Shown piece by piece: positions 1-64,000 of a stretch of DNA of 64,000 nt. The notes beneath the pieces are model-generated. The model did not search any database. It saw only the letters and a program-made list of their open reading frames with translations, and was not told the DNA's origin. The position numbers and the translations under genes are program-made. The DNA is taken from NCBI GenBank assembly GCA_030068145.1, contig JAPJBO010000531.1, forward strand, positions 62,001 to 126,000, written 5' to 3'. The DNA comes from Diplonema papillatum (Eukaryota; Euglenozoa; Diplonemea; Diplonemida; Diplonemidae). How positions within the stretch are numbered: the first letter of the stretch is position 1; the number at the start of each line of letters is the position of its first letter.

Positions 1-830
1 AACGGGATGAAGCCGCCAGCCTTCGACTCCGTCAGGCACTTGATCACGCGGACCAACGCGGACAGGGACTGGTTGATGTTCGAGCCTTCGCGGGCGCTTT
101 GGCCGGAGGTGCCTGCTTTTTTGACGTTTTCAGACCCGGCAAGGTCGACCAAATGCAGCAAGGATCGGGTTGCGGCTTTGCTCGTCTTCGGCATGCGGTC
201 GATCTGCACGCGGAAGATGGTGTGAGACCGGGACGAGGTGTTGTTCATGTTCGTGCTGCCCATGTGTCTTCGTTCCATTGCGCGCTCGATCTCCGCCGTG
301 GCGTTCTTCGAGGAGGACACGACAACAGGTGCCTCGCCTGCGAGAACCGGCTCCCTGTTCTTTCCCTCCTTGATCTCGAGCTCTACGCCTGTTTTCAAGT
401 CGGTCAACCTCTCGTTGTACACTTCCATGCAGGTGCACCGCACCACGTAATCGGCCTCTGCATCCTTGTCGATCTGCTGCCACATGTAGTCCATCGACAT
501 CTGCACGACGCCGGGTTCGTCACCAGAACCCATCATAGTGTGCGTTTTCCCGGAGGAAGTCTGCCCATAGGCAAACACCGTTCCGCTCCATCCCTGCAGT
601 GCGTGCGCCACAATGTCTTTCGCCGCCCTGGTGAAGACCTCGGCTGTGTTGCTGGTCTGTTCGAAGACCTTGTTCACCGAAAAACTGGACGTGGTGTCCT
701 TCCCGGTCATGCTGCACGAGAGACTGTTCTCCGTCAAGTCCCACACGGCCCTCTCGCCATTAGCCTCCTCGCGACTGTTCAAGGGTCGCACACGCACGAA
801 CACCGGTACTTGCTGACGTCCCGTTGCCAT
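1..830 (-). CDS. kinesin motor domain protein, N-terminal part (gene runs off the window)
   Basis: This is a microtubule motor ATPase, open without interruption from the ATG at 828-830 to the window edge (about 276 codons). The motor begins almost at the N-terminus (VPVFVRVRPLN, residues 8-18). The P-loop FAYGQTSSGKTHTM is near residue 90, switch I is NNTSSRSHTIF and switch II is LVDLAGSE, and the visible part ends just after the SLSALVRVIKCL helix. All nucleotide-binding motifs are intact, so an active motor is expected. The TSSGKT form of the P-loop and the N-terminal motor resemble kinesin-7 (CENP-E-like) proteins, but the class cannot be fixed without the rest of the motor and the stalk. 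No intron is visible in this part. The motor family is certain; subfamily and cargo are inference. Confidence 0.93.
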   Translation of the reverse strand, partial: MATGRQQVPVFVRVRPLNSREEANGERAVWDLTENSLSCSMTGKDTTSSFSVNKVFEQTSNTAEVFTRAAKDIVAHALQGWSGTVFAYGQTSSGKTHTMMGSGDEPGVVQMSMDYMWQQIDKDAEADYVVRCTCMEVYNERLTDLKTGVELEIKEGKNREPVLAGEAPVVVSSSKNATAEIERAMERRHMGSTNMNNTSSRSHTIFRVQIDRMPKTSKAATRSLLHLVDLAGSENVKKAGTSGQSAREGSNINQSLSALVRVIKCLTESKAGGFIP

Positions 831-3765
831 CGTTTCCTCGTTTCCCCTTTGGTTTCTTGACCCTGTCGCTTGGTTTTATGCGGAACTGTCACCCGGACCC
901 GTGAGAAAGCTGCAACCGTCTTTTACGACCGGGGGCCCCTTTCTGCATTCGAATGGCAAAAAGGGCGGACGGATGCTACAAAAAAGAAGAGGAATCCCCT
1001 ACGGAAAGGCTGACTACGGGTGTAGGGCCGGGGTCCTCGACGGTAGCGTCGGAACTGAGTTCGCAAGATTTTTTTCAGGCGGCTTGAGAGCTCATTCCGT
1101 GAATTGACGCGTCGAAGCCCCGGATGGAAGGGGGGCTGCGGCTGGAACCAGGAGCATGGTATCTTTGAAAAGGGCTCCGACCGGGGTGAGGAGGACGATG
1201 TGCGGTCCACAGTGCCCGTCCTTTTGCTAGGCAGATGCTGATAGAGGTAGCTTGTGGCATCTCACTCGCGCGCACACGCTTGTGTATTCGCAACGTAACG
1301 TTGCAAACAGAGAGGAATATACCAACAGTTTTGCATGAGCTGGAATGGGGCGGCAGGAAAGCATGGGGGTGAACTGAATAACGAAGAAGACGAAGAAAGC
1401 AGAAAAGAAAACGAAGGAGATAAAACGAAAGAAGCTCAAGAAGAGAAAGCAAGAAGGTGGGGGGGGGGACACAAAAAGAGAAGAAAGAAAAGGACTAAAA
1501 ATAAGAAACAGTTTGTGTGTGATAGTTTCCTCTCCCATCCGCCGTCCCGCCCAGTGTGGGAACCCAGTGGTGTGGGGCTATTCTTCGGTAGAACTCGTAT
1601 TCGTTGCGCATCGAAAGCGCGAAGAGTGGACGTGGAAAAGTTGCATAGGATGAAGAACGTGCTTGGAATGACATGCACTCAGCCCCTCGGCCTGTCTCGG
1701 CCTTAACCTTCCCGTACTTTCAACGTGAGTGTTGACTTGCAAAACAGGCCCGAGCCAACAGGACGACCAACCTCGAACCGCTCTTTTTGATCTGTTCGTT
1801 CTTCTGCCTTTGCTGCCTTCTCCTCTTTTTCCTTTTCTGGCTCATGAAGCGCAACTCTGAAGCGTTACACCAACAGTGAACGCGGTTCCTTCTATGAACA
1901 ATGACAGCGAGTAAGAGGGAGAGAGGATGCGGTGTGAGGAAAATTATGAAGAAACTGAGGTAACAGAGGAATGCAAGAACGTGCTCGGAATGGTATGCGC
2001 TCAACACCGCACTGTGTGCTAACCTTGTTTCGGTCCATGAAGCCGCAGACACATAAAGCGGGCCATCATTCGCGCAGCAGCAGAGTGTCTGCGGACAGGA
2101 GAGCGATGTGAGTCTGGTTTCGGCACGTGGCTGTCTGTCCCACCCATACTACAAGAAGAGCACAGACCAGTCCGTCTTGGAGAGAGGTAACAGGGGAGTG
2201 GGAAGAAGAGAACATTCAGAAGGCAACGCAGAAGACACGGCGGGAAGAAAACCAAAACGGAGCTGACTACACGAAGGACACAAGCCTCACCGCAGCAACC
2301 ACCACAGGGGAGAAGTGCTTTCGTACCTACCCCCCGGGTTGACAGAACCACTGGCCACTGGGTACGACAACTTACGTGCAAGGAACGCACACACGGTTCC
2401 ATGCGCCGAGCCGTTGTCCTTCTTTGAAACACGGTGTTGTTCTCGAAGGTGCCTGTAACGCAAAGAAAGGAAAGAAAAGTACAAAAGCAAGAATACTTAG
2501 GAATATGAGTGTTTGCCATCACGTTCTTTCTTTTTCGCTTGCAGACAAGCATTTGTTGCATTCATCGTGCAAACCACCGTTGCAGGGTATTTATCCAGGG
2601 TCTTCGACAGAGGCCAGCGAGGGGGGGTCGTGAACGCTTACACCCGGCACCAAACTCAATTTAACTCGTGTATTTTGCGTGGGCTGCCTGCAAAGCAGGT
2701 CCTCCATCAAAAGACCTGCGGTTCGTCTTGCTTTGTGCGTGCCGGTGGAGGCTTCCCACTTGGCTTTTACCCCGTTTTTCAAGCTAGGAGTCCTGATCAA
2801 CCACCGAAACACACACGCGTTGCCTACGTCTTTTAGCCTTCACAATACGTTGTCGGGCCCGCGGTATAGAATTCCGACCCTTGGGTAACGACTGTAGTAG
2901 CCTGTTCGTCCAACTCCGGCTGGGCGATGGGCCCCGGCCCTGGATAAATATCTGCCGATAAGAGGATCTTCAATTTGTTGCTCTGCAACTTTGACTTTTC
3001 TTGTGCTGTTGTTGGTGGATTGAAAGGGCTTGCGTAGAAGGGGAAAACGCAGAGAGAGAAAAAAGAAAGTCTGGATATAAGAGCAGTCTATCATCTAAGG
3101 AAATGTGGAGGGGTATGGAAGGAACGAAGCGGAAAAGAAATGAAAGGTGCCATAGAGTGAATAAGAATCTGTAGGACTGTGGTGAGCAGCGACACCACCT
3201 GAACCGGCAATCAGACAAACGAACCTTCGCTTTTGCTTTTGAAGACAGCATGGCGGCTTGGAACGGACGCCGTGTGCCGCTTTCAATACAAGCAGCAGAA
3301 ACGGCCGATCCGGCCAATCGGGAGGAAGGAACGATGTGTCCTCAGCAACTCTCCTAATCCGGATTCTGGCTGCGACCGTTTGTGTCGTGTACCATTTACC
3401 CTTCAAGGACAGAACACGCGAGTACCTCGAGGGCAGAAGCCTCCATCGCGTTTGGGCGGCGCTAAGACAATAGAAATGATGTTTTTTAGGTTTCTTAGAT
3501 CTCGGCAGACTGGTGGTGAGGCCGGTCAGGCCTGCCCCGCTTAAGATGGAGCGCTGCTTTTGAGAGCCGTCGTCGGTGGCGACCGGCTAAATCCATCCGG
3601 CTTCGGCGTTTCGATGCGCGGGAGCACGCGTGCTTCTCTGGGCAGCCTTTCTTCCGACCTCTTTTCGACTTCTGGTCAAAATCTCGCCTGCTGTTGCAAG
3701 GTACCTTCTTTGGGCCTCTCCGGAAGGAGGGGGCAACTCGCGTTCAAGCGTGTGAGGCTCATCGA

Positions 3766-3807
3766 GGAAGAAATGTGAAAACGGGGTTTTGCCTAGAGGC
3801 TTTTCGT
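3766..3807. repeat. 42-bp dispersed repeat, copy 1
   Basis: This block is identical over 42 bases to 9857-9898 (starts GGAAGAAATGTGAAAACGG, ends AGGCTTTTCGT). Flanking sequence is unrelated. Both copies lie on the same strand in non-coding DNA; the function is unknown. Confidence 0.8.
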
Positions 3808-6757
3808 GTTATTTTGCAAATGCTTTGAGCTATCTTCGTGTCTGTGCTTTCAGTCGTCTTCTTAACCATGGTTAAGTGCGCAAATGGTGTCAGCCGAAGC
3901 TGGTAAAGCTTCGGCGCCGCCCACGTTATGTTTGTTTAGCAGCGGCTGCCAAACATCAAAAGAATCATCTGCCATTTCGACTTTCGAAACCTCTACGAAG
4001 CGGGGCGAGGAGCCTGCAATTTCCGGGGTGTGAAAGTAAGTGATCAAATGCCTTCTTCGTACAGAAACACGGCTACCTGCACTCTTTGCACCACCGGTTT
4101 ATTGGCCGGCCGCTAGTTGCTTGCACTCCATTCTCGTTTTTCCTTTGTGCAGCTGACTGGGGGCCGGGGATCGGCCTTATGCACCGACGCGGTTACTAGG
4201 GTAATTTATGGGGGGAAAAGAAAACTGGAAATGGGGGGGGGCAGACAAGTGAAAGGAAGCTTGCATCGCTCTAGTGGGGAGAGAGGAAGGAGAAGCAGCA
4301 CCCGCACCCCCAAAACCCCGGATCAAAGGGAACGCGGCCATCGCCACACTTGCGGGTTTTCAGCTTGGGGCGGGGAGGTGAGACAAAAGTGGAGACTTCG
4401 TCCGCGAGCTTCTCGTTGTGACTAAACCACCCATTCATGCAGTATGCAGCTTGCGGCAGGGAATGGAAGTCTTGTTTGCGCTTTAGGGTCTCAAATGGAA
4501 GCAATTTGTAGCTCCAAACGACAAGACCGTGGGAAGAAAAGCCGGATGATAGTCACAGCAGCGAGGAGGGAGAGAGAGAGGACACAGTCAAAGGGTGTGG
4601 TAGTCACGCCTGAGCAGTCCCAAGGCCTCTCCCCCACCCACGTATATTGTGTTCTCGTCGTCATTGCTACCTTACGAGAGAGAATAATAGCGCAATCGTA
4701 AGAAAGATACGAGCAACAAGGTGCCAGGCAACTGGACGGCTATGTGCAAGAGGTTCAGTACCCCTTTGCTTGGCACGAATTCTCGAACTAGCCTGGTGTC
4801 CAAGTGCAAAGATCATCCGCGAGTACCCCCTCTACATGGGCAAGCGCATTGGAACGGAAGGCGCGTGGACTAAGTGCTGAAGGGGAAGGGAGACGAGCTA
4901 TTAAAAAATGGAAACAAATAGGCAAACCGCAGGTAGTATCTACGGGATTCTAAGTCTGCTCATGTGGAAGGAAGAGAGTAGAAGAGAACAGAAGAGGGGG
5001 ACCTTGCAGCAGCGTCAACAGAAACATATGCGAAACCTGCTGTGAACACTAAAAGATTGGTTTAAGGTACGCTCAGACCAAGGAATGAGCGAAGAGCATG
5101 TTTGTTCTTCTGTGTGTAGCTTCGTTCATTCACGATCATTCTCCGTCCCACAATTCCAAGTAATGACAATGACTATCTCCCTTACCGTATCGCGGTACGC
5201 AAACGATATCGCTCGTGCGTTCTCCGCAGCAGGGGGGTTGCAGTGGATAGCCACTACTGTTCTTCTGTGGAAAATGCCTCACGGGACCAGTCGGAAAGCA
5301 GATCTGTTAGCTGGGTACTTGGAATGGCGTTTGCTCATCACCGTGTCCAATCTGCTTGTGCTTCAGTCCAAAACAAGGGGACGCATCCAGTGTGTTCAGT
5401 GTGAGTGTCAGCGGATAGGACAACCACGAGTCGGGTTCGGAGTGCTACAAGAGCACAGGCAAATCCCTTCTGTTGGGGGTTGCCAGAGGGGCAACGATAT
5501 CAGGAATAAGGTCTCGCTGCGTTCGCGCTTCTCTGATGATGCAAGAACGTGGTCGCTGCTGGGGATTCTAGATCAACGGTGAGCACCGCTCTAATGTGTG
5601 TCTTTTTCATTCATTTTATTCTTTTGTGTCTACTGAAGACCTACGATTCCCCTCTTCCAGCCAAGGACCGGCGGTAGCGTCGATAGACACTGGCTTCAGC
5701 AGTACGAGGTCTGAACCGAATGAGTAAAAAATAAAAGGGGTGCGAAACGTACAGGTTGTGGTGACAGTCCAATACAATTGATCCAACGGCGACAAGGCGA
5801 TCGGGCACGGCAGGACTACACTTCGAATCGGGGTTCAGCCAACAAAAAAGGGCAGTCGAACGGAGATCATAGCGTTCAAAAGTACTGCGGCGGAACTGGC
5901 TGTTGGACGGACTGTGGGATAGATGGGACTCTTCACCATAGCAGCCACCCCGCAACCCAAGGGGGAATGCTCGGGGTGGGACGGTATAACTACATAATGC
6001 CATTAATGCGATTCTTTTTAAAGAGTGAAACCCTTTGTTTGAACGCTTGCACCCGACACTACCCACATTTGCCTGTGTGTGCGTGGAGATAACTCCTCCT
6101 TTGGCGATTCGGCTTTCTCGGGTGTCTATTTTTCTTTGAAAAAAGAGAGAGAATTCGGCTTCATCGGAGGGCCTCATGCAGAAAGGGCGCACGCAGGGCA
6201 ACAGTGAAAGGTAACGTGAGCGCGTGCGGCGAGCTTCTCTTTTGTTCGAACATTGCATGGGGGTTTTTATTACTATCATGGTGGGTGCGGCGAAAGCAGA
6301 AAATAGAAAGCTTGACAGATTCTTTTCATTGGGGCACGATGCTTGCCAGGTCTTTGTGTCTGCGAAAGACTTCTACAGGGGTTGTGGTGGGATAGGGGAA
6401 GGCTGGCGAGGGGGAGGGGTGCACGATGAAACAAGCTTCGGGAGGTCATTTTGTTTTTTCCCTGCTTCCAGGAAGCTGGGCCTCCACCTGCTCTACTCGT
6501 GCTGATCTTCAGTTGTGCGCCTAGATGAACTGGCGATTTCCGAGGTTTGTGTCTTTGAGGTAGAGGATGTCAAGAGCGTAATTGAACAGGCTTTCAACTG
6601 CGCTCGCGGATTCCATAGTTTTTTTCCCTTTCTTGCTTCGTGGCTTGAAGGGGAGTCCTCGCCGCGTTTGTTGCGGAACCCCTGGTACTGGTCCTTGGGC
6701 CGTGTCGTGCCACAGCCTCGTGCTTCACATATACTTCATCTATTTTACTGGGTTGGG

Positions 6758-6962
6758 TGAGTGTGTGTGTGTGTGTGTGTTGCGGACCCGTTTTAACGTG
6801 GTGCCTTCCTGTACGAGAGACGTCTAACGCTTGTGTGTGTGTGTGTGCGTGTGTGTGTGTGTGTGTTGGAATTCAATCACGGGTAACCCCTGAAGCGGAG
6901 TATAACCCAAATGTGTGTGTGCCTCCCTTCACGGAAGTACGACCACGCTGTGTGTGTGCGCG
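6758..6962. repeat. TG/GT dinucleotide microsatellite cluster
   Basis: Three GT-rich tracts lie close together: an almost pure (GT)n at 6758-6780, a second at about 6832-6866 interrupted by a single GC, and a shorter one at about 6911-6962. Open frames rich in Cys and Val across it are low-complexity artefacts. Confidence 0.85.
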
Positions 6963-7868
6963 TGTGCGGGTGCTTTCTTTATTTTTTTTGAGCTGCCTAC
7001 ATCGCATTGTTTCCAATTGGTGACGTCGATCCGTGACGCGGAACAGACACACGAGCGTTTGTCGGTTCAACAGGCCATCATGGCTCCGAAATCGGAATCA
7101 TATCAGCAGCGCTGTTCACCCAGTGTGATGCTATTTTTACACAAGACAACTGGAACTGACAAGTGCTCATGTCAAGATCCTTTGACTCGTGCACCCGCGC
7201 AATCACCTTTCTGGGAAGAAATCTAAGTTGTGGGGAAGTAGTTAGGGAGGGGGAGCTGCAAGAACGCGCTTGGAATGGTTCTATGCTGAACACCGCGCAG
7301 ATCCTGTCAGCACCGTTTTTCGGTCCCAAGCCACGAACTCGGCGGACCATCACCAGCGATGAGTGTCTACAGGACGTTGCCACATCCCAAACCACCCATG
7401 CTACGAGAGCACAGGTACATCCGTCTCGGGGAGAAGGCCCCTGCAACCGTGTCTTGAGCTGGAGAGGAGGGGAGAGGGGGGTTTTGCGTTGTCGGAAAGC
7501 GGAAGAAAGGCGGCGCTTGTATCTGTCGTGGTGGCTGAATTTCTTTGTAGAGCTATGCGCTAGCGCCTGGATCGCGCGGTGCCGCTTGCTCAAACAAAAA
7601 AGAAGGAACAACAAAAAAAACAAAAAAGAAGAAGAAAAAAAAAAGGGAAGTAAAGAAAAACGGAACAGCCACACACATCGACCGATCAGTCCAGAAGCTG
7701 GCCCTCCGTGGTTTTCCGCAGCTTTTTCCGCTGCGGTTCGAGGGCTTGGTGGATGCCGTCATCATCGTCGAGGTCGCGGGTGGTTCTTGCGTCGGTCTCA
7801 ACGATGCCCATCATTTTGTCGTCGTCGGAATGATGGCCCGCGGCTCCTTCCTTCGCTTCCCCCTCGTT

Positions 7869-9020
7869 TCAAGCTGTCGTTGTGCCGGCGGTCTGTCGGT
7901 AGTCCTGGCACTCCTCTGAGTGCTTGTCCTCCCATGCCTGCGTCTGGCAGTCGACGGAGCAGAAGCACACTTTTTTGCACTTCGAGCAGAGCTTCAGGTT
8001 CTGCGCCGATCCGCAGTGGTAGCACTCACGGATGATCTTCGGCCGGGTCGGCGGCGTCGGCGACGGCGTCGCCTCCGGCAGCCACGGGCGCGCGAACCCG
8101 AAGTAGTTCGGCGTGACGGAGTCCCAGCTGGGGCCGGTGCCTGGGGTCACGGCGCCGCGGGCGAATTCGGAGTCAAGGTCGAGGACGCTGCGGGCGGCCG
8201 GCGGCGTGAACGGGATGAACCTCCTCGAGCTGCTGGGCGGCGTGGACGGGGCAGGCGGCTCGACGGGCGAAGCGTCGAGTTTGTACTGCATGCACTGGTG
8301 GTGCGACTTGACCAGTTCTTGGGCTGCCGGGTGGTCCGCGCCTTCCTCTTCTTTGATGAGCTCGAGCGCTTCGAAGTACGACGACGCGGCTTCGTCGTAC
8401 TTCGCCTTGTTCCTGTAGGCGTCGCCCATGAAATTGTAGCAGAGCGCAAGCAGCGCAGACGTGGGCTGAACCTCGCGCAGGACAACGCCGCCTCGGTTGA
8501 ACTCAGTGAGGAGGCTGATGACGTCGTCGGGAAGCCGCTGGCCGGGAGCGAGCAGCCCGCCCCTGGGCAGGTTCTCGAGCGTGCTCTTCGCGGCCGTGCA
8601 GTGGCGGAGGACGGCGTCGGGCTCGTCTCTGATGAACTGCGCGCGCTGCAAGTTCTCGGCCGCCTGCTTCACCTTCGGCAGGAACACCAAGCTGTAGTCG
8701 ATGGCCTCCGAAATCGCGTTCAGGCGGTCGCTGACCTCGTTCATCTTGAGCCTCAGCGTTTCCTTATCGTTCCTCGACACTTCGATCAAGCACCGAAACC
8801 GTTTGTCCAAATGCTCGACCTCCGAGTCACACTTCCTCGCCTTCACGGCAAGCTCGTGCATTGCGGTGTCCATCAGGCTCTGCAGTTCGTGCTTCTTCAT
8901 GCCTCCCTTCTTATCGTGTCTGCCGGCGACGTGGTTGATGGCCAGCGTTTCAAATGGCATGCGGCCGTATTCCGTGTTTAACAAGGGAGGCGGCTCGTTG
9001 AACTGAAGATGGGACATCAT
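7869..9020 (-). CDS. TPR-like protein with C-terminal MYND zinc finger
   Basis: This is a 383-residue protein in one exon starting MMSHLQF (tandem ATG codons at 9018-9020 and 9015-9017; either could be used). Residues about 45-190 are mostly helical and charged. A TPR-like helix pair, LCYNFMGDAYRNKAKYDEA, is near residue 205. A Pro/Ser/Thr-rich linker follows (about 245-325). The C-terminus is a full MYND zinc finger, C-x2-C-x7-C-x2-C-x4-C-x3-C-x7-H-x3-C, starting at CYHCGSAQNLKLCSKC. MYND domains bind short proline-containing peptides and occur in chromatin and cilium-assembly proteins; without a SET domain this is more likely an adaptor than a methyltransferase. It ends about 1 kb closer to the kinesin spacer than to its other neighbour, on the same strand. 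The biological role is not deducible. Confidence 0.88.
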   Translation of the reverse strand: MMSHLQFNEPPPLLNTEYGRMPFETLAINHVAGRHDKKGGMKKHELQSLMDTAMHELAVKARKCDSEVEHLDKRFRCLIEVSRNDKETLRLKMNEVSDRLNAISEAIDYSLVFLPKVKQAAENLQRAQFIRDEPDAVLRHCTAAKSTLENLPRGGLLAPGQRLPDDVISLLTEFNRGGVVLREVQPTSALLALCYNFMGDAYRNKAKYDEAASSYFEALELIKEEEGADHPAAQELVKSHHQCMQYKLDASPVEPPAPSTPPSSSRRFIPFTPPAARSVLDLDSEFARGAVTPGTGPSWDSVTPNYFGFARPWLPEATPSPTPPTRPKIIRECYHCGSAQNLKLCSKCKKVCFCSVDCQTQAWEDKHSEECQDYRQTAGTTTA

Positions 9021-9245
9021 TGTTTTTGGTTTTTCTTTCCGACTGGGGAGGGGAGGGTTCTTTCTGTTTTGGAGCTGAGTCTGTTTGCTGTTTTCAGGGT
9101 TCCCCAGGGGATTGGGGGGTTCCTGAGGGCAAAGATAGGGGGAGAAGGAACAGGTTCCCGTGTTCCTGAGAAGAACTGCTCACTACTCGCGCGGGATGTC
9201 TTTGTGAAAGTTTCCTCCGCCCGATAGCTTCCATCCTCCATGGAG

Positions 9246-9340
9246 CTTCCAACGAGAGAGAAACAGAGACGAGTTAGAGCGCAGGGACCATCTCCAGAAT
9301 CTCCGGAATTTCCGGTTTCCTCACTTTTCGCCGTAGCTAC
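9246..9340 (-). other. probable 5'-UTR intron of the MYND gene; introner-like sequence
   Basis: Read on the minus strand this begins GTAGCTACGG, contains a CTCTAAC branch-point-like site followed by a pyrimidine tract (CTCTGTTTCTCTCTC), and ends GGAAG. Its structure and roughly two thirds of its bases match a frame-verified intron in the MULE gene at 54239-54340, including the flanking upstream bases GCCCGCC. Since it lies 225 bp above the MYND start, a 5'-UTR intron is the simplest reading. After the acceptor a 74-codon upstream frame (ATG at 9241-9239) overlaps the MYND start codon. Confidence 0.55.
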
Positions 9341-9856
9341 GGCGGGCGAGGCGCCGCCGGTTGCAGTTCTGGTACAGTGGGGTGCCGGTAGCGATGTAAG
9401 CGCCGCCGCGGGAGGGAAGCTTAGCTTAATGGTTCGGCACATCCATATCAAAGCGTTCTCCGTCTAAGACGGCTTCTCTTAGAGAGCAAGTTCACTTTTC
9501 TCGTTCGTTCTCATGACACAAAGACGCTGCCCTTGCGAGATCGCATCGAATCAAGTCAAAAGTGTGGTCGAAGACGAAGCCCATGACGCACCCGTGTCCG
9601 CCAGGAGCTCCCTGACTAGGAGGTCCGTCTGAGGTCCATTCACAGTTCGTCGACGCCAGCCACGCTCATGGAAGTGTCCGCTTGTGGCACTCGCGGCACT
9701 GACCTTGCGTCAATTTTCGCTGTTCACAACACTTCCTCTGAGACTAACAATGAAAACAACGCGCCAATAAATGAATGACTTCCAAGAACGATTGTCCCGC
9801 GACGTGACGACGTCGGAAAGGCAGCAAGAAACGGGACCCCTCCCCGGCTCGACTTG

Positions 9857-9898
9857 GGAAGAAATGTGAAAACGGGGTTTTGCCTAGAGGCTTTTCGT
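9857..9898. repeat. 42-bp dispersed repeat, copy 2
   Basis: Exact partner of 3766-3807. The rest of 9021-10215 contains no other recognisable feature apart from the candidate intron at 9246-9340. Confidence 0.8.
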
Positions 9899-10215
9899 AG
9901 CACGCGGATACATATGAAAATATACGCCACTCCAAACAGAGCGCCAGCCTCAACAGGTGTCGGCAGACGGATAACCTGTGGAACGGCATCCTTCGAGCGC
10001 AGCTGTTAGCCGCTGGGACGAAGCTACAACCTTATCGTGAAGTCAAATTACAACGCCGAGTCTCGAGGCACTGGTCTTCGGGGACCTCTTAGGTTCACTG
10101 TGTCCCTTGTTTGGATCATGGCTACCACACGTGGTACCGGGGGTGGACTTGGGACACGTGAAACGCGCATGAGGCCTGCGTGTTTTCCCTCCGAGCATTC
10201 CCAGGAGCTTCAGTG

Positions 10216-10440
10216 AGAAACAAGAGGGTGTTGTGCGTCGCGGTGGGTGCAACAGCAACGAGCAACACGCAGAGTGCCGTGCCTCGTCCGTACACTGTGC
10301 CGGCTGCTCTTCCTTTCCGCTTCTTCGGCGGCGGTGGCAACTCGGAGGCAGTGATGGTTTGTCTCCGGCTCGAAATCGGGAAATGCTTGGCAGCTTGGTT
10401 CTGCGAAACAACGACTAACGACCGCGCTTCGGAGACGTGT
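10216..10440 (-). pseudogene. diverged duplicate of the 3' end of the discoidin-like gene
   Basis: On the plus strand, 10280-10440 repeats the order seen at 10725-10860: CTGTGCCGGC, then a Cys/Arg-codon block CCGCTT-TTC-GGCGGCGG, GGCAACTCGG-like bases, and a CGGCT...GATCG/GAAATCGGGAA motif. This matches the last codons and 3' flank of the neighbouring minus-strand gene, but indels break the frame. It looks like a truncated tandem copy of the gene tail. Homology is moderate and judged by eye. Confidence 0.45.
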
Positions 10441-10744
10441 CTTGGCAGACGCCCTGTCTCGGGAGCGCCCGTGAAGCGCGCACGAGAGAGCCGCCGCTTG
10501 CCGTTGCCTCTGCAATATCAGGATTCCAGGGACGCCGTCAACTGCGTCAACTGGGGTTGGAGCAACTACCATGAGACTCATCAGGTCGTCGAACGCATTA
10601 GCGGGCTGGGTTCGCCCATGCCCATCAGCAGTTGAGTGTCGCTTGAAAATCTAATCTCTCAGACTGCGTTCGACTCTTGATTCGATGGTGGTTGGCTGCA
10701 ACGCGGGTGCTCTGCCTGCCACCTGATGTGTGCTGTGCCGGCAC

Positions 10745-12322
10745 TCACTTCCGCTTTTTCTGCGGCGGCGGCGGGGACTCGGGGGCACCGGCTGGGCGCT
10801 TCCGGCTGGTGATCGAGAAGCGCTTGAGCATGATGTTGCGGAACTCGTTCGCGTCGTGGAGGACGAGGCCCAAAGAATCGAGCACGGGTTTTTCGAGCGG
10901 CTTCGGCACGCCGGTGGGGTCGTTGTCACCTTCCCTGGCTTTGCGCAGGTAGCCGTACATTTCGAGGCACGTTGCCGCCAAGATGTTGGTGTGCGTAGCG
11001 TTGCCTTTCGGGGCGATACGGACGCGGAAGTACCTGAAGTAATACTTACTTTGAGTGATGTTCCACGTGGCCCCTGTCTTATCCGTTAGCCGGTTCGCAT
11101 TGAGCACGTCGTCGTTGAAGTGTTCTTTGAGCACGACCCACAGTTTCCGGTTGACCGATGCTTCCAACGTCCACGACTTCAGCACGTCCCTGCTTTTGTC
11201 CAGCCGATTTGCCATCGTGTACGCATTGGGCGCCAGGAGGAAGTTTTTCAAATCAATCTCGATCCAACTACCCTCCTTGTCTTCTGTCGCGACGCACTGC
11301 CCCACCGGCTTCCTGGCCACGAAGTCGCTTAGCTGTCCCTTTCTCAGGCAGGAAGCAGTGACGACGACCCTCTTGGCGTCGTGGGGGTTACTCCACTCCT
11401 TGGCACGCAGCATGTCATACCCCAAGTATGCTAACACCCCATTCTTGTCTCTGTGATCGGAAAAGTCGAAGGCGTATGTGTGCGTTTTCACTCCGGCAGG
11501 GAGTGGCTCCTCATACGAATGGAACAACGCGTGCTCCTCTTCGCCGCCTTTGGACTGTTTGGTAGACGACCTTCGCTGAAGCTGTTGGGATGAAGACTCG
11601 CTGGTGTCTCGATGCCTGCGGACACTGCGCGAACCTTCTTTCTCCCTTCGCCCCTTGCGAGAAGGCTTTGACTCTCGAAAGCTCTCGGATGATGTGTCGT
11701 CGCTCTCTTCCTTTTTCCCCTTCTTCGTCTCGGCTCTGAAAGACCGTGACGATGCCGATGAACTGTCGCTTCGCTTTCTCTTCCTATTATCCTCTGCGCT
11801 CTTTCCTCTTCCGGTGCTTTCAGCCGGAGATTCATCCGACGCTCTCACGGTAACAGGGACCGACACCTTAAAACTGGCCCTGTCTGGCAGCGTAACGCAA
11901 CAGTCTAACACGCAACGGCCGGCAGCCGAGAACATCAAGCTCTCTGTGTGCCACCCTCCATCGACTAGCTTCGGCATCTGCCCACGCAGACGGCCTGACT
12001 TCTCGATATTCTCTGCCCGCATCTCGACCTGAATGGTAGACCCCCCCGGGGCCAGAACCATCTCGCCATTGTCCGACTTCAACTTAAACCCTAATGTGAA
12101 CGGTCGCCCAGCAAACGCTTCCTTGTCCCTGATGGACACCTCGAGCCGGCTTGGTACCTTGACTACGTTTACTTTATGCACTTCTTCGAATATGCCCCCC
12201 AGGCCAAACGTGTCGCCCATGTTTGCGCCCCACCCCCGTTCTTTGGACCCGGGCCTGCCAAGTTGCGCAGAGTAGTAGTAAGATACAGGGAAATTGACGT
12301 TGAACGTGACATTCCTAGACAC
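10745..12322 (-). CDS. basic protein with Ig/filamin-like N-terminus and C-terminal discoidin-like (F5/8C) domain
   Basis: This is a 525-residue single-exon protein. Residues about 55-160 form a beta-rich region (from VPSRLEVSIRDKEAF to VPVTVRAS) that resembles a filamin/ABP280-type Ig fold. Residues about 165-265 are a Ser/Arg/Lys-rich, disordered segment with KRKR-type nuclear signals. Residues about 280-465 match the galactose-binding, discoidin-like domain common in protist BTB and HECT-associated proteins. Diagnostic elements there are FDFSDHRDKNGVLAYLG, SWIEIDL, SWTLEAS, YFRYFRVRIAP and LEMYGYL. The C-terminus is very basic (PPPPQKKRK). No BTB, kelch or catalytic domain is present, so a binding or scaffold role in the nucleus is inferred. 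The fold of the N-terminal region is less certain than that of the C-terminal one. Confidence 0.85.
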   Translation of the reverse strand: MSRNVTFNVNFPVSYYYSAQLGRPGSKERGWGANMGDTFGLGGIFEEVHKVNVVKVPSRLEVSIRDKEAFAGRPFTLGFKLKSDNGEMVLAPGGSTIQVEMRAENIEKSGRLRGQMPKLVDGGWHTESLMFSAAGRCVLDCCVTLPDRASFKVSVPVTVRASDESPAESTGRGKSAEDNRKRKRSDSSSASSRSFRAETKKGKKEESDDTSSESFRESKPSRKGRREKEGSRSVRRHRDTSESSSQQLQRRSSTKQSKGGEEEHALFHSYEEPLPAGVKTHTYAFDFSDHRDKNGVLAYLGYDMLRAKEWSNPHDAKRVVVTASCLRKGQLSDFVARKPVGQCVATEDKEGSWIEIDLKNFLLAPNAYTMANRLDKSRDVLKSWTLEASVNRKLWVVLKEHFNDDVLNANRLTDKTGATWNITQSKYYFRYFRVRIAPKGNATHTNILAATCLEMYGYLRKAREGDNDPTGVPKPLEKPVLDSLGLVLHDANEFRNIMLKRFSITSRKRPAGAPESPPPPQKKRK

Positions 12323-15300
12323 GCATCAAAGAAACTGCGTTATCGGACAGGACAGCGAACCTAACAAAAGGTATGTTGTTTTCGACCATACTCTACCATG
12401 CTCCGTGCCTTCGGGTAAGCACCTCATTGCTGTACTACTTGCACCAAGAAGCGACTGATCCAAAAATCCGTCAAACTCTCAACCTGACCGTTGGCCCTCG
12501 GAAGATGTGGGCACGGGCAAGATGCTTACGCCGAATGCTTTGTGCTCGGCCGCTACTTTACCAGATCATGCTACGGCAATGCGACGGTTTCGCTCTTCGG
12601 ACCTGCAGAAGCAGTTTGCTCGACACATACTTTCTGCAAAGGTGGAGGCTCAGTTAGCTGAGACATTGTCGGTTGAAAGAGACCACAAAGCTAAGCTAAT
12701 GGAGCGTCAAAGAAACTCTGCGAGGTCAAGGTGTTGTAGAGGTGTCGTGGAATGCTTGACGGCTTTTGAATCTTCCCTGGAGCCCGCCGGCTACACCCTT
12801 TCGTCCCGGTGGCTTTTTCCGCAACGCCGTATCTTCATCTGTGTGTTCACCTTCCTGTTGTCAACGAAGAATCACCCTCCCGACCGGCGGGAAGAGACGG
12901 CGGAATGCTACCAAGGACATGCAGCTGTGGTGGTCCACTTTCCACTGACCCGGACTTCGCGTGACAGCACCGCGAAAACGCAAACGCATGTAACGGGAAA
13001 ATAGGGTTTTCGATACAGGAGAGGGAGCCAGACCGACCGTAATAATTCGGGTTAGCCTTGGTTAGAAAGCAAGCAATCTGTGGCAATAATCCACGACGGT
13101 GCGCTTGGTCATATACCAGAAGCCTTGAAGAGGTCTAGGTTCACCTCACACACATCTCGCACGTGCCTACATTGCACCCAGCAAGCCAACCGGGAACCCC
13201 ACACACTACGGTTTAGCCAACGCCCGGTCTAGGCTTTGCATGCTTCGCCACGATGGTAGTGCTTGGTTGGTGGGTGCCCTATTTTTCCCAATACGCGGGG
13301 GCCACCCGGTGCTTGCGAGAGAGGGGGAGAAACGATCGGGTCTTTTTTTCAGAACGCTCACGCTCGACACTAAAAGCCCGATTTGCCTGTGTTGACGTGG
13401 CGGCCTCTCCTACAAAAGCGAACTTTAACTCTAAAATGCAGGTGCATTAAGAAAAAGAAGACAAAAAGAAAGTTCGAGCGTTTTCGATCGATCGTTTTAG
13501 GTTGGGGTTTTGAAAGGAGATTGGAGGAGGCTGGGATGATAAAGCTCATGAGACGTACCTAGTACGTAGCAATGGATGACCAATGGCCGGACAAGTCTGG
13601 TGCTACACCCGCGGGAAGTTCAGCACCAATGGTGTATAGTAGTGCTGCTGCTGTCAAAAGCTCGCAGTTGGATCCAGAGCTCGGGTAGCAAGGTACCCAG
13701 TTTGCTGGGCATCAGCATACTGCTGGTATTCCGTAGGTTGGGATAAACCCTCGCACCCAGACCTGAGACCTGTCCTTTGCAAACGTCGACCACCGATGAG
13801 CTGGCGTGCTTTACCGACACAGTCCTTTCCTTCAAATGTTTAGGTTTTTACATTTTTCCTGTTGTTTTGTTTTGAGGTTTTTGTTTTGCTCGCACGGGGC
13901 GATGGGCCTTTCGCCGTAAAAGAATTCACTTTGATTGCTTTGTTTGAAAAGCATCGGTTACCCACTTGTGGACGACTACACCATAAAGGCATGGTTAATC
14001 TAAAACAGGACTCGTGTTTGTTTGTAGAGGCTACAAACTAGTTGCGACTAGCCTCCATTTGGCACAGCTTCCCAGTACGCCTCATCAGTTCTCGATGTAG
14101 GGAAGACGTCTTTGGGTACAGCCCAAAAAGTACCCTCAAAGATCCTGTTTGCAGAGACTTACTTACCCCTTTCCGTCTGCATGTGGTGAACAACCGAAAA
14201 ATAACATTTTGATTGCGGAAAGCATTTAAACCAGCAAGGGCTGCAGGCAGGACAAAAAGGAGAAACTGCGCTTTGCGCTGCACTGGGCACTGACATTTGC
14301 GACGCTGCAGAACTGCGGTTTCTTCGTGTGTAAGCCATATTTTGTTTTCTTTTTTTGAGCAAGAGCGTTCGCCAGGGATTTGTATGGAAATCTGGGTCCT
14401 GTGTATTTCTTCATGCGTGGGGGTGGTTGATTTACCAGGGAGCTGCACTGGCCTCAGTTGCCAGACAGACTCTTACTTCTCTTTTTCGACCGTGGGGTAA
14501 CTCCACGCAGACCCCTCCTTATAAATTACTGGCGTGAGCGGTTGGGTCTGCGAAAGACCTGAACCGCGTTACGTTGTAAGTTGATTTAATCACTATAGTT
14601 GCGCTTGTTTGTCTCTTTTCCGGCCACCAGAGTGGAACATAAGATCCGGGCCCCCGTCAGGGGCCAAGCTCATCTTTCTGGCTATGCCTAATGCCTGCAG
14701 GCATCCTGTAGGGGAGCCTGGACGAGCTTGGAGGGGAGCCGGCACAGCCCCCCATCACAAGTTTTCCGGCGGATTATACATATCTATGATTGGTAATTGA
14801 TCTTAGGAGTGCGCCAGCGTCCCCGCTTGCTCAAGGAGCAGTAGCGCGGGTAGGTCTGGTGAGCGAGCAACGAACAGCCGCCTGATGATGTTGGCATGCG
14901 CCACTACAACCTCACACGCATTTTTGGCTCTCACGGCCCTCTCTGAACGAGAAGTCAGAGCTATGGGTTCTGGGTGGAGTACATGTGCAAGGTTGAAAGG
15001 AAGGCCGGAGTACAGGCCAGATGGTCGATATCTTGATTGGACTTTGCAAGTTAGAGAGACTAACCAACTCAACAAATTACCGGGTTGGCGCGTCCTCGAA
15101 TAAACCTTGAATGAAATAACCCCCCTTGACGCAACACTCGCTGCGAGCTCGAGGGGAATACGAGAAACCGGAAAGCAATAAAACACAGTTAATAAACAGG
15201 TATAAGAACGTATGAACGTGATGTGTCCGACACGTGCAAGTGTTCGGCGCAACAGCGACGGAAGAAGAGCTCGCCCCAGGAACCCCTACTGCCAACAACA

Positions 15301-15798
15301 ACCGTGTTGAGAATATAGCCGCTGTTTTTCACTCGCGTTCCTCTCTCTGCCGGCCTCGGCGTAGATCGTCGAACCATCGGAGGCGGTTTGACTGCCTGTT
15401 TTGGTCGTCGGTTTGAGAACACTGCTGCGGGTCACTCTGCTGGCCTTTACGTTGGTCGTTAAACCCTGATCGAGACGGTTTGCCTGCTGCGTAGTCGAGT
15501 ACTGAGCTGTCCTGCACTCGGCTGACCTTCCGCTACTCCATCTTGGTAGTTGCCTTGGGACAAGGGTGGCCTTGTAGTCAAGCGAAGCACCAGCAACCGC
15601 GAATACGGTGAACTAACTAGATTGTTTGTGGAAGCTCATAACTAGAGGGCAGCAACAGCCTCCTCGAGGCCGTACTTCGCGGATCTCTGTTCGAAGTCTT
15701 GGCGGCAAGCGAGATGCCTCCAGCCCCAAAGAAGTGAGAGCGCGGGGCGAAAGAAACAGGCGAGCCTCGGAAGTCGCACGTGTCGCTTCCGCTGGTCG
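12323..15798. other. gene-poor spacer
   Basis: No recognisable gene. The open frames at 12373-13004 and 14038-14448 have no domain and no codon pattern to support them. Two dispersed motifs occur: a GAACGCTCACGCTCGACACT block at 13350-13369, and GCGAACTTTAACTCTAAAA at 13419-13437, shared with 30.2, 49.3, 49.5 and 55.7 kb. The stretch 15355-15510 contains imperfect 60-bp-scale repeats (GTCGNNNAANCNNNG...CGGTTTG-CTGCCTG) next to the 3' end of the first paralogue and may be its 3' UTR. Confidence 0.5.
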
Positions 15799-18700
15799 TC
15801 AGGCGCGCGATTTCGCGGCGCCGGCATCCAGGGGACGCCTTGCGGTGCGAGAACGGGACGAAAGGTGCCTATTCGACGGGCTCAGCTCCGCCCCGAAAAA
15901 GGAGGCGTCCGTGCTTTGGCAGCACTGCAGAGGTGAGAGCATCGGGACTTTGCGGGTGTTCCGAGACAGCCGCGCCTGCTGAGTCGTGCCCGAAGCGAAG
16001 GAGCCGGGAACGCTCGAACCTGGAGTAACCGGCCCGATCTCCCCATTGGACGAACAAGGCGAGCTGGGCGTCGATAGGAGCGGCAACAGGACAGTGGTGC
16101 CCAGGCGCGTGGCGTCGACGCACTCGGTATTTTCCGAAGAAGCGCGCATGGAACGCATTTCTGAGAACGACTCTTTCGCCTCCAGGGTCAAAGGTGCCGG
16201 AATGTTCTCGGTTCCATCACGTTTTCCCCGCGCGAGCAGCGCCAGCCTCTTCCTCCGGCCGGTGCGAGCTACCACAATTTCGGAACCGACATCAACCACG
16301 AGCTTCACCCCGACGAGTGCCAATGTGACATACAGCAAAATCCCAGCCAGCAGCAAGCACGAGCCACGGCTCGCAGCCGAGTACTGACTAAATGAGGCAG
16401 CCAGAAGAGCACACAACTGCGTAATCAGCTGTCCGACAGCGACGACGTTGTCACGCGCCTTTGCGCACGGCTGCACGAATAGCTGGAACACAAGGAGGAT
16501 CGTGAACATCATGGACGTGAACAATTTAGTATGGCCACAGGAGACGCGGTTGTCAATGGGGAGTGCTGATATGGCTGAGAGAGCAAGTGATGCAGCAAAC
16601 TCGACTACGTGCCACCACGCTGCCTCAGGGCGAAAGTTAACAACTAAACAAGAAAACCGATCAACCCACACGTGCTCTCTCGATGTGCTGACCCACTCGC
16701 CCGGGCCTATCAACCAGCAGAGCCAAGGGCTTGTCGTATCTGGATCTAAGAAGTACGCAGCTTCGGGCGCGCTAAATCGGTTAATTGACCGCGTTCCCTT
16801 CATCACAATTAATAGCAACCATGCGGGAATTATCACATGGATGACAATAGCTATGACTCCAACCAGAGTGTGGACAGGCCCTGCATGGGAGAATACGAGC
16901 AGAAACCCTGCATACGAGGTTCCTTGGTAGAGCCACAACACGAAATAGAGAGGCGCCGTTGGGAAACGTAGCAATGCCTGCACATCGTAGTTTGTTCTTC
17001 TTCCACGAAACGCGTGAGAAACTAGCGTCGCTAAGAGCACACATGCGTAGTGTACTGCAAGAAAACCGGCCACTATAGAAAGGTTGCCCATCACGGCGCC
17101 AAAGACCTTCGAACCGTCGATCGAGAACTGCAGAGGATGCAGCGACACGGCAAGTTTTCCATCTTCCCCCGCGCCGCAATCCTGGGAGGCAACTATTAAC
17201 TTTGTCAAAGAGGCCGCACTGCCGCTGACACCCGCTACAGTCAATACGCCCACAGAGGCTGCGTCAGCTGTTTCCAAGGCTGCAGCACTTACGATCTTTA
17301 CTTCTTCAAGCGCACGCGCAGGTGTTGAAGTGCTGGGTACAGCAGATGAACTAGCTGGCTCCACAGAAAGCACAGGTGCTGTCGTTGATGATTGTGTCAG
17401 TGGAGCCTTCGTTGGTGAACTACTTGGCGATGATTGTGTCAGTGGGACACTTGTTGATGATGTCAGGGGAGCATTCGTAGGTGGTGAACTCGTAGCCGGT
17501 GACTGTGTCTGGGGAGCATTCGTTGACGGTGTCTGTGTCAGGGGAGCATTTGTTGGTGCTTGTGTCAGTGGTGCATCTGTTGACGGTGACTGTGTCAGGG
17601 GAGCATTCGTTGGTGGTGAACTTGTAGGTGGTGATTGTGTCAGGGGAGCAATCTTTGGTGGTGACTGTGTCAGCGGAGCATTCGTTGGAGGTGCTTGTGT
17701 CAGGGGAGCATTCGTTGACGGTGCCTGTGTCAGCGGAGCATTCGTTGGTGGTGAACTCGTAGGCGGTGACTGTGTCAGCGGAGCATTCGTTGGAGGTGCT
17801 TGTGTCAGTGGAGCATTCGTCGGTGGTGAGCTCGTAGGTGGTGATTGTGTCAGCGGAGCATTCGTTGACGGTGCCTGTGTCAGCGGAGCATTCGTTGGTG
17901 GTGAACTCGTAGGCGGTGACTGTGTCAGCGGAGCATTCGTTGGAGGTGCTTGTGTCAGTGGAGCATTCGTCGGTGGTGAGCTCGTAGGTGGTGATTGTGT
18001 CAGCGGAGCATTCGTTGACGGTGCCTGTGTCAGCGGAGCATTCGTTGGTGGTGAACTCGTAGGCGGTGACTGTGTCAGGGGAGCATTCGTTGGAGGTGCT
18101 TGTGTCAGTGGAGCATTCGTCGGTGGTGAGCTCGTAGGTGGTGATTGTGTCAGCGGAGCATTCGTTGACGGTGCCTGTGTCAGCGGAGCATTCGTTGGTG
18201 GTGAACTCGTAGGCGGTGACTGTGTCAGCGGAGCATTCGTTGGAGGTGCTTGTGTCAGTGGAGCATTCGTCGGTGGTGAGCTCGTAGGTGGTGATTGTGT
18301 CAGCGGAGCATTCGTTGACGGTGCCTGTGTCAGCGGAGCATTCGTTGGTGGTGAACTCGTAGGCGGTGACTGTGTCAGCGGAGCATTCGTTGGAGGTGCT
18401 TGTGTCAGTGGAGCATTCGTCGGTGGTGAGCTCGTAGGTGGTGATTGTGTCAGGGGTGCATTCGTTGACAGTGCCTGTGACAGCGGAGCATTCGTTTGTG
18501 GTGAACTCGTAGGCGGTGACTGTGTCAGGGGAGCATTCGTTGGTGGTGAACTCGTGGGCGGTGACTGTGTCAGGGGAGCATTCGTTGGTGGTGACTTCGT
18601 CTGCGGAGCATTCGTTGACGGTGACTGTGTGAGGGGAGCGTTCGTTGGTGAACTCGTAGCCGGTGACTGCGTCGGGGGGCCGTTCGTTGGGGTATACGTT

Positions 18701-19368
18701 ACCGGTGGTAGGGTCATCCCGGGATACAGCTCTACGGGAGTTCGGCATTCGAACCTCACTTTCATTCCGGACCAATCATTGCACCTCGATCAAGTCCCAC
18801 TGTCCCAGATACGAATCTGCAGGGCAGACCACGGGATCAAAATACTGCATCCCTTCTATTGTGCTGTTCGCAGGCATATCAACGCAATCGGTTTCCAAAC
18901 TCGTAACTTCTCCATCCATTCCATTTCCAGCTAAAAACAGTATGCAGCAGTTGAATTCGACTACGGCGTGTGACTTCCAAGGACAAGAGTGGAGCTGCAC
19001 GTGCTCCAGGTAATTTCCGAACATGCAACCACTTCCTGGATTGATAGTACACCTGGCTGTCATATTGAACAGAATGCCCTCCGTCGGCGAGACGGAACAC
19101 GGTAGCTCTCGTAAGGAGCAGTCGCCCCTAAGAATTCCCGGCTTGGGATTATCCTCACAGTACGTATACCCCCGCCGGACAATTCCCTTTGGCCATTTGA
19201 AAGCCAGCGACAAAACGGCCGCTCGGGCAGCTGATACTTAAATTTGACAAGCCCCTCAAGCGTCATACAAGCCGTACTTTCTATGAACAAGCTTGCCACT
19301 TCGACCACGCCGCAGCTAAGGCAAGCCCACAGCCAGCATCGCAGCGACCTCCAGAATCTCAGCCGCAT
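15799..19368 (-). pseudogene. PTNAPLTQ-stalk seven-membrane-segment protein, paralogue A; head frameshifted
   Basis: This is a paralogue of the genes at 24443-27631 and 35110-39441. Translation from the ATG at 19366-19368 gives a signal-peptide-like start (RSLRCWLWACLS). The Cys-rich head then changes frame about three times compared with the intact paralogues: near 19250, near 19165 in a G-rich run, and near 18785 between YLGQWDLIEV and CNDWSGMKV. From 18765 down to 15799 the frame is open for 988 codons. That part has a Pro/Thr stalk of PPTNAPLTQ(S/A) units (about 18700-17400), a short linker, about seven hydrophobic segments (17100-16250; signature FVLWLYQGTSYAGFLLV) and a Ser-rich cytoplasmic tail. 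The stalk and membrane part look functional. The breaks could be decay, sequencing error or unrecognised tiny introns. I do not recognise the membrane domain as a named family. Confidence 0.75.
17731..18480. repeat. 150-bp higher-order repeat inside paralogue A stalk, about five copies
   Basis: The block starting CAGCGGAGCATTCGTTGGTG recurs at 17731, 17881, 18031, 18181 and 18331, spaced exactly 150 bp. Each period equals five 30-bp (10-codon) units, so every expansion keeps the frame. Copies differ by only a few bases (for example CAGGGG instead of CAGCGG at 18076), implying recent homogenisation. Because the repeat lacks stops, long open frames also exist on the plus strand (17084-18934) and in another minus frame; these are not genes. 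Confidence 0.92.
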
Positions 19369-20610
19369 TCGCAGCACCGTTGAGGCCTATCACGGCTTCC
19401 TCCCCGTCAGCAAATCTTCTTCGCTGAATTCTCCGGTGGCAGATAACGTCCACCGATGAACGTCCATAAATTCTTGAACCTGCTTTTTAGTAGATACTTA
19501 AGCCCTTCCTTTCTAGCTGGATTACTTAGTCAGTACTAGCCTAGTAGGAGGGGAAATGATATGTTCACGTTTTTTGGAAACGAATCCTCCCCGCTCAGGC
19601 CGAAGGCTCGGATGCGAGGTTGAGCGGGGTCAAGTTCGGGTGGCGCTACTGCGGCGGATCGACTTAAGTTTTGACTTCCCCGCCTGAGACATTTTTTTTG
19701 TGTGTATTTGTTGATGATCGACTTAAGTTGAATTGAAAGATGAATTCTCCGACGAGGTTGAACTGCTATTGTACTCGGCCTGAGACGTCGTGCAATGTTT
19801 TTGATAACCAAGGCTGCCGGCACCGTATCGGTGCGACGAGGTGGTTGCTCTTCGTTCAATGATGTGTTGCCCCTTAATTTGCACGTCCGTTCATAGAGGA
19901 AAGCGAATGATGGTTGCTCACGTTTTGTCTTTCTCTACAGTCTTTTGTTGCCCCACGAACTCGAGTAATCGTAAGCTGCTTGACCTCTTTCCCCAAGATC
20001 TGCATAGAAATACAGATCGGAGAAACGGTCGGGCACTGCCACCGGTTACCGACTCATAAGGACTGTGTGCCACTGAGCACCGGAAAAAGCGAATGGGACG
20101 AAGAGTGAGTGTTCAGGAAAGAACCCACGGGAAGACTGGCTGGATTTTTGGTCTTCGCTGCCGAAAAACACCGGCCCAAAAACCCCACCAATCTTCGAGA
20201 AATTTTGGCACTGGAAGCGAAAAGTGCCGTTTTTCCCCAAAAGCGCACGATGGCCCGAACTCAGCGTCCGAAGCTCGTAGCACACGCGCACTTAGCAATC
20301 ATGGTTCTTGTTGGTTGTTGTTTGTTTGGGAGGATACTGACCTGAAGGTCGTCCTAGAATGCACACGGTGCAGGACGCCGGGGGGAAACGGCCCTTTCGC
20401 CAGCTCCCTTATATACTGAGTGGGCAAAAAAGAGGCTGCGCAGTACGCCGGGAGAAGAGGGAGCCGGGTACAAGAAGTTGCGATGGGAAACAAACAAGAA
20501 CAGTGTGCCAATCGCGCCCATTGATATTCAAACGCACGCAAAGTCACGCACTGCGCACAATCGTACTACGCACGCCAACAGTCCAAGATTCGCACTTCAG
20601 CCTCAATCAT
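19369..20610. other. spacer upstream of paralogue A
   Basis: No gene recognised. A 14-bp motif GATCGACTTAAGTT occurs twice, at about 19658 and 19717. The rest is unremarkable. Confidence 0.4.
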
Positions 20611-21325
<715 letters not shown>

Positions 21326-22027
21326 GCGATTCATGATCCTCAAACGTTACATGTAGGATAAAAATTACGGCACTGCCCTTCCGCCCGCATGTTCTGTATG
21401 TGTCTTGTAGCCGGGGAACGTACAGACACGCGGGTAATAATATAAAGAGGGTCTCCGATCCGTTTTGATCGTTTCGATGAACTCAACCAGCTCAGAGCAG
21501 TCATTTACTATAGGAACTGGAATACCGTAATTGGATTAGTGTGACCAGGGCGGACCAGCGCCCGGCAGCAAAGCAGCGAGAACGCCACAGCAAGCAAAAC
21601 ACTGGCGGTCACTTGCAAAAGCCGGCCAGCCTGCTTGGAGCCCTGCCTCCCGAGGACGCAAAAACTCCGAAACGCGGGCCAGCTCTCGCCCCTCCGACCC
21701 TATCACCAAAGTAGGCACCGGTGCCGACGCCAGCAAAACGAAGACGAAGGGCGCGGAGAAGAAAGAGTCTCCAACGCCCCCCAGGTGTCGCAGTTTTGTC
21801 TTTTGTACAAATACGGGAAGGGCATTATACCGAACTGATGAGCCGCTGACCGTGGACGTTCAAACGGACCATGTTTCCTGGCCAAAACGGCAAGGGGGGA
21901 GCATGCTTTGACTTATCGTATTTGGAATAATCCTGAACCGGAACCCTTGAACAAGCCCTAAACCAAGCCAAAGTACGTGCGCTCGGCTAAGGCCGGCGCG
22001 TGGCGAGACTGGAAGCAGCAGTTAAAG

Positions 22028-22550
22028 TTCGGGGAACAGTAAAGTTCGGGCGAAGCTAAGTTCGGGCAACGCTGGTGAAGCTAAGTTCGGGCGTTGCTAA
22101 GCGCTCAGGCTGCGCTGGTACTAAGAAACAGTTCGGGCACGAAGCGAAGTTCGGCCAGGGTGGTAAAGTCCGGGTGAGCCAATCGGTGCTCGTGCCCGGG
22201 GGGGGACACCCCCCCGGACCCACCGAGTCCGGGAAAAGTTTGGCGCTGGTACCCGGGTGGGCGCCCCCCCCGCCGCCCCCTGGCGAAGCAAAGTTCGGGC
22301 GCAGCTAAGTTCTGGTGAAGCTCAGTTCGGACGATAATAAGTTCGAGTGATGCTAAGTTCGGGCGGAGCTAAGTTCTGGTGAAGCAAAGTTCGGGCGCAG
22401 CTGAGTTCGGGCGAAGCAACGCTCGGGCGAAGCTAAGTTCTGGCGAAGCAAAGTTCGGGCGATGCTAAATTCTGGTACGGGCGCAGCTGAGTTCGGACGA
22501 AGCAAAGTTCGCGCGAAGCTGAGTTCTGGTGAAGCAAAGTTCGGTTCTCG
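22028..22550. repeat. diverged satellite with unit AAGTTCGGGCGAAGCT
   Basis: Imperfect 16-18-bp units (AAGTTCGGG or AAGTTCTGG followed by CGAAGCT, TGAAGCA or CGCAGCT) repeat more than 20 times. They are interrupted at 22190-22285 by GC hairpins such as CCCGGGGGGGGACACCC. A related single unit (TTAAAGTTCGGGGCG) lies at about 29930, beside the inverted module on the other side of paralogue B. Confidence 0.8.
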
Positions 22551-22713
22551 TAGCAAGTTTGGCCTGTGATGGCAAGCTCGGCCGCCCGACTCCGTTTCCC
22601 GGGGTGACCCAAATACCGCGAGATACTGAGAAACTCCGCCAAAAACGCAATTTTCGGGCACATTTGACCCCGGAACGCAACAAACCTCGAAAACAATCTT
22701 CGACCGGAAAAAT

Positions 22714-22780
22714 GTCAAGGGCGGGATTCGAACCCGGGCCTACCGGCCTGAAGGCCGACGCCCGCTCACTCTGCCACCCG
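22714..22780 (-). tRNA. tRNA-like sequence, probably a tRNA pseudogene or tRNA-derived element
   Basis: On the minus strand there is an A-box-like TGGCAGAGTGAGCGG and, about 30 bp later, a perfect B-box GGTTCGAATCC, the internal promoter of RNA polymerase III. The T-arm is nearly paired (CCGGG/CCCGC with one mismatch). The anticodon arm GGCCTTCAGGCC pairs fully but cannot give a normal seven-base loop, and no 5' strand pairs with the CCTTGAC acceptor end. A working tRNA is therefore doubtful; a decayed copy or SINE head fits better. Confidence 0.4.
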
Positions 22781-23547
22781 TTTGCATTTTAGCAGGGGGG
22801 AAAAAAGCTAGCGTTGCACATCCCCCAGCTCAAAAAAAACAATACACTTTTGAGTGTAGAGAAAAGTGGGGTTGGCTCGAATAGAGGCTATTCACATTGC
22901 ATGTTCATAGGACCTCCAGTCTCGAAATATCTTCTGTTTAAGCCATTTTAGCACGTTTTCCTTGCCCCCGCTTCCGTTTTCTGCAGAAGTTCCGCCAGAA
23001 TAGAGAAATGAGAATTTCTCAGATCTGACCATCTCGACGAACTTCTCGACAACCTCTTTCAGAGTTGCAATGGCTTGAGAAGATCCGCCTCGGTTAACCT
23101 ACCAGATCGTCATGCACCCGTTTTTCGTGTATCTGTACGGCTTTGCGAAGTTGGGCGTTGGGTCATCCGACAAGCTGGATGTCGGCCAAGTTCGTAGCGC
23201 GTTCAGTCGGCTCGCTTCAGCCCTACTCGATGCTAAGAAGGACACCGAGTTGCTAGAAACAATGACCCGTGGCGAGTGTGATGTATTCCGCAATTCTTGC
23301 TCCATGGAACAAGGAAGGTTTAAAACGGTACCAAGACGAAGCAGCAAGCGGTGACACTGCCAGATGTATCTTCCCGGCAGCTTCAGGAAAAGCTCCCACA
23401 GCGTTTGCATCCTAGTTTCTCCTGGCCTGAGCCAGGGCCGTCCTGGAGGCGCCCTCAAAATGGTCGCGTCTTAGATTTCCACTGATATACATTTTGTAAC
23501 CCGCCTTAGGGGACTAGCCCCTGGGAAATTGTCTTCCTTGACTGCCA

Positions 23548-23735
23548 GGCGGGGAAACCACCAGGTTTGCAGTGGGAAGGACAGGAATCGATCCTGGCTG
23601 GTGACATTTTCCCGCTGGTCCGCACAGCAGACCTTTTCCGGCGATTTTTTGCTCGCCATCAGCTCCGATGAAGAGAACCGTGAAAAATAGCCCCGGGGTC
23701 TTTTATAGTACGTGCGCCGGACTTCGCAACTTGAC
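23548..23735 (-). repeat. TATA-plus-first-exon module, left inverted copy
   Basis: Read on the minus strand, a TATAAAAG box at 23706-23699 is followed 40 bp later by ATG (23659) and a frame MASKKSPEKVCCADQRENV...TWWFPR. The module is about 95 percent identical to 29965-30143, in opposite orientation. This copy is 9 bp longer, an in-frame insertion of three codons, and similarity stops right after GGTTTCCCCGCC. An in-frame indel and an abrupt end are what a conserved first coding exon would show. No family is recognised. Confidence 0.6.
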
Positions 23736-24442
23736 AGAGGCCAGGGAAATTCACGAGCACTTTTTCCAGATATCGACTATTTTTGTGTGGCCATTTTTCG
23801 CAAAAGTCCAACAATAAGATTGTTTGCCGCAGGAGACCAGTCTCGAGAAAATTTTCTCTACTTTTTTTTTGCCGGTTGAGTCGGTTTCCCGCTTGTATTT
23901 ACCCTTTCCATCTTCAGGCGAGGAAAACACCATGCCTGATGATGTGCAACAACTCGTTTTTTTGTGCCTTTCACCGGATTGCGCGGTTAAACCCCTCGGA
24001 TTGAAAACCTTCACAAATATAGCCTCGCTGATACGAAGCTGTTTATTTGTAACCAAGGTGAATCCCGGTGGTATCAGCCGATCAGCCGATCAGCCAGAGG
24101 GATGGCGCTTGTGTTTGTTGAATGTAGAGGAGACCAGGCCCGAAGACACGTTCTGTACACCAGCGGAACTGAGCGTCTGCAGCAGGACAGCGGTGTGAGC
24201 CTGGTTTGTGAGACGCAGTAGTATGAGAAAGGGGGAGGGAGGGGAGCATTCAACCTTCATAATTGTAAACAGTGGTGGTCTGGGTCCGAATGGGGTCGGC
24301 AAATAACCGAAACAGGGGTCAAAACCGGGGACGCGGACCGCAGGATACGCGCAATGCAGGGACCGCGGCAACGCGTGCGGCACGTGTGCAATTACGTGGA
24401 CTTTTGAGAACGCACGCAGGTCGAACGACGCTTTTGGCGTGC

Positions 24443-27400
24443 CTATGTAACACTGTGTGTGAGGCTGTGGGAACGACGAGTAGCCACCATAGAGACGCTT
24501 CTAGTGTTTCGAGACTGCGGCAGATGCCGAGGCGAAGAGTGCAAAGGCAAAGAGAGAAGACCGCTCGAACTTATGGAGCTAAATACCCTGCTGTTTAACG
24601 AACCAGGGGTGGTGGGCGAGATGAGCGGCGATACCACGGGGGCCCCCAGTCGGGTACAGTCGAAGTCGCTTTGCACAGGGAAGAGCGGCGATAACATGGA
24701 GGCCCCGAGTCGGCTGGATTCGGAGTCGCGCTGCATCGGGAAGAGTGGCGATACGAGCGAGGTACCCAGCCGGGAGGATTCCATGTAGTCGGTCACACCT
24801 TCCGAAGAAACCGAGCGAAACGAGCGCAATTCACACACGGGCAGCATTTGGTCGGCGGCTCGTTCATCACTCTTCCTCCATGCAAGCAGCCGCAGCTTGG
24901 CCCTCCGATCGGTCCTCCACACCACACCTTCGGAAACAACATCAAGCACGAATTTCAGCAGAGCCAGCACCAACGTGGCATAGACCAAAACCCCCGCCCA
25001 CTCCAAGAGCGAATCATGGTCTCCGGGCGAGTAAAAACTCAGGGAGACAGCTATAAGGGCACTGCTTTGCAGAGCCAGCTGTCCGGCCATGATAATATTG
25101 TCACGCGGTTTGGCGTACGGCTGCGTCTTGACCAGCAGTCCCATGAGGATGACAAAAATGGTGGAGGTGCACAATTTTACGTGACCGCAGGAGACTAGGT
25201 TGTCCACGGGTAGCGCTGTTGAGGCCGAGAGAGCAAAGGATGCCGCAAACTCGACAATGTACCACCACGATGTCGCAGGGCGGAACCCGATGACCAAGCA
25301 CGAAAACCGTCTGATCCACGTGTGCTGTCTGGAAGCACTGACCCACTCACCAGGGCCGAGCAACCAGTGGAGCCATGAATTTGGCATCGTATCGGGGTCC
25401 GTCAAATACCTCGCTTTCGGCTCGCCGAGTTGTTCAGTTGACCGCGTCCCGTTCATTGCGATGGTGAACACTGCAACTGGAATGACAACGTGAACTGCAA
25501 TCGTCGCGAGCCCCACCATTGTTCTACCGTACCCTTTAGCGTCGAACACGAGCAGAAACCCTGCATACGAGGTACCCTGGTAAAGCCACAGCACGAGATG
25601 AAGAGGCGCCGACGGGAAGCACAGTAGTGCTCGCATATCACGAGTAGGCGCCTTCACGACTGCACGCGAAAGCGCTGTTGCCACTTGTACGCATACGAAG
25701 TGTACTAGAAGCGAACCCAACACGATGGAAAGGTTTCCCAACACCGCACCGAGGGCATTCGAACCGTCGATCGAGAACTGCAGTGGATGCAAGGAAACCC
25801 TGAGGGTTCCTTCTGTTCCCCTGCTGCAATCTTGCGAAGCGATGATAAGCTTTGACAGGGTGGCCGCACTGCCAGTAGCTCCTGCCGAAGCCAACAAGCT
25901 CAAAGAGGCTGCATCAGCCGTTTTCGAGACGGAGATGCTGACTACTTCGACTTCATTCATGATCCTCAGTGGTACATTCGTGGGCGGGACTAGTGTCAAT
26001 GGTGCACTCGTTAGTGGGGAATTTGTCGGTGGTGCATCCGTTGTTGGAGCTAATGACGGTGGTGCTTTCGTTGGTGGAGATAGTGTCAGTGGTGCATCAG
26101 TTGGTGGAGCTTGTGTCAGTGGAGCATTCGTTGTTGGAGCTAGTGTCAGGGGTGAATTCGTTAGTGGTGCATCAGTTGGTGGAGCTTGTGTCAGTGGAGA
26201 ATTCGTTGGTGGAGATGGTGTCAGTGGTGCATCAGTTTGTGGAGCTAGTGTCAGGGGCGCAATCGTTGTTGGAGAATCTGTCAGTGGCGCATTCGTTGGA
26301 GCTAGTGTCAGTGGTGGATTCGTTGCTGGAGATGGTGTCAGTGGAGAATTCGTTGGTGGAGATAGTGTCAATGGTGCATCAGTTGGTGGAGCTTGTGTCA
26401 GTGGAGAATTCGTTGCTGGAGATAGTGTCAGTGGAGAATTCGTTGGTGGAGATAGTGTCAGTGGTGCATCAGTTGGTGGAGCTTGTGTCAGTGGAGAATT
26501 CGTTGGTGGAGATGGTGTCAGTGGTGCATCAGTTTGTGGAGCTAGTGTCAGGGGCGCAATCGTTGTTGGAGAATCTGTCAGTGGCGCATTCGTTGGAGCT
26601 AGTGTCAGTGGTGGATTCGTTGCTGGAGATGGTGTCAGTGGAGAATTCGTTGGTGGAGATAGTGTCAATGGTACATCAGTTGGTGGAGCTTGTGTCAGTG
26701 GAGAATTCGTTGCTGGAGATAGTGTCAGTGGAGAATTCGTTGGTGGAGATAGTGTCAGTGGTGCATCAGTTGGTGGAGCTTGTGTCAGTGGAGAATTCGT
26801 TGGTGGAGATGGTGTCAGTGGTGCATCAGTTTGTGGAGCTAGTGTCAGGGGCGCAATCGTTGGTGGAGAATCTGTCAGTGGCGCATTCGTTGGAGCTAGC
26901 GTCAGTGGTGGATTCGTTGCTGGAGGTGGTGTCAGAGGTGCATCAGTAGTTGGAGCCAGTGTCAGGGGTGCATTTGTTGGTGACAGCGTGGTTGCAGGCA
27001 GGGCGGTCGTGCAATCGTACTTCACTTGCAAGACGCCCGCAACGCATGTCCTTACGCGCCACTCTTGTAAATACGTCCCATCGGGGCAAAGCACGGGGTC
27101 AAAGTCCTGCAAGTACTCTGTTGTAGCGTCCGGGGGCATGCTGACGCAGGGAGTCTCAAGCGTAGTTACAGTCGGGGTCGCAGGAACCCCGGGAAAAAGC
27201 ACTTCGCAGCAGTCAGTACTGAACCTCGTTCTGTTATCAATTCCGCCGTCACAGTGACTGAAGCGGGTGTCCTGAAGTTGATGACCAGGTTGACAAGACT
27301 GCCCCGCAATCAGTCCCGCCAGTTCGTGTACAGTAGAAGCAGGCCGGCAAGCGCTCGAACTGCCGGCGCAGGAGCCGATCATGGCTACAGAATCGCAGTA

Positions 27401-27631
27401 CGTCTGCATCTGATACTCCCCTGCCGAACAATTCCCCTTGATCAACTGGAAGCCAGCCACGGCACCGCCACTCGGGCAATTGATATCCAGTTCCGAAAAA
27501 CAAGGCGCCTCTGCTTCAACCTGCTTACATCCCGCTAGCGATATCTCTGTGACGTAACCCGCAGCTTCAGGTACGCCGAGGCTGAGGTAGAAACACCACA
27601 GCCAGACCCGCCCGGCCTTCGAGCCTGCCAT
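24443..27631 (-). CDS. PTNAPLTQ-stalk seven-membrane-segment protein, paralogue B (intact)
   Basis: This intact protein has 1062 residues. Residues 1-25 (MAGSKAGRVWLWCFYLSLGV...) are a signal peptide. Residues about 26-215 are a Cys-rich head, with paired cysteines in INCPSGGAVAGF, YLQDFDPVLCPDGTY and VKYDC. Residues about 216-557 are a Pro/Thr stalk of 10-residue units such as PPTNSPLTLS, probably heavily O-glycosylated. Residues about 630-900 hold roughly seven hydrophobic helices including VLWLYQGTSYAGFLLVF. Residues 900-1062 are a Ser-rich tail with three copies of a 20-residue motif, SRLGTSLVSPLFPMQ-like. The layout implies a surface protein with a mucin-like stalk held by a multi-span membrane domain; a receptor or adhesion role is only inference. 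The start is chosen because the same MAGSKAGRVWLW start is conserved in paralogue C. Confidence 0.88.
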   Translation of the reverse strand: MAGSKAGRVWLWCFYLSLGVPEAAGYVTEISLAGCKQVEAEAPCFSELDINCPSGGAVAGFQLIKGNCSAGEYQMQTYCDSVAMIGSCAGSSSACRPASTVHELAGLIAGQSCQPGHQLQDTRFSHCDGGIDNRTRFSTDCCEVLFPGVPATPTVTTLETPCVSMPPDATTEYLQDFDPVLCPDGTYLQEWRVRTCVAGVLQVKYDCTTALPATTLSPTNAPLTLAPTTDAPLTPPPATNPPLTLAPTNAPLTDSPPTIAPLTLAPQTDAPLTPSPPTNSPLTQAPPTDAPLTLSPPTNSPLTLSPATNSPLTQAPPTDVPLTLSPPTNSPLTPSPATNPPLTLAPTNAPLTDSPTTIAPLTLAPQTDAPLTPSPPTNSPLTQAPPTDAPLTLSPPTNSPLTLSPATNSPLTQAPPTDAPLTLSPPTNSPLTPSPATNPPLTLAPTNAPLTDSPTTIAPLTLAPQTDAPLTPSPPTNSPLTQAPPTDAPLTNSPLTLAPTTNAPLTQAPPTDAPLTLSPPTKAPPSLAPTTDAPPTNSPLTSAPLTLVPPTNVPLRIMNEVEVVSISVSKTADAASLSLLASAGATGSAATLSKLIIASQDCSRGTEGTLRVSLHPLQFSIDGSNALGAVLGNLSIVLGSLLVHFVCVQVATALSRAVVKAPTRDMRALLCFPSAPLHLVLWLYQGTSYAGFLLVFDAKGYGRTMVGLATIAVHVVIPVAVFTIAMNGTRSTEQLGEPKARYLTDPDTMPNSWLHWLLGPGEWVSASRQHTWIRRFSCLVIGFRPATSWWYIVEFAASFALSASTALPVDNLVSCGHVKLCTSTIFVILMGLLVKTQPYAKPRDNIIMAGQLALQSSALIAVSLSFYSPGDHDSLLEWAGVLVYATLVLALLKFVLDVVSEGVVWRTDRRAKLRLLAWRKSDERAADQMLPVCELRSFRSVSSEGVTDYMESSRLGTSLVSPLFPMQRDSESSRLGASMLSPLFPVQSDFDCTRLGAPVVSPLISPTTPGSLNSRVFSSISSSGLLSLPLHSSPRHLPQSRNTRSVSMVATRRSHSLTHSVT
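26136..26930. repeat. 297-bp higher-order repeat inside paralogue B stalk
   Basis: The landmark CATCAGTTTGTGGAGC occurs at 26230, 26527 and 26824, exactly 297 bp apart. The period is 99 codons, ten stalk units minus one residue. The copies are nearly identical, differing in single bases such as GGTGCATCAG against GGTACATCAG. Confidence 0.9.
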
Positions 27632-27880
27632 TTTTCGATGCGAGTGCAGGGGCTACAGACTTGCCAGGCTCCTTTAGCCCGGCGAAGAGCGCCACATGAA
27701 TGCACCGGGGGAGAGTGGGTTGGAGAAGGAACGGTTCTGCGATGGTTTTGAATATACGTGCCATTGGGTAAAGAACGCTTTCCCCGAAGGAGAGGCGAAG
27801 AAAATCGCTCGTGGGAAACTGGTACGGTTCAACAGCAGACGGCAAAAGCGGAGCGGAGTCTCTCCAGCCTGACTGTCTTC
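27632..27880 (-). promoter_or_regulatory. upstream region of paralogue B conserved with paralogue C
   Basis: From the ATG outward, this stretch and 39442-39640 share the order GCGAGTGCAGGG, TACAGACTT, GCCACATGA-TGCACC, TTGGAGAA, TTCTGCGATGG or TCCTGCGATGG, GCCATTGG-TAAAGAAC and CTTTCCCCG. Retention over about 180 bp outside the coding region indicates that promoter and 5' UTR were part of the duplication. No TATA box is obvious. Confidence 0.5.
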
Positions 27881-29600
27881 TCCTCACCTGAGGAGGCTTG
27901 TCCTTTCCCCTAAATCTGTGCTAGGTGCGTCAACTATCGTGTCTCTTGCGCCAACCAAAGAGGATCATTGACTGCTTGCAATTTACGCGAAGAAAGATAC
28001 AGGAATGATCACCAGCTTATCAGAAGGACCTCTGAACTTCTGAAGGTGTGCTTCAAACAAATTCAAACTGGGATGCGGGTGCAAATATGTTTCGAGAAAA
28101 ACCATTCAATGTTTTCCAAGGGTTCGGGCCAAGATTCGGACCCCAGTTCCCCTTGAAGTTCTGGGTCCAAGGTCTGTTCCAGTTTGGTTCAACACAGGTT
28201 CCCTGCCACCAAAGATTGTTGCTGCGCAAGTGCTGAGCCTTTCTTTGGTCTGCCCGAACTTAGTCCACCGATTATAGACATCAGAAATTTGAACGCACAG
28301 CCCTTGAAAGGTTTGCATCCTCCTGGCTCGTTTTCACTGCGCTTGTCCACAACCGATGTCGTGAGGCAAGGACTTTTCGGCTAGTTGCGAGGAATCACCT
28401 GCAAGAGTTAGTCAGAATATGACGATGAGGGCGCTAACAAAGTAGGGCTCGTATCAGATCTAAAACCTTACACGGATGAATCAAGCTGACTTGATTTGTG
28501 ATGCCTAAATTCATTGCAGCTGTCGAGAGTGAGGCTCAGAATAACCACTCGTACCCGACCAATAGCCGGGAGTTGCGATACCTTTTCTTGAGGGCGGTAC
28601 TTAACATTCTTTCCCGCAAGGATGCTAAAACGCCTGAGCTCGGCGCGTCCAAATGCATGCTGGTCGTGGGACAAAAACACCGTGGTGCGAGTGATATGCT
28701 GGTGCACGTACGTGTAGCATCAGCCGTAGATGCCGCGAGGTCTGAGTCCGGCAATCTTGTGCTTTCCGAAGCGCGCTAGTGGCTTCGACGTCGAGCCATG
28801 CCGGGTGTGCCGGCGAGATTCTTTTTGGCGACCCCAGGATGTGAAATAAAATGCACTAAGAGATGTTGGTGAAGAATGGGAGCCAGAAAAGCGGGATGCG
28901 GCTGGTACGAAGTCTAGCGGCGGCCTCGAGGGGAGATTCAAAAGAAATGGGGGTTGAGGTTTATTGCAGGGATTGGTGCTTTGTAGCACCTGACACAACC
29001 GTGTTGCAAATTGCCTGGGCGTGCAGCATGTTCGAGGAGCAAACCTCTCTCAAGGCATGGTCCAGCTTCCAGCAAGATGCAAAGTGCAGAGCATGTATCG
29101 CTCTCTACCTTCTGGGAGCATGTGTTGCGAATCGCGACACATGCACCAAACCCAGATTGGAGCACTTCAAATCATTCAATTCCTTTGAATTTCCCTTCCT
29201 GTATTCTTGCGAACTTGCCCTGAGTAAGTTTCTGAGGAACCTTGCAACTCAACTTCTCTTTTTGTGTCCGACTACTCTTTTTTCACGCGCGCGCGACGGA
29301 CTGGCGCAGGTGAGCAGCGACACCTTCTCTTCTTGCGAGCACGGGTGTATCAGGAAAAGCCTGCTACACGGAAGCCAAGCTTCGCGTGTTCGGCGGTAAC
29401 GCAAAGCTACGGGTCAAAGTGGCTACCGATTTCCCATACCAAGGCATCAAGGCGTGGCGCACCTTGGGGCTCGGGTTGCGCTGCGGAACACAAAGCTCGT
29501 GGAGACGGTCAGCCAGGGCAGAGCGGACGGGGTTGCGGCACTCTGCTGCCTTCGCCTCAAGCTTTGCAAGCTGTAGCTGACCGTCACGTTCCTGGACCCG
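27881..29600. other. spacer with unsupported open frames
   Basis: No domain is recognised. The longest frames, 28498-28779 (93 codons) and 28863-29399 (178 codons) on plus, have neither recognisable motifs nor a paralogue in the window. I treat them as chance or as very weak hypothetical genes. Confidence 0.35.
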
Positions 29601-29629
29601 GAGCGGCTTTTTCTTTCCTTTTATGTATA

Positions 29630-29836
29630 AGCACCCGCTTTGTAGGAAATGCTTGAGGAGACCAGTTGCGATAGATCAAAGGAGGTAAATGTGCTGTAGC
29701 CCACACGAAACACAGGTAAATCCGGGTTTAGTGGCGGGCGTAAGCGTTCAACAAAAAGACCCACTTTGTAGTTGTATTGTTTTCTCCCCCTCTAGCCTCC
29801 TTCGAAATGAGCACAAGGCAGTCCCTCGAGTATTTT
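29630..29836 (-). repeat. 200-bp dispersed repeat, copy 1
   Basis: About 90 percent identical to 51336-51551 in the same orientation (shared landmarks GTAGCCCACACGAAACACAG, TAGTGGCGGGCGTAAGCG, CTCCTTCGAAATGAGCACAA). Its middle, read on the minus strand as GAACGCTTACGCCCGCCACT, is the core of shorter old copies at about 2632, 6041 and 13350. Confidence 0.85.
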
Positions 29837-29964
29837 CCTTCTTCTTTTCACGGTTTTGAGGGGTCGTGTAACGAGGAACAGAATAATGAAGCTCGGGCTG
29901 AAGCCCGTATGCGAGGACGAGCCGGAGTTAAAGTTCGGGGCGCGCGTACTAAAAAAGGCGCCTG

Positions 29965-30143
29965 GTCAAGTTGCGAAGTCCGGCGCACGTACTATAAAAG
30001 ACCCCGGGGCTATTTTTCACGGTTCTCTTCATCGGAGCTGATGGCGAGCAAAAAATCGCCGGAAAAGGTCTGCTGTGCGGAAAATGTCACCAGCCAGGAT
30101 CGATTCCTGTCCTTCCCACTGCAAACCTGGTGGTTTCCCCGCC
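29965..30143 (+). repeat. TATA-plus-first-exon module, right inverted copy
   Basis: Partner of 23548-23735. TATAAAAG at 29993-30000, ATG at 30041-30043, frame MASKKSPEKVCCAENV...TWWFPR. Together the two copies enclose paralogue B and its spacers (a 6.6-kb unit). The right copy lacks three codons present in the left one. Sequence beyond 30143 is unrelated to the left copy. Confidence 0.6.
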
Positions 30144-30557
30144 CGGTGTCCCGCAGTTTAAGCATAAACATGGGCAGGCTCGATAGAGCTAAATTTTGAG
30201 AAATGTTGGATGCTGATTCCTCGGAAAATGGAATCTCAAGCGAACTTTAACTCTTATAAATAGTCCGCCAATCGTAATAGCATCCTTTTCTAAACCTTTG
30301 GGTCCAATTATTGGGTCCAAATTGGGTGTTGGACACATTTCCCGGCCTGAAGCGGCCTTTTTCAAGGAGTTGTATGTTTGGTTCCTCTATCGGACTTAGC
30401 TAGTCAGCGAAGAACTGTTTGCGACGGAGGGGGGAGAAAGCGTGCAGGGAGGAAGAGGCAGCATGTCTTTGCTTTGTTTATTTGAAAGGTAGCACCAAAC
30501 GCTTGGAATGGTATGGCTCAACGGTGTGTCCTGTCTGTACGCGTTTCGGTCTTTACT

Positions 30558-30735
30558 GGGGGGGGGGGGGATCAGCGCTCTTGTTACACCACGTACTTGT
30601 CATACGTATGACAAGTACATATGACAAGTACATGTACTTGTCATATTATGACAAGTACTATGACAAGCATGTACTTGTCATCTGACAAGTACATACTTGT
30701 CATATGACAAGTACTTACTCGTCATATGACAAGTT
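30558..30735. repeat. G13 run followed by palindromic ACTTGTCATATGACAAGT satellite
   Basis: A 13-base G run (30558-30570) precedes about 140 bp of the palindrome ACTTGTCATATGACAAGT and variants (ACTTGTCATACGTATGACAA). It extrudes easily as cruciforms. The same palindrome forms a second cluster at 56157-56252 inside the CFAP57 gene. Confidence 0.9.
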
Positions 30736-31952
30736 TTGGAGCAATTTACCTTATAGCCAGCAGGTACAATTGAAATTCCCTAACAGCCAGCAAAAACAAA
30801 TTTAATTCCCTTCGAGCCAGCAAAACAAATTCTATTCCCTTCGAGCCAGCAGAAACAAATCTTTTTCCCTTCGAGCCAGCAAAACAAATTTAATTCCCTT
30901 CGAGCCAGCAAAAACAAATTTATTTCCCTTCGAGCCAGCAAAACAAATTTAATTCCCTTCGAGCCATCAGAACAAATTTAATTCCCTTACAGCCAGCAAA
31001 AACAAATTTAATTCCCTTCGAGCCAGGAAAAACAAATTTAATTCCCTTCGAGCCAGGAAAAACAAATTTAATTCCCTTCGAGCCAGCAAAACCAAATTTA
31101 ATTCCCTTCGAGCCAGCAAAAACAAATTTAATTCCCTTATAGCCAGCAACAGCACTTTTTTTTGGAATTTTCACATTTTCCGGATGTAGGCCTATTTTGG
31201 CCATTTTTTGCCATTTTGGCCGATTTGCCCATAGTTTGGCCTATTTTGGCCTCTGTTGCCGGGTTTAGACTTTGGCCATTGCCTCCAGATTTTGCTCATA
31301 ATTTGCAAAGTGCATTTCCCTGACAACATTGAAGAAAACAATTTCCGACATTGCCGTTGACAGGCACTGGTCCCCTACAGCACTGATCACTCCCCAGGAG
31401 CAATCAGTATTCTTACTTCATCAATTCCAGCACCATAATCAAACTCACTGTACATCAATTCCAGCACCATAATCAAACTCACTGTATAATCAAGGCGCTT
31501 CCTTTTGATTCAGAAAGGATTCATGTCCGCGCGAACCCCCTACGGCACTGTAAAATGTAGGGGGGCCCTACTCCTATTGCATGTTCGCGTGTTTCACAAT
31601 AACCCGGTCGGTTCCTCCATATGTACAGGCTTGCTTTTGCACGCATGTGTATCCTTTTTCAGGGTGTGCTTATCCCTTCCATCCCTTTGCTTAGTTCGTG
31701 AGCCATGATTGTTTCGTCAAAGGCATGCATCCTGGCAGGTATCCCCTTTTTTTTTTGGGAGGACAAAGCGGGAAGGGGGGGTTAATATTGCATCATCCTG
31801 CGTAAAGTCATCTGCTCTACGATCAACAGAATTCGCTCTCTAAGTACGGAGTCAAGTCTCGTCTGTATACGCGATGCGGTTTACCGAAGCCATCGAGCGC
31901 CACGGCCAGGGATGGATACGTTTACTCGCTGATCGATGCTACGGCAGTACAG

Positions 31953-32085
31953 CAAACCCACTATGCAGCCTGAGTTCAGCCCCGCGCACCTAGCGCTCAC
32001 AAGGCAACCCATGATCACTTCGGTGTGAGGGATCAGTCCTGACCGAGCCTAATGCCTGCCGGGCGCCTGCTCCGTTGCGGTGTTT
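31953..32085. repeat. 130-bp direct repeat with strong stem potential, copy 1
   Basis: About 95 percent identical to 32224-32358, offset 273 bp. It contains self-pairing parts such as GATCACTTCGGTGTGAGGGATC and GCCGGGCGCC. This conservation inside an otherwise AT-rich decayed element suggests recent duplication or a structured RNA. It matches no RNA family that I recognise. Confidence 0.7.
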
Positions 32086-32223
32086 GCTTTCTGACCAATG
32101 CGTTCCACGTCTGAAGGGTCCTTGCGTTAAGTTCGCGCCTTCTGTGGGTATACAGACTTGATCACGACTTTTGGAAACGAAGCTTACTCTTGAGATCTGG
32201 TGTGGAGGGCCATCGTTACCTGA

Positions 32224-32358
32224 CAAAACCCACTCATGCAGCCTGAGTTCAGCCCCGCGCATCTAGCGCTCACAAGGCAACCCGTGATCACTTCGGTGTG
32301 AGGGATCAGTCCTGACCGAGCCTAATGCCTGCCGGGCGCCTGCTCCGTTGCGGTGTTT
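32224..32358. repeat. 130-bp direct repeat, copy 2
   Basis: Second copy of 31953-32085. Differences are few (CATCTAGCG against CACCTAGCG; CCCGTGATC against CCCATGATC) and do not disturb the predicted stems. Confidence 0.7.
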
Positions 32359-32870
32359 TGAAAACTAGGTAACTTTGTGCTCAGCGGTCCTACGAATCAT
32401 GTTCCACGTCCTGTGATTCGTACTTTCAAACTTAATGCCATGAATCATGTTCTACCTCCTGTGATTCGTGTGACTTTTAACAATCTTGTCATTTCGCCCC
32501 CACTCCTTCCTAGAGCAGGACAGGTCCTGCTCTGTGGGCAACCAATGTTTTCTCACCGGTTGGTGGACTGTTCTGGTCAAGTGCTATAAGGGAATTAAAT
32601 TTGTTTTGCTGCTGGCTATAAGGGAATTAAATTTGTTTTGCTGGCTTTAAGGGAATGCAATTGTTTTTGCTGGCTGTTAGGGAATTAAATTTGTTTTTGC
32701 TGGCTGTTAGGGAATTAAATTTGTTGTGCTGGCTGTTAGGGAAATAAATTTGTTTTGCTGCTGGCTGTTAGGGAATTAAATTTGTTTTGATGGCTCGAGG
32801 GGAAATACCCTCAAGTTTTGTGAAGGAAGTACTCTACTCTCGCATACAATTGGCTGAGAAAAGTATGGTA

Positions 32871-33790
32871 TACAACCCAATACTCGCAAACGGTATTAAT
32901 TCGAGCGACAACTGACCTATCAAGCTCTGTGACAGAAGAAACAAAGACGGAAAGCTCTCCCAGTCCCTCCCAAAGGAGTTTGCGCGAGATGGCTATGTTC
33001 TGCGGTGCGAAATGGAAGAAAGAAATAGGACACAGACAGACCAACTGCCGTGTCCGGCCAACCAAACCCTGCTTGCAGACATCACCATTGCCAAGATAAG
33101 CAACAACCACACGCCCCTCACCATAAGCGCCAACCCGCACACCTGGACAAGACAAAAACGAGAACAAGAAGTCCGCGACATGGGAAGCGATGGGCATCCC
33201 ACACTTCCCGACAAACATTCGACGCGACATGCTATCCTTCGAACTCCAGACCAAACATGTTGATTTTCAACTGAAACCTCTCCGTCCGCCGCCTATTCCA
33301 CCAGTTCCAGAAGTTCTGACGAACGACGCAATACACTTGTGTAAGTGTATTGCTCGTGCTAACGACCAGGTCACCCAAAAGTTGGACTCGACTTCGCAAC
33401 GTGGGCTTTAGTGAGCACAGCGGCAAAAAGACAGGGTGGGGCCAGAAGTATTTTGGTAGCCCGCAAGACGAGGGGGCGATTCTGAAGGCGTGTGTTTGTA
33501 GGGAAACAGGGAAACACCGTGGCGTGTTTGCTGAAGCAGAGGACAATACCGAGGAAGCAGTCTTTTGTTGCATGTGCCGAAAGACTGGCTTTTCCAGCAT
33601 CAGGGGTTTGTATGCACAATATGACGCCTACCATCACGCGAGTCAAGCAGAACTGCCCGTTCTGCAATAAACATGTCGAGACACTTGACTGGGAGAGCTT
33701 TCCGTCTTTGTTTCTTCTGCCACAGAGCTTGATAGGTCAGTTGTCGCTTGAATCAATACTTTTTGCGAGATATTGGGTCATGTATCAGAA
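32871..33790. mobile_element. 920-bp element with 95-bp terminal inverted repeats
   Basis: The left end (32871-32964) and the right end (33686-33790) are reverse complements at about 90 percent: GACTGGGAGAGCTTTCCGTC, then TTTGTTTCTTCTG, CACAGAGCTTGATAGGTCAG and TTGTCGCT on the right match the left read backwards. Similarity stops sharply on both sides. The interior has overlapping plus frames (33190-33411, 33350-33670, 33492-33866) with a few CxxC motifs (CCMCRKTG, CPFCNKH), but no transposase is recognised. Confidence 0.65.
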
Positions 33791-33869
33791 ACAAACGCGG
33801 GTTGGCTTCAAAAAGGCTTCCAGTCGGGTCAAGCCAGGTGAGCTAGCTGCGTGGGAAAAGCTTTAAGCA

Positions 33870-35109
33870 AATATGAATGGTGGGTACGGGATCTACTTCA
33901 GCATAAACTGAGGAGCCCGACTTCAACAGATCTTTTTCAGTGTGGAAAACGTCCACGGATGACACTCCTGTCATAGGCTGGCGGCCTTGGGCACGAAGAA
34001 ATCAGAACGAGACGCCAGCTGCATCCATGACTGATGAAAGTGTCTTCGTATTGTGGCTGCTTCGTCCACCTGGTCCGGGATCGTTCCCCGGAACTCTTCG
34101 CTTCCCCGAAACTCCCCGATACTCAGCCCGACTTTATTGGGAAACTGAGGTTGGGTGGACAGGTAGGTTGTTGGGTGACACAGGTGGGTTGCTGGGGGTA
34201 GGCAGGTGGGTGAATGGGTACGGGTGGGTGAATGAATGGGCCGGTGGGTAAGCAGACGTGCAGGTAGTCTACATGGATGAGTGAACAGGTGTGTGGACGG
34301 GGACGCGTCTACTCGGCTCACACGGCACAAGTGCAGGTCCGCCAGGTGGGTTGATTCCCATTCTCGAACGCAAGTTAACTTTTTGCCCTTTCTCGAACAC
34401 TTGCCAAATACACCAATGCCCATCAAGAGTTGCGCAAATTTCACTCTAAAAATCGACGTCGAAAACTCGACGGTACAAAAGAGACCAGAATGGTCGAGAA
34501 TGAGCGGGCAAGCGATATTGGGCAAAAGGTTATTGAGATGGGGGAAAAGGTTGAGGACATGCACTATCGTGGGAATAGACCGTCGCCAGGTGTAGATGCG
34601 TAAAGCGGACGCATTCTATTGGTGCAGTGCAGGGTGCAGGTGCACGTTGCGCCGAATAGACCCGACAGGTATGTGGGGTGAATTCTGGGCGTGCACGCGG
34701 TTGAAAGGTGAATCAGTCCACGTCCACGTATCTGGCGTCGTGTAGCAGTTCGGGAAGAAACCGGAAACTCTCCGGAGAGATGAATTCTCTCGGAAAAGGT
34801 CAGTCGACGACCGTATGCAGGTTGGTGGAGGCCTGGGACAGCGGAAACGTGACAGCCCCGCCAAGGAGGACTCTGTTCTGTCCAGCCGCTGTGCCATCTT
34901 ACCAACTTTCATTTGGTTGTCTCGCTCGGGCTGCCGTCTTCTACCATTCCCTGCTTGCCTTGTCGCAGCTGACGCGTCGTTGCAGACACAAGAAGCAGGA
35001 ACGGACGCAATCGGGTGCCGCGGGTAGCACCCGAGAGCGCCAATCACAGCCTTCAATCGAGGCCAGACCATTTTCGCAACGTAACAACAGCAACAACCCC
35101 GTTTCCTTT
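33870..35109. other. spacer with GGGTGGGT-type minisatellite
   Basis: 34150-34300 is a degenerate G-rich minisatellite (GGTGGGTGAATGGGT, GGTGGGTTGCTGGGG). The remainder up to paralogue C has no recognised feature; frames at 34616-35274 are unsupported. Confidence 0.5.
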
Positions 35110-38100
35110 TCAGATTGGAGGAGACGTGGGCGCTTTCGGCGTCCTGGGCGACGAGTGCCCGACCCCCGCGCGTGCGCAGCGGTGAGAAGGACAAAACGAA
35201 CTTCGGTTTACATTGGAACCTTCGCGACACGTGCTTCCAGAGCACGAGGCGCCCAATTGAGTATAATAAGTTGATTGCGTCAAGTTGGACGAAACCTCCT
35301 GACCAGCCTTGGTGCTTTGTAAGCGAGAAAGGGACGGCGAGTGGTGAAGCTTTCGATAATCCTTCGGCGGCGATAGAGGCGACGAGCCTCTAGAGAAGGA
35401 GAGATGAAAATTTGAAGCTCCTGAACTTGACAACAAGCTATGGGATGAACTGGCGTTTTGTAAGCGAGAAAGGGATGGCGAGTGGTGAAGCTTTCGATAA
35501 TCCTTCGGCGGCGATAGAGGCAACGAGCCTCTAGAGAGGGAGAAAGGAAAATTCGAAGCTTCTGAACTTGACAACAAGCTATGGGGTGTACCGGGTGAGT
35601 CAGGCATCCATAGTTGCGACAAAAGGGCTCTGGATGCCAATCGGGAGGTGCCGACGTCTGTCTCGGTAGAGGAAAGACCTGTGGTGTACGCTTCAGATGT
35701 TGTGGGTGCGCAAAAGGCATCGTTTTCGGCTCCTTTGGACCCAGCAATTGCGCCGTCCCGGCACGCGCAGAGCCTGCCTTTCCGGCCGGTCTTCCACACC
35801 ACAATTTCGGCAATGACATCAAGCACAAGCTTCACTAAATAGAGCGACAGCGTAGCAAGAATTAGCCGCCCAGCCAGCTGCGAACACCAGTTCAGGCTCG
35901 TAGCTGAGTACAGACTTAAGGAAATAGCTAGAAGAGCACTCATTTGCAGAATCAGCAGTCCGACACCGACTAAATTGTCGCGCGGTTTTGCGTACGGCTG
36001 CATGCTCAACTGCAGGCCCAGGAGGATGCCGAACATGATAGAACTGAACAACTTTACGTGTCCGCACGCGACGCGATTGCCTACCGGCAAAGCTGTGATG
36101 GCCGAGAGAGCAAAGGACGCTGCTAACTCGATAAATAACCACCACGCTGTCTCCGGGCGATGCGCGATTACCAAGCACGAAAACCGACGGACCCATTCGT
36201 GCTCTTCCGAAACATTGATCCACTCGCCCGGACCTACCAAGAGACCCAACCAAGAGTTTGTTGTTTCGGGGTCAATAGCGTACCTTGCTAGTTGGGCAGT
36301 TGACCGCGTCCCCTCCATCACAACCGAGAACAGTGCAACTGGGACGAGGACGTGAATTGCAAGAGTGATGAGCCCCACCACAGCCTGAACCCACCCTTGA
36401 TGGGAGAACAGGAGCTGAAACCCTGCATACGAGGTTCCCTGGTAAAGCCATAACACGATGCAGAGAGGCGCCGTCGGAAAGCGCAGTAGTGCTCGCATAT
36501 CGCGTGCAGGCCTCTTGTGGTGAAAAGCCTGCGAAATCATCGTTGCCGTTTGTACGCATACAAAATGCACCAGGAACAAACTCAACATGATAAGAAAGTT
36601 GCCGATCACAGCTCCCAAAGCCATAGAATTGTCGATTGAGAACTGCAGAGGATGCAAGGATACCGCTATGTTTCCTTCCGTTCCCCCGGTGCAATGCTGC
36701 GAAGCGATGACAAGCTTCGATAGGGCAGCCCCACTGCCACTGGCACTAGCTGAAACTAACAGGCCCAGAGAGGCTGCATCAGATGCTTCTGTGACAGGGG
36801 TGCTGACTACTTCGATCCCCTTCACGATACTCAGTGGCGTCATGGTGCTTCTTTCCGGCGAAAAAGAAGGTGCAATGGTTGTAGGCAATGGTGTTAGTGG
36901 TGATTGGGTCGGTGCTGGTGGCGTTTGTGTCGGGGCTTGTGATGGTGGCACTTGTGTTGCCGGAGCTTCTGTCCGTGCTGTTGGTCCTTGTGCAGGTGGT
37001 GCTTGTGTCGGTGGCACTTGTGTTGATGATGCTTGAGTTGGAGGCGCTTGTGGAGGTGGTGCTTGTGTTGGAGCTGGTCCTGATGACGGTGCTTGTGTCG
37101 ATACTGGGTTTGTGAATGGTGCTTGTGTCGGTGGTGCTTCTGTCCATGGTTCATGTGTCGGCGGTGTTTGTGTTACTTGTGGGGCTAGTGTCAACGGTGC
37201 ACTCGTTGGCGGAGAATCTGTCAGTGGCGCACTCGTTGTTGGAGCTAGTGATAGTGGCCGATTCGTTGCTGAAGGTGGTGTCAGCGGAGAATTCGTTGCT
37301 GGAGATGGTGTCAGGGGAATACTCGTTGGTGGAGATAGTGTCAGTGGTGGATTCGTTGCTGGATTTGGTGTCAGTGGAGAATTCGTTGGTGGAGATGGTG
37401 TCAGGGGAACACTCGTTGGTGGGGATAGTGTCAGTGGTGCGTTCGTTGGCGGAGAATCTGTCAGTGGCGCATTCGTGGCTGGAGCTAGTGACAGTGGTGG
37501 ATTCGTTGCTGGATTTTGTGTCAGTGGAGAATTCGTTGCTGGAGATGGTGTCAGGGGGACACTCGTTGGTGGGGATAGTGTCAGTGGTGCATCAGTTGTT
37601 GGAGCTTGTGTCCGGGGTGCGTTCGTTGGCGGAGAATCTGTCAGTGGCGCATTCGTGGCTGGAGCTAGTGACAGTGGAGAATTCGTTGCTGGATTTTGTG
37701 TCAGTGGAGAATTCGTTGCTGGAGATGGTGTCAGGGGGACACTCGTTGGTGGGGATGGTGTCAGTGGTGCATCAGTTGTTGGAGCTTGTGTCCGGGGTGC
37801 GTTCGTTGGCGGAGAATCTGTCAGTGGCGCATTCGTGGCTGGAGCTAGTGACAGTGGAGAATTCGTTGCTGGATTTTGTGTCAGTGGAGAATTCGTTGCT
37901 GGAGATGGTGTCAGGGGGACACTCGTTGGTGGGGATGGTGTCAGTGGTGCATCAGTTGTTGGAGCTTGTGTCCGGGGTGCGTTCGTTGGCGGAGAATCTG
38001 TCAGTGGCGCATTCGTGGCTGGAGCTAGTGACAGTGGAGAATTCGTTGCTGGATTTTGTGTCAGTGGAGAATTCGTTGCTGGAGATGGTGTCAGGGGGAC

Positions 38101-39441
38101 ACTCGTTGGTGGGGATGGTGTCAGTGGTGCATCAGTTGTTGGAGCTTGTGTCCGGGGTGCGTTTGTTGGCGGAGAATCTGTCAGTGGCGCACTCGTTGCT
38201 GGAGGTTGTGTCAGTGGAGAATTCGTTGCTGGAGATGGTGTCAGGGGGACACTCGTTGGTGGGGATGGTGTCAGTGGTGCATCAGTTGTTGGAGCTTGTG
38301 TCCGGGGTGCGTTTGTTGGCGGAGAATCTGTCAGTGGCGCACTCGTTGCTGGAGGTTGTGTCAGTGGAGAATTCGTTGCTGGAGATGGTGTCAGGGGGAC
38401 ACTCGTTGGTGGGGATGGTGTCAGTGGTGCATCAGTTGTTGGAGCTTGTGTCCGGGGTGCGTTTGTTGGCGGAGAATCTGTCAGTGGCGCACTCGTTGCT
38501 GGATGTTGTGTCAGTGGAGAATTCGTTGCTGGAGATGGTGTCAGTGGTGCATCAGTAGTTGGTGCTTGTGTCCGGGGTGCGTTCGTTGGCGGAGAATCTG
38601 TTAGTGGCGGATTCGTTGCTGGAGGTTGTGTCAGTGAAGAATTAGTTGGTGGAGATGGTGTCAGGGGAACACTCGTTGGTGGAGCTAGTGTCAGTGGCGC
38701 ATCAGTTGCTGGAGCTAGTGTCAGTGGTGGATTCGTTGGCGGAGAATCTGTCAGTGGCGCATTCGTGGCTGGAGCAGGTGTCAGTGGAGCATTTGTTGGT
38801 GATGCACGCAGGGCGGTCGTGCAATCGTACCTCACTTTCAAGACGCCCGCAACGCATTCCCATATGCGCCACTCTTGTAAATACGTCCCATCGGGGCAAA
38901 GCACGGGGTCAAAGTCCTGCAAGTACTCTGTTGTAGCGCCAGGAGGCATGCTGACGCAGGGAGTCTCAAGCGTAGTTACAGTCGGGGTAGCAGGAACCCC
39001 GGGAGAAAATACTTCGCAGCAGTCAGTACCGAGCATCGTTTTGTTAAGAACTCCGCCGTCACAGTGACCGAAGCGGGTGTCCTGAAGTTGATGTCCAGAT
39101 TGACAAATCTGCCCCGGAAACAGTGCCGTCAGTTCGTGTACAGTAGAAACAGGATGGCAAGCGCTCGAACTGCTGATGCAGGAGCCGATCATGGCTGCAG
39201 GATCGCAGTACGTCTGCATCTGATACTCCCCTGCCGAACAATTCCCCTTGATCAACTGGAAGCCAGCCACGGCACCGCCACTCGGACAATTGATATCCAG
39301 TTCCGTAAACCAAGGCGCCTCTGCTTCAACCTTCTTACATCCCGATAGCGATATCTCTGTGACGTAACCCGTAGCTTCAGGTACGCCGAGGCTGAGGTAG
39401 AAACACCACAGCCAGACGCGCCCGGCTTTCGAGCCTGCCAT
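35110..39441 (-). CDS. PTNAPLTQ-stalk seven-membrane-segment protein, paralogue C (intact, longest)
   Basis: This protein has 1443 residues from the conserved MAGSKAGRVWLW start at 39441; the frame is open 73 codons further, but those are upstream sequence. It has a signal peptide (1-25) and a Cys-rich head (26-210) very close to paralogue B. The stalk is about 650 residues (214-864), ending in a different subtype (THEPWTEAPPTQAPFT, QAPPTQASSTQVPP). A linker is followed by about seven hydrophobic helices (about 945-1215, including VLWLYQGTSYAGF) and a 225-residue Ser-rich cytoplasmic tail. The tail contains a perfect in-frame tandem duplication of 47 residues (core PLSPPKDYRKLHHSPSLSRL). It is likely a cell-surface mucin-like membrane protein; ligand and function are unknown. 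B and C heads are much more alike than A, so they duplicated last. Confidence 0.88.
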   Translation of the reverse strand: MAGSKAGRVWLWCFYLSLGVPEATGYVTEISLSGCKKVEAEAPWFTELDINCPSGGAVAGFQLIKGNCSAGEYQMQTYCDPAAMIGSCISSSSACHPVSTVHELTALFPGQICQSGHQLQDTRFGHCDGGVLNKTMLGTDCCEVFSPGVPATPTVTTLETPCVSMPPGATTEYLQDFDPVLCPDGTYLQEWRIWECVAGVLKVRYDCTTALRASPTNAPLTPAPATNAPLTDSPPTNPPLTLAPATDAPLTLAPPTSVPLTPSPPTNSSLTQPPATNPPLTDSPPTNAPRTQAPTTDAPLTPSPATNSPLTQHPATSAPLTDSPPTNAPRTQAPTTDAPLTPSPPTSVPLTPSPATNSPLTQPPATSAPLTDSPPTNAPRTQAPTTDAPLTPSPPTSVPLTPSPATNSPLTQPPATSAPLTDSPPTNAPRTQAPTTDAPLTPSPPTSVPLTPSPATNSPLTQNPATNSPLSLAPATNAPLTDSPPTNAPRTQAPTTDAPLTPSPPTSVPLTPSPATNSPLTQNPATNSPLSLAPATNAPLTDSPPTNAPRTQAPTTDAPLTPSPPTSVPLTPSPATNSPLTQNPATNSPLSLAPATNAPLTDSPPTNAPRTQAPTTDAPLTLSPPTSVPLTPSPATNSPLTQNPATNPPLSLAPATNAPLTDSPPTNAPLTLSPPTSVPLTPSPPTNSPLTPNPATNPPLTLSPPTSIPLTPSPATNSPLTPPSATNRPLSLAPTTSAPLTDSPPTSAPLTLAPQVTQTPPTHEPWTEAPPTQAPFTNPVSTQAPSSGPAPTQAPPPQAPPTQASSTQVPPTQAPPAQGPTARTEAPATQVPPSQAPTQTPPAPTQSPLTPLPTTIAPSFSPERSTMTPLSIVKGIEVVSTPVTEASDAASLGLLVSASASGSGAALSKLVIASQHCTGGTEGNIAVSLHPLQFSIDNSMALGAVIGNFLIMLSLFLVHFVCVQTATMISQAFHHKRPARDMRALLRFPTAPLCIVLWLYQGTSYAGFQLLFSHQGWVQAVVGLITLAIHVLVPVALFSVVMEGTRSTAQLARYAIDPETTNSWLGLLVGPGEWINVSEEHEWVRRFSCLVIAHRPETAWWLFIELAASFALSAITALPVGNRVACGHVKLFSSIMFGILLGLQLSMQPYAKPRDNLVGVGLLILQMSALLAISLSLYSATSLNWCSQLAGRLILATLSLYLVKLVLDVIAEIVVWKTGRKGRLCACRDGAIAGSKGAENDAFCAPTTSEAYTTGLSSTETDVGTSRLASRALLSQLWMPDSPGTPHSLLSSSEASNFPFSLSRGSLPLSPPKDYRKLHHSPSLSRLQNASSSHSLLSSSGASNFHLSFSRGSSPLSPPKDYRKLHHSPSLSRLQSTKAGQEVSSNLTQSTYYTQLGASCSGSTCREGSNVNRSSFCPSHRCARAGVGHSSPRTPKAPTSPPI
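35313..35594. repeat. 141-bp tandem duplication in the paralogue C tail
   Basis: TTGTAAGCGAGAAAGGGA recurs exactly 141 bp apart (35317 and 35458), followed by near-identical sequence. 141 bp is 47 codons, so the frame is kept and the encoded PPKDYRKLHHSPSLSRL segment occurs twice. Confidence 0.9.
37200..38620. repeat. 180-bp and 150-bp higher-order repeats inside paralogue C stalk
   Basis: The landmark GTTCGTTGGCGGAGAATCTG recurs at 37621, 37801 and 37981 (180 bp). From 38161 a shortened version recurs at 38161, 38311 and 38461 (150 bp), lacking one 30-bp unit. Both are multiples of 30 bp, so length changes keep the frame. Plus-strand frames across it are artefacts. Confidence 0.9.
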
Positions 39442-40947
39442 TTTCGATGCGAGTGCAGGGCTTACAGACTTCTCTGTCTCCGGCCGGCACCTGATGCCGA
39501 AGAGTGCCACATGATTGCACCCGGAAGAATGGCTTGGAGAAAGGATCCTGCGATGGAATAGACTATACGAGCCATTGGATAAAGAACTGCGGAGTTGTGT
39601 TGTTGAAGGCTTTCCCCGGAGAAGAGGAAGTAAATCGCGAACCTGGCAACGGTAAAACAAGAGGGGGATGTCAAATAGCCTTTTCCGGCGCCACAGTGGT
39701 GGCTACAACGGGCTACGGACAGACTTCGCTGGCGCTGTGGCAAAAAGATCTGACGAGTACTTGGATTTACAGTCCAAGGCGACGGCCCTTCTTCGTCACG
39801 GTCTTGTTTTTGCAGAGCACTAACCGCTTTCTTCCTCGTCGCAATCTGACACGAGCAAAGAAGTAACTGCAAGACAGTGTTGCAGAATGTAGTCACATGA
39901 GGATGCTGAGGGGTTTTCAGACCAGATTCCGCTCCCGTTTCTGCTGCATCCGGTAGTACGTTCTCGTGTATCACTTTTATCGGCGGCTGTGCCGCTGCTG
40001 TGGGATGGTGCTTTGGTTCTTCGTTCCGCTTGCGTTGTCGGTAGGGTTTCCTCTGGCTTCGTCCAATTCTTCTGCCCGGTGGCATCTCGAGGGTACCGCT
40101 GGAGACTTCCCTGCGCAGAAGTCACTCTTCTCCACAGCAAGTGCAGAGGAGAGAGACATGTAAGTTCTCCTCGGTGCCATTTGCCTGGAGATAACAGTGA
40201 AGAAGAAAAGGTTGGAAACGTCAAAAGGTGGCTGGGAAAGACTTTGTTTATCCTCAGAGCCGGGGAAGGTAGGTACGAAAATAAAAAGAGAGAGAAACAA
40301 GAAGAGTACAAGACGTCCGTCTGCTTGTGAGTGAAAGCTAATACAGGAACACCCCTCCTAGAAAGTTTGCACCCTGCACACGCGAAGAACAAAGGACGCG
40401 CTTCTTATTGAGGGTAGGTGCAACTGTCGACCCCAAGGGACGACCTTCGGTGGTATGTCTGTTAGTGAGTACGTATCATGAACGACGCGCTTCAACTATC
40501 GATTGCAAAAAAATGAGCGCCACTTGTTGCGTGATGGGCGTACGGATTGGTGCTTTTCGACTTTCTGTTTGTTTGTGAGGTTCGGATGTTTGTGGTCAGT
40601 AGACGGGAGCTGAACGGAAAACTGTACTGTTTCGGACTGCATACTAACTCGTGCTTGAGCCAGGATGCCCATTCGGCAGCATGTGCTAGACTAGACCCGT
40701 GGGTAGTTGATTTATTGGCTTATTCTCCTACACACAGCCTTGAAGCTCGATGAGAATAGTTGAGTGCGCAGCTCTTGACAAAGACAGATCGAAAGGTGTT
40801 TTTATTCTTCGCTTTTTCTCACGAACGGGGGGTCGGTCCTGCTCTTGGCATTGTAGGTTCTCCCGACTCCAAATCGTGGTTAGCACACTTGAGAGGTCTA
40901 GTCAACTATTCCCTGCATACTTTCTAGAACCGGAAATAAACCTGCGG
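39442..40947. other. upstream region of paralogue C and gene-poor spacer
   Basis: 39442-39640 is conserved with the upstream region of paralogue B and probably contains its promoter and 5' UTR. Beyond it nothing is recognised. Minus frames at 39462-40392 overlap each other in two frames without motifs. Confidence 0.45.
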
Positions 40948-40981
40948 TTTTTTTTTTTTTTTTGGGGGGGGGGGGGGGGGG

Positions 40982-41368
40982 CAGTGCTGATACTAAGCCT
41001 GAGACCCAAAACGAAGTTGCTAACCCTGGGTGGGGGTGGGTACCCCCCCCCTACCCCCCCCTCCCCCCTCCTGGTGCAACCCACTGTGGACCTACTGTGG
41101 GACCCACCTTAGCTAAATTCTCTAAGGTGAAATGGTGGAAAAAGTGGGTCAAAAATCTTTTTTTTCGAGTGCTTTTTTGGGAGGATTTGGGCCAAAAAAA
41201 AATTTTTTTTTCTTGGTCGCTGCTGAGGAAACCACCTTACTTGCAGGAGGGGGGGGTCGTTGTATGCAGGAGGGGGGGGGGTGTTTAGGGGGGGGGGGTA
41301 CCCACCCACCCCTCGTTGCCGTCCGGCTGACAACGATGCCGAGTTTAGGGGCCTTAGCATCAGCACTG
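40982..41368. mobile_element. 387-bp foldback element bounded by G runs
   Basis: It begins CAGTGCTGATACTAAG and ends CTTAGCATCAGCACTG. The inverted similarity continues inward through GGTGGGTACCCCCCC. It is flanked on the same strand by G18 (40964-40981) and G17 (41369-41385), as expected if it inserted into and duplicated a poly-G target. The interior holds ATTCTCTAAGGTGAAATGG, shared with 42735, and A/T runs. No coding capacity. Confidence 0.7.
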
Positions 41369-41385
41369 GGGGGGGGGGGGGGGGG

Positions 41386-42557
41386 CTGTGCATACTGTGC
41401 ATACGAGTCGGATTCTCGTCTAAACTCGTATTTCGGTTTTCGGAGCAAATTCTCGCCAAACGACTCGTATTCTCGTGCCAAACTCGTCTAAACTCGTCGT
41501 ATCATTCTCGTCAAAACTCGGCTAAACTCATCTAAACTCGTATTGACGAGTTTAGACGAGTACAGGCTATTTTCACTGTGGAACACGGTATTTGGCCTTC
41601 TGTGCTACTTTCTTTCACCACAAGACCGGTATCCTGCGACCGCTGTTCCTAATTCCTCATTTCCTTCAGCTCCTGTATTCCAAGAATTCCTGCTCCCGAA
41701 CTGCCGCTTTTCAGCCTACGGTTTTCAGGGCGACGGTTGGATAATTTGAGGATGGCCGACCAGCCACACAAAGAAGACCAAGAAGATTCGCAACAGCATC
41801 GGCAAGATAGGCAAGACGGGGGTCCGGTACACTTGAATGTTCACAAACCAGCAAAGTACCCCTCGTGGCTTCAGGTCAAGCATATGGAGGCGGTGCCGCG
41901 ACGACCACGTGCTGTGCACCTCGTTGAGAAGGGAGCGATTCTCAGCAGGACATGGTGCTCACCATGACTTCTTTGAACCGAGAGATGAGAGCAGGGAAAT
42001 GTTACAGGGAATGTTAACGAGGGTTTAGCACGAGACGGATGAGACACATGATTGGTCCCATGAGAGCCCATAAGCAAGCACGCTCGGCCACCATGTTTCC
42101 CCAGCCACCCACGTATGTTCCGTCGATCAGGGACGCCAGTTCGAGCAAGCTTCAGGCATTTTTGGCCTCGCGAGTTCCCGACTATAACGAACTGCACCAA
42201 CAAAGCGTGACGGTCAGAATGTTGAAGTTGCTTGGGTCAGGGCGGCATTATTGATGTTGGCAGCATCGACATAAATTCTTCACGGTGAAACGCTTCTGCA
42301 GCTGCATCACTTCCTCCTCCTTGGTCGCGTTGCGTCTTTTATGGACCAGACCCAGCCCAGGAGGTTTTCCTCCGGACACAACATTTCTTAGCACACCAAA
42401 GAATATGTCCCAAAAATGACCTTGTGACCTAAAACCCCCCCAGTAAAACCACCTTTAAAAAATTCTCGTCTAAACTCGTATGACGAGTTTAGACGAGAAT
42501 CTGATACGAGAATACGACTCGTACACGAGAATACGACTCGTATGCACTGTATGCCTA
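41386..42557. mobile_element. 1.2-kb element with ACTCGTCTAAACTCGT palindromic-satellite ends, between G runs
   Basis: The left end, right after the G17 run, reads GCATACTGTGCATACGAGTC and continues into repeats of ACTCGTCTAAACTCGT (41402-41558). The right end (42463-42557) is the reverse complement, ending GACTCGTATGCACTGTATGC, and is followed by a G run. The interior (41560-42460) has no recognised gene, only a helical-looking minus frame near 42250-42345 (NATKEEEVMQLQKRFTVK). Confidence 0.65.
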
Positions 42558-42630
42558 GGGGGGAAAAGCTATATGCCTAGGGGGGAAAAGCTATATGCCT
42601 GGGGGGGAAAAGCTATATGCCTAGGGGGGG
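42550..42630. repeat. 22-bp minisatellite TATGCCTAGGGGGGAAAAGC-TA
   Basis: Three full units plus a partial fourth join the right end of the 41386-42557 element to the G17 run at 42625-42641. The unit starts with the last bases of that element's end (TATGCCTA). Confidence 0.85.
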
Positions 42631-42641
42631 GGGGGGGGGGG

Positions 42642-44601
42642 CAGTGCTGACACTACCCTGAGGGCCCCAACGACTTTGCAAGGGACCCCCCCCCCCCTTC
42701 TACAGTGCAGTTGCCTTGGAGGCTGGGTGGTCGAATTCTCTAAGGTGAAATGGTCAAGATTTCCTGGCAAAAGTGGGCCCACAAAAAATTTTCAAAGTGT
42801 GGTTTTTGGGGTATTTGGGCCAAAAAAAAAATTTTTTTTTTTGAGACAAAACCATATCGGAAGCACTTAAGTGGGGAAAATATTTATCGGAACGTTTCCG
42901 ATAAATATTTTTTTGTTTCCGATAAATATTTTTTGTTTCCGATAAATATTTTTTGTTTCCGATAAATATTTTTTTGTTTCCGATAAATATTTTTTGTTTC
43001 CGATAAATATTTTTGATACGGGTTCCTGGGGACTAGTCCCCAGTGCGAAATGTGCCAAGGGGAGTCCCATTGGGCAAGCAATTTCATTGGATTTTGCGAG
43101 GACCCTAAGTAATCCGGAGCCAGTGTGATAGACCTCTGTGATGTGGGCCGCTTCACTGCTCGTCTGCATGTGGACTGCTCTGTACCTGTGCCTTCTCCGC
43201 GCTTGCAGCTTTTCAAGCCGGCCACGCCTGCTTTCCCTTTTCTGTCTTTCGACCTCGGTGATCCCTCGCGGGCGTCCTGCTGTGCCATCTGAATCTCCTC
43301 GCCTTCCTTCGTGGTTTGCTTGGCACCCTCTGCTCGCGCAGCTTGCGGCGCGGGTCTCTTCAGAGCCGGTCGTCTTCGTGTGCGCTGTTCTGTCATCGCT
43401 TGCCTTTGTTGCCGATTTCTGCAACAAAGGCAGTTTTGGCCCGTGAAATGGGCTACTCTCTCTTTATTGTGTGAGTGCTTTTGTCTCCAGGATTGAAATG
43501 AGGCTGACGCGGAAAATCCTACCGTCCGACATGGCACAAGTCAAGGGAAACAAATATTTTACGGGAACTAGTATGCACGGCAGCCCCGATACTACTAAGC
43601 CCCGTTGGCATACTTACACTCCATGGCTGCCTCGATGGCACCAAATCCGTAGTCGTGGTTAGACATTTTCAGGTAGGAGGATGTTACCTGGTCAGGACCG
43701 CATGCAGTTTTGTCGTATTGGGGCCGCATAGGACCCGGATGAAGTCGTTGCGAATACACACAACAGATCAACGAAGGGTAGAACTGGGGAACATGCAGAT
43801 CAGACGGAAGTAGAATGTGCAAACTTATCCTTTTCTTGACTTGCCGTTCTGAAAGCTGTTGAGGGGCCCCTACGTAGGTTCTCGCATGATTCGTTCGCCT
43901 TTGTAACACTATCCGTTTGTAGTAAGCTTTGCAGTTGTGTTCTTGCAATATCTAGCCGAATGGTGGGTGGCGGATTTCCGCGCTCGTGCGCAAGACGCAG
44001 TTTTACTGCAACTGCAGTGTAAGCCGAACCCGGTTCGTGACCTTTGTCGCGGTGAAGTGGTACAAAGTCTTCAGCTTTCAGATCCGGATACTGCTCAATG
44101 CAACCAGATAGTTAGATGTCACTTGATGGATACCCGTGTGCTGCATTCGAAAAGGTTTGCGTATCTGGTGTTGAAAATTGTGAACAGCCTTTGCTGGGGA
44201 GGCTTTCGACCCGAAACTAGATAGAAAAACGATCGTATTTGGCTTCGTCGCGGTCGTCCACGGGACGAAGTAGGTGAACCTACTGTCAAAGTGATCAATA
44301 CTTATCGGAAACAGAAAAATATTTATCGGAAACAAAAAATATTTATCGGAAACAAAAAAATATTTATCGGAAACAGAAAAATATTTATCGGAAACAAAAA
44401 AAATATTTATCGGAAACAAAAAAAATATTTATCGGAAACAAAAAAAATATTTATCGGAAACAGTTTCCGATAAATATTTTCCCGACTTAAGTGCTTCCCT
44501 TATGGTTTCTCCGAATTTTTTTTTTCTGACCAGCCACCGTGTTGACCACCTTAGAGAGTGACAGGTAGCGTCCCCCCTCCACAGTGAAAATAGCCTGTAT
44601 A
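42642..44601. mobile_element. 2-kb element with TTTCCGATAAATATTT palindromic-satellite arms, between G runs
   Basis: The left end CAGTGCTGACACTACCCTGA follows a G17 run and resembles the left half of 40982-41368 (shared ATTCTCTAAGGTGAAATGG and the A/T run). The satellite (42881-43015, units TTTCCGATAAATATTTTTTG) reappears inverted at 44300-44485, followed by an inverted GCACTTAAGT block. A G28 run follows (44602-44629). The interior contains a 43735-44215 core homologous to 52205-52690, and a Lys/Arg-rich minus frame (42884-43537, 217 codons) of unknown meaning. Confidence 0.7.
43735..44215 (-). other. conserved element core, copy 1
   Basis: The reverse complement matches 52205-52690 at about 80-85 percent over more than 400 bp. 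A translated stretch is kept almost unchanged (EHNCKAYYKRIVLQRRTNHA against EHNCEAYYKRIVLQRRTNHA), but both copies also contain stop codons. The protein is not recognised; it could be a decayed part of an element-encoded gene. Confidence 0.65.
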
Positions 44602-44629
44602 GGGGGGGGGGGGGGGGGGGGGGGGGGGG

Positions 44630-44700
44630 TGTTTCTTGGGTTTGAAGAGCGCGTGGTGCTTGCACCACTGAGGCCAGGTTATTTAACCGCGGATTTAGTG
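44630..44700 (-). repeat. inverted copy of CFAP57 intron sequence
   Basis: The reverse complement of 50263-50333, differing at about two positions, and starting immediately after the G28 run. The CFAP57 copy lies just before the acceptor of exon 50358-50972, so a piece of that intron end was duplicated in inverted orientation 5.6 kb upstream. Confidence 0.8.
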
Positions 44701-45254
44701 AAGGATTGTTCAGGAAACGGTCGCGAGCGAAACCCGACCAGGTAACGACCATTTCACTGTCTTCTTTGTTTTGTGATGCGAACATCACGAGGTGCTGTCC
44801 GAAGACACCGCCCACGTGAGCACTGTTAAGCAGCGGTTGCCAGATACTCCCGTAGCACCTATTCACGGGTTTGCAGGGGTAAAAAGGAAGCCCGGGTTGG
44901 GGAGGGTGGTGGGTTTGGTGCGTAGTATTCTTCTTTTTTTGTTCTTTCTCGGTTCTGGTGGTGCTGCTCCTTCCTTCTCGTCCTGTGTTGGGTTACGACT
45001 TTTTTTGTTCTTTATCGGTTCTGAGCGTTTCCATATGCCTTTTCCTGCTTTGACATGCAGTCCCTTCCAAACTGTACCTCTCTTGGTGTTCGGGGGTTGG
45101 GCCGTATGGTAACGTCTCGGGAAACGAAGTTTGTGGCGTCACAAAAGCGACAGGTTGCCAAAGCAACCGGGTGCCGAGCTTAAGCAAGGCGTTTGTCAAT
45201 GGAGAACCAGTCCTGTGCCGTTTTAGGGCCGGCAGGTCTCAACGGGGGGGGGGG

Positions 45255-47749
45255 CACGGTGCACTAGTCAAGGACTTTTTTGACTTTGACTAGTGGTTTT
45301 ACTAGTCAAAATTTTGACTAGTAAAATGACTAGTGCCACTAGTAAAAATGACTAGTGCACTAGTAAAAATGACTAGTGATTTAGACAAAATCCACCTAAC
45401 ATGGACCCAAATCCTGGGTGTTTCGAGAGTTTTCGAGGGGTTTTACGGCACTACCGTGATCACCGGTGCCCAGACACCACAAACCACCTGGGCAACCCCA
45501 GTTTTCGCGAGAGACAGGCAGAGTTGCGAGGTTTTTTGGTTGGTTTCTTGGAAAGCTTGTATGGCTTAGCAAACATAGTGCAAACGACAGTGCTATCCCT
45601 ACGGTGAGGTCAGAGACATGTCGTGACAGGTCTCAGACACTGGATAATGCGGGCTTCCGACCACATTCAAACTCTCGTCCGTAGATTCGGCTTGTCGCTC
45701 ATGGCGCTCCTATCGCCTTGGCATCGCACCGGACACAGTGCATTTACAGTAGTTCGTGGGTTCCCTAAAACCCACGAAGAAACGAGAAACATGAATGTGC
45801 AACAGGTGCTGGCTTTGTCCGCCTGCGAACTGTTTGCATGCAAGGTTTTGTGTTGTGCACATTCCACAAATAGTTGCTCACTGCTATGTGCTCCGCTTTC
45901 TAGTGTTGGAGGCACTCTCTCATTGCGTGCTTGGAGACTTCCTCTTTCACGCCGCCGCGGAAAACCATTCTTGTAGCCTGTGGCGCGCGCGTTGTGTGCC
46001 AGTCAACACGTCGTGGTGCTTTGTCCGGGCATTTCGAATGCCTGGAAGTCACGTTTCTTTGTCTTTTCGGGACGTGCAGACGACCATTAAGCTTTCGTCG
46101 GGTGGGACACCAGCAGGTTCTGGTTTCTACTCGTCGGGTCTACCGCACGGTGAATCGCGTAGCCGGTGTACTTTTTGTGGAAACAGCTTCTTTCGCATCT
46201 TCGGTTGTTCACATACGACGATATAAATCACCGCCTCGGAGTAGCTTGAACTCACAACGCACTGTCTATCGGGCATTGGGAGCTACTAGTAGTATGTGCG
46301 GAAGAGCATGAGGCAGGCAAGCTGTATAACACTCCTAGTAGGCAACAAATTCCCAGAAACTCCCCGTACTCAGCCGTGGTGCTCGCCTGCCTTCATGGCA
46401 CTTGCACTTTACAGAACTCAATACTCAGCCCGATTCCTGTGGGGGAAGAGTGGGGGTGGGCGGCCCACCAAAAAAGGGACCACAGTCTGCATGTTCAGCC
46501 GCAAAACACAAACCGACGAGTAATCGTGACTTATTCCTGCAGAACTGGCTTTGCTGAATGACGCTCGTGGCAGACAACTGACCCCCAGCTTTCGTCTATC
46601 GCACAGTAAGGAATCGCGTTGGGAACTGCGTTCGGAAAATCATTGGACCGGAATTTCTTTGGACCAGAATTTCTTTTTGGACTTTTTGCAGGTTCTGAAA
46701 GTTTTGGACTTTTCCCTGGGATTTTCACTTTTTGGCGGTATTTTGAAGTCTGACCCAAGCAGCTTTTGCACTCGTTTCGTGTTTCCGTTACACAAATGAT
46801 GGGACCGGCAGAATGTACGAACATTTCAAAGCTTCCCGAATTCCGGGCCGAAACGCGTCCAAATTGGTTCAGGTTACCTTTAGTTTCTGTTTGTCCTTAA
46901 AACCCGTGGTGCACGATCATGACTATGGGCATAGCCTGGGTCGCGTAGACAAGCAGCTCGGGTGAGCATGGCGGGGGCGACTCATGAGATTGCCCCCGTC
47001 GCCGACCACGTGCCGGAACACGACGTCCGGGACCGGCTATACTTGATCAACTCCTTGAACGTCAGCAGCCCGCTGTCGTCGGCATCCACCGCGTCAAAAA
47101 CGCGCGTGTCCGCCACTCGGCGGCCAGGACGTCGCCTTCACTCAGCGACGCTCGCTTCACTGCGAGCTCGCCGAGGTCGAGTCCTTCCGCGGCATGCCGC
47201 TGGCCCTGCTCCGTAAGGCCCGGCGATGCCGCGTGCCGACTACGCTCAGCGACTCGCCACCTTGAGTCTGGCTAAAGTAGCACCTTCTCCAAGTTGTAGG
47301 GCGCTGTTGACGGACTTGGGCGCGCCCTTGACTGTAGACACCACATGTATTCTAAACTTCCTTATGGGCGTGAACCCTACTGTAAAATACTTGGACCGGA
47401 ACCTTTTTGGACTTTTGGCCCAAGTTTTGGGGTTTTGAAAAGTATTTCGACTTTTTCCCGGTCCAACATTATTCCGAACACGGTAGCAAGCGCAACGGTA
47501 GGGTACAGTTGTGCGGTGGGACCCTCTGAAATTTACAAACCAGCCCAGATTTCGGTTCGGAACAGGTGGATTTCTACTAGGACACTAGTCATTTTGACTA
47601 GTGCACTAGTCATTTTTACTAGTGCACTAGTCATTTTTACTAGTGTTTTTACTAGTGCACTAGTCATTTTTACTAGTGCACTAGTCATGCTTTTTCACTA
47701 GTAAAATGACTAGTCAAAACACCTTTTTCACTTTTACTAGTGCACCGTG
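45255..47749. mobile_element. 2.5-kb TIR element with ACTAGTGCACTAGT palindromic ends and captured gene fragment
   Basis: It starts CACGGTGCACTAGT after a G10 run and ends ACTAGTGCACCGTG. The arms 45258-45379 and 47575-47749 consist of ACTAGT, GCACTAGTCATTTTT and similar palindromic units in opposite orientation. The inverted similarity continues inside them (AAATCCACCT, then CCAAATCCTGGGTG against CGAAATCTGGGCTG). No transposase is present. The interior contains an EF-hand exon fragment on the minus strand, like a Pack-type MULE. Confidence 0.75.
47040..47135 (-). pseudogene. EF-hand exon fragment inside a TIR element
   Basis: The minus strand encodes VADTRVFDAVDADDSGLLTF followed by KELIK. 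The calcium loop D-x-D-x-S-G-x-L-T-F-x-E has all six coordinating positions and the central glycine. AG-type sites precede it and a GTATAG donor follows directly after ATCAA. No second EF-hand or other exon is found, and stops lie on both sides, so this is an isolated exon, probably captured from a host gene. Confidence 0.65.
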
Positions 47750-47865
47750 TAGAGAAAGAAGAACTACTCTACGGCACCAGAAAGTCCAAAAAACCATGGT
47801 AAAGAAAGTAGAAGGAGAAAAAAGAAGTTGTCGACAACGAAATAAAATAAGACTCTGCATTCCGC

Positions 47866-47892
47866 GAAGAAGACTTGATGCTAGCATCAAAC
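47866..47892. repeat. 26-bp repeat shared with 49597-49623
   Basis: CGAAGAAGACTTGATGCTAG-CATCAA occurs identically at both places in the same orientation. It contains the palindromic TTGATGCTAGCATCAA. Flanks are only weakly similar. Confidence 0.75.
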
Positions 47893-48012
47893 ACATGAGA
47901 GGCAAGCAGCGCCTAAACACGAAACTAAGATTTACCCCCCCCGGAGATGACGTGCACAAGAAATTAGAGCGCGCTTTAAAATGAATCGAATCGTTAGTAA
48001 TAGGCAACGAAG

Positions 48013-48225
48013 CAGCTCCGGAGTGCCCTCTACTACATGCACACGGCACACATCTCGCACCGGGACCTCAAGAGTGCGAACGTCTTCCTAGCTAGCGACG
48101 CGCAAGTTGTCAAGCTCGGTGATTTTGGTATCTCGAAGCAGATGCAGGCCCTCGACCGAATTCGCGCGGGACCCCGTTTTACCTTTCGCCTGAGATTGTC
48201 AACCCGCACAAGGGAGGCAGCAGAG
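48013..48225 (+). pseudogene. NEK-like protein kinase fragment, frameshifted
   Basis: After an AG at 48011-48012 the frame reads QLRSALYYMHTAHISHRDLK, then SANVFL and KLGDFGISKQM: catalytic loop HRDLKSAN and DFG of a Ser/Thr kinase, closest in style to the NIMA/NEK family. From 48168 the next conserved block GTPFYLSPEIVNPHKGG (end of the activation segment) is in another frame, and about three residues are missing between DFG and GTP. The N-lobe and the rest of the C-lobe are absent. It lies 260 bp outside the right end of the 45255-47749 element. Confidence 0.75.
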
Positions 48226-48435
48226 TGGAAGGGGAAGAGGACAGAGAAGGGCAGCTGGCACACAAGCCGCTGCAGACTACCTCTTTGCACGCGTCGTGCC
48301 ATGCTTCGGTCGCTTCTTGCCCAGCGTACGATTTGTCTCCGGTGCGAGCTGCACGTCCGCTGCAGGATCTGACCAGCCAGAGGACCCATCCGACTCGGCG
48401 CACTTCCTTGAGGATGCGGAAGACCTTCTGGGAAA

Positions 48436-48582
48436 CCCTGGGTCGGTGGGTCTCAACTCAGAGTGATATATGCCTCCACGTACGGAACCCTGGGTCGAAC
48501 CCAAGAGTGATATATGCCTCCACGTACGGAACCCTGGGTCGAACCCAAGAGTGATATATGCCTCCACGTACGGAAAACCCTG
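48436..48582. repeat. 44-bp tandem repeat, three copies
   Basis: GAGTGATATATGCCTCCACG recurs at 48461, 48505 and 48549. Each unit includes CCCTGGGTCGAACCC, a perfect hairpin stem. The outer flanks carry a variant CCCTGGGTCGGTGGGTC. Confidence 0.9.
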
Positions 48583-48876
48583 GGTCGGTGGGTCGAGCTC
48601 AAAAGGCCTACAGTGAAGCTAGCGGGAAATAAAAAAGCGAGGTGTCGAAACGCGGTGCTGCTCCGCGTGCACTAGAAGGCGCCCCCCCCCGGATACATGT
48701 TGCAGCCAGCAGCACATGGGACACGAAGCAGGGAGCCATTGTCGAATGAGGCTACAGTTCTGGACGTCGCGTGGTCACTACGGGCAGCAAGAAGGAGACG
48801 TGAGGAAGCCTATGGCCTCACTCGGCCATACTCCGCAACAGGGGGTACCCATACATGAATTCTAACACACGCACGC

Positions 48877-49175
48877 ACATATGAGTACGTCTCAAAAACA
48901 CCTTAGAAATTGTGCCCATTTTTAATGTGCGACCAGGCGTTGCCATCAATATAGACTTTCTCCGACGTGCTGCAACTCCTGCTTGAGGGGACACAAAACC
49001 CCATAAAATCGAATTCTGGGAGACATAGAAGCCTCGCGGAAGTCATCTAGTGGCCAATCCGAGCTCAGACTTCGTATAGGAACGGTACGGGTCAGGGACA
49101 CCCGCGTGGCAACGCCTTTGTCGCAAATTGAAAATGGGCACAATTCCTAAGGTATTTTTGAGACGTACTCACATA
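48877..49175. mobile_element. 300-bp hairpin element (MITE-like)
   Basis: 48877-48944 and 49108-49175 are reverse complements at about 88 percent (left GAGTACGTCTCAAAAACACC, TTGTGCCCATTTTTAATGTG; right CACAATTCCTAAGGTATTTT, TGAGACGTACTC). The loop is 163 bp. No coding potential. The surroundings (49176-50262) hold repeats of GCGAACTTACACTCTAAAAG (49280, 49472) and CA/CCCC-rich DNA, no gene. Confidence 0.6.
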
Positions 49176-50357
49176 CATGTACTGCCACTAATTACGATAC
49201 GCATACTAGTATACGATACCTCAAAAAGGAACCTTTTCGACAACAGCCACCCGGAGACTTTAAAACCCCGGATCCCTAAAGCGAACTTACACTCTAAAAG
49301 ACACAATAAACGCTAAAAGCAACACCACGACCAGGACTACTTCCAGAGAGACTTTCAAAGCCTTGAAACGCCCTTCTAAAAACAGTCAACCCACCGAAAA
49401 CCTGCCCTAAACCTCTGACTGTGAAAATTCCCACCTTCCAATCCGCAAATTACGCAAAACCCCCGGATCCCTACGCGAACTTGCACTCTAAAAAACAGAC
49501 AGTAAACCACCGCGGGAGAAGACTGGAAGCAAGGAACAGAAATAACTCGAAACCGTCTAGAGTTTAATACAGCCAAGCAACACCACGAACTTCCTCGAAG
49601 AAGACTTGATGCTAGCATCAAGCATGCAAGATGGACTGGTGCCCTGGTGTTACTGATTGGGCGAATTCTACTGGTTGCTTGTTGTGAGCGCTTTTATCCT
49701 ATCTTTGAACAGAAACAGCCTTCATGCGAACAGCACAAGCGTGACCCCTGCCACACAACCCCTCCAACCACCCCCCCCTGTACCCCGAGGACAACCCTGA
49801 AAACCCCAACTTCCCCTCTCCCCCCCTTCTTTTTCTCCCCCATTTCTTTTTCCTTTTTTCATCCCCTAATCCGTGCCTCGTAACACACAGCCGCCGATCA
49901 ACACGAAACCACCCAGAAGAAAAGCCAGGCACCGGGATCTTCCTGACGAGCACGCAACCCGGTGAACTTAATCAAGAGTCGAAGATTAGCGTCGAAGCTT
50001 CCTGGCTTTTCACGCCATAGCAGAACGACCACACCCTACCCAATCCCAAGCACCCCCTAAACGCGTTAGAGGACTTCACAAGGTTTCACAACGGAGTGAC
50101 ACAACACCCGAAACGAGCTGCACCCTCTCACTTTTCTCAACCCCCCGCCATACTCAAGCCTCTGCGGTCAACCGGCGACTTTAAAATACCGACCTTCTAA
50201 TCCACAAATAACGCTAGAAACAATAAACGCTAGAAAAACATTTCCTTGACATCACCCCCCACCACTAAATCCGCGGTTAGATAACCTGGCCTCAGTGGTG
50301 CAAGCACCACGCGCTCTTCAAACCCAAGAAACATTTTCCCACCACACACACACACAG

Positions 50358-50972
50358 GAATGGACGTTCACGTCGCATTGTTGGTTCGACGACGATCGAG
50401 TGGCGGTCGCGACGCACCAAGGCGACGTTCTGATCATCGACAACTGCGAGCTGAAGAAGGTGCTGCCGCGCATCTTCAAAGCCAGCTCCCCATCCGCGCC
50501 GCCGCCCGCCGTTTGGTCGCTTTATTCGCTCGGCCGCGGCTTCGCTGCCGGCGGCGACGCCGGCTGCTTCTCTCTGTACGAGCGGACGTACGACCAAGAC
50601 TACTTCCAGAGCTACAAGAAGTTCGACACTCCGCATAAGCACCGGCTGGTGGATTTGTCGGTGTCGCCCAACGAGGAGAGCCTGCTGTGCTGCTACGATA
50701 ACAACGAACTTGCACACTTCAACCTGGTGGGAGTGGACATTGTGGACCACGAGAAGCCAGAGGAAGTGCAGCAGGCGTTCCAGCTGCTTCCCATCGGGTT
50801 CCACTCCGAAGCCGTCACAGCAGTGGACGTGTGCATCCAGAAGCCGATCGTCGTCACCGCGTCGGCGGACAAGCAGATCCGCATCTGGAACTTCGTCAAG
50901 CACCGAGTCGAAATCCGGCAGCAGTTTCCCGAGGAAGCGCTGTGCGTCTCGTGCCATCCGACAGGGCTCAGG
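50358..50972 (+). CDS. CFAP57: CFAP57 (WDR65), internal exon 1 of 3 seen
   Basis: This exon has 205 codons in phase 0, from EWTFTSHCWFDDDRVAVATH to LCVSCHPTGLR. It carries WD40 blades that match the order of CFAP57: a blade with DVLIIDNC, an AVWSLYSLGRGFAAGGDAGC loop, LVDLSVSPNEESLLC, and VVTASADKQIRIWNF. CFAP57 is a WD40/coiled-coil protein of motile axonemes linked to inner dynein arm assembly. The acceptor is (CA)n-CAG at 50356-50357 and the donor is GTGTGT at 50973. The N-terminal 200 or so residues known in the family are not found upstream in the window and may lie further left beyond the inserted elements. Frame and junction phase agree with the next exon. Confidence 0.9.
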
Positions 50973-51124
50973 GTGTGTGCTTTTTTCTTTTTACCAAACA
51001 TGAAATGTTGGAGGAAATGAGAAGCTCGTCGCCGCAAACCGCGGCGTTTTCACTTGCGTCCTGAATCCAGCTTTACGTAAAAAACGATCAGGCACTGCGT
51101 TCAACGAAAAAAACTCTCTCTTCA

Positions 51125-51269
<145 letters not shown>

Positions 51270-51335
51270 AGTTTTGTATCAGCCGCGGTTGCGAGTGACG
51301 AGCTCTTATTTTTGCCAGTTTTCTGTTTCTTCTTT

Positions 51336-51551
51336 TGTATGCACCTGCTTTGTAGGAAATACTTGAGGAGGCTGCAAGCTGCAAAAGATCAAAGGAGGTA
51401 AATGTGCTGTAGCCCACACGAAACACAGGTAAATCTGGGTTTAGTGGCGGGCGTAAGCGTTCAACAAAAAAGACCCGATTTGTAGTTGTATTGTTTTCTC
51501 CCCCTCTAGCCTCCTTCGAAATGAGCACAAGGCAGTCCCTCGAGTATTTTA
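51336..51551 (-). repeat. 200-bp dispersed repeat, copy 2
   Basis: Near-identical to 29630-29836 and in the same orientation. Both copies end at CAGTCCCTCGAGTATTTT. Confidence 0.85.
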
Positions 51552-51663
51552 TGCCAGTTTTCCGTATTTCTTTTTTCAGAGTGTAAACCTTTTTTGCGTT
51601 GAGTTTGTTGTGGTTCGGGATATAAGGGCACCAAATTTGTTTTGAACCGGGTTTTTAGGGCAG

Positions 51664-52049
51664 GTGAAAATTGGGTCCAAAATTTGGGTCCAAAATTTGA
51701 GTCCAAAATTTGGGTCCAAAATTTGGGTCCAAGATTTGGGTCCAAAATTTGAGTCCAAGATTTGGGTCCAAAATTTGAGTCCAAAATTTGGGTCTGAAAT
51801 TTGGGTCCAAAATTTGGGTCCAAAATTTGGGTCCAAATTTTGGGTCCAAAATTTGGGTCCAAAATTTGGGTCCAAAATTTGGGTTCAAAATTTGAGTCCA
51901 AAATTTGGGTCCAAAATTTGAGTCCAAAATTTGGGTCCAAAATTTGGGTCCAAAATTTGGTTCCAAAATTTGGGTCCAAAATTTGGGTCCAAAATTTGGG
52001 TCCAAAATTTGAGTCCAAAATTTGGGTCCAAAATTTGGGTCCAAAATAG
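51664..52049. repeat. 13-bp satellite GGGTCCAAAATTT, about 29 units
   Basis: Tandem TTTGGGTCCAAAA units with T/A-G exchanges (GAGTCC, GGTTCC). Since the core TTTTGGACCCAAA is nearly palindromic, both strands read as open WTQILDPNFG or KIWVQNLGPKF repeats; these are not proteins. It ends just left of the conserved core at 52205. A weak remnant of the unit is at 30300-30327. Confidence 0.92.
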
Positions 52050-52204
52050 AGAAGGCACGCGGTGGCTATCGGGAAACTGCGTCGCGCACTCAGACAGAAT
52101 TGACAGCATGTACTTGGAACCCTTTCTCACGGTCAGTAATCTGGACAACCATTACGCTGGACGAATATCAGGAATCGACGAATATCTTCGGGCTGTTTCA
52201 AAAA

Positions 52205-52690
52205 TCTTCTCAAAAAATACAGGGTCGAAAGGGCCTTCCCCCCAAAAAAAATAAGACTCCAGATACGCAAACTCTTTCGAACGCTGCACACGGGTATCCT
52301 TCAAGTGACCTCTAACTATCTGTTGCATACGCGTATCCGGATCTGAAAGCCGAAGACTTTGTAACACTTTACCGCAACCGAAGTCGCGAACCGGGTTCGG
52401 CTTGCACTGCAAAAGCAGCATAATTGTGTCTTGCGCCCGAGCGCGGAAATCCGCCACCCGCCATTCGGCTAGAGTGCAAGAACACAATTGCGAAGCGTAC
52501 TACAAACGGATAGTGTTACAAAGGCGAACGAATCATGCGAGAACCTATGGAGGGGCCCCTCGACAGCTTTCAGAACACGGCATAGTAAGTCAAGAGTCGG
52601 ATAAGCGTGTGCACATTCTACTCCCGTTTGATCTGCATTTTCCACCTTTCCCCCCTGTCTTTGATCTGTTGCGTGTATTTGCGGGGCTCT
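52205..52690 (+). other. conserved element core, copy 2 (next to the MULE gene)
   Basis: Homologous to the reverse complement of 43735-44215, including the translated AYYKRIVLQRRTNHARTY stretch. Here the neighbouring satellite is GGGTCCAAAATTT, whereas in copy 1 it is TTTCCGATAAATATTT. The MULE stop codon lies 126 bp to the right. Confidence 0.65.
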
Positions 52691-52815
52691 CTCTATAAGT
52701 CTAGAGCCAATACCACATCTAAGGACGGCAGCAGGTGACCGCTAAGCGGAGCGCATCAGACGACGCAACGTGTTGCAACTGGCGTGTAAAGGGAAAGCAA
52801 AGGGGGTAGTCGGTT

Positions 52816-55570
52816 TCAATCCGAAACGGAGCGCCTCCGCTTCTGGCTTCCAGTTTTTGCGGCCGCTTCCTTGGAGGCTGGTTTTCCGGCCGCTTTCTTG
52901 ATGGCTGGTTTTCCGGCCGCTTTCTTGGCGGCTGGCTTTGCGCGAGGCGCTGGAGCTGGCGCTGCCGGTGGCAATCTAGCATTAAACCGCAGATGCATTC
53001 TTACCTTGCGGAGGAGCGCTGCCGACGGTTTCCCCCGTATTAGGGTGAAGTGGTCGCTCATGCCCAACAAGTCGTCTTCGTGTATCAGATACACTGTCGA
53101 CACTGGTTCTGCTACGGGGTGCTGTGTAAACATTGTCAGCCTAAACTCATCATTTTCGGGTACCTTCAATACAGAGATGAAGACAATCTTCACCTGGAAT
53201 ACGATAGCCGCCAATAAAACGGCTTGTGTGTCCGCCCACGCTTTTCTCGCAGACTGCAGACGAACCCAACAGTCAAACTTGGACTCGTGTTCGTTGTGGA
53301 GGTCAATGGCTGCCCCGTCTTCTATTCGCTGTTTGAACAGCTCTCTCGTATTCAAATCCAAGTTGTCTAACTCTTGGAAACGGATTGTGCGCAATGTGTG
53401 CCCTCCGTGGTCGTCACCGTTGTGCGAAGAAAAGAACATGTTCTGGCAGTTGGGTACGTTGGCGAGGCTGCTATAAAAACAGTCGCCATCTCCGGCCACC
53501 AATACCAATTCCGTTCCGGTGTTCTGCACCCAGGTGAGCACAGAGGACAAATGCAGCTTTGGTTTCGCTTTGGACGAATGCTTTTTGTTTGCTGGTTTGG
53601 GAACAGGCACCGGCGGTGCTGGTTCTTCCCCCTTGTCGTCCTTCTTTGCCTGTAGGGGCGGCTTCGTGCACGTAACCTTATAGTGCCCCTTTGAGCCGCA
53701 CCTGGTGCACGTGACTTGCCGCTTCTTGGCATCCCTGAAAGGCAATTCGTCATCGTCGACCTCCCCTCGGCTCGGGATGCGCTTTTCTTTTGGTCGACCT
53801 GACGATCTCTTGGGTTGCGGGGGTGCAAGATTGTCGAGCGCAAGGGTCTTTATATCGTGCACAGTCGGAACGCTGATGTCGTAAAACTCCCGTAACGATT
53901 TCACCGTGTACTTGCTGTCGACAAGGGCTAAGGGATGGACCTTTCTCTGGCCGCAAGCACACACGATGTGCACACACGGAAACGGCGACACGCACTGGCC
54001 AATGCATGAGCACTTGTACACGGTGCCATTGCTTAAAACGCGCACCCTGTGCTTTACTCCGCTTTTCGCTTCGTTTACCTTGTACTCTGCTTGTCCGGCA
54101 GGCGTGGCAGAGAAACCCCGAGCAAGGTACTCAATTTTCCCCAACCTCTTCTCGACCCATGGAACAAATGTAGAGGCATCTCTCTGTGCGTACTGCCCTG
54201 CTCTTGCTGAATGCAGATGCATGAGACTGTGTCGCAGCCTTTCAAAAAGATTGAGAGAGAGAGAGAGAGACGAGTTAGAGTGCAGGGACCATCTCTCCGA
54301 GGAGTATCCGGTCGCCCCACTACTATCCCGTACTACTACGGCGGGCGCAAGTCGTTGCGCCGAGGGCGCGGAGCGAGCCGTGGCCCTGTCAAAGATGATT
54401 GTTGCACCGATGGTGGCGCAGCCGGGGGCGTTCTGACTGGCGGACGAGACCGCCTGGCAGGCGTGTGTTGGCACGTTGTTTCGCGGGCTCTCCTCCTTTT
54501 GGCAATAGCCCGCCCTATGGCGGCGGCTAGCATCTTGACAGAGAATCTCAACTCCCACTGAACATAGGGTACGTCGTGCGGATATTCAGGCACGGCATCG
54601 TTCCAGCTGTTACGGGCGCAAATTGTTTCCAGCTTGCCCAACATCCACTCGGTCTTCCGTCCAGCCGCAAAGCGTGGGCGGTGGGTACAACCCGGCATAG
54701 CCGGCGCACCAAAACAGCGGAGGGAACAGACCCCCTGCCGCCACTTCCCAGGGAAGGAGGCGACTCCTGAGTCGGCGCAGCACAGGTCGTTGATAGCTCG
54801 CATAAGGTACCCAATTTGCAGCCCCTTCTCGGCGAAGGTTCTCCCTGGGAGCTTCGAACGCGTAAATGCCTCAAAATCAAGCGCGAGTTCCACGCCTGTC
54901 GTCGGGAGAGGGTTGGAGCTGACTCCGCAGCCAGAAGACCAACGTCGCTGCGAAGCGGCGGAAGATTGACTGCATTGAGGGCGCTTCGAGCAAGCTTGGC
55001 ATTCTTGTTGAACCCCTCACTTACGTTGCTCGTGTAGTGATGAAACCTACAGCCCTCCCCAAGATAAGCGTCGGACATGCAGTCTCGGAGCTTATCAAGA
55101 TACAACGCAAGCTTTTGGCTTTCTTTTTCGGCAGCTGCAAGTCTCACTGCGTACTCTTCTTTTGTCTTTGCGTGGGCAAGCTTCCACACGTGGGGTTTCT
55201 TTCCCTTCCCAAAGGCCGTGTTGACATTGCGCACTACGTGGTTAACACATATCAAGTGCAACGTGTCAGGAAGCACAGTCCTCACGGCGCTCATCAGCCC
55301 CTTGTCTCTATCTGACATCAGTGTGAACCCTGCCGGCACAAGGTCCTTCAGCTGAACCAGGAACGAGGCCCATGAGGCTGCGTCTTCGGTCTGACCCAAA
55401 CCATATGCGATGGGGACAACTTTGTGCCTTGGATCGAGGCACACAGCGACAAAGAGGATGCCACCGTGTGTAACAGACCGGTACGGGCTACAAGGCAACC
55501 CCTGCTCAACTGTAGAACGTGGGGGGCCCAAGACTACACTCCACGAAGGAATGTACTTGGTGTCGGTCAC
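52816..55570 (-). CDS. MULE transposase fused to SWIM, CCHC and OTU-protease domains (antisense in CFAP57 intron)
   Basis: The N-terminal part carries MULE transposase signatures: GGILFVAVCLDPRHKVVPIA, TLMSDRDKGLMSAV, LHLICVNHVVRNVN and HHYTSNVSEGFNK. A reading-frame change lies near 54900-54950, perhaps a very short intron or a frameshift. The next frame (from GVELALDFEAF) runs to CGCCCGCC at 54341, where a 102-bp intron (54239-54340) restores the frame into LRHSLMHLHSARAGQYAQRD. A SWIM zinc finger (YKCSCIGQCV...PCVH) and a CCHC knuckle (CTRCGSKGHYKVTC) follow. An OTU-type cysteine protease (GDGDCFYSSLA with the catalytic Cys; SDHFTLIR with a likely catalytic His) and a Lys/Ala-rich basic tail complete it. 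The N-terminal DNA-binding part and the first catalytic Asp are not clear, so the copy may be 5'-truncated. Confidence 0.8.
54239..54340 (-). other. frame-verified 102-bp intron in the MULE gene; introner-like
   Basis: GTAGTAGTACGGG...CACTCTAACTCGTCTCTCTC...TTTTTGAAAG. The upstream frame stops at the TAG formed by the donor itself. Splicing joins CC to G and continues the downstream frame without a gap. Structure and sequence are shared with 9246-9340. Confidence 0.75.
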
Positions 55571-55850
55571 AAACAGTCCCGGACATGGCTAGCCATAACC
55601 CATAACGAAAGCGTGCACCAAATATACAACCCGTAACCATATAGCCCTTTCTTGCTCTAAGAGAACCCACCCTCATGAACGGTCACACGGAGAACCTTCA
55701 ACCCCGGAATTTCAAGCGAACTTTAACTCTAAAAGAAAGTGCCATCCTAATTTTTCGTCTTTTTTTTTTTTGTCTTTTTCAGTCTCAAAGACAATTTAGG
55801 GCTTCCCTACGCACCTACCAAATAGATGCTCTATTCTAACTCATACACAG

Positions 55851-56118
55851 CTTCTCGTCGGTTTCAAGTTCAAGATGTGCATGTACTCTGTGCTGGTCGA
55901 CACGCTGCACCTGTGCCAAGAGTTCCCCATCAAGCAGTGCAGAGAAGTCCGGTTTTCGAACGGCGGGCAGTACTTCGCTGCGGTGGTGGTCAATCGCATA
56001 TTCATCTTCAACGCGTACAGTTTCGAGCCCATTGGACACCTCACCGGCCACAGTTCGATGGTCAAGTCCTTCACGTGGGCACGGAACGATCAGGCCATCA
56101 TTTCCGCCGGTTTCGAAG
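55851..56118 (+). CDS. CFAP57: CFAP57 (WDR65), internal exon 2 of 3 seen
   Basis: This exon has 268 bp, entering in phase 0 and leaving one base. It encodes LLVGFKFKMCMYSVLVDTLH, then QEFPIKQCREVRFSNGGQYF, IFIFNAYSFEPIGHLTGHSS and a WD40 strand ending ISAGFEG. The order (VGF.DK...LLID, CREC.FSNGG..FA, SLEPI.SLKGH, SGGTDG) is the one known in CFAP57. Acceptor ACACAG at 55845-55850 with CTAAC upstream; donor GTGTGT at 56119, the same as the previous exon. Confidence 0.93.
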
Positions 56119-56156
56119 GTGTGTTCCACTCGCATTTCGCACGCCAGGAACCTGCA

Positions 56157-56252
56157 CCATGTACTTGTCATGCCTATGGCAAGTACGTTGTACGTCATAC
56201 GACAAGTAAAATCCATGACAAGTAGGTACTTGTCATATGACAAGTATCTACT
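56157..56252. repeat. ACTTGTCATATGACAAGT palindrome cluster, copy 2
   Basis: Four or five palindromic or half-palindromic units (GTACTTGTCATGCC, CATACGACAAGT, ACTTGTCATATGACAAGT). The same satellite as 30592-30735, here 40 bp inside the intron. Confidence 0.9.
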
Positions 56253-56261
56253 TGTTTCTGT

Positions 56262-59200
56262 AAAGTGCAACTGCCGTGACGTAGTCCGTTGGGAGAGTCA
56301 ACGATGATGAGGATGAGGTCAAACGGGTCATTTCCAGGTCAAGCTTCGTTCCCACCCAGGGGGGTAGCATTGCGTTCTGTAAAGTGCAACTGCCGTGACG
56401 TCGTCCGTTGGGAGAGTCAACGATGATGAGGATGAGGTCAAACTGTCATTTCCAGGTCAAGCTTCGTTCCCACCCAGGGGTAGCATTGCGTTCTGTAAAG
56501 TGCAACTGCCGTGACGTCGTCCGTTGGGAGAGTCAACGATGATGAGGATGAGGTCAAACTGTCATTTCCAGGTCAAGCTTCGTTCCCACCCAGGGGTAGC
56601 ATTGCGTTCTGTAAAGTGCAAGTGCCATGAAGGCAAGCGAGCACTGTTCACGGGCTAGTGTTACTTTATGACGTCGTCCGTTGGGAGAGTCAACGATGAT
56701 GAGGATGAGGTCAAACTGTCATTTCCAGGTCAAGCTTCGTTCCCACCCAGGGGTAGCATTGCGTTCTGTAAAGTGCAACTGCGTGACGTCGTCCGTTGGG
56801 AGAGTCAACGATGATGAGGATGAGGTCAAACTGTCATTTCCAGGTCAAGCTTCGTTCCCACCCAGGGGTAGCATTGCGTTCTGTAAAGTGCAAGTGCCAT
56901 GAAGGCAAGCGAGCACTGTTCACGGGCTAGTGTTACTTTATGACGTCGTCCGTTGGGAGAGTCAACGATGATGAGGATGAGGTCAAACTGGTCATTTCCA
57001 GGTCAAGCTTCGTTCCCACCCAGGGGTAGCATTGCGTTCTGTAAAGTGCAACTGCCGTGACGTCGTCCGTTGGGAGAGTCAACGATGATGAGGATGAGGT
57101 CAAACTGTCATTTCCAGGTCAAGCTTCGTTCCCACCCAGGGGTAGCATTGCGTTCTGTAAAGTGCAACTGCGTGACGTCGTCCGTTGGGAGAGTCAACGA
57201 TGATGAGGATGAGGTCAAACTGTCATTTCCAGGTCAAGCTTCGTTCCCACCCAGGGGTAGCATTGCGTTCTGTAAAGTGCAACTGCGTGACGTCGTCCGT
57301 TGGGAGAGTCAACGATGATGAGGATGAGGTCAAACTGTCATTTCCAGGTCAAGCTTCGTTCCCACCCAGGGGTAGCATTGCGTTCTGTAAAGTGCAACTG
57401 CGTGACGTCGTCCGTTGGGAGAGTCAACGATGATGAGGATGAGGTCAAACTGTCATTTCCAGGTCAAGCTTCGTTCCCACCCAGGGGTAGCATTGCGTTC
57501 TGTAAAGTGCAACTGCGTGACGTCGTCCGTTGGGAGAGTCAACGATGATGAGGATGAGGTCAAACTGTCATTTCCAGGTCAAGCTTCGTTCCCACCCAGG
57601 GGTAGCATTGCGTTCTGTAAAGTGCAACTGCGTGACGTCGTCCGTTGGGAGAGTCAACGATGATGAGGATGAGGTCAAACTGTCATTTCCAGGTCAAGCT
57701 TCGTTCCCACCCAGGGGTAGCATTGCGTTCTGTAAAGTGCAACTGCGTGACGTCGTCCGTTGGGAGAGTCAACGATGATGAGGATGAGGTCAAACTGTCA
57801 TTTCCAGGTCAAGCTTCGTTCCCACCCAGGGGTAGCATTGCGTTCTGTAAAGTGCAACTGCGTGACGTCGTCCGTTGGGAGAGTCAACGATGATGAGGAT
57901 GAGGTCAAACTGTCATTTCCAGGTCAAGCTTCGTTCCCACCCAGGGGTAGCATTGCGTTCTGTAAAGTGCAACTGCGTGACGTCGTCCGTTGGGAGAGTC
58001 AACGATGATGAGGATGAGGTCAAACTGTCATTTCCAGGTCAAGCTTCGTTCCCACCCAGGGGTAGCATTGCGTTCTGTAAAGTGCAACTGCGTGACGTCG
58101 TCCGTTGGGAGAGTCAACGATGATGAGGATGAGGTCAAACTGTCATTTCCAGGTCAAGCTTCGTTCCCACCCAGGGGTAGCATTGCGTTCTGTAAAGTGC
58201 AAGTGCCATGAAGGCAAGCGAGCACTGTTCACGGGCTAGTGTTACTTTATGACGTCGTCCGTTGGGAGAGTCAACGATGATGAGGATGAGGTCAAACTGT
58301 CATTTCCAGGTCAAGCTTCGTTCCCACCCAGGGGTAGCATTGCGTTCTGTAAAGTGCAACTGCGTGACGTCGTCCGTTGGGAGAGTCAACGATGATGAGG
58401 ATGAGGTCAAACTGTCATTTCCAGGTCAAGCTTCGTTCCCACCCAGGGGTAGCATTGCGTTCTGTAAAGTGCAACTGCGTGACGTCGTCCGTTGGGAGAG
58501 TCAACGATGATGAGGATGAGGTCAAACTGTCATTTCCAGGTCAAGCTTCGTTCCCACCCAGGGGTAGCATTGCGTTCTGTAAAGTGCAACTGCGTGACGT
58601 CGTCCGTTGGGAGAGTCAACGATGATGAGGATGAGGTCAAACTGTCATTTCCAGGTCAAGCTTCGTTCCCACCCAGGGGTAGCATTGCGTTCTGTAAAGT
58701 GCAACTGCGTGACGTCGTCCGTTGGGAGAGTCAACGATGATGAGGATGAGGTCAAACTGTCATTTCCAGGTCAAGCTTCGTTCCCACCCAGGGGTAGCAT
58801 TGCGTTCTGTAAAGTGCAACTGCGTGACGTCGTCCGTTGGGAGAGTCAACGATGATGAGGATGAGGTCAAACTGTCATTTCCAGGTCAAGCTTCGTTCCC
58901 ACCCAGGGGTAGCATTGCGTTCTGTAAAGTGCAACTGCGTGACGTCGTCCGTTGGGAGAGTCAACGATGATGAGGATGAGGTCAAACTGTCATTTCCAGG
59001 TCAAGCTTCGTTCCCACCCAGGGGTAGCATTGCGTTCTGTAAAGTGCAACTGCGTGACGTCGTCCGTTGGGAGAGTCAACGATGATGAGGATGAGGTCAA
59101 ACTGTCATTTCCAGGTCAAGCTTCGTTCCCACCCAGGGGTAGCATTGCGTTCTGTAAAGTGCAACTGCGTGACGTCGTCCGTTGGGAGAGTCAACGATGA

Positions 59201-61650
59201 TGAGGATGAGGTCAAACTGTCATTTCCAGGTCAAGCTTCGTTCCCACCCAGGGGTAGCATTGCGTTCTGTAAAGTGCAACTGCGTGACGTCGTCCGTTGG
59301 GAGAGTCAACGATGATGAGGATGAGGTCAAACTGTCATTTCCAGGTCAAGCTTCGTTCCCACCCAGGGGTAGCATTGCGTTCTGTAAAGTGCAACTGCGT
59401 GACGTCGTCCGTTGGGAGAGTCAACGATGATGAGGATGAGGTCAAACTGTCATTTCCAGGTCAAGCTTCGTTCCCACCCAGGGGTAGCATTGCGTTCTGT
59501 AAAGTGCAACTGCGTGACGTCGTCCGTTGGGAGAGTCAACGATGATGAGGATGAGGTCAAACTGTCATTTCCAGGTCAAGCTTCGTTCCCACCCAGGGGT
59601 AGCATTGCGTTCTGTAAAGTGCAACTGCGTGACGTCGTCCGTTGGGAGAGTCAACGATGATGAGGATGAGGTCAAACTGTCATTTCCAGGTCAAGCTTCG
59701 TTCCCACCCAGGGGTAGCATTGCGTTCTGTAAAGTGCAACTGCGTGACGTCGTCCGTTGGGAGAGTCAACGATGATGAGGATGAGGTCAAACTGTCATTT
59801 CCAGGTCAAGCTTCGTTCCCACCCAGGGGTAGCATTGCGTTCTGTAAAGTGCAACTGCGTGACGTCGTCCGTTGGGAGAGTCAACGATGATGAGGATGAG
59901 GTCAAACTGTCATTTCCAGGTCAAGCTTCGTTCCCACCCAGGGGTAGCATTGCGTTCTGTAAAGTGCAACTGCGTGACGTCGTCCGTTGGGAGAGTCAAC
60001 GATGATGAGGATGAGGTCAAACTGTCGTAAATTTGTTGCATTAGTGTGATTGTCAGGCCTCCGACTACCCTGAGCAACGCACTATGCACACTCCGTGTCT
60101 ACGTCACAGCAGATGGAACGCGTCTGTTACGTCGCCGCGGAGGCGGCCTACGAGTGGGTGTCATTGTGGCCTCCCGGCCGGAGCCATCGTTGGATGACCC
60201 TTCGCTCGTTTCTTCGCGTTTGCGTCGGTTCGCGCGTAACTGTCATTTCCAGGTCAAGCTTCGTTCCCACCCAGGGGGGTAGCATTGCGTTCTGTAAAGT
60301 GCAAGTGCCATGAAGGCAAGCGAGCACTGTTCACGGGCTAGTGTTACTTTATGACGTCGTCCGTTGGGAGAGTCAACGATGATGAGGATGAGGTCAAACT
60401 GTCATTTCCAGGTCAAGCTTCGTTCCCACCCAGGGGTAGCATTGCGTTCTGTAAAGTGCAACTGCGTGACGTCGTCCGTTGGGAGAGTCAACGATGATGA
60501 GGATGAGGTCAAACTGTCATTTCCAGGTCAAGCTTCGTTCCCACCCAGGGGTAGCATTGCGTTCTGTAAAGTGCAACTGCCGTGACGTCGTCCGTTGGGA
60601 GAGTCAACGATGATGAGGATGAGGTCAAACTGTCATTTCCAGGTCAAGCTTCGTTCCCACCCAGGGGTAGCATTGCGTTCTGTAAAGTGCAACTGCGTGA
60701 CGTCGTCCGTTGGGAGAGTCAACGATGATGAGGATGAGGTCAAACTGTCATTTCCAGGTCAAGCTTCGTTCCCACCCAGGGGTAGCATTGCGTTCTGTAA
60801 AGTGCAACTGCGTGACGTCGTCCGTTGGGAGAGTCAACGATGATGAGGATGAGGTCAAACTGTCATTTCCAGGTCAAGCTTCGTTCCCACCCAGGGGTAG
60901 CATTGCGTTCTGTAAAGTGCAACTGCGTGACGTCGTCCGTTGGGAGAGTCAACGATGATGAGGATGAGGTCAAACTGTCGTAAATTTGTTGCATTAGTGT
61001 GATTGTCAGGCCTCCGACTACCCTGAGCAACGCACTATGCACACTCCGTGTCTACGTCACAGCAGATGGAACGCGTCTGTTACGTCGCCGCGGAGGCGGC
61101 CTACGAGTGGGTGTCATTGTGGCCTCCCGGCCGGAGCCATCGTTGGATGACCCTTCGCTCGTTTCTTCGCGTTTGCGTCGGTTCGCGCGTAACTGTCATT
61201 TCCAGGTCAAGCTTCGTTCCCACCCAGGGGGGTAGCATTGCGTTCTGTAAAGTGCAAGTGCCATGAAGGCAAGCGAGCACTGTTCACGGGCTAGTGTTAC
61301 TTTATGACGTCGTCCGTTGGGAGAGTCAACGATGATGAGGATGAGGTCAAACTGTCATTTCCAGGTCAAGCTTCGTTCCCACCCAGGGGTAGCATTGCGT
61401 TCTGTAAAGTGCAACTGCCGTGACGTCGTCCGTTGGGAGAGTCAACGATGATGTGTCATTTCCAGGTCAGGGTTCGTTCCCACCCAGGGCGTTCTGTAAA
61501 GTGCAAGTGCCATGAAGGCAAGCGAGTACTGTTCACGGGCTAGTGTTACTTTATGACGTCGTCCGTTGGGAGAGTCAACGATGATGAGGATGAGGTCAAA
61601 CTGGTCATTTCCAGGTCAAGTATTGTTCCCGCTCGCTTTCGCGGACATTC
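56262..61650. repeat. 115-bp satellite array, roughly 40 units
   Basis: The unit contains GTGACGTCGTCCGTTGGGAG, CAACGATGATGAGGATGAGG, TCATTTCCAGGTCAAGCTTC and CACCCAGGGGTAGCATTGCG. Inner units are identical at 115 bp. Edge units are 116-118 bp, with CTGCCGTGACG, GGGGGGT or AACTGGTCA variants. A 55-bp insert (CAAGTGCCATGAAGGCAAGC...) is found six times (about 56619, 56891, 58200, 60302, 61255, 61504). Since 115 is not a multiple of three, the recurring 82-codon frame MGESTMMRMRS is not a gene. Confidence 0.97.
60026..61200. repeat. 953-bp higher-order duplication within the 115-bp array
   Basis: A unique 215-bp segment (CGTAAATTTGTTGCATTAGT to TTCGCGCGTAACTGTCATTT) occurs at 60026-60240 and 60979-61193 with no visible difference. 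Both are followed by the GGGGGGTAGCAT variant and the 55-bp insert. The whole 953-bp block was duplicated recently. Confidence 0.92.
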
Positions 61651-62018
61651 CGGCCGTTCCGCCTGCTTGCGGGTCGACGGGGAAGAAGGGGTAGCATTGA
61701 GTTCTTCTAAGTTTATCCCGTGACACCTTGTATAATATTACGGAGTTGGGTATCATGTATAGACTTACTTGTGAAAACCGAGCATGCCTGCTCGGTCTTA
61801 AGCTCGCCGACAGTCGGAATGACAAGAAGACCTAGCCCCGCTAAATCCACACTTGTACTCGATCTTGACGAAAGGGCAGGTGACGACGTCATCAAGTAAG
61901 CTGACCTACGAGAAACTGCCAATCCAGTGTGGTTCATGTACTCAAAGAAACTGTGAATTATTTCACAGTTTTCTGCTAGCTGTGTGTGGCTCCCAAACTG
62001 CCGACCATTCCCCCGCAG

Positions 62019-62234
62019 GCGCGATCTACGAGTGGAAAATCGACACCTGCAAGCGCAACGAGACCGTCGAGTACACGTGCAAGGCCCTGACGTTTTCGGC
62101 CGTGCGGTACGACGACGTCAACCAGCTCGTCATCGCCGTCGGCTGCCGGAAGGTGGCCGAGAACGGGCTGCCAGAAGGCGAAGTGACGCTGCGCGTCCTC
62201 AAGCTGGGCGGCGTGCACGACCAAGACGCCCCTC
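62019..62234 (+). CDS. CFAP57: CFAP57 (WDR65), internal exon 3 of 3 seen
   Basis: This exon continues the WD40 blade of the previous one: G, then AIYEWKIDTCKRNETVEYTC, KALTFSAVRYDDVNQLVIAV and GEVTLRVLKLGG. The known family sequence at this place is DGAVYEWNLSTGKRE, so the junction is secure. The acceptor CCCCCGCAG at 62010-62018 gives the right phase. The 3' limit is less sure: GTAGCA at 62235 is the likely donor, and a tandem repeat starts there. The rest of the gene (further blades and coiled coil) is beyond the window. Confidence 0.88.
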
Positions 62235-62238
62235 GTAG

Positions 62239-63045
62239 CATCGCCAACTTAGGTATCCCGATTTCTAGCATAGTCTGGTGTGATCCGGTGGCCTTACTTG
62301 GGTGTACAAGGGTTGTACTCGGGAAGTACTTGGGAAGTTCACGAGAAGTTCTTAGTAAGTTCAAGGGGAAGTTAAGTTTTCTGCTGTAGATCACATGTAG
62401 ATTACACGACCAGTGTGTTATACTCATTTGCCCCCCGCATCACCAACTTCGGTATCCCGATTTCTAGCGGAGTCTGGTGTGATCCGGTGGCCTTACTTGG
62501 GTGTACAAGGGTTGTACTCGGGAAGTACTTGGGAAGCTCACGAGAAGTTCTTAGTAAGTTCAAGAAGTTCTTAGTAAGTTCAAGGGGAAGTTAAGTTTTC
62601 TGCTGTAGATCACATGTGGATCACACGACCTGTGTGTTATACTCATTTGCCCCCCGCATCGCCAACTTCGGTATCCCGATTTCTAGCGGAGTCTGGTGTG
62701 ATCCAGTGGCCTTACTTGGGTGTACAAGGGTTGTACTCGGGAAGTACTTGGGAAGTTCACGAGAAGTTCTTAGTAAGTTCAAGAAGTTCTTAGTAAGTTC
62801 AAGGGGAAGTTAAGTTTTCTGCTGTAGATCACATGTGGATCACACGACCTGTGTGTTATACTCATTTGCCCCCCGCATCGCCAACTTCGGTATCCCGATT
62901 TCTAGCGGAGTCTGGTGTGATCCAGTGGCCTTACTTGGGTGTACAAGGGTTGTACTCGGGAAGTACTTGGGAAGTTCACGAGAAGTTCTTAGTAAGTTCA
63001 AGGGGAAGTTAAGTTTTCTGCTGTAGATCACATGTGGATCACACG
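62239..63045. repeat. 199-219-bp tandem array starting at the exon 3 donor
   Basis: CATCGCCAACTTCGGTATCC-type starts at 62239, 62438, 62657 and 62876. Units 2 and 3 carry a 20-bp internal duplication (AAGAAGTTCTTAGTAAGTTC). The unit is rich in GGGAAGTACTTGGGAAGTTC-like motifs. It follows the probable donor by four bases. Confidence 0.92.
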
Positions 63046-64000
63046 ACCTATTTGCGCTGGTACTCGTTTGGATGCAAACGACTCCCCACTCACGCAACAA
63101 GACGAGTGTCCGATGAAACCCCTTGTCAATACCACCCAACGACTGCGACGCGCGTGCGAAATGTCGGACGCTAGCGTCTGTCAAGAGCATGCGTGACTCA
63201 GCCGTGTTTTAAAGGTGAGATGAGAGGCATCGGCGCACTCTGTCAAAGGTCCATACCACTCAAACAAGACGCAACCCGAAGGCAACCAAGCAGACCTCCC
63301 AGGGCAGGGGGAGCCTGCGGCGGTGAAGTAACGAAGCTCATCCGAGTGTCCGATGAAGCCCCTTGCCAATACCACCCAACGACTGCGGCGCGCGTGCGAA
63401 ATGTCGGACGCTAGCGTCTGTCAAGAGCATGCGTGGCACAGCCGTGTCTTAAAGGTGAGATGAGAGACACGGGCTCACTCTGCCAAAGGTCCATACCACT
63501 CACGCAACAAGACGCTCACTCGAGTGACCGATGAAGCCCCTTGTCAATATGCACAATGATGGACGCTAGCGTCTGTCAAGAGCATGCGTGGCACAGTCGT
63601 GTTTTAAAGGTGTTGGCTCACTCTGTCAAGGTCCATACCACTCACGCAACAAGACGCTCACTCGAGTGACCGATGAAGCCCCGTGTCAATATGCACAATG
63701 CCGGACGCTAGCGTCTGTCAAGAGCATGCGTGACACAGCCGTGTCTTAAAGGTGAGATGAGAGACGTTGGCTCACTCTGTCAAAGGTCCATACCACTCAC
63801 GCAACAAGACGCTCACTTGAGTGACCGATGAAGCCCCGCACAATGCCGGGCGCTAGCGTCTGTCAAGAGCATGCGTGACACAGCCGTGTCTTAAAGGTGA
63901 GATGAGAGACGTTGGCTCACTCTGTCAAAGGTCCATACCACTCACGCAACAAGACGCTCACTTGAGTGACCGATGAAGCCCCGCACAATGCCGGGCGCTA
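63046..64000. repeat. tandem array with GACGCTAGCGTC palindrome, running off the window
   Basis: The palindrome GACGCTAGCGTC, followed by TGTCAAGAGCATGCGTG, occurs at 63167, 63407, 63562 and 63704, and with one change at 63849 and 63994. Spacing falls from 240 to 155, 142, 145 and 145 bp as internal pieces are lost, and then the short form is amplified. No gene is seen in it. It probably still belongs to a CFAP57 intron. Confidence 0.9.

Follow-up and report, generated by a model that had tools for sequence, protein, structure and literature searches.

Putative hAT-type elements inserted mainly in one orientation into poly-G tracts of Diplonema papillatum

The window, meaning the whole stretch of DNA analysed, covers 64,000 nt of contig JAPJBO010000531.1 of Diplonema papillatum, and genome-wide counts refer to the 271-Mb assembly. 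Six G-runs were found in the window, every one on the + strand, with lengths given as assembled. A series of G-runs and elements had been proposed for 40964..44629 in a sequence-only reading, and its tracts were found again in place and on the + strand. The first tract, a G18 (40964..40981, +), is the left portion of the E1 target site and holds the 8-bp duplication. E1 (40982..41368, +) is a putative non-autonomous hAT-type element of 387 bp with the ends CAGTGCTGATACTAAG and CTTAGCATCAGCACTG; its inverted ends are CAGTGCTGATRCTAAG. The last base of E1 is the first G of the next G18 (41368-41385, +), which leaves a G17 (41369..41385, +) between E1 and its neighbour E2. Within E1 a C-tract lies near the left end (41043..41051, +) and the G-tracts G10 and G11 lie near the right end (41272..41298, +). 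Subterminal AACGA motifs are found on the same strand at E1 position 29 at the left end (41010..41014, +) and position 351 at the right end (41332..41336, +). AACGA is also present on the other strand of E1, at positions 276 and 332, a point against the layout of this motif as the basis of an orientation preference.

E2 (41386..42557, +) is an inverted-repeat element of a different kind, and its left tip is altered here. Elsewhere it reads TA|GGCATAC...GTATGCC|TA, and at least five copies (L026, L028, L031, L038, L039) have TA on either side. E2 was therefore excluded from the elements that target G-runs. By its TA duplication it resembles Tc1/mariner-like elements, and it takes no part in the G-run behaviour. 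The right tip of E2 and TAGGGGGG belong to a 22-bp G6 minisatellite (42550..42629, +), followed by the G18 that is the left target flank of E3 (42624..42641, +). The proposal of three consecutive elements, each with G-runs of one strand on both sides, held for E1 and E3, where it proved to be a genome-wide rule, and failed for E2, a TA-flanked bystander between two G-runs.

E3 was found to be a composite of an E1-like outer element and an inverted-repeat element of about 1.65 kb nested in the T-run of the outer one. The left part of the outer element (42642..42850, +) matches the 3' end of a 4593-bp coding element on contig C40 and contains a C12 tract near the left end (42686..42697, +). The nested element (42851..44511, +) has ends close to GAGACAAAACCATA and ATGGTTTCTCC; its boundaries are approximate and its position was set by comparison with E3 copies that have no insert. 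The right part of the outer element (44512..44601, +) extends to CCTGTATA and is followed by a G28 (44602..44629, +). This G28 had been taken for the right target flank of E3, which was rejected because other copies continue for about 54 bp past the tract, making it an internal G-tract of the E3 family. The 54-bp end, whole or in part, followed the tract in 23 of 24 E3 rows, in L068 after a nested insert; in L078 a different element follows the tract and the 54-bp end was not seen. These rows exclude the window and its second-contig copy (L041), and loci L074, L075, L084, L089 and L090 gave none. The E3 of the window lacks its right terminal 54 bp or so, and its internal tract is perhaps fused with the right flanking G-run.

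The two remaining G-runs precede other elements. A G11 (45244-45254, +), noted earlier as a G10, stands before the element at 45255, and of three other loci with this element L009 likewise adjoins G-rich sequence (GGGGGTA), which L033 and L037 do not. The sequences indicate no clear G preference for this element. A TA duplication was also rejected for it, as L033 and L037 are not TA. A G13 (30558-30570, +) is followed by AT and CAGCGCTCTTGTTA (30558..30586, +), where an element of another possible hAT-type family with G flanks begins, near 30573. Its placement after a G-run agreed with the sole other copy among the loci collected, L069, which also follows a G-run; the right end of the element was not found. 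For a MULE fragment at 54548, viral relatives were searched and none was found.

Genome-wide, the ends of E1 and E3 that lie beside a G- or C-run follow a one-orientation rule: read along the G strand, the left end of the element comes first, on the 5' side. Of 260 occurrences of the 21-base E3 end, six G precede 202, six C precede 2, and the other 56 follow neither. In the window outside the cluster, six G precede 51 of 60334 positions (0.08%), and the 78% observed before the E3 end is therefore beyond chance. For the left end of E1 the counts were 240 after six G and 1 after six C (flank counts only). The ends of reversed polarity lie at C13:296309, C166:115951 and C70:73380, and an E3 5' end with G before it lies at C166:128052. 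A third family end, CAGGGGGCGCACTAAG, accounted for 77 of 80 matches of a G8-preceded pattern built to leave E1 out, a figure for the G-flanked side only. At least six G among eight bases were present on both flanks in 31/34 E1 rows and 15/18 E3 rows. Among the E1 rows are two for the window locus and one for its second contig. The table of flanks and duplications omits L010, L057, L058 and L078 (tip mutated or missing), the left-only E1 rows L003 (outer copy), L043, L044 and L045, and 12 left-only E3 rows, all G-rich on the left, with the window locus twice. Copies lacking G-rich flanks, named beforehand as evidence against a poly-G target, were found as a minority: 3/34 E1 rows and 3/18 E3 rows failed the two-sided cut, and L057 and L078, with mutated tips and outside the counted rows, had no plain G flanks. 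One duplicated locus, the window and L008, was present among 52 insertion rows, and eleven more pairs agree in one flank, owing to common repeats in most cases, so that the counts are not wholly independent. A tally of all poly-G-flanked ends was mixed with element-internal runs and gave no clean family list.

Of 20 informative rows, 8 had a target duplication of exactly 8 bp (E1: L004, L006, L009, L014, L059; E3: L068, L070, L083) and none had a longer one. Among the other 12, eight had 4-7 bp and four had none (L048, L050, L051, L085). The duplications GGGGGGGT, GGGGGGTA and GGGGGGCA show cutting at the 3' edge of a G-tract. The same lean towards the 3' edge was seen in run lengths, the left run of E1 being longer in 18/22 rows and shorter in 3/22. 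For E3 the counts were 9 and 5, which is not significant alone, and the 5 is one too high as the two left ends of L067 share one right end. The surplus L067 row is also present in the E3 totals for nested insertions and shared flanks, and is absent from the duplication table. For E1 and E3 this confirms one of the proposals made from the sequence, namely a preference for poly-G targets in which the G is duplicated to either side of the element. Perfect 8-bp duplications outside G-runs in L004 and L059 show that the preference is strong and not absolute.

The G-runs could instead have arisen after insertion, by slippage, by the lengthening of a duplication that was short and G-rich, or by non-templated addition, with no target preference involved. 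Run lengths do vary widely, and the tract that is G28 in the window is G22 in the second contig. However, the arms of repeat R that carry no insertion still have G14 (L002) and G15 (L020), as shown by comparison with the arm of R that holds the insertion, by alignment for L002 and by reading the letters for L020. Filled and empty tracts in two arms of one repeat mean that the tract preceded the insertion. Insertions with both sides seen were also found inside the internal G-tract of E1, occupied by a further E1 copy in L003 and L006 and by another element in L044, and inside that of E3, occupied by another element in L068; in L069 and L078 only one side of such an insertion was seen. E1 copies sitting in G-tracts that belong to E1 itself, and the three duplications that cut a tract at its 3' edge, speak against later growth of the runs, which is very improbable. 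Homopolymers are also prone to error, and the runs were considered as artefacts of assembly or sequencing at hairpin-rich sequence. Poly-G read-end artefacts run outward on opposite strands, whereas the runs here lie on one strand on both sides. Some duplications hold T, A or C, and these letters match across the element. The flanks differ between copies, and contig C2726 repeats the order of the window with 99.3% identity over 9.9 kb. An assembly artefact as the source of the G-runs is on these sequences unlikely, and artefact of either origin is given a very low probability.

Insertion into G tracts had been noted as a behaviour not known for a described DNA transposon family. The elements can be placed, since the 8-bp duplications, the CAGTG/CAGGG ends and a relative with coding capacity all indicate hAT. 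The short inverted ends of hAT elements follow YARNG, the form observed in E1 (CAGTG/CACTG) and E3 (CAGTG/CCCTG). Long subterminal regions are a further likeness to Hermes, Ac, Tol2 and hobo. The coding relative of E3 on contig C40, in the region C40:133200-138000, is flanked by C-runs on both sides, matches the two ends of E3 at 97% and 94%, and has one unbroken ORF of 1156 aa. The protein matched PF05699 (hAT dimerisation) at 14.4 bits (E 0.034), below the cut-off of 21.4; its N-terminal part matched DUF4371 at E 0.19, with the non-hAT RGM_C scoring alike (E 0.038-0.054). FDEAED, TDG, WCLGH, TRW and ERLFS in this ORF are, unaligned, what we take to be the hAT RNase H catalytic residues (D/D/E) and CxxH. 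In one comparison the motif region aligned weakly with a neighbouring DUF659-bearing hAT protein (E 0.023). The last 381 aa had no PDB relative at E up to 1, and a search for viral relatives with two parts of the protein found none. Duplications, ends, motifs and sub-threshold Pfam matches together point to hAT for the C40 relative. E1 and E3 are very probably internally deleted, non-autonomous hAT-type copies, whose transposase would insert into pre-existing G-runs with an 8-bp duplication.

E3, and perhaps E1 too, could be mobilised by the 1156-aa protein acting as transposase, and this protein may recognise G-tracts itself rather than through a host protein. A low but appreciable probability is given to a preference for open or nucleosome-free chromatin, or to a G-tract-binding host protein that tethers the transposase, instead of the tract itself. 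A second hAT family also lies in G- and C-runs (7 C, 3 G), and one shared host factor would explain the use of one kind of site by two different families. Accessibility alone gives no strand, although strandedness might still come from a bound host protein, and the orientation bias of 100:1 to 240:1 with the lean to the 3' edge asks for sequence contact. The second family is not clearly polarised, and polarity is therefore not a rule for all G-run insertion. It is also improbable that insertion occurs in both orientations and reverse copies are lost through selection or recombination. Internal and flanking G-tracts do form direct repeats, and the E3 of the window seems end-deleted between them; however, with a C-tract close to the left end and a G-tract close to the right end of every element, one direct pair is available in either orientation, so that loss should be near symmetric and not 100-fold. 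In the preferred reading, direct recognition of the tract by the transposase, one DNA-binding region may read both the subterminal C/G tracts and the target tract, and the orientation preference could result from the subterminal layout, with AACGA on one and the same strand close to each end.

Hermes prefers nTnnnnAn, with in vitro insertions in both orientations, in the available passages of PMC10368747 and PMC2803484; E1 and E3 differ from this description, with G-run targets and 99% of run-flanked ends pointing one way. Dada elements, according to the available part of PMC3706591, are DNA transposons with 6-7 bp duplications in snRNA and tRNA genes; E1 and E3 likewise are DNA transposons that choose their target strictly and land in a site present in many copies, and differ in their 8-bp duplications, mostly in G-tracts. 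The microsatellite-targeting non-LTR retrotransposons, a subject cited in that source, share simple-repeat landing sites, whereas E1 and E3 are inverted-repeat DNA transposons. No description of poly-G or homopolymer targets of hAT or MITE elements was found in the open-licence PMC literature, nor any account there of orientation-locked insertion by a homopolymer-duplicating cut-and-paste transposon. Poly-G/poly-C tracts of Caenorhabditis are reportedly treated in one study (PMC2211496).

Cut-and-paste transposons rarely choose a defined target, and such directional targeting is unusual among them. We tentatively propose a hAT lineage with a self-copying, strand-reading choice of target, in which the transposase reads poly-G/C in the target as well as in the subterminal regions of the element. 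Such shared reading would allow docking in one direction only, close to the 3' edge of the run, and each copy would bring along a landing site for later insertions. The G-tracts within the elements and the duplication of the target mean that landing sites increase with each insertion, and directional chains like the one in the window would be the outcome. The targeting of E1 and E3 would offer a natural system for how a transposition complex reads the target strand, on which the design of sequence-directed integration tools could draw, and it would account for the co-occurrence of long G-runs and element clusters in the window.

The G-runs and inverted ends that the sequence-only reading had placed at window 40964-44629 were found there in the window sequence. 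Genome-wide counts were taken over the assembly, whose 2910 contigs sum to 271 Mb. First-look candidates numbered 1117 for relatives of E1 (window 40982-41368, 387 bp) and 1570 for relatives of the left part of E3 (from window 42642), both short non-autonomous hAT-type copies, and 40 were scored for each. E1 flanks were read in element orientation in 20 returned loci and 19 more stretches (one being the L009 locus again); the two-ended rows number 34, with the window locus counted twice and its second contig once. Flanks were taken as G-rich with at least six G among eight bases on each side of the element. The expectation of G-rich flanks held on both sides in 31 of the 34 E1 rows and in 15 of 18 two-ended E3 rows, and failed in three rows of each (L004, L050 and L059; L066, L068 and L085). 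L010, L057, L058 and L078 were left out because of a mutated or missing tip, and among these L057 and L078 also lack plain G flanks.

Perfect 8-bp duplications in ordinary sequence surround the E1 copies at L004 (CGTTTGTG) and L059 (CCTGCACT), and the ends of E1 were therefore set as CAGTG...CACTG. Twenty rows have flanks other than pure G. The duplication was exactly 8 bp in eight of these (for example GGGGGGGT, GGGGGGTA, GGGGGGGA, GGGGGGCA and AGGGGGGC), 4 to 7 bp in another eight and longer than 8 bp in none; no duplication was found in L048, L050, L051 and L085. Most of the short duplications could be due to loss of a G from the run.

At L002:1479-3097 and in L020 an inverted-repeat element was observed whose two arms each contain a G-tract, and the E1 flanks in L017 and L054 match it. 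In L002 and L020 each of the two arms carries GATGCCAAAA-G-tract-TTTGGGCAGATG, and E1 occupies one arm only. The occupied arm of L002 has G12 and G7 on either side of E1 and the empty arm G14; the empty arm of L020 has G15. Comparison of the arms indicates that the G-tract existed before the insertion. Tracts within elements were also occupied. In L003 and L006 an E1 copy has a second E1 as its host and sits in the host's internal G-tract, between E1 sequences; the G-tract of E1 in L044 holds another element (CAGGGGGCGCACTAAGG), and that of E3 in L068 a 0.8-kb insert. An insertion in the tract is visible on one side only in L069 and L078, and in L009 one E1 is placed within the duplication produced by another.

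The left end of E3 has 260 exact matches genome-wide, preceded by GGGGGG in 202 cases, by CCCCCC in two and by neither in 56. For E1, counting run-flanked ends only, the corresponding numbers are 240 and one. As background, six G precede 51 of 60334 positions of the window outside the cluster. The E3 5' end occurs once in the list of a G8-preceded pattern that leaves E1 out, which, for G8-preceded matches only, fits a scarce reverse orientation. Flank comparison of 52 insertion rows gave one duplicated-locus pair (window and L008) and eleven further pairs sharing one flank only, and most rows are therefore separate insertion events; the flanks of L003 and L006 are alike because both lie within E1's own tract. 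The left run was longer than the right in 18 of 22 E1 copies, shorter in three and equal in one, and longer in nine but shorter in five of 14 E3 rows (one of the five being L067 counted double). The bias gave p 0.002 in a sign test of both elements combined and was not significant for E3 alone. The insertions lean toward the 3' edge of the G-run.

E3 copies that lack a nested insert are 332-354 bp and run from CAGTGCTGACACTACCCTGAG to CCTGTATATA, followed by a G-tract, TCAGGTCAGATTCTGCCAACGACTCCGCAATCTGGCCGCTTAGGGCCACCCCTG and the duplication. The G28 tract had been read as the right flank of E3; this proved incorrect, as a terminal part of about 54 bp, kept wholly or partly in 23 of the 24 other rows, comes after this tract. 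It is absent in the window, where a dispersed repeat directly follows G28, and likewise in the second contig C2726 (L041), where the tract is G22 and AA. This loss is most simply read as a product of recombination of the internal G-run with the flanking one. C2726, a small contig, shows 99.3% identity to the window across 9.9 kb with differing G-run lengths and is either an allelic or a duplicate copy. The dispersed repeat starts with TGTTTCTTGGGTTTGAA, is preceded by a G/A-rich stretch, and occurs at window 44630 (plus) and 50317 (minus) and in L020, L041, L044 and L070. The nested inverted-repeat element (window 42851-44511, about 1.65 kb) stands in the T-run of E3, where its duplication is not resolvable, and has GTTTCCGATAAATATTTTTT arrays near both ends; judged by resemblance, it may be MULE-like.

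E2 (window 41386-42557) had been grouped with E1 and E3 as a third element with same-strand G flanks. Twenty E2 loci were sampled, two being the window and its second contig. Of the 18 others, at least five show TA|GGCATAC...GTATGCC|TA, five (L029, L030, L031, L032 and L040) have at least five C ahead of the left TA, L026, L027 and L036 have G7 to G10 behind the right TA, and L035 alone has a G-run (G13) at the left end. E2 is thus without the one-strand G flanks typical of E1 and E3, and the grouping was abandoned. A start behind a G-run, also claimed for the window element at 45255, was seen there on just one side (G11); the L009, L033 and L037 copies follow GGGGGTA, GCA and ACA.

Elsewhere in the window, WD40, MYND, MULE and extensin-like matches point, as does the size of the genome, to a eukaryotic sequence. 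Three related long minus-strand ORFs (15799-18765, 24443-27631 and 35110-39660) carry PTNAPLTQSP-type repeats and a C-terminal part rich in hydrophobic stretches. A MULE transposase fragment (54548-55570, minus; PF10551, E 5e-12) and a satellite array of nearly identical units of about 115 bp, broken in places (56256-60979), were also present.

A coding relative of E3 was found at C40:133279-137871 (4593 bp; L091 and L084 are neighbouring stretches of this contig). Its 3' end corresponds to the E3 left end (97% over 217 bp) and its 5' end to the E3 right end (94% over 143 bp), with 32 C before and 9 C after in coding orientation. The single ORF of 1156 aa contains FDEAED, TDG, WCLGH, TRW and ERLFS, which we take to be hAT-like motifs. 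Pfam matches were below cut-off: hAT dimerisation reached E 0.034, and DUF4371, matched in the N-terminal region, E 0.19; the RGM_C model, which is unrelated, scored equally well. Directly behind its C-run begins another hAT element (CAGTGTTGTGAGGCCTTGG), with a dimerisation domain above cut-off (C40:139708) and DUF659 below it (E 5.5e-6). Counting run-flanked ends only, this end is preceded by C6 seven times and by G6 three times; the element uses G/C-runs, with a polarity that is not clear. Of the 80 matches of the G8-preceded pattern leaving E1 out, 77 belong to a third end, CAGGGGGCGCACTAAG. Matches to the hAT dimerisation domain across contigs gave 851 candidates; among the 150 scored, many open frames are exactly 904 or 942 aa, and these families are apparently young.

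The C- and G-tracts form an inverted pair in E1 and E3 alike. AACGA lies on the same strand close to both ends of E3 (positions 29 and 317 of 353), with none on the opposite strand, and at 29 and 351 of 387 in E1, which also has it on the opposite strand at 276 and 332. In Hermes, subterminal repeats are described as bound asymmetrically by zinc-finger BED domains and the target as nTnnnnAn (PMC10368747), and the in vitro insertions listed are in both orientations (PMC2803484). The transposase of E1 and E3 would read the C/G-tracts twice, at its own ends and in the target, and the same-strand AACGA motif would render the transposition complex polar. The main rival is a host partner protein that binds G-tracts. 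A search of the open PMC literature, with subscription papers and Repbase outside its scope, found no poly-G-targeting hAT or MITE.
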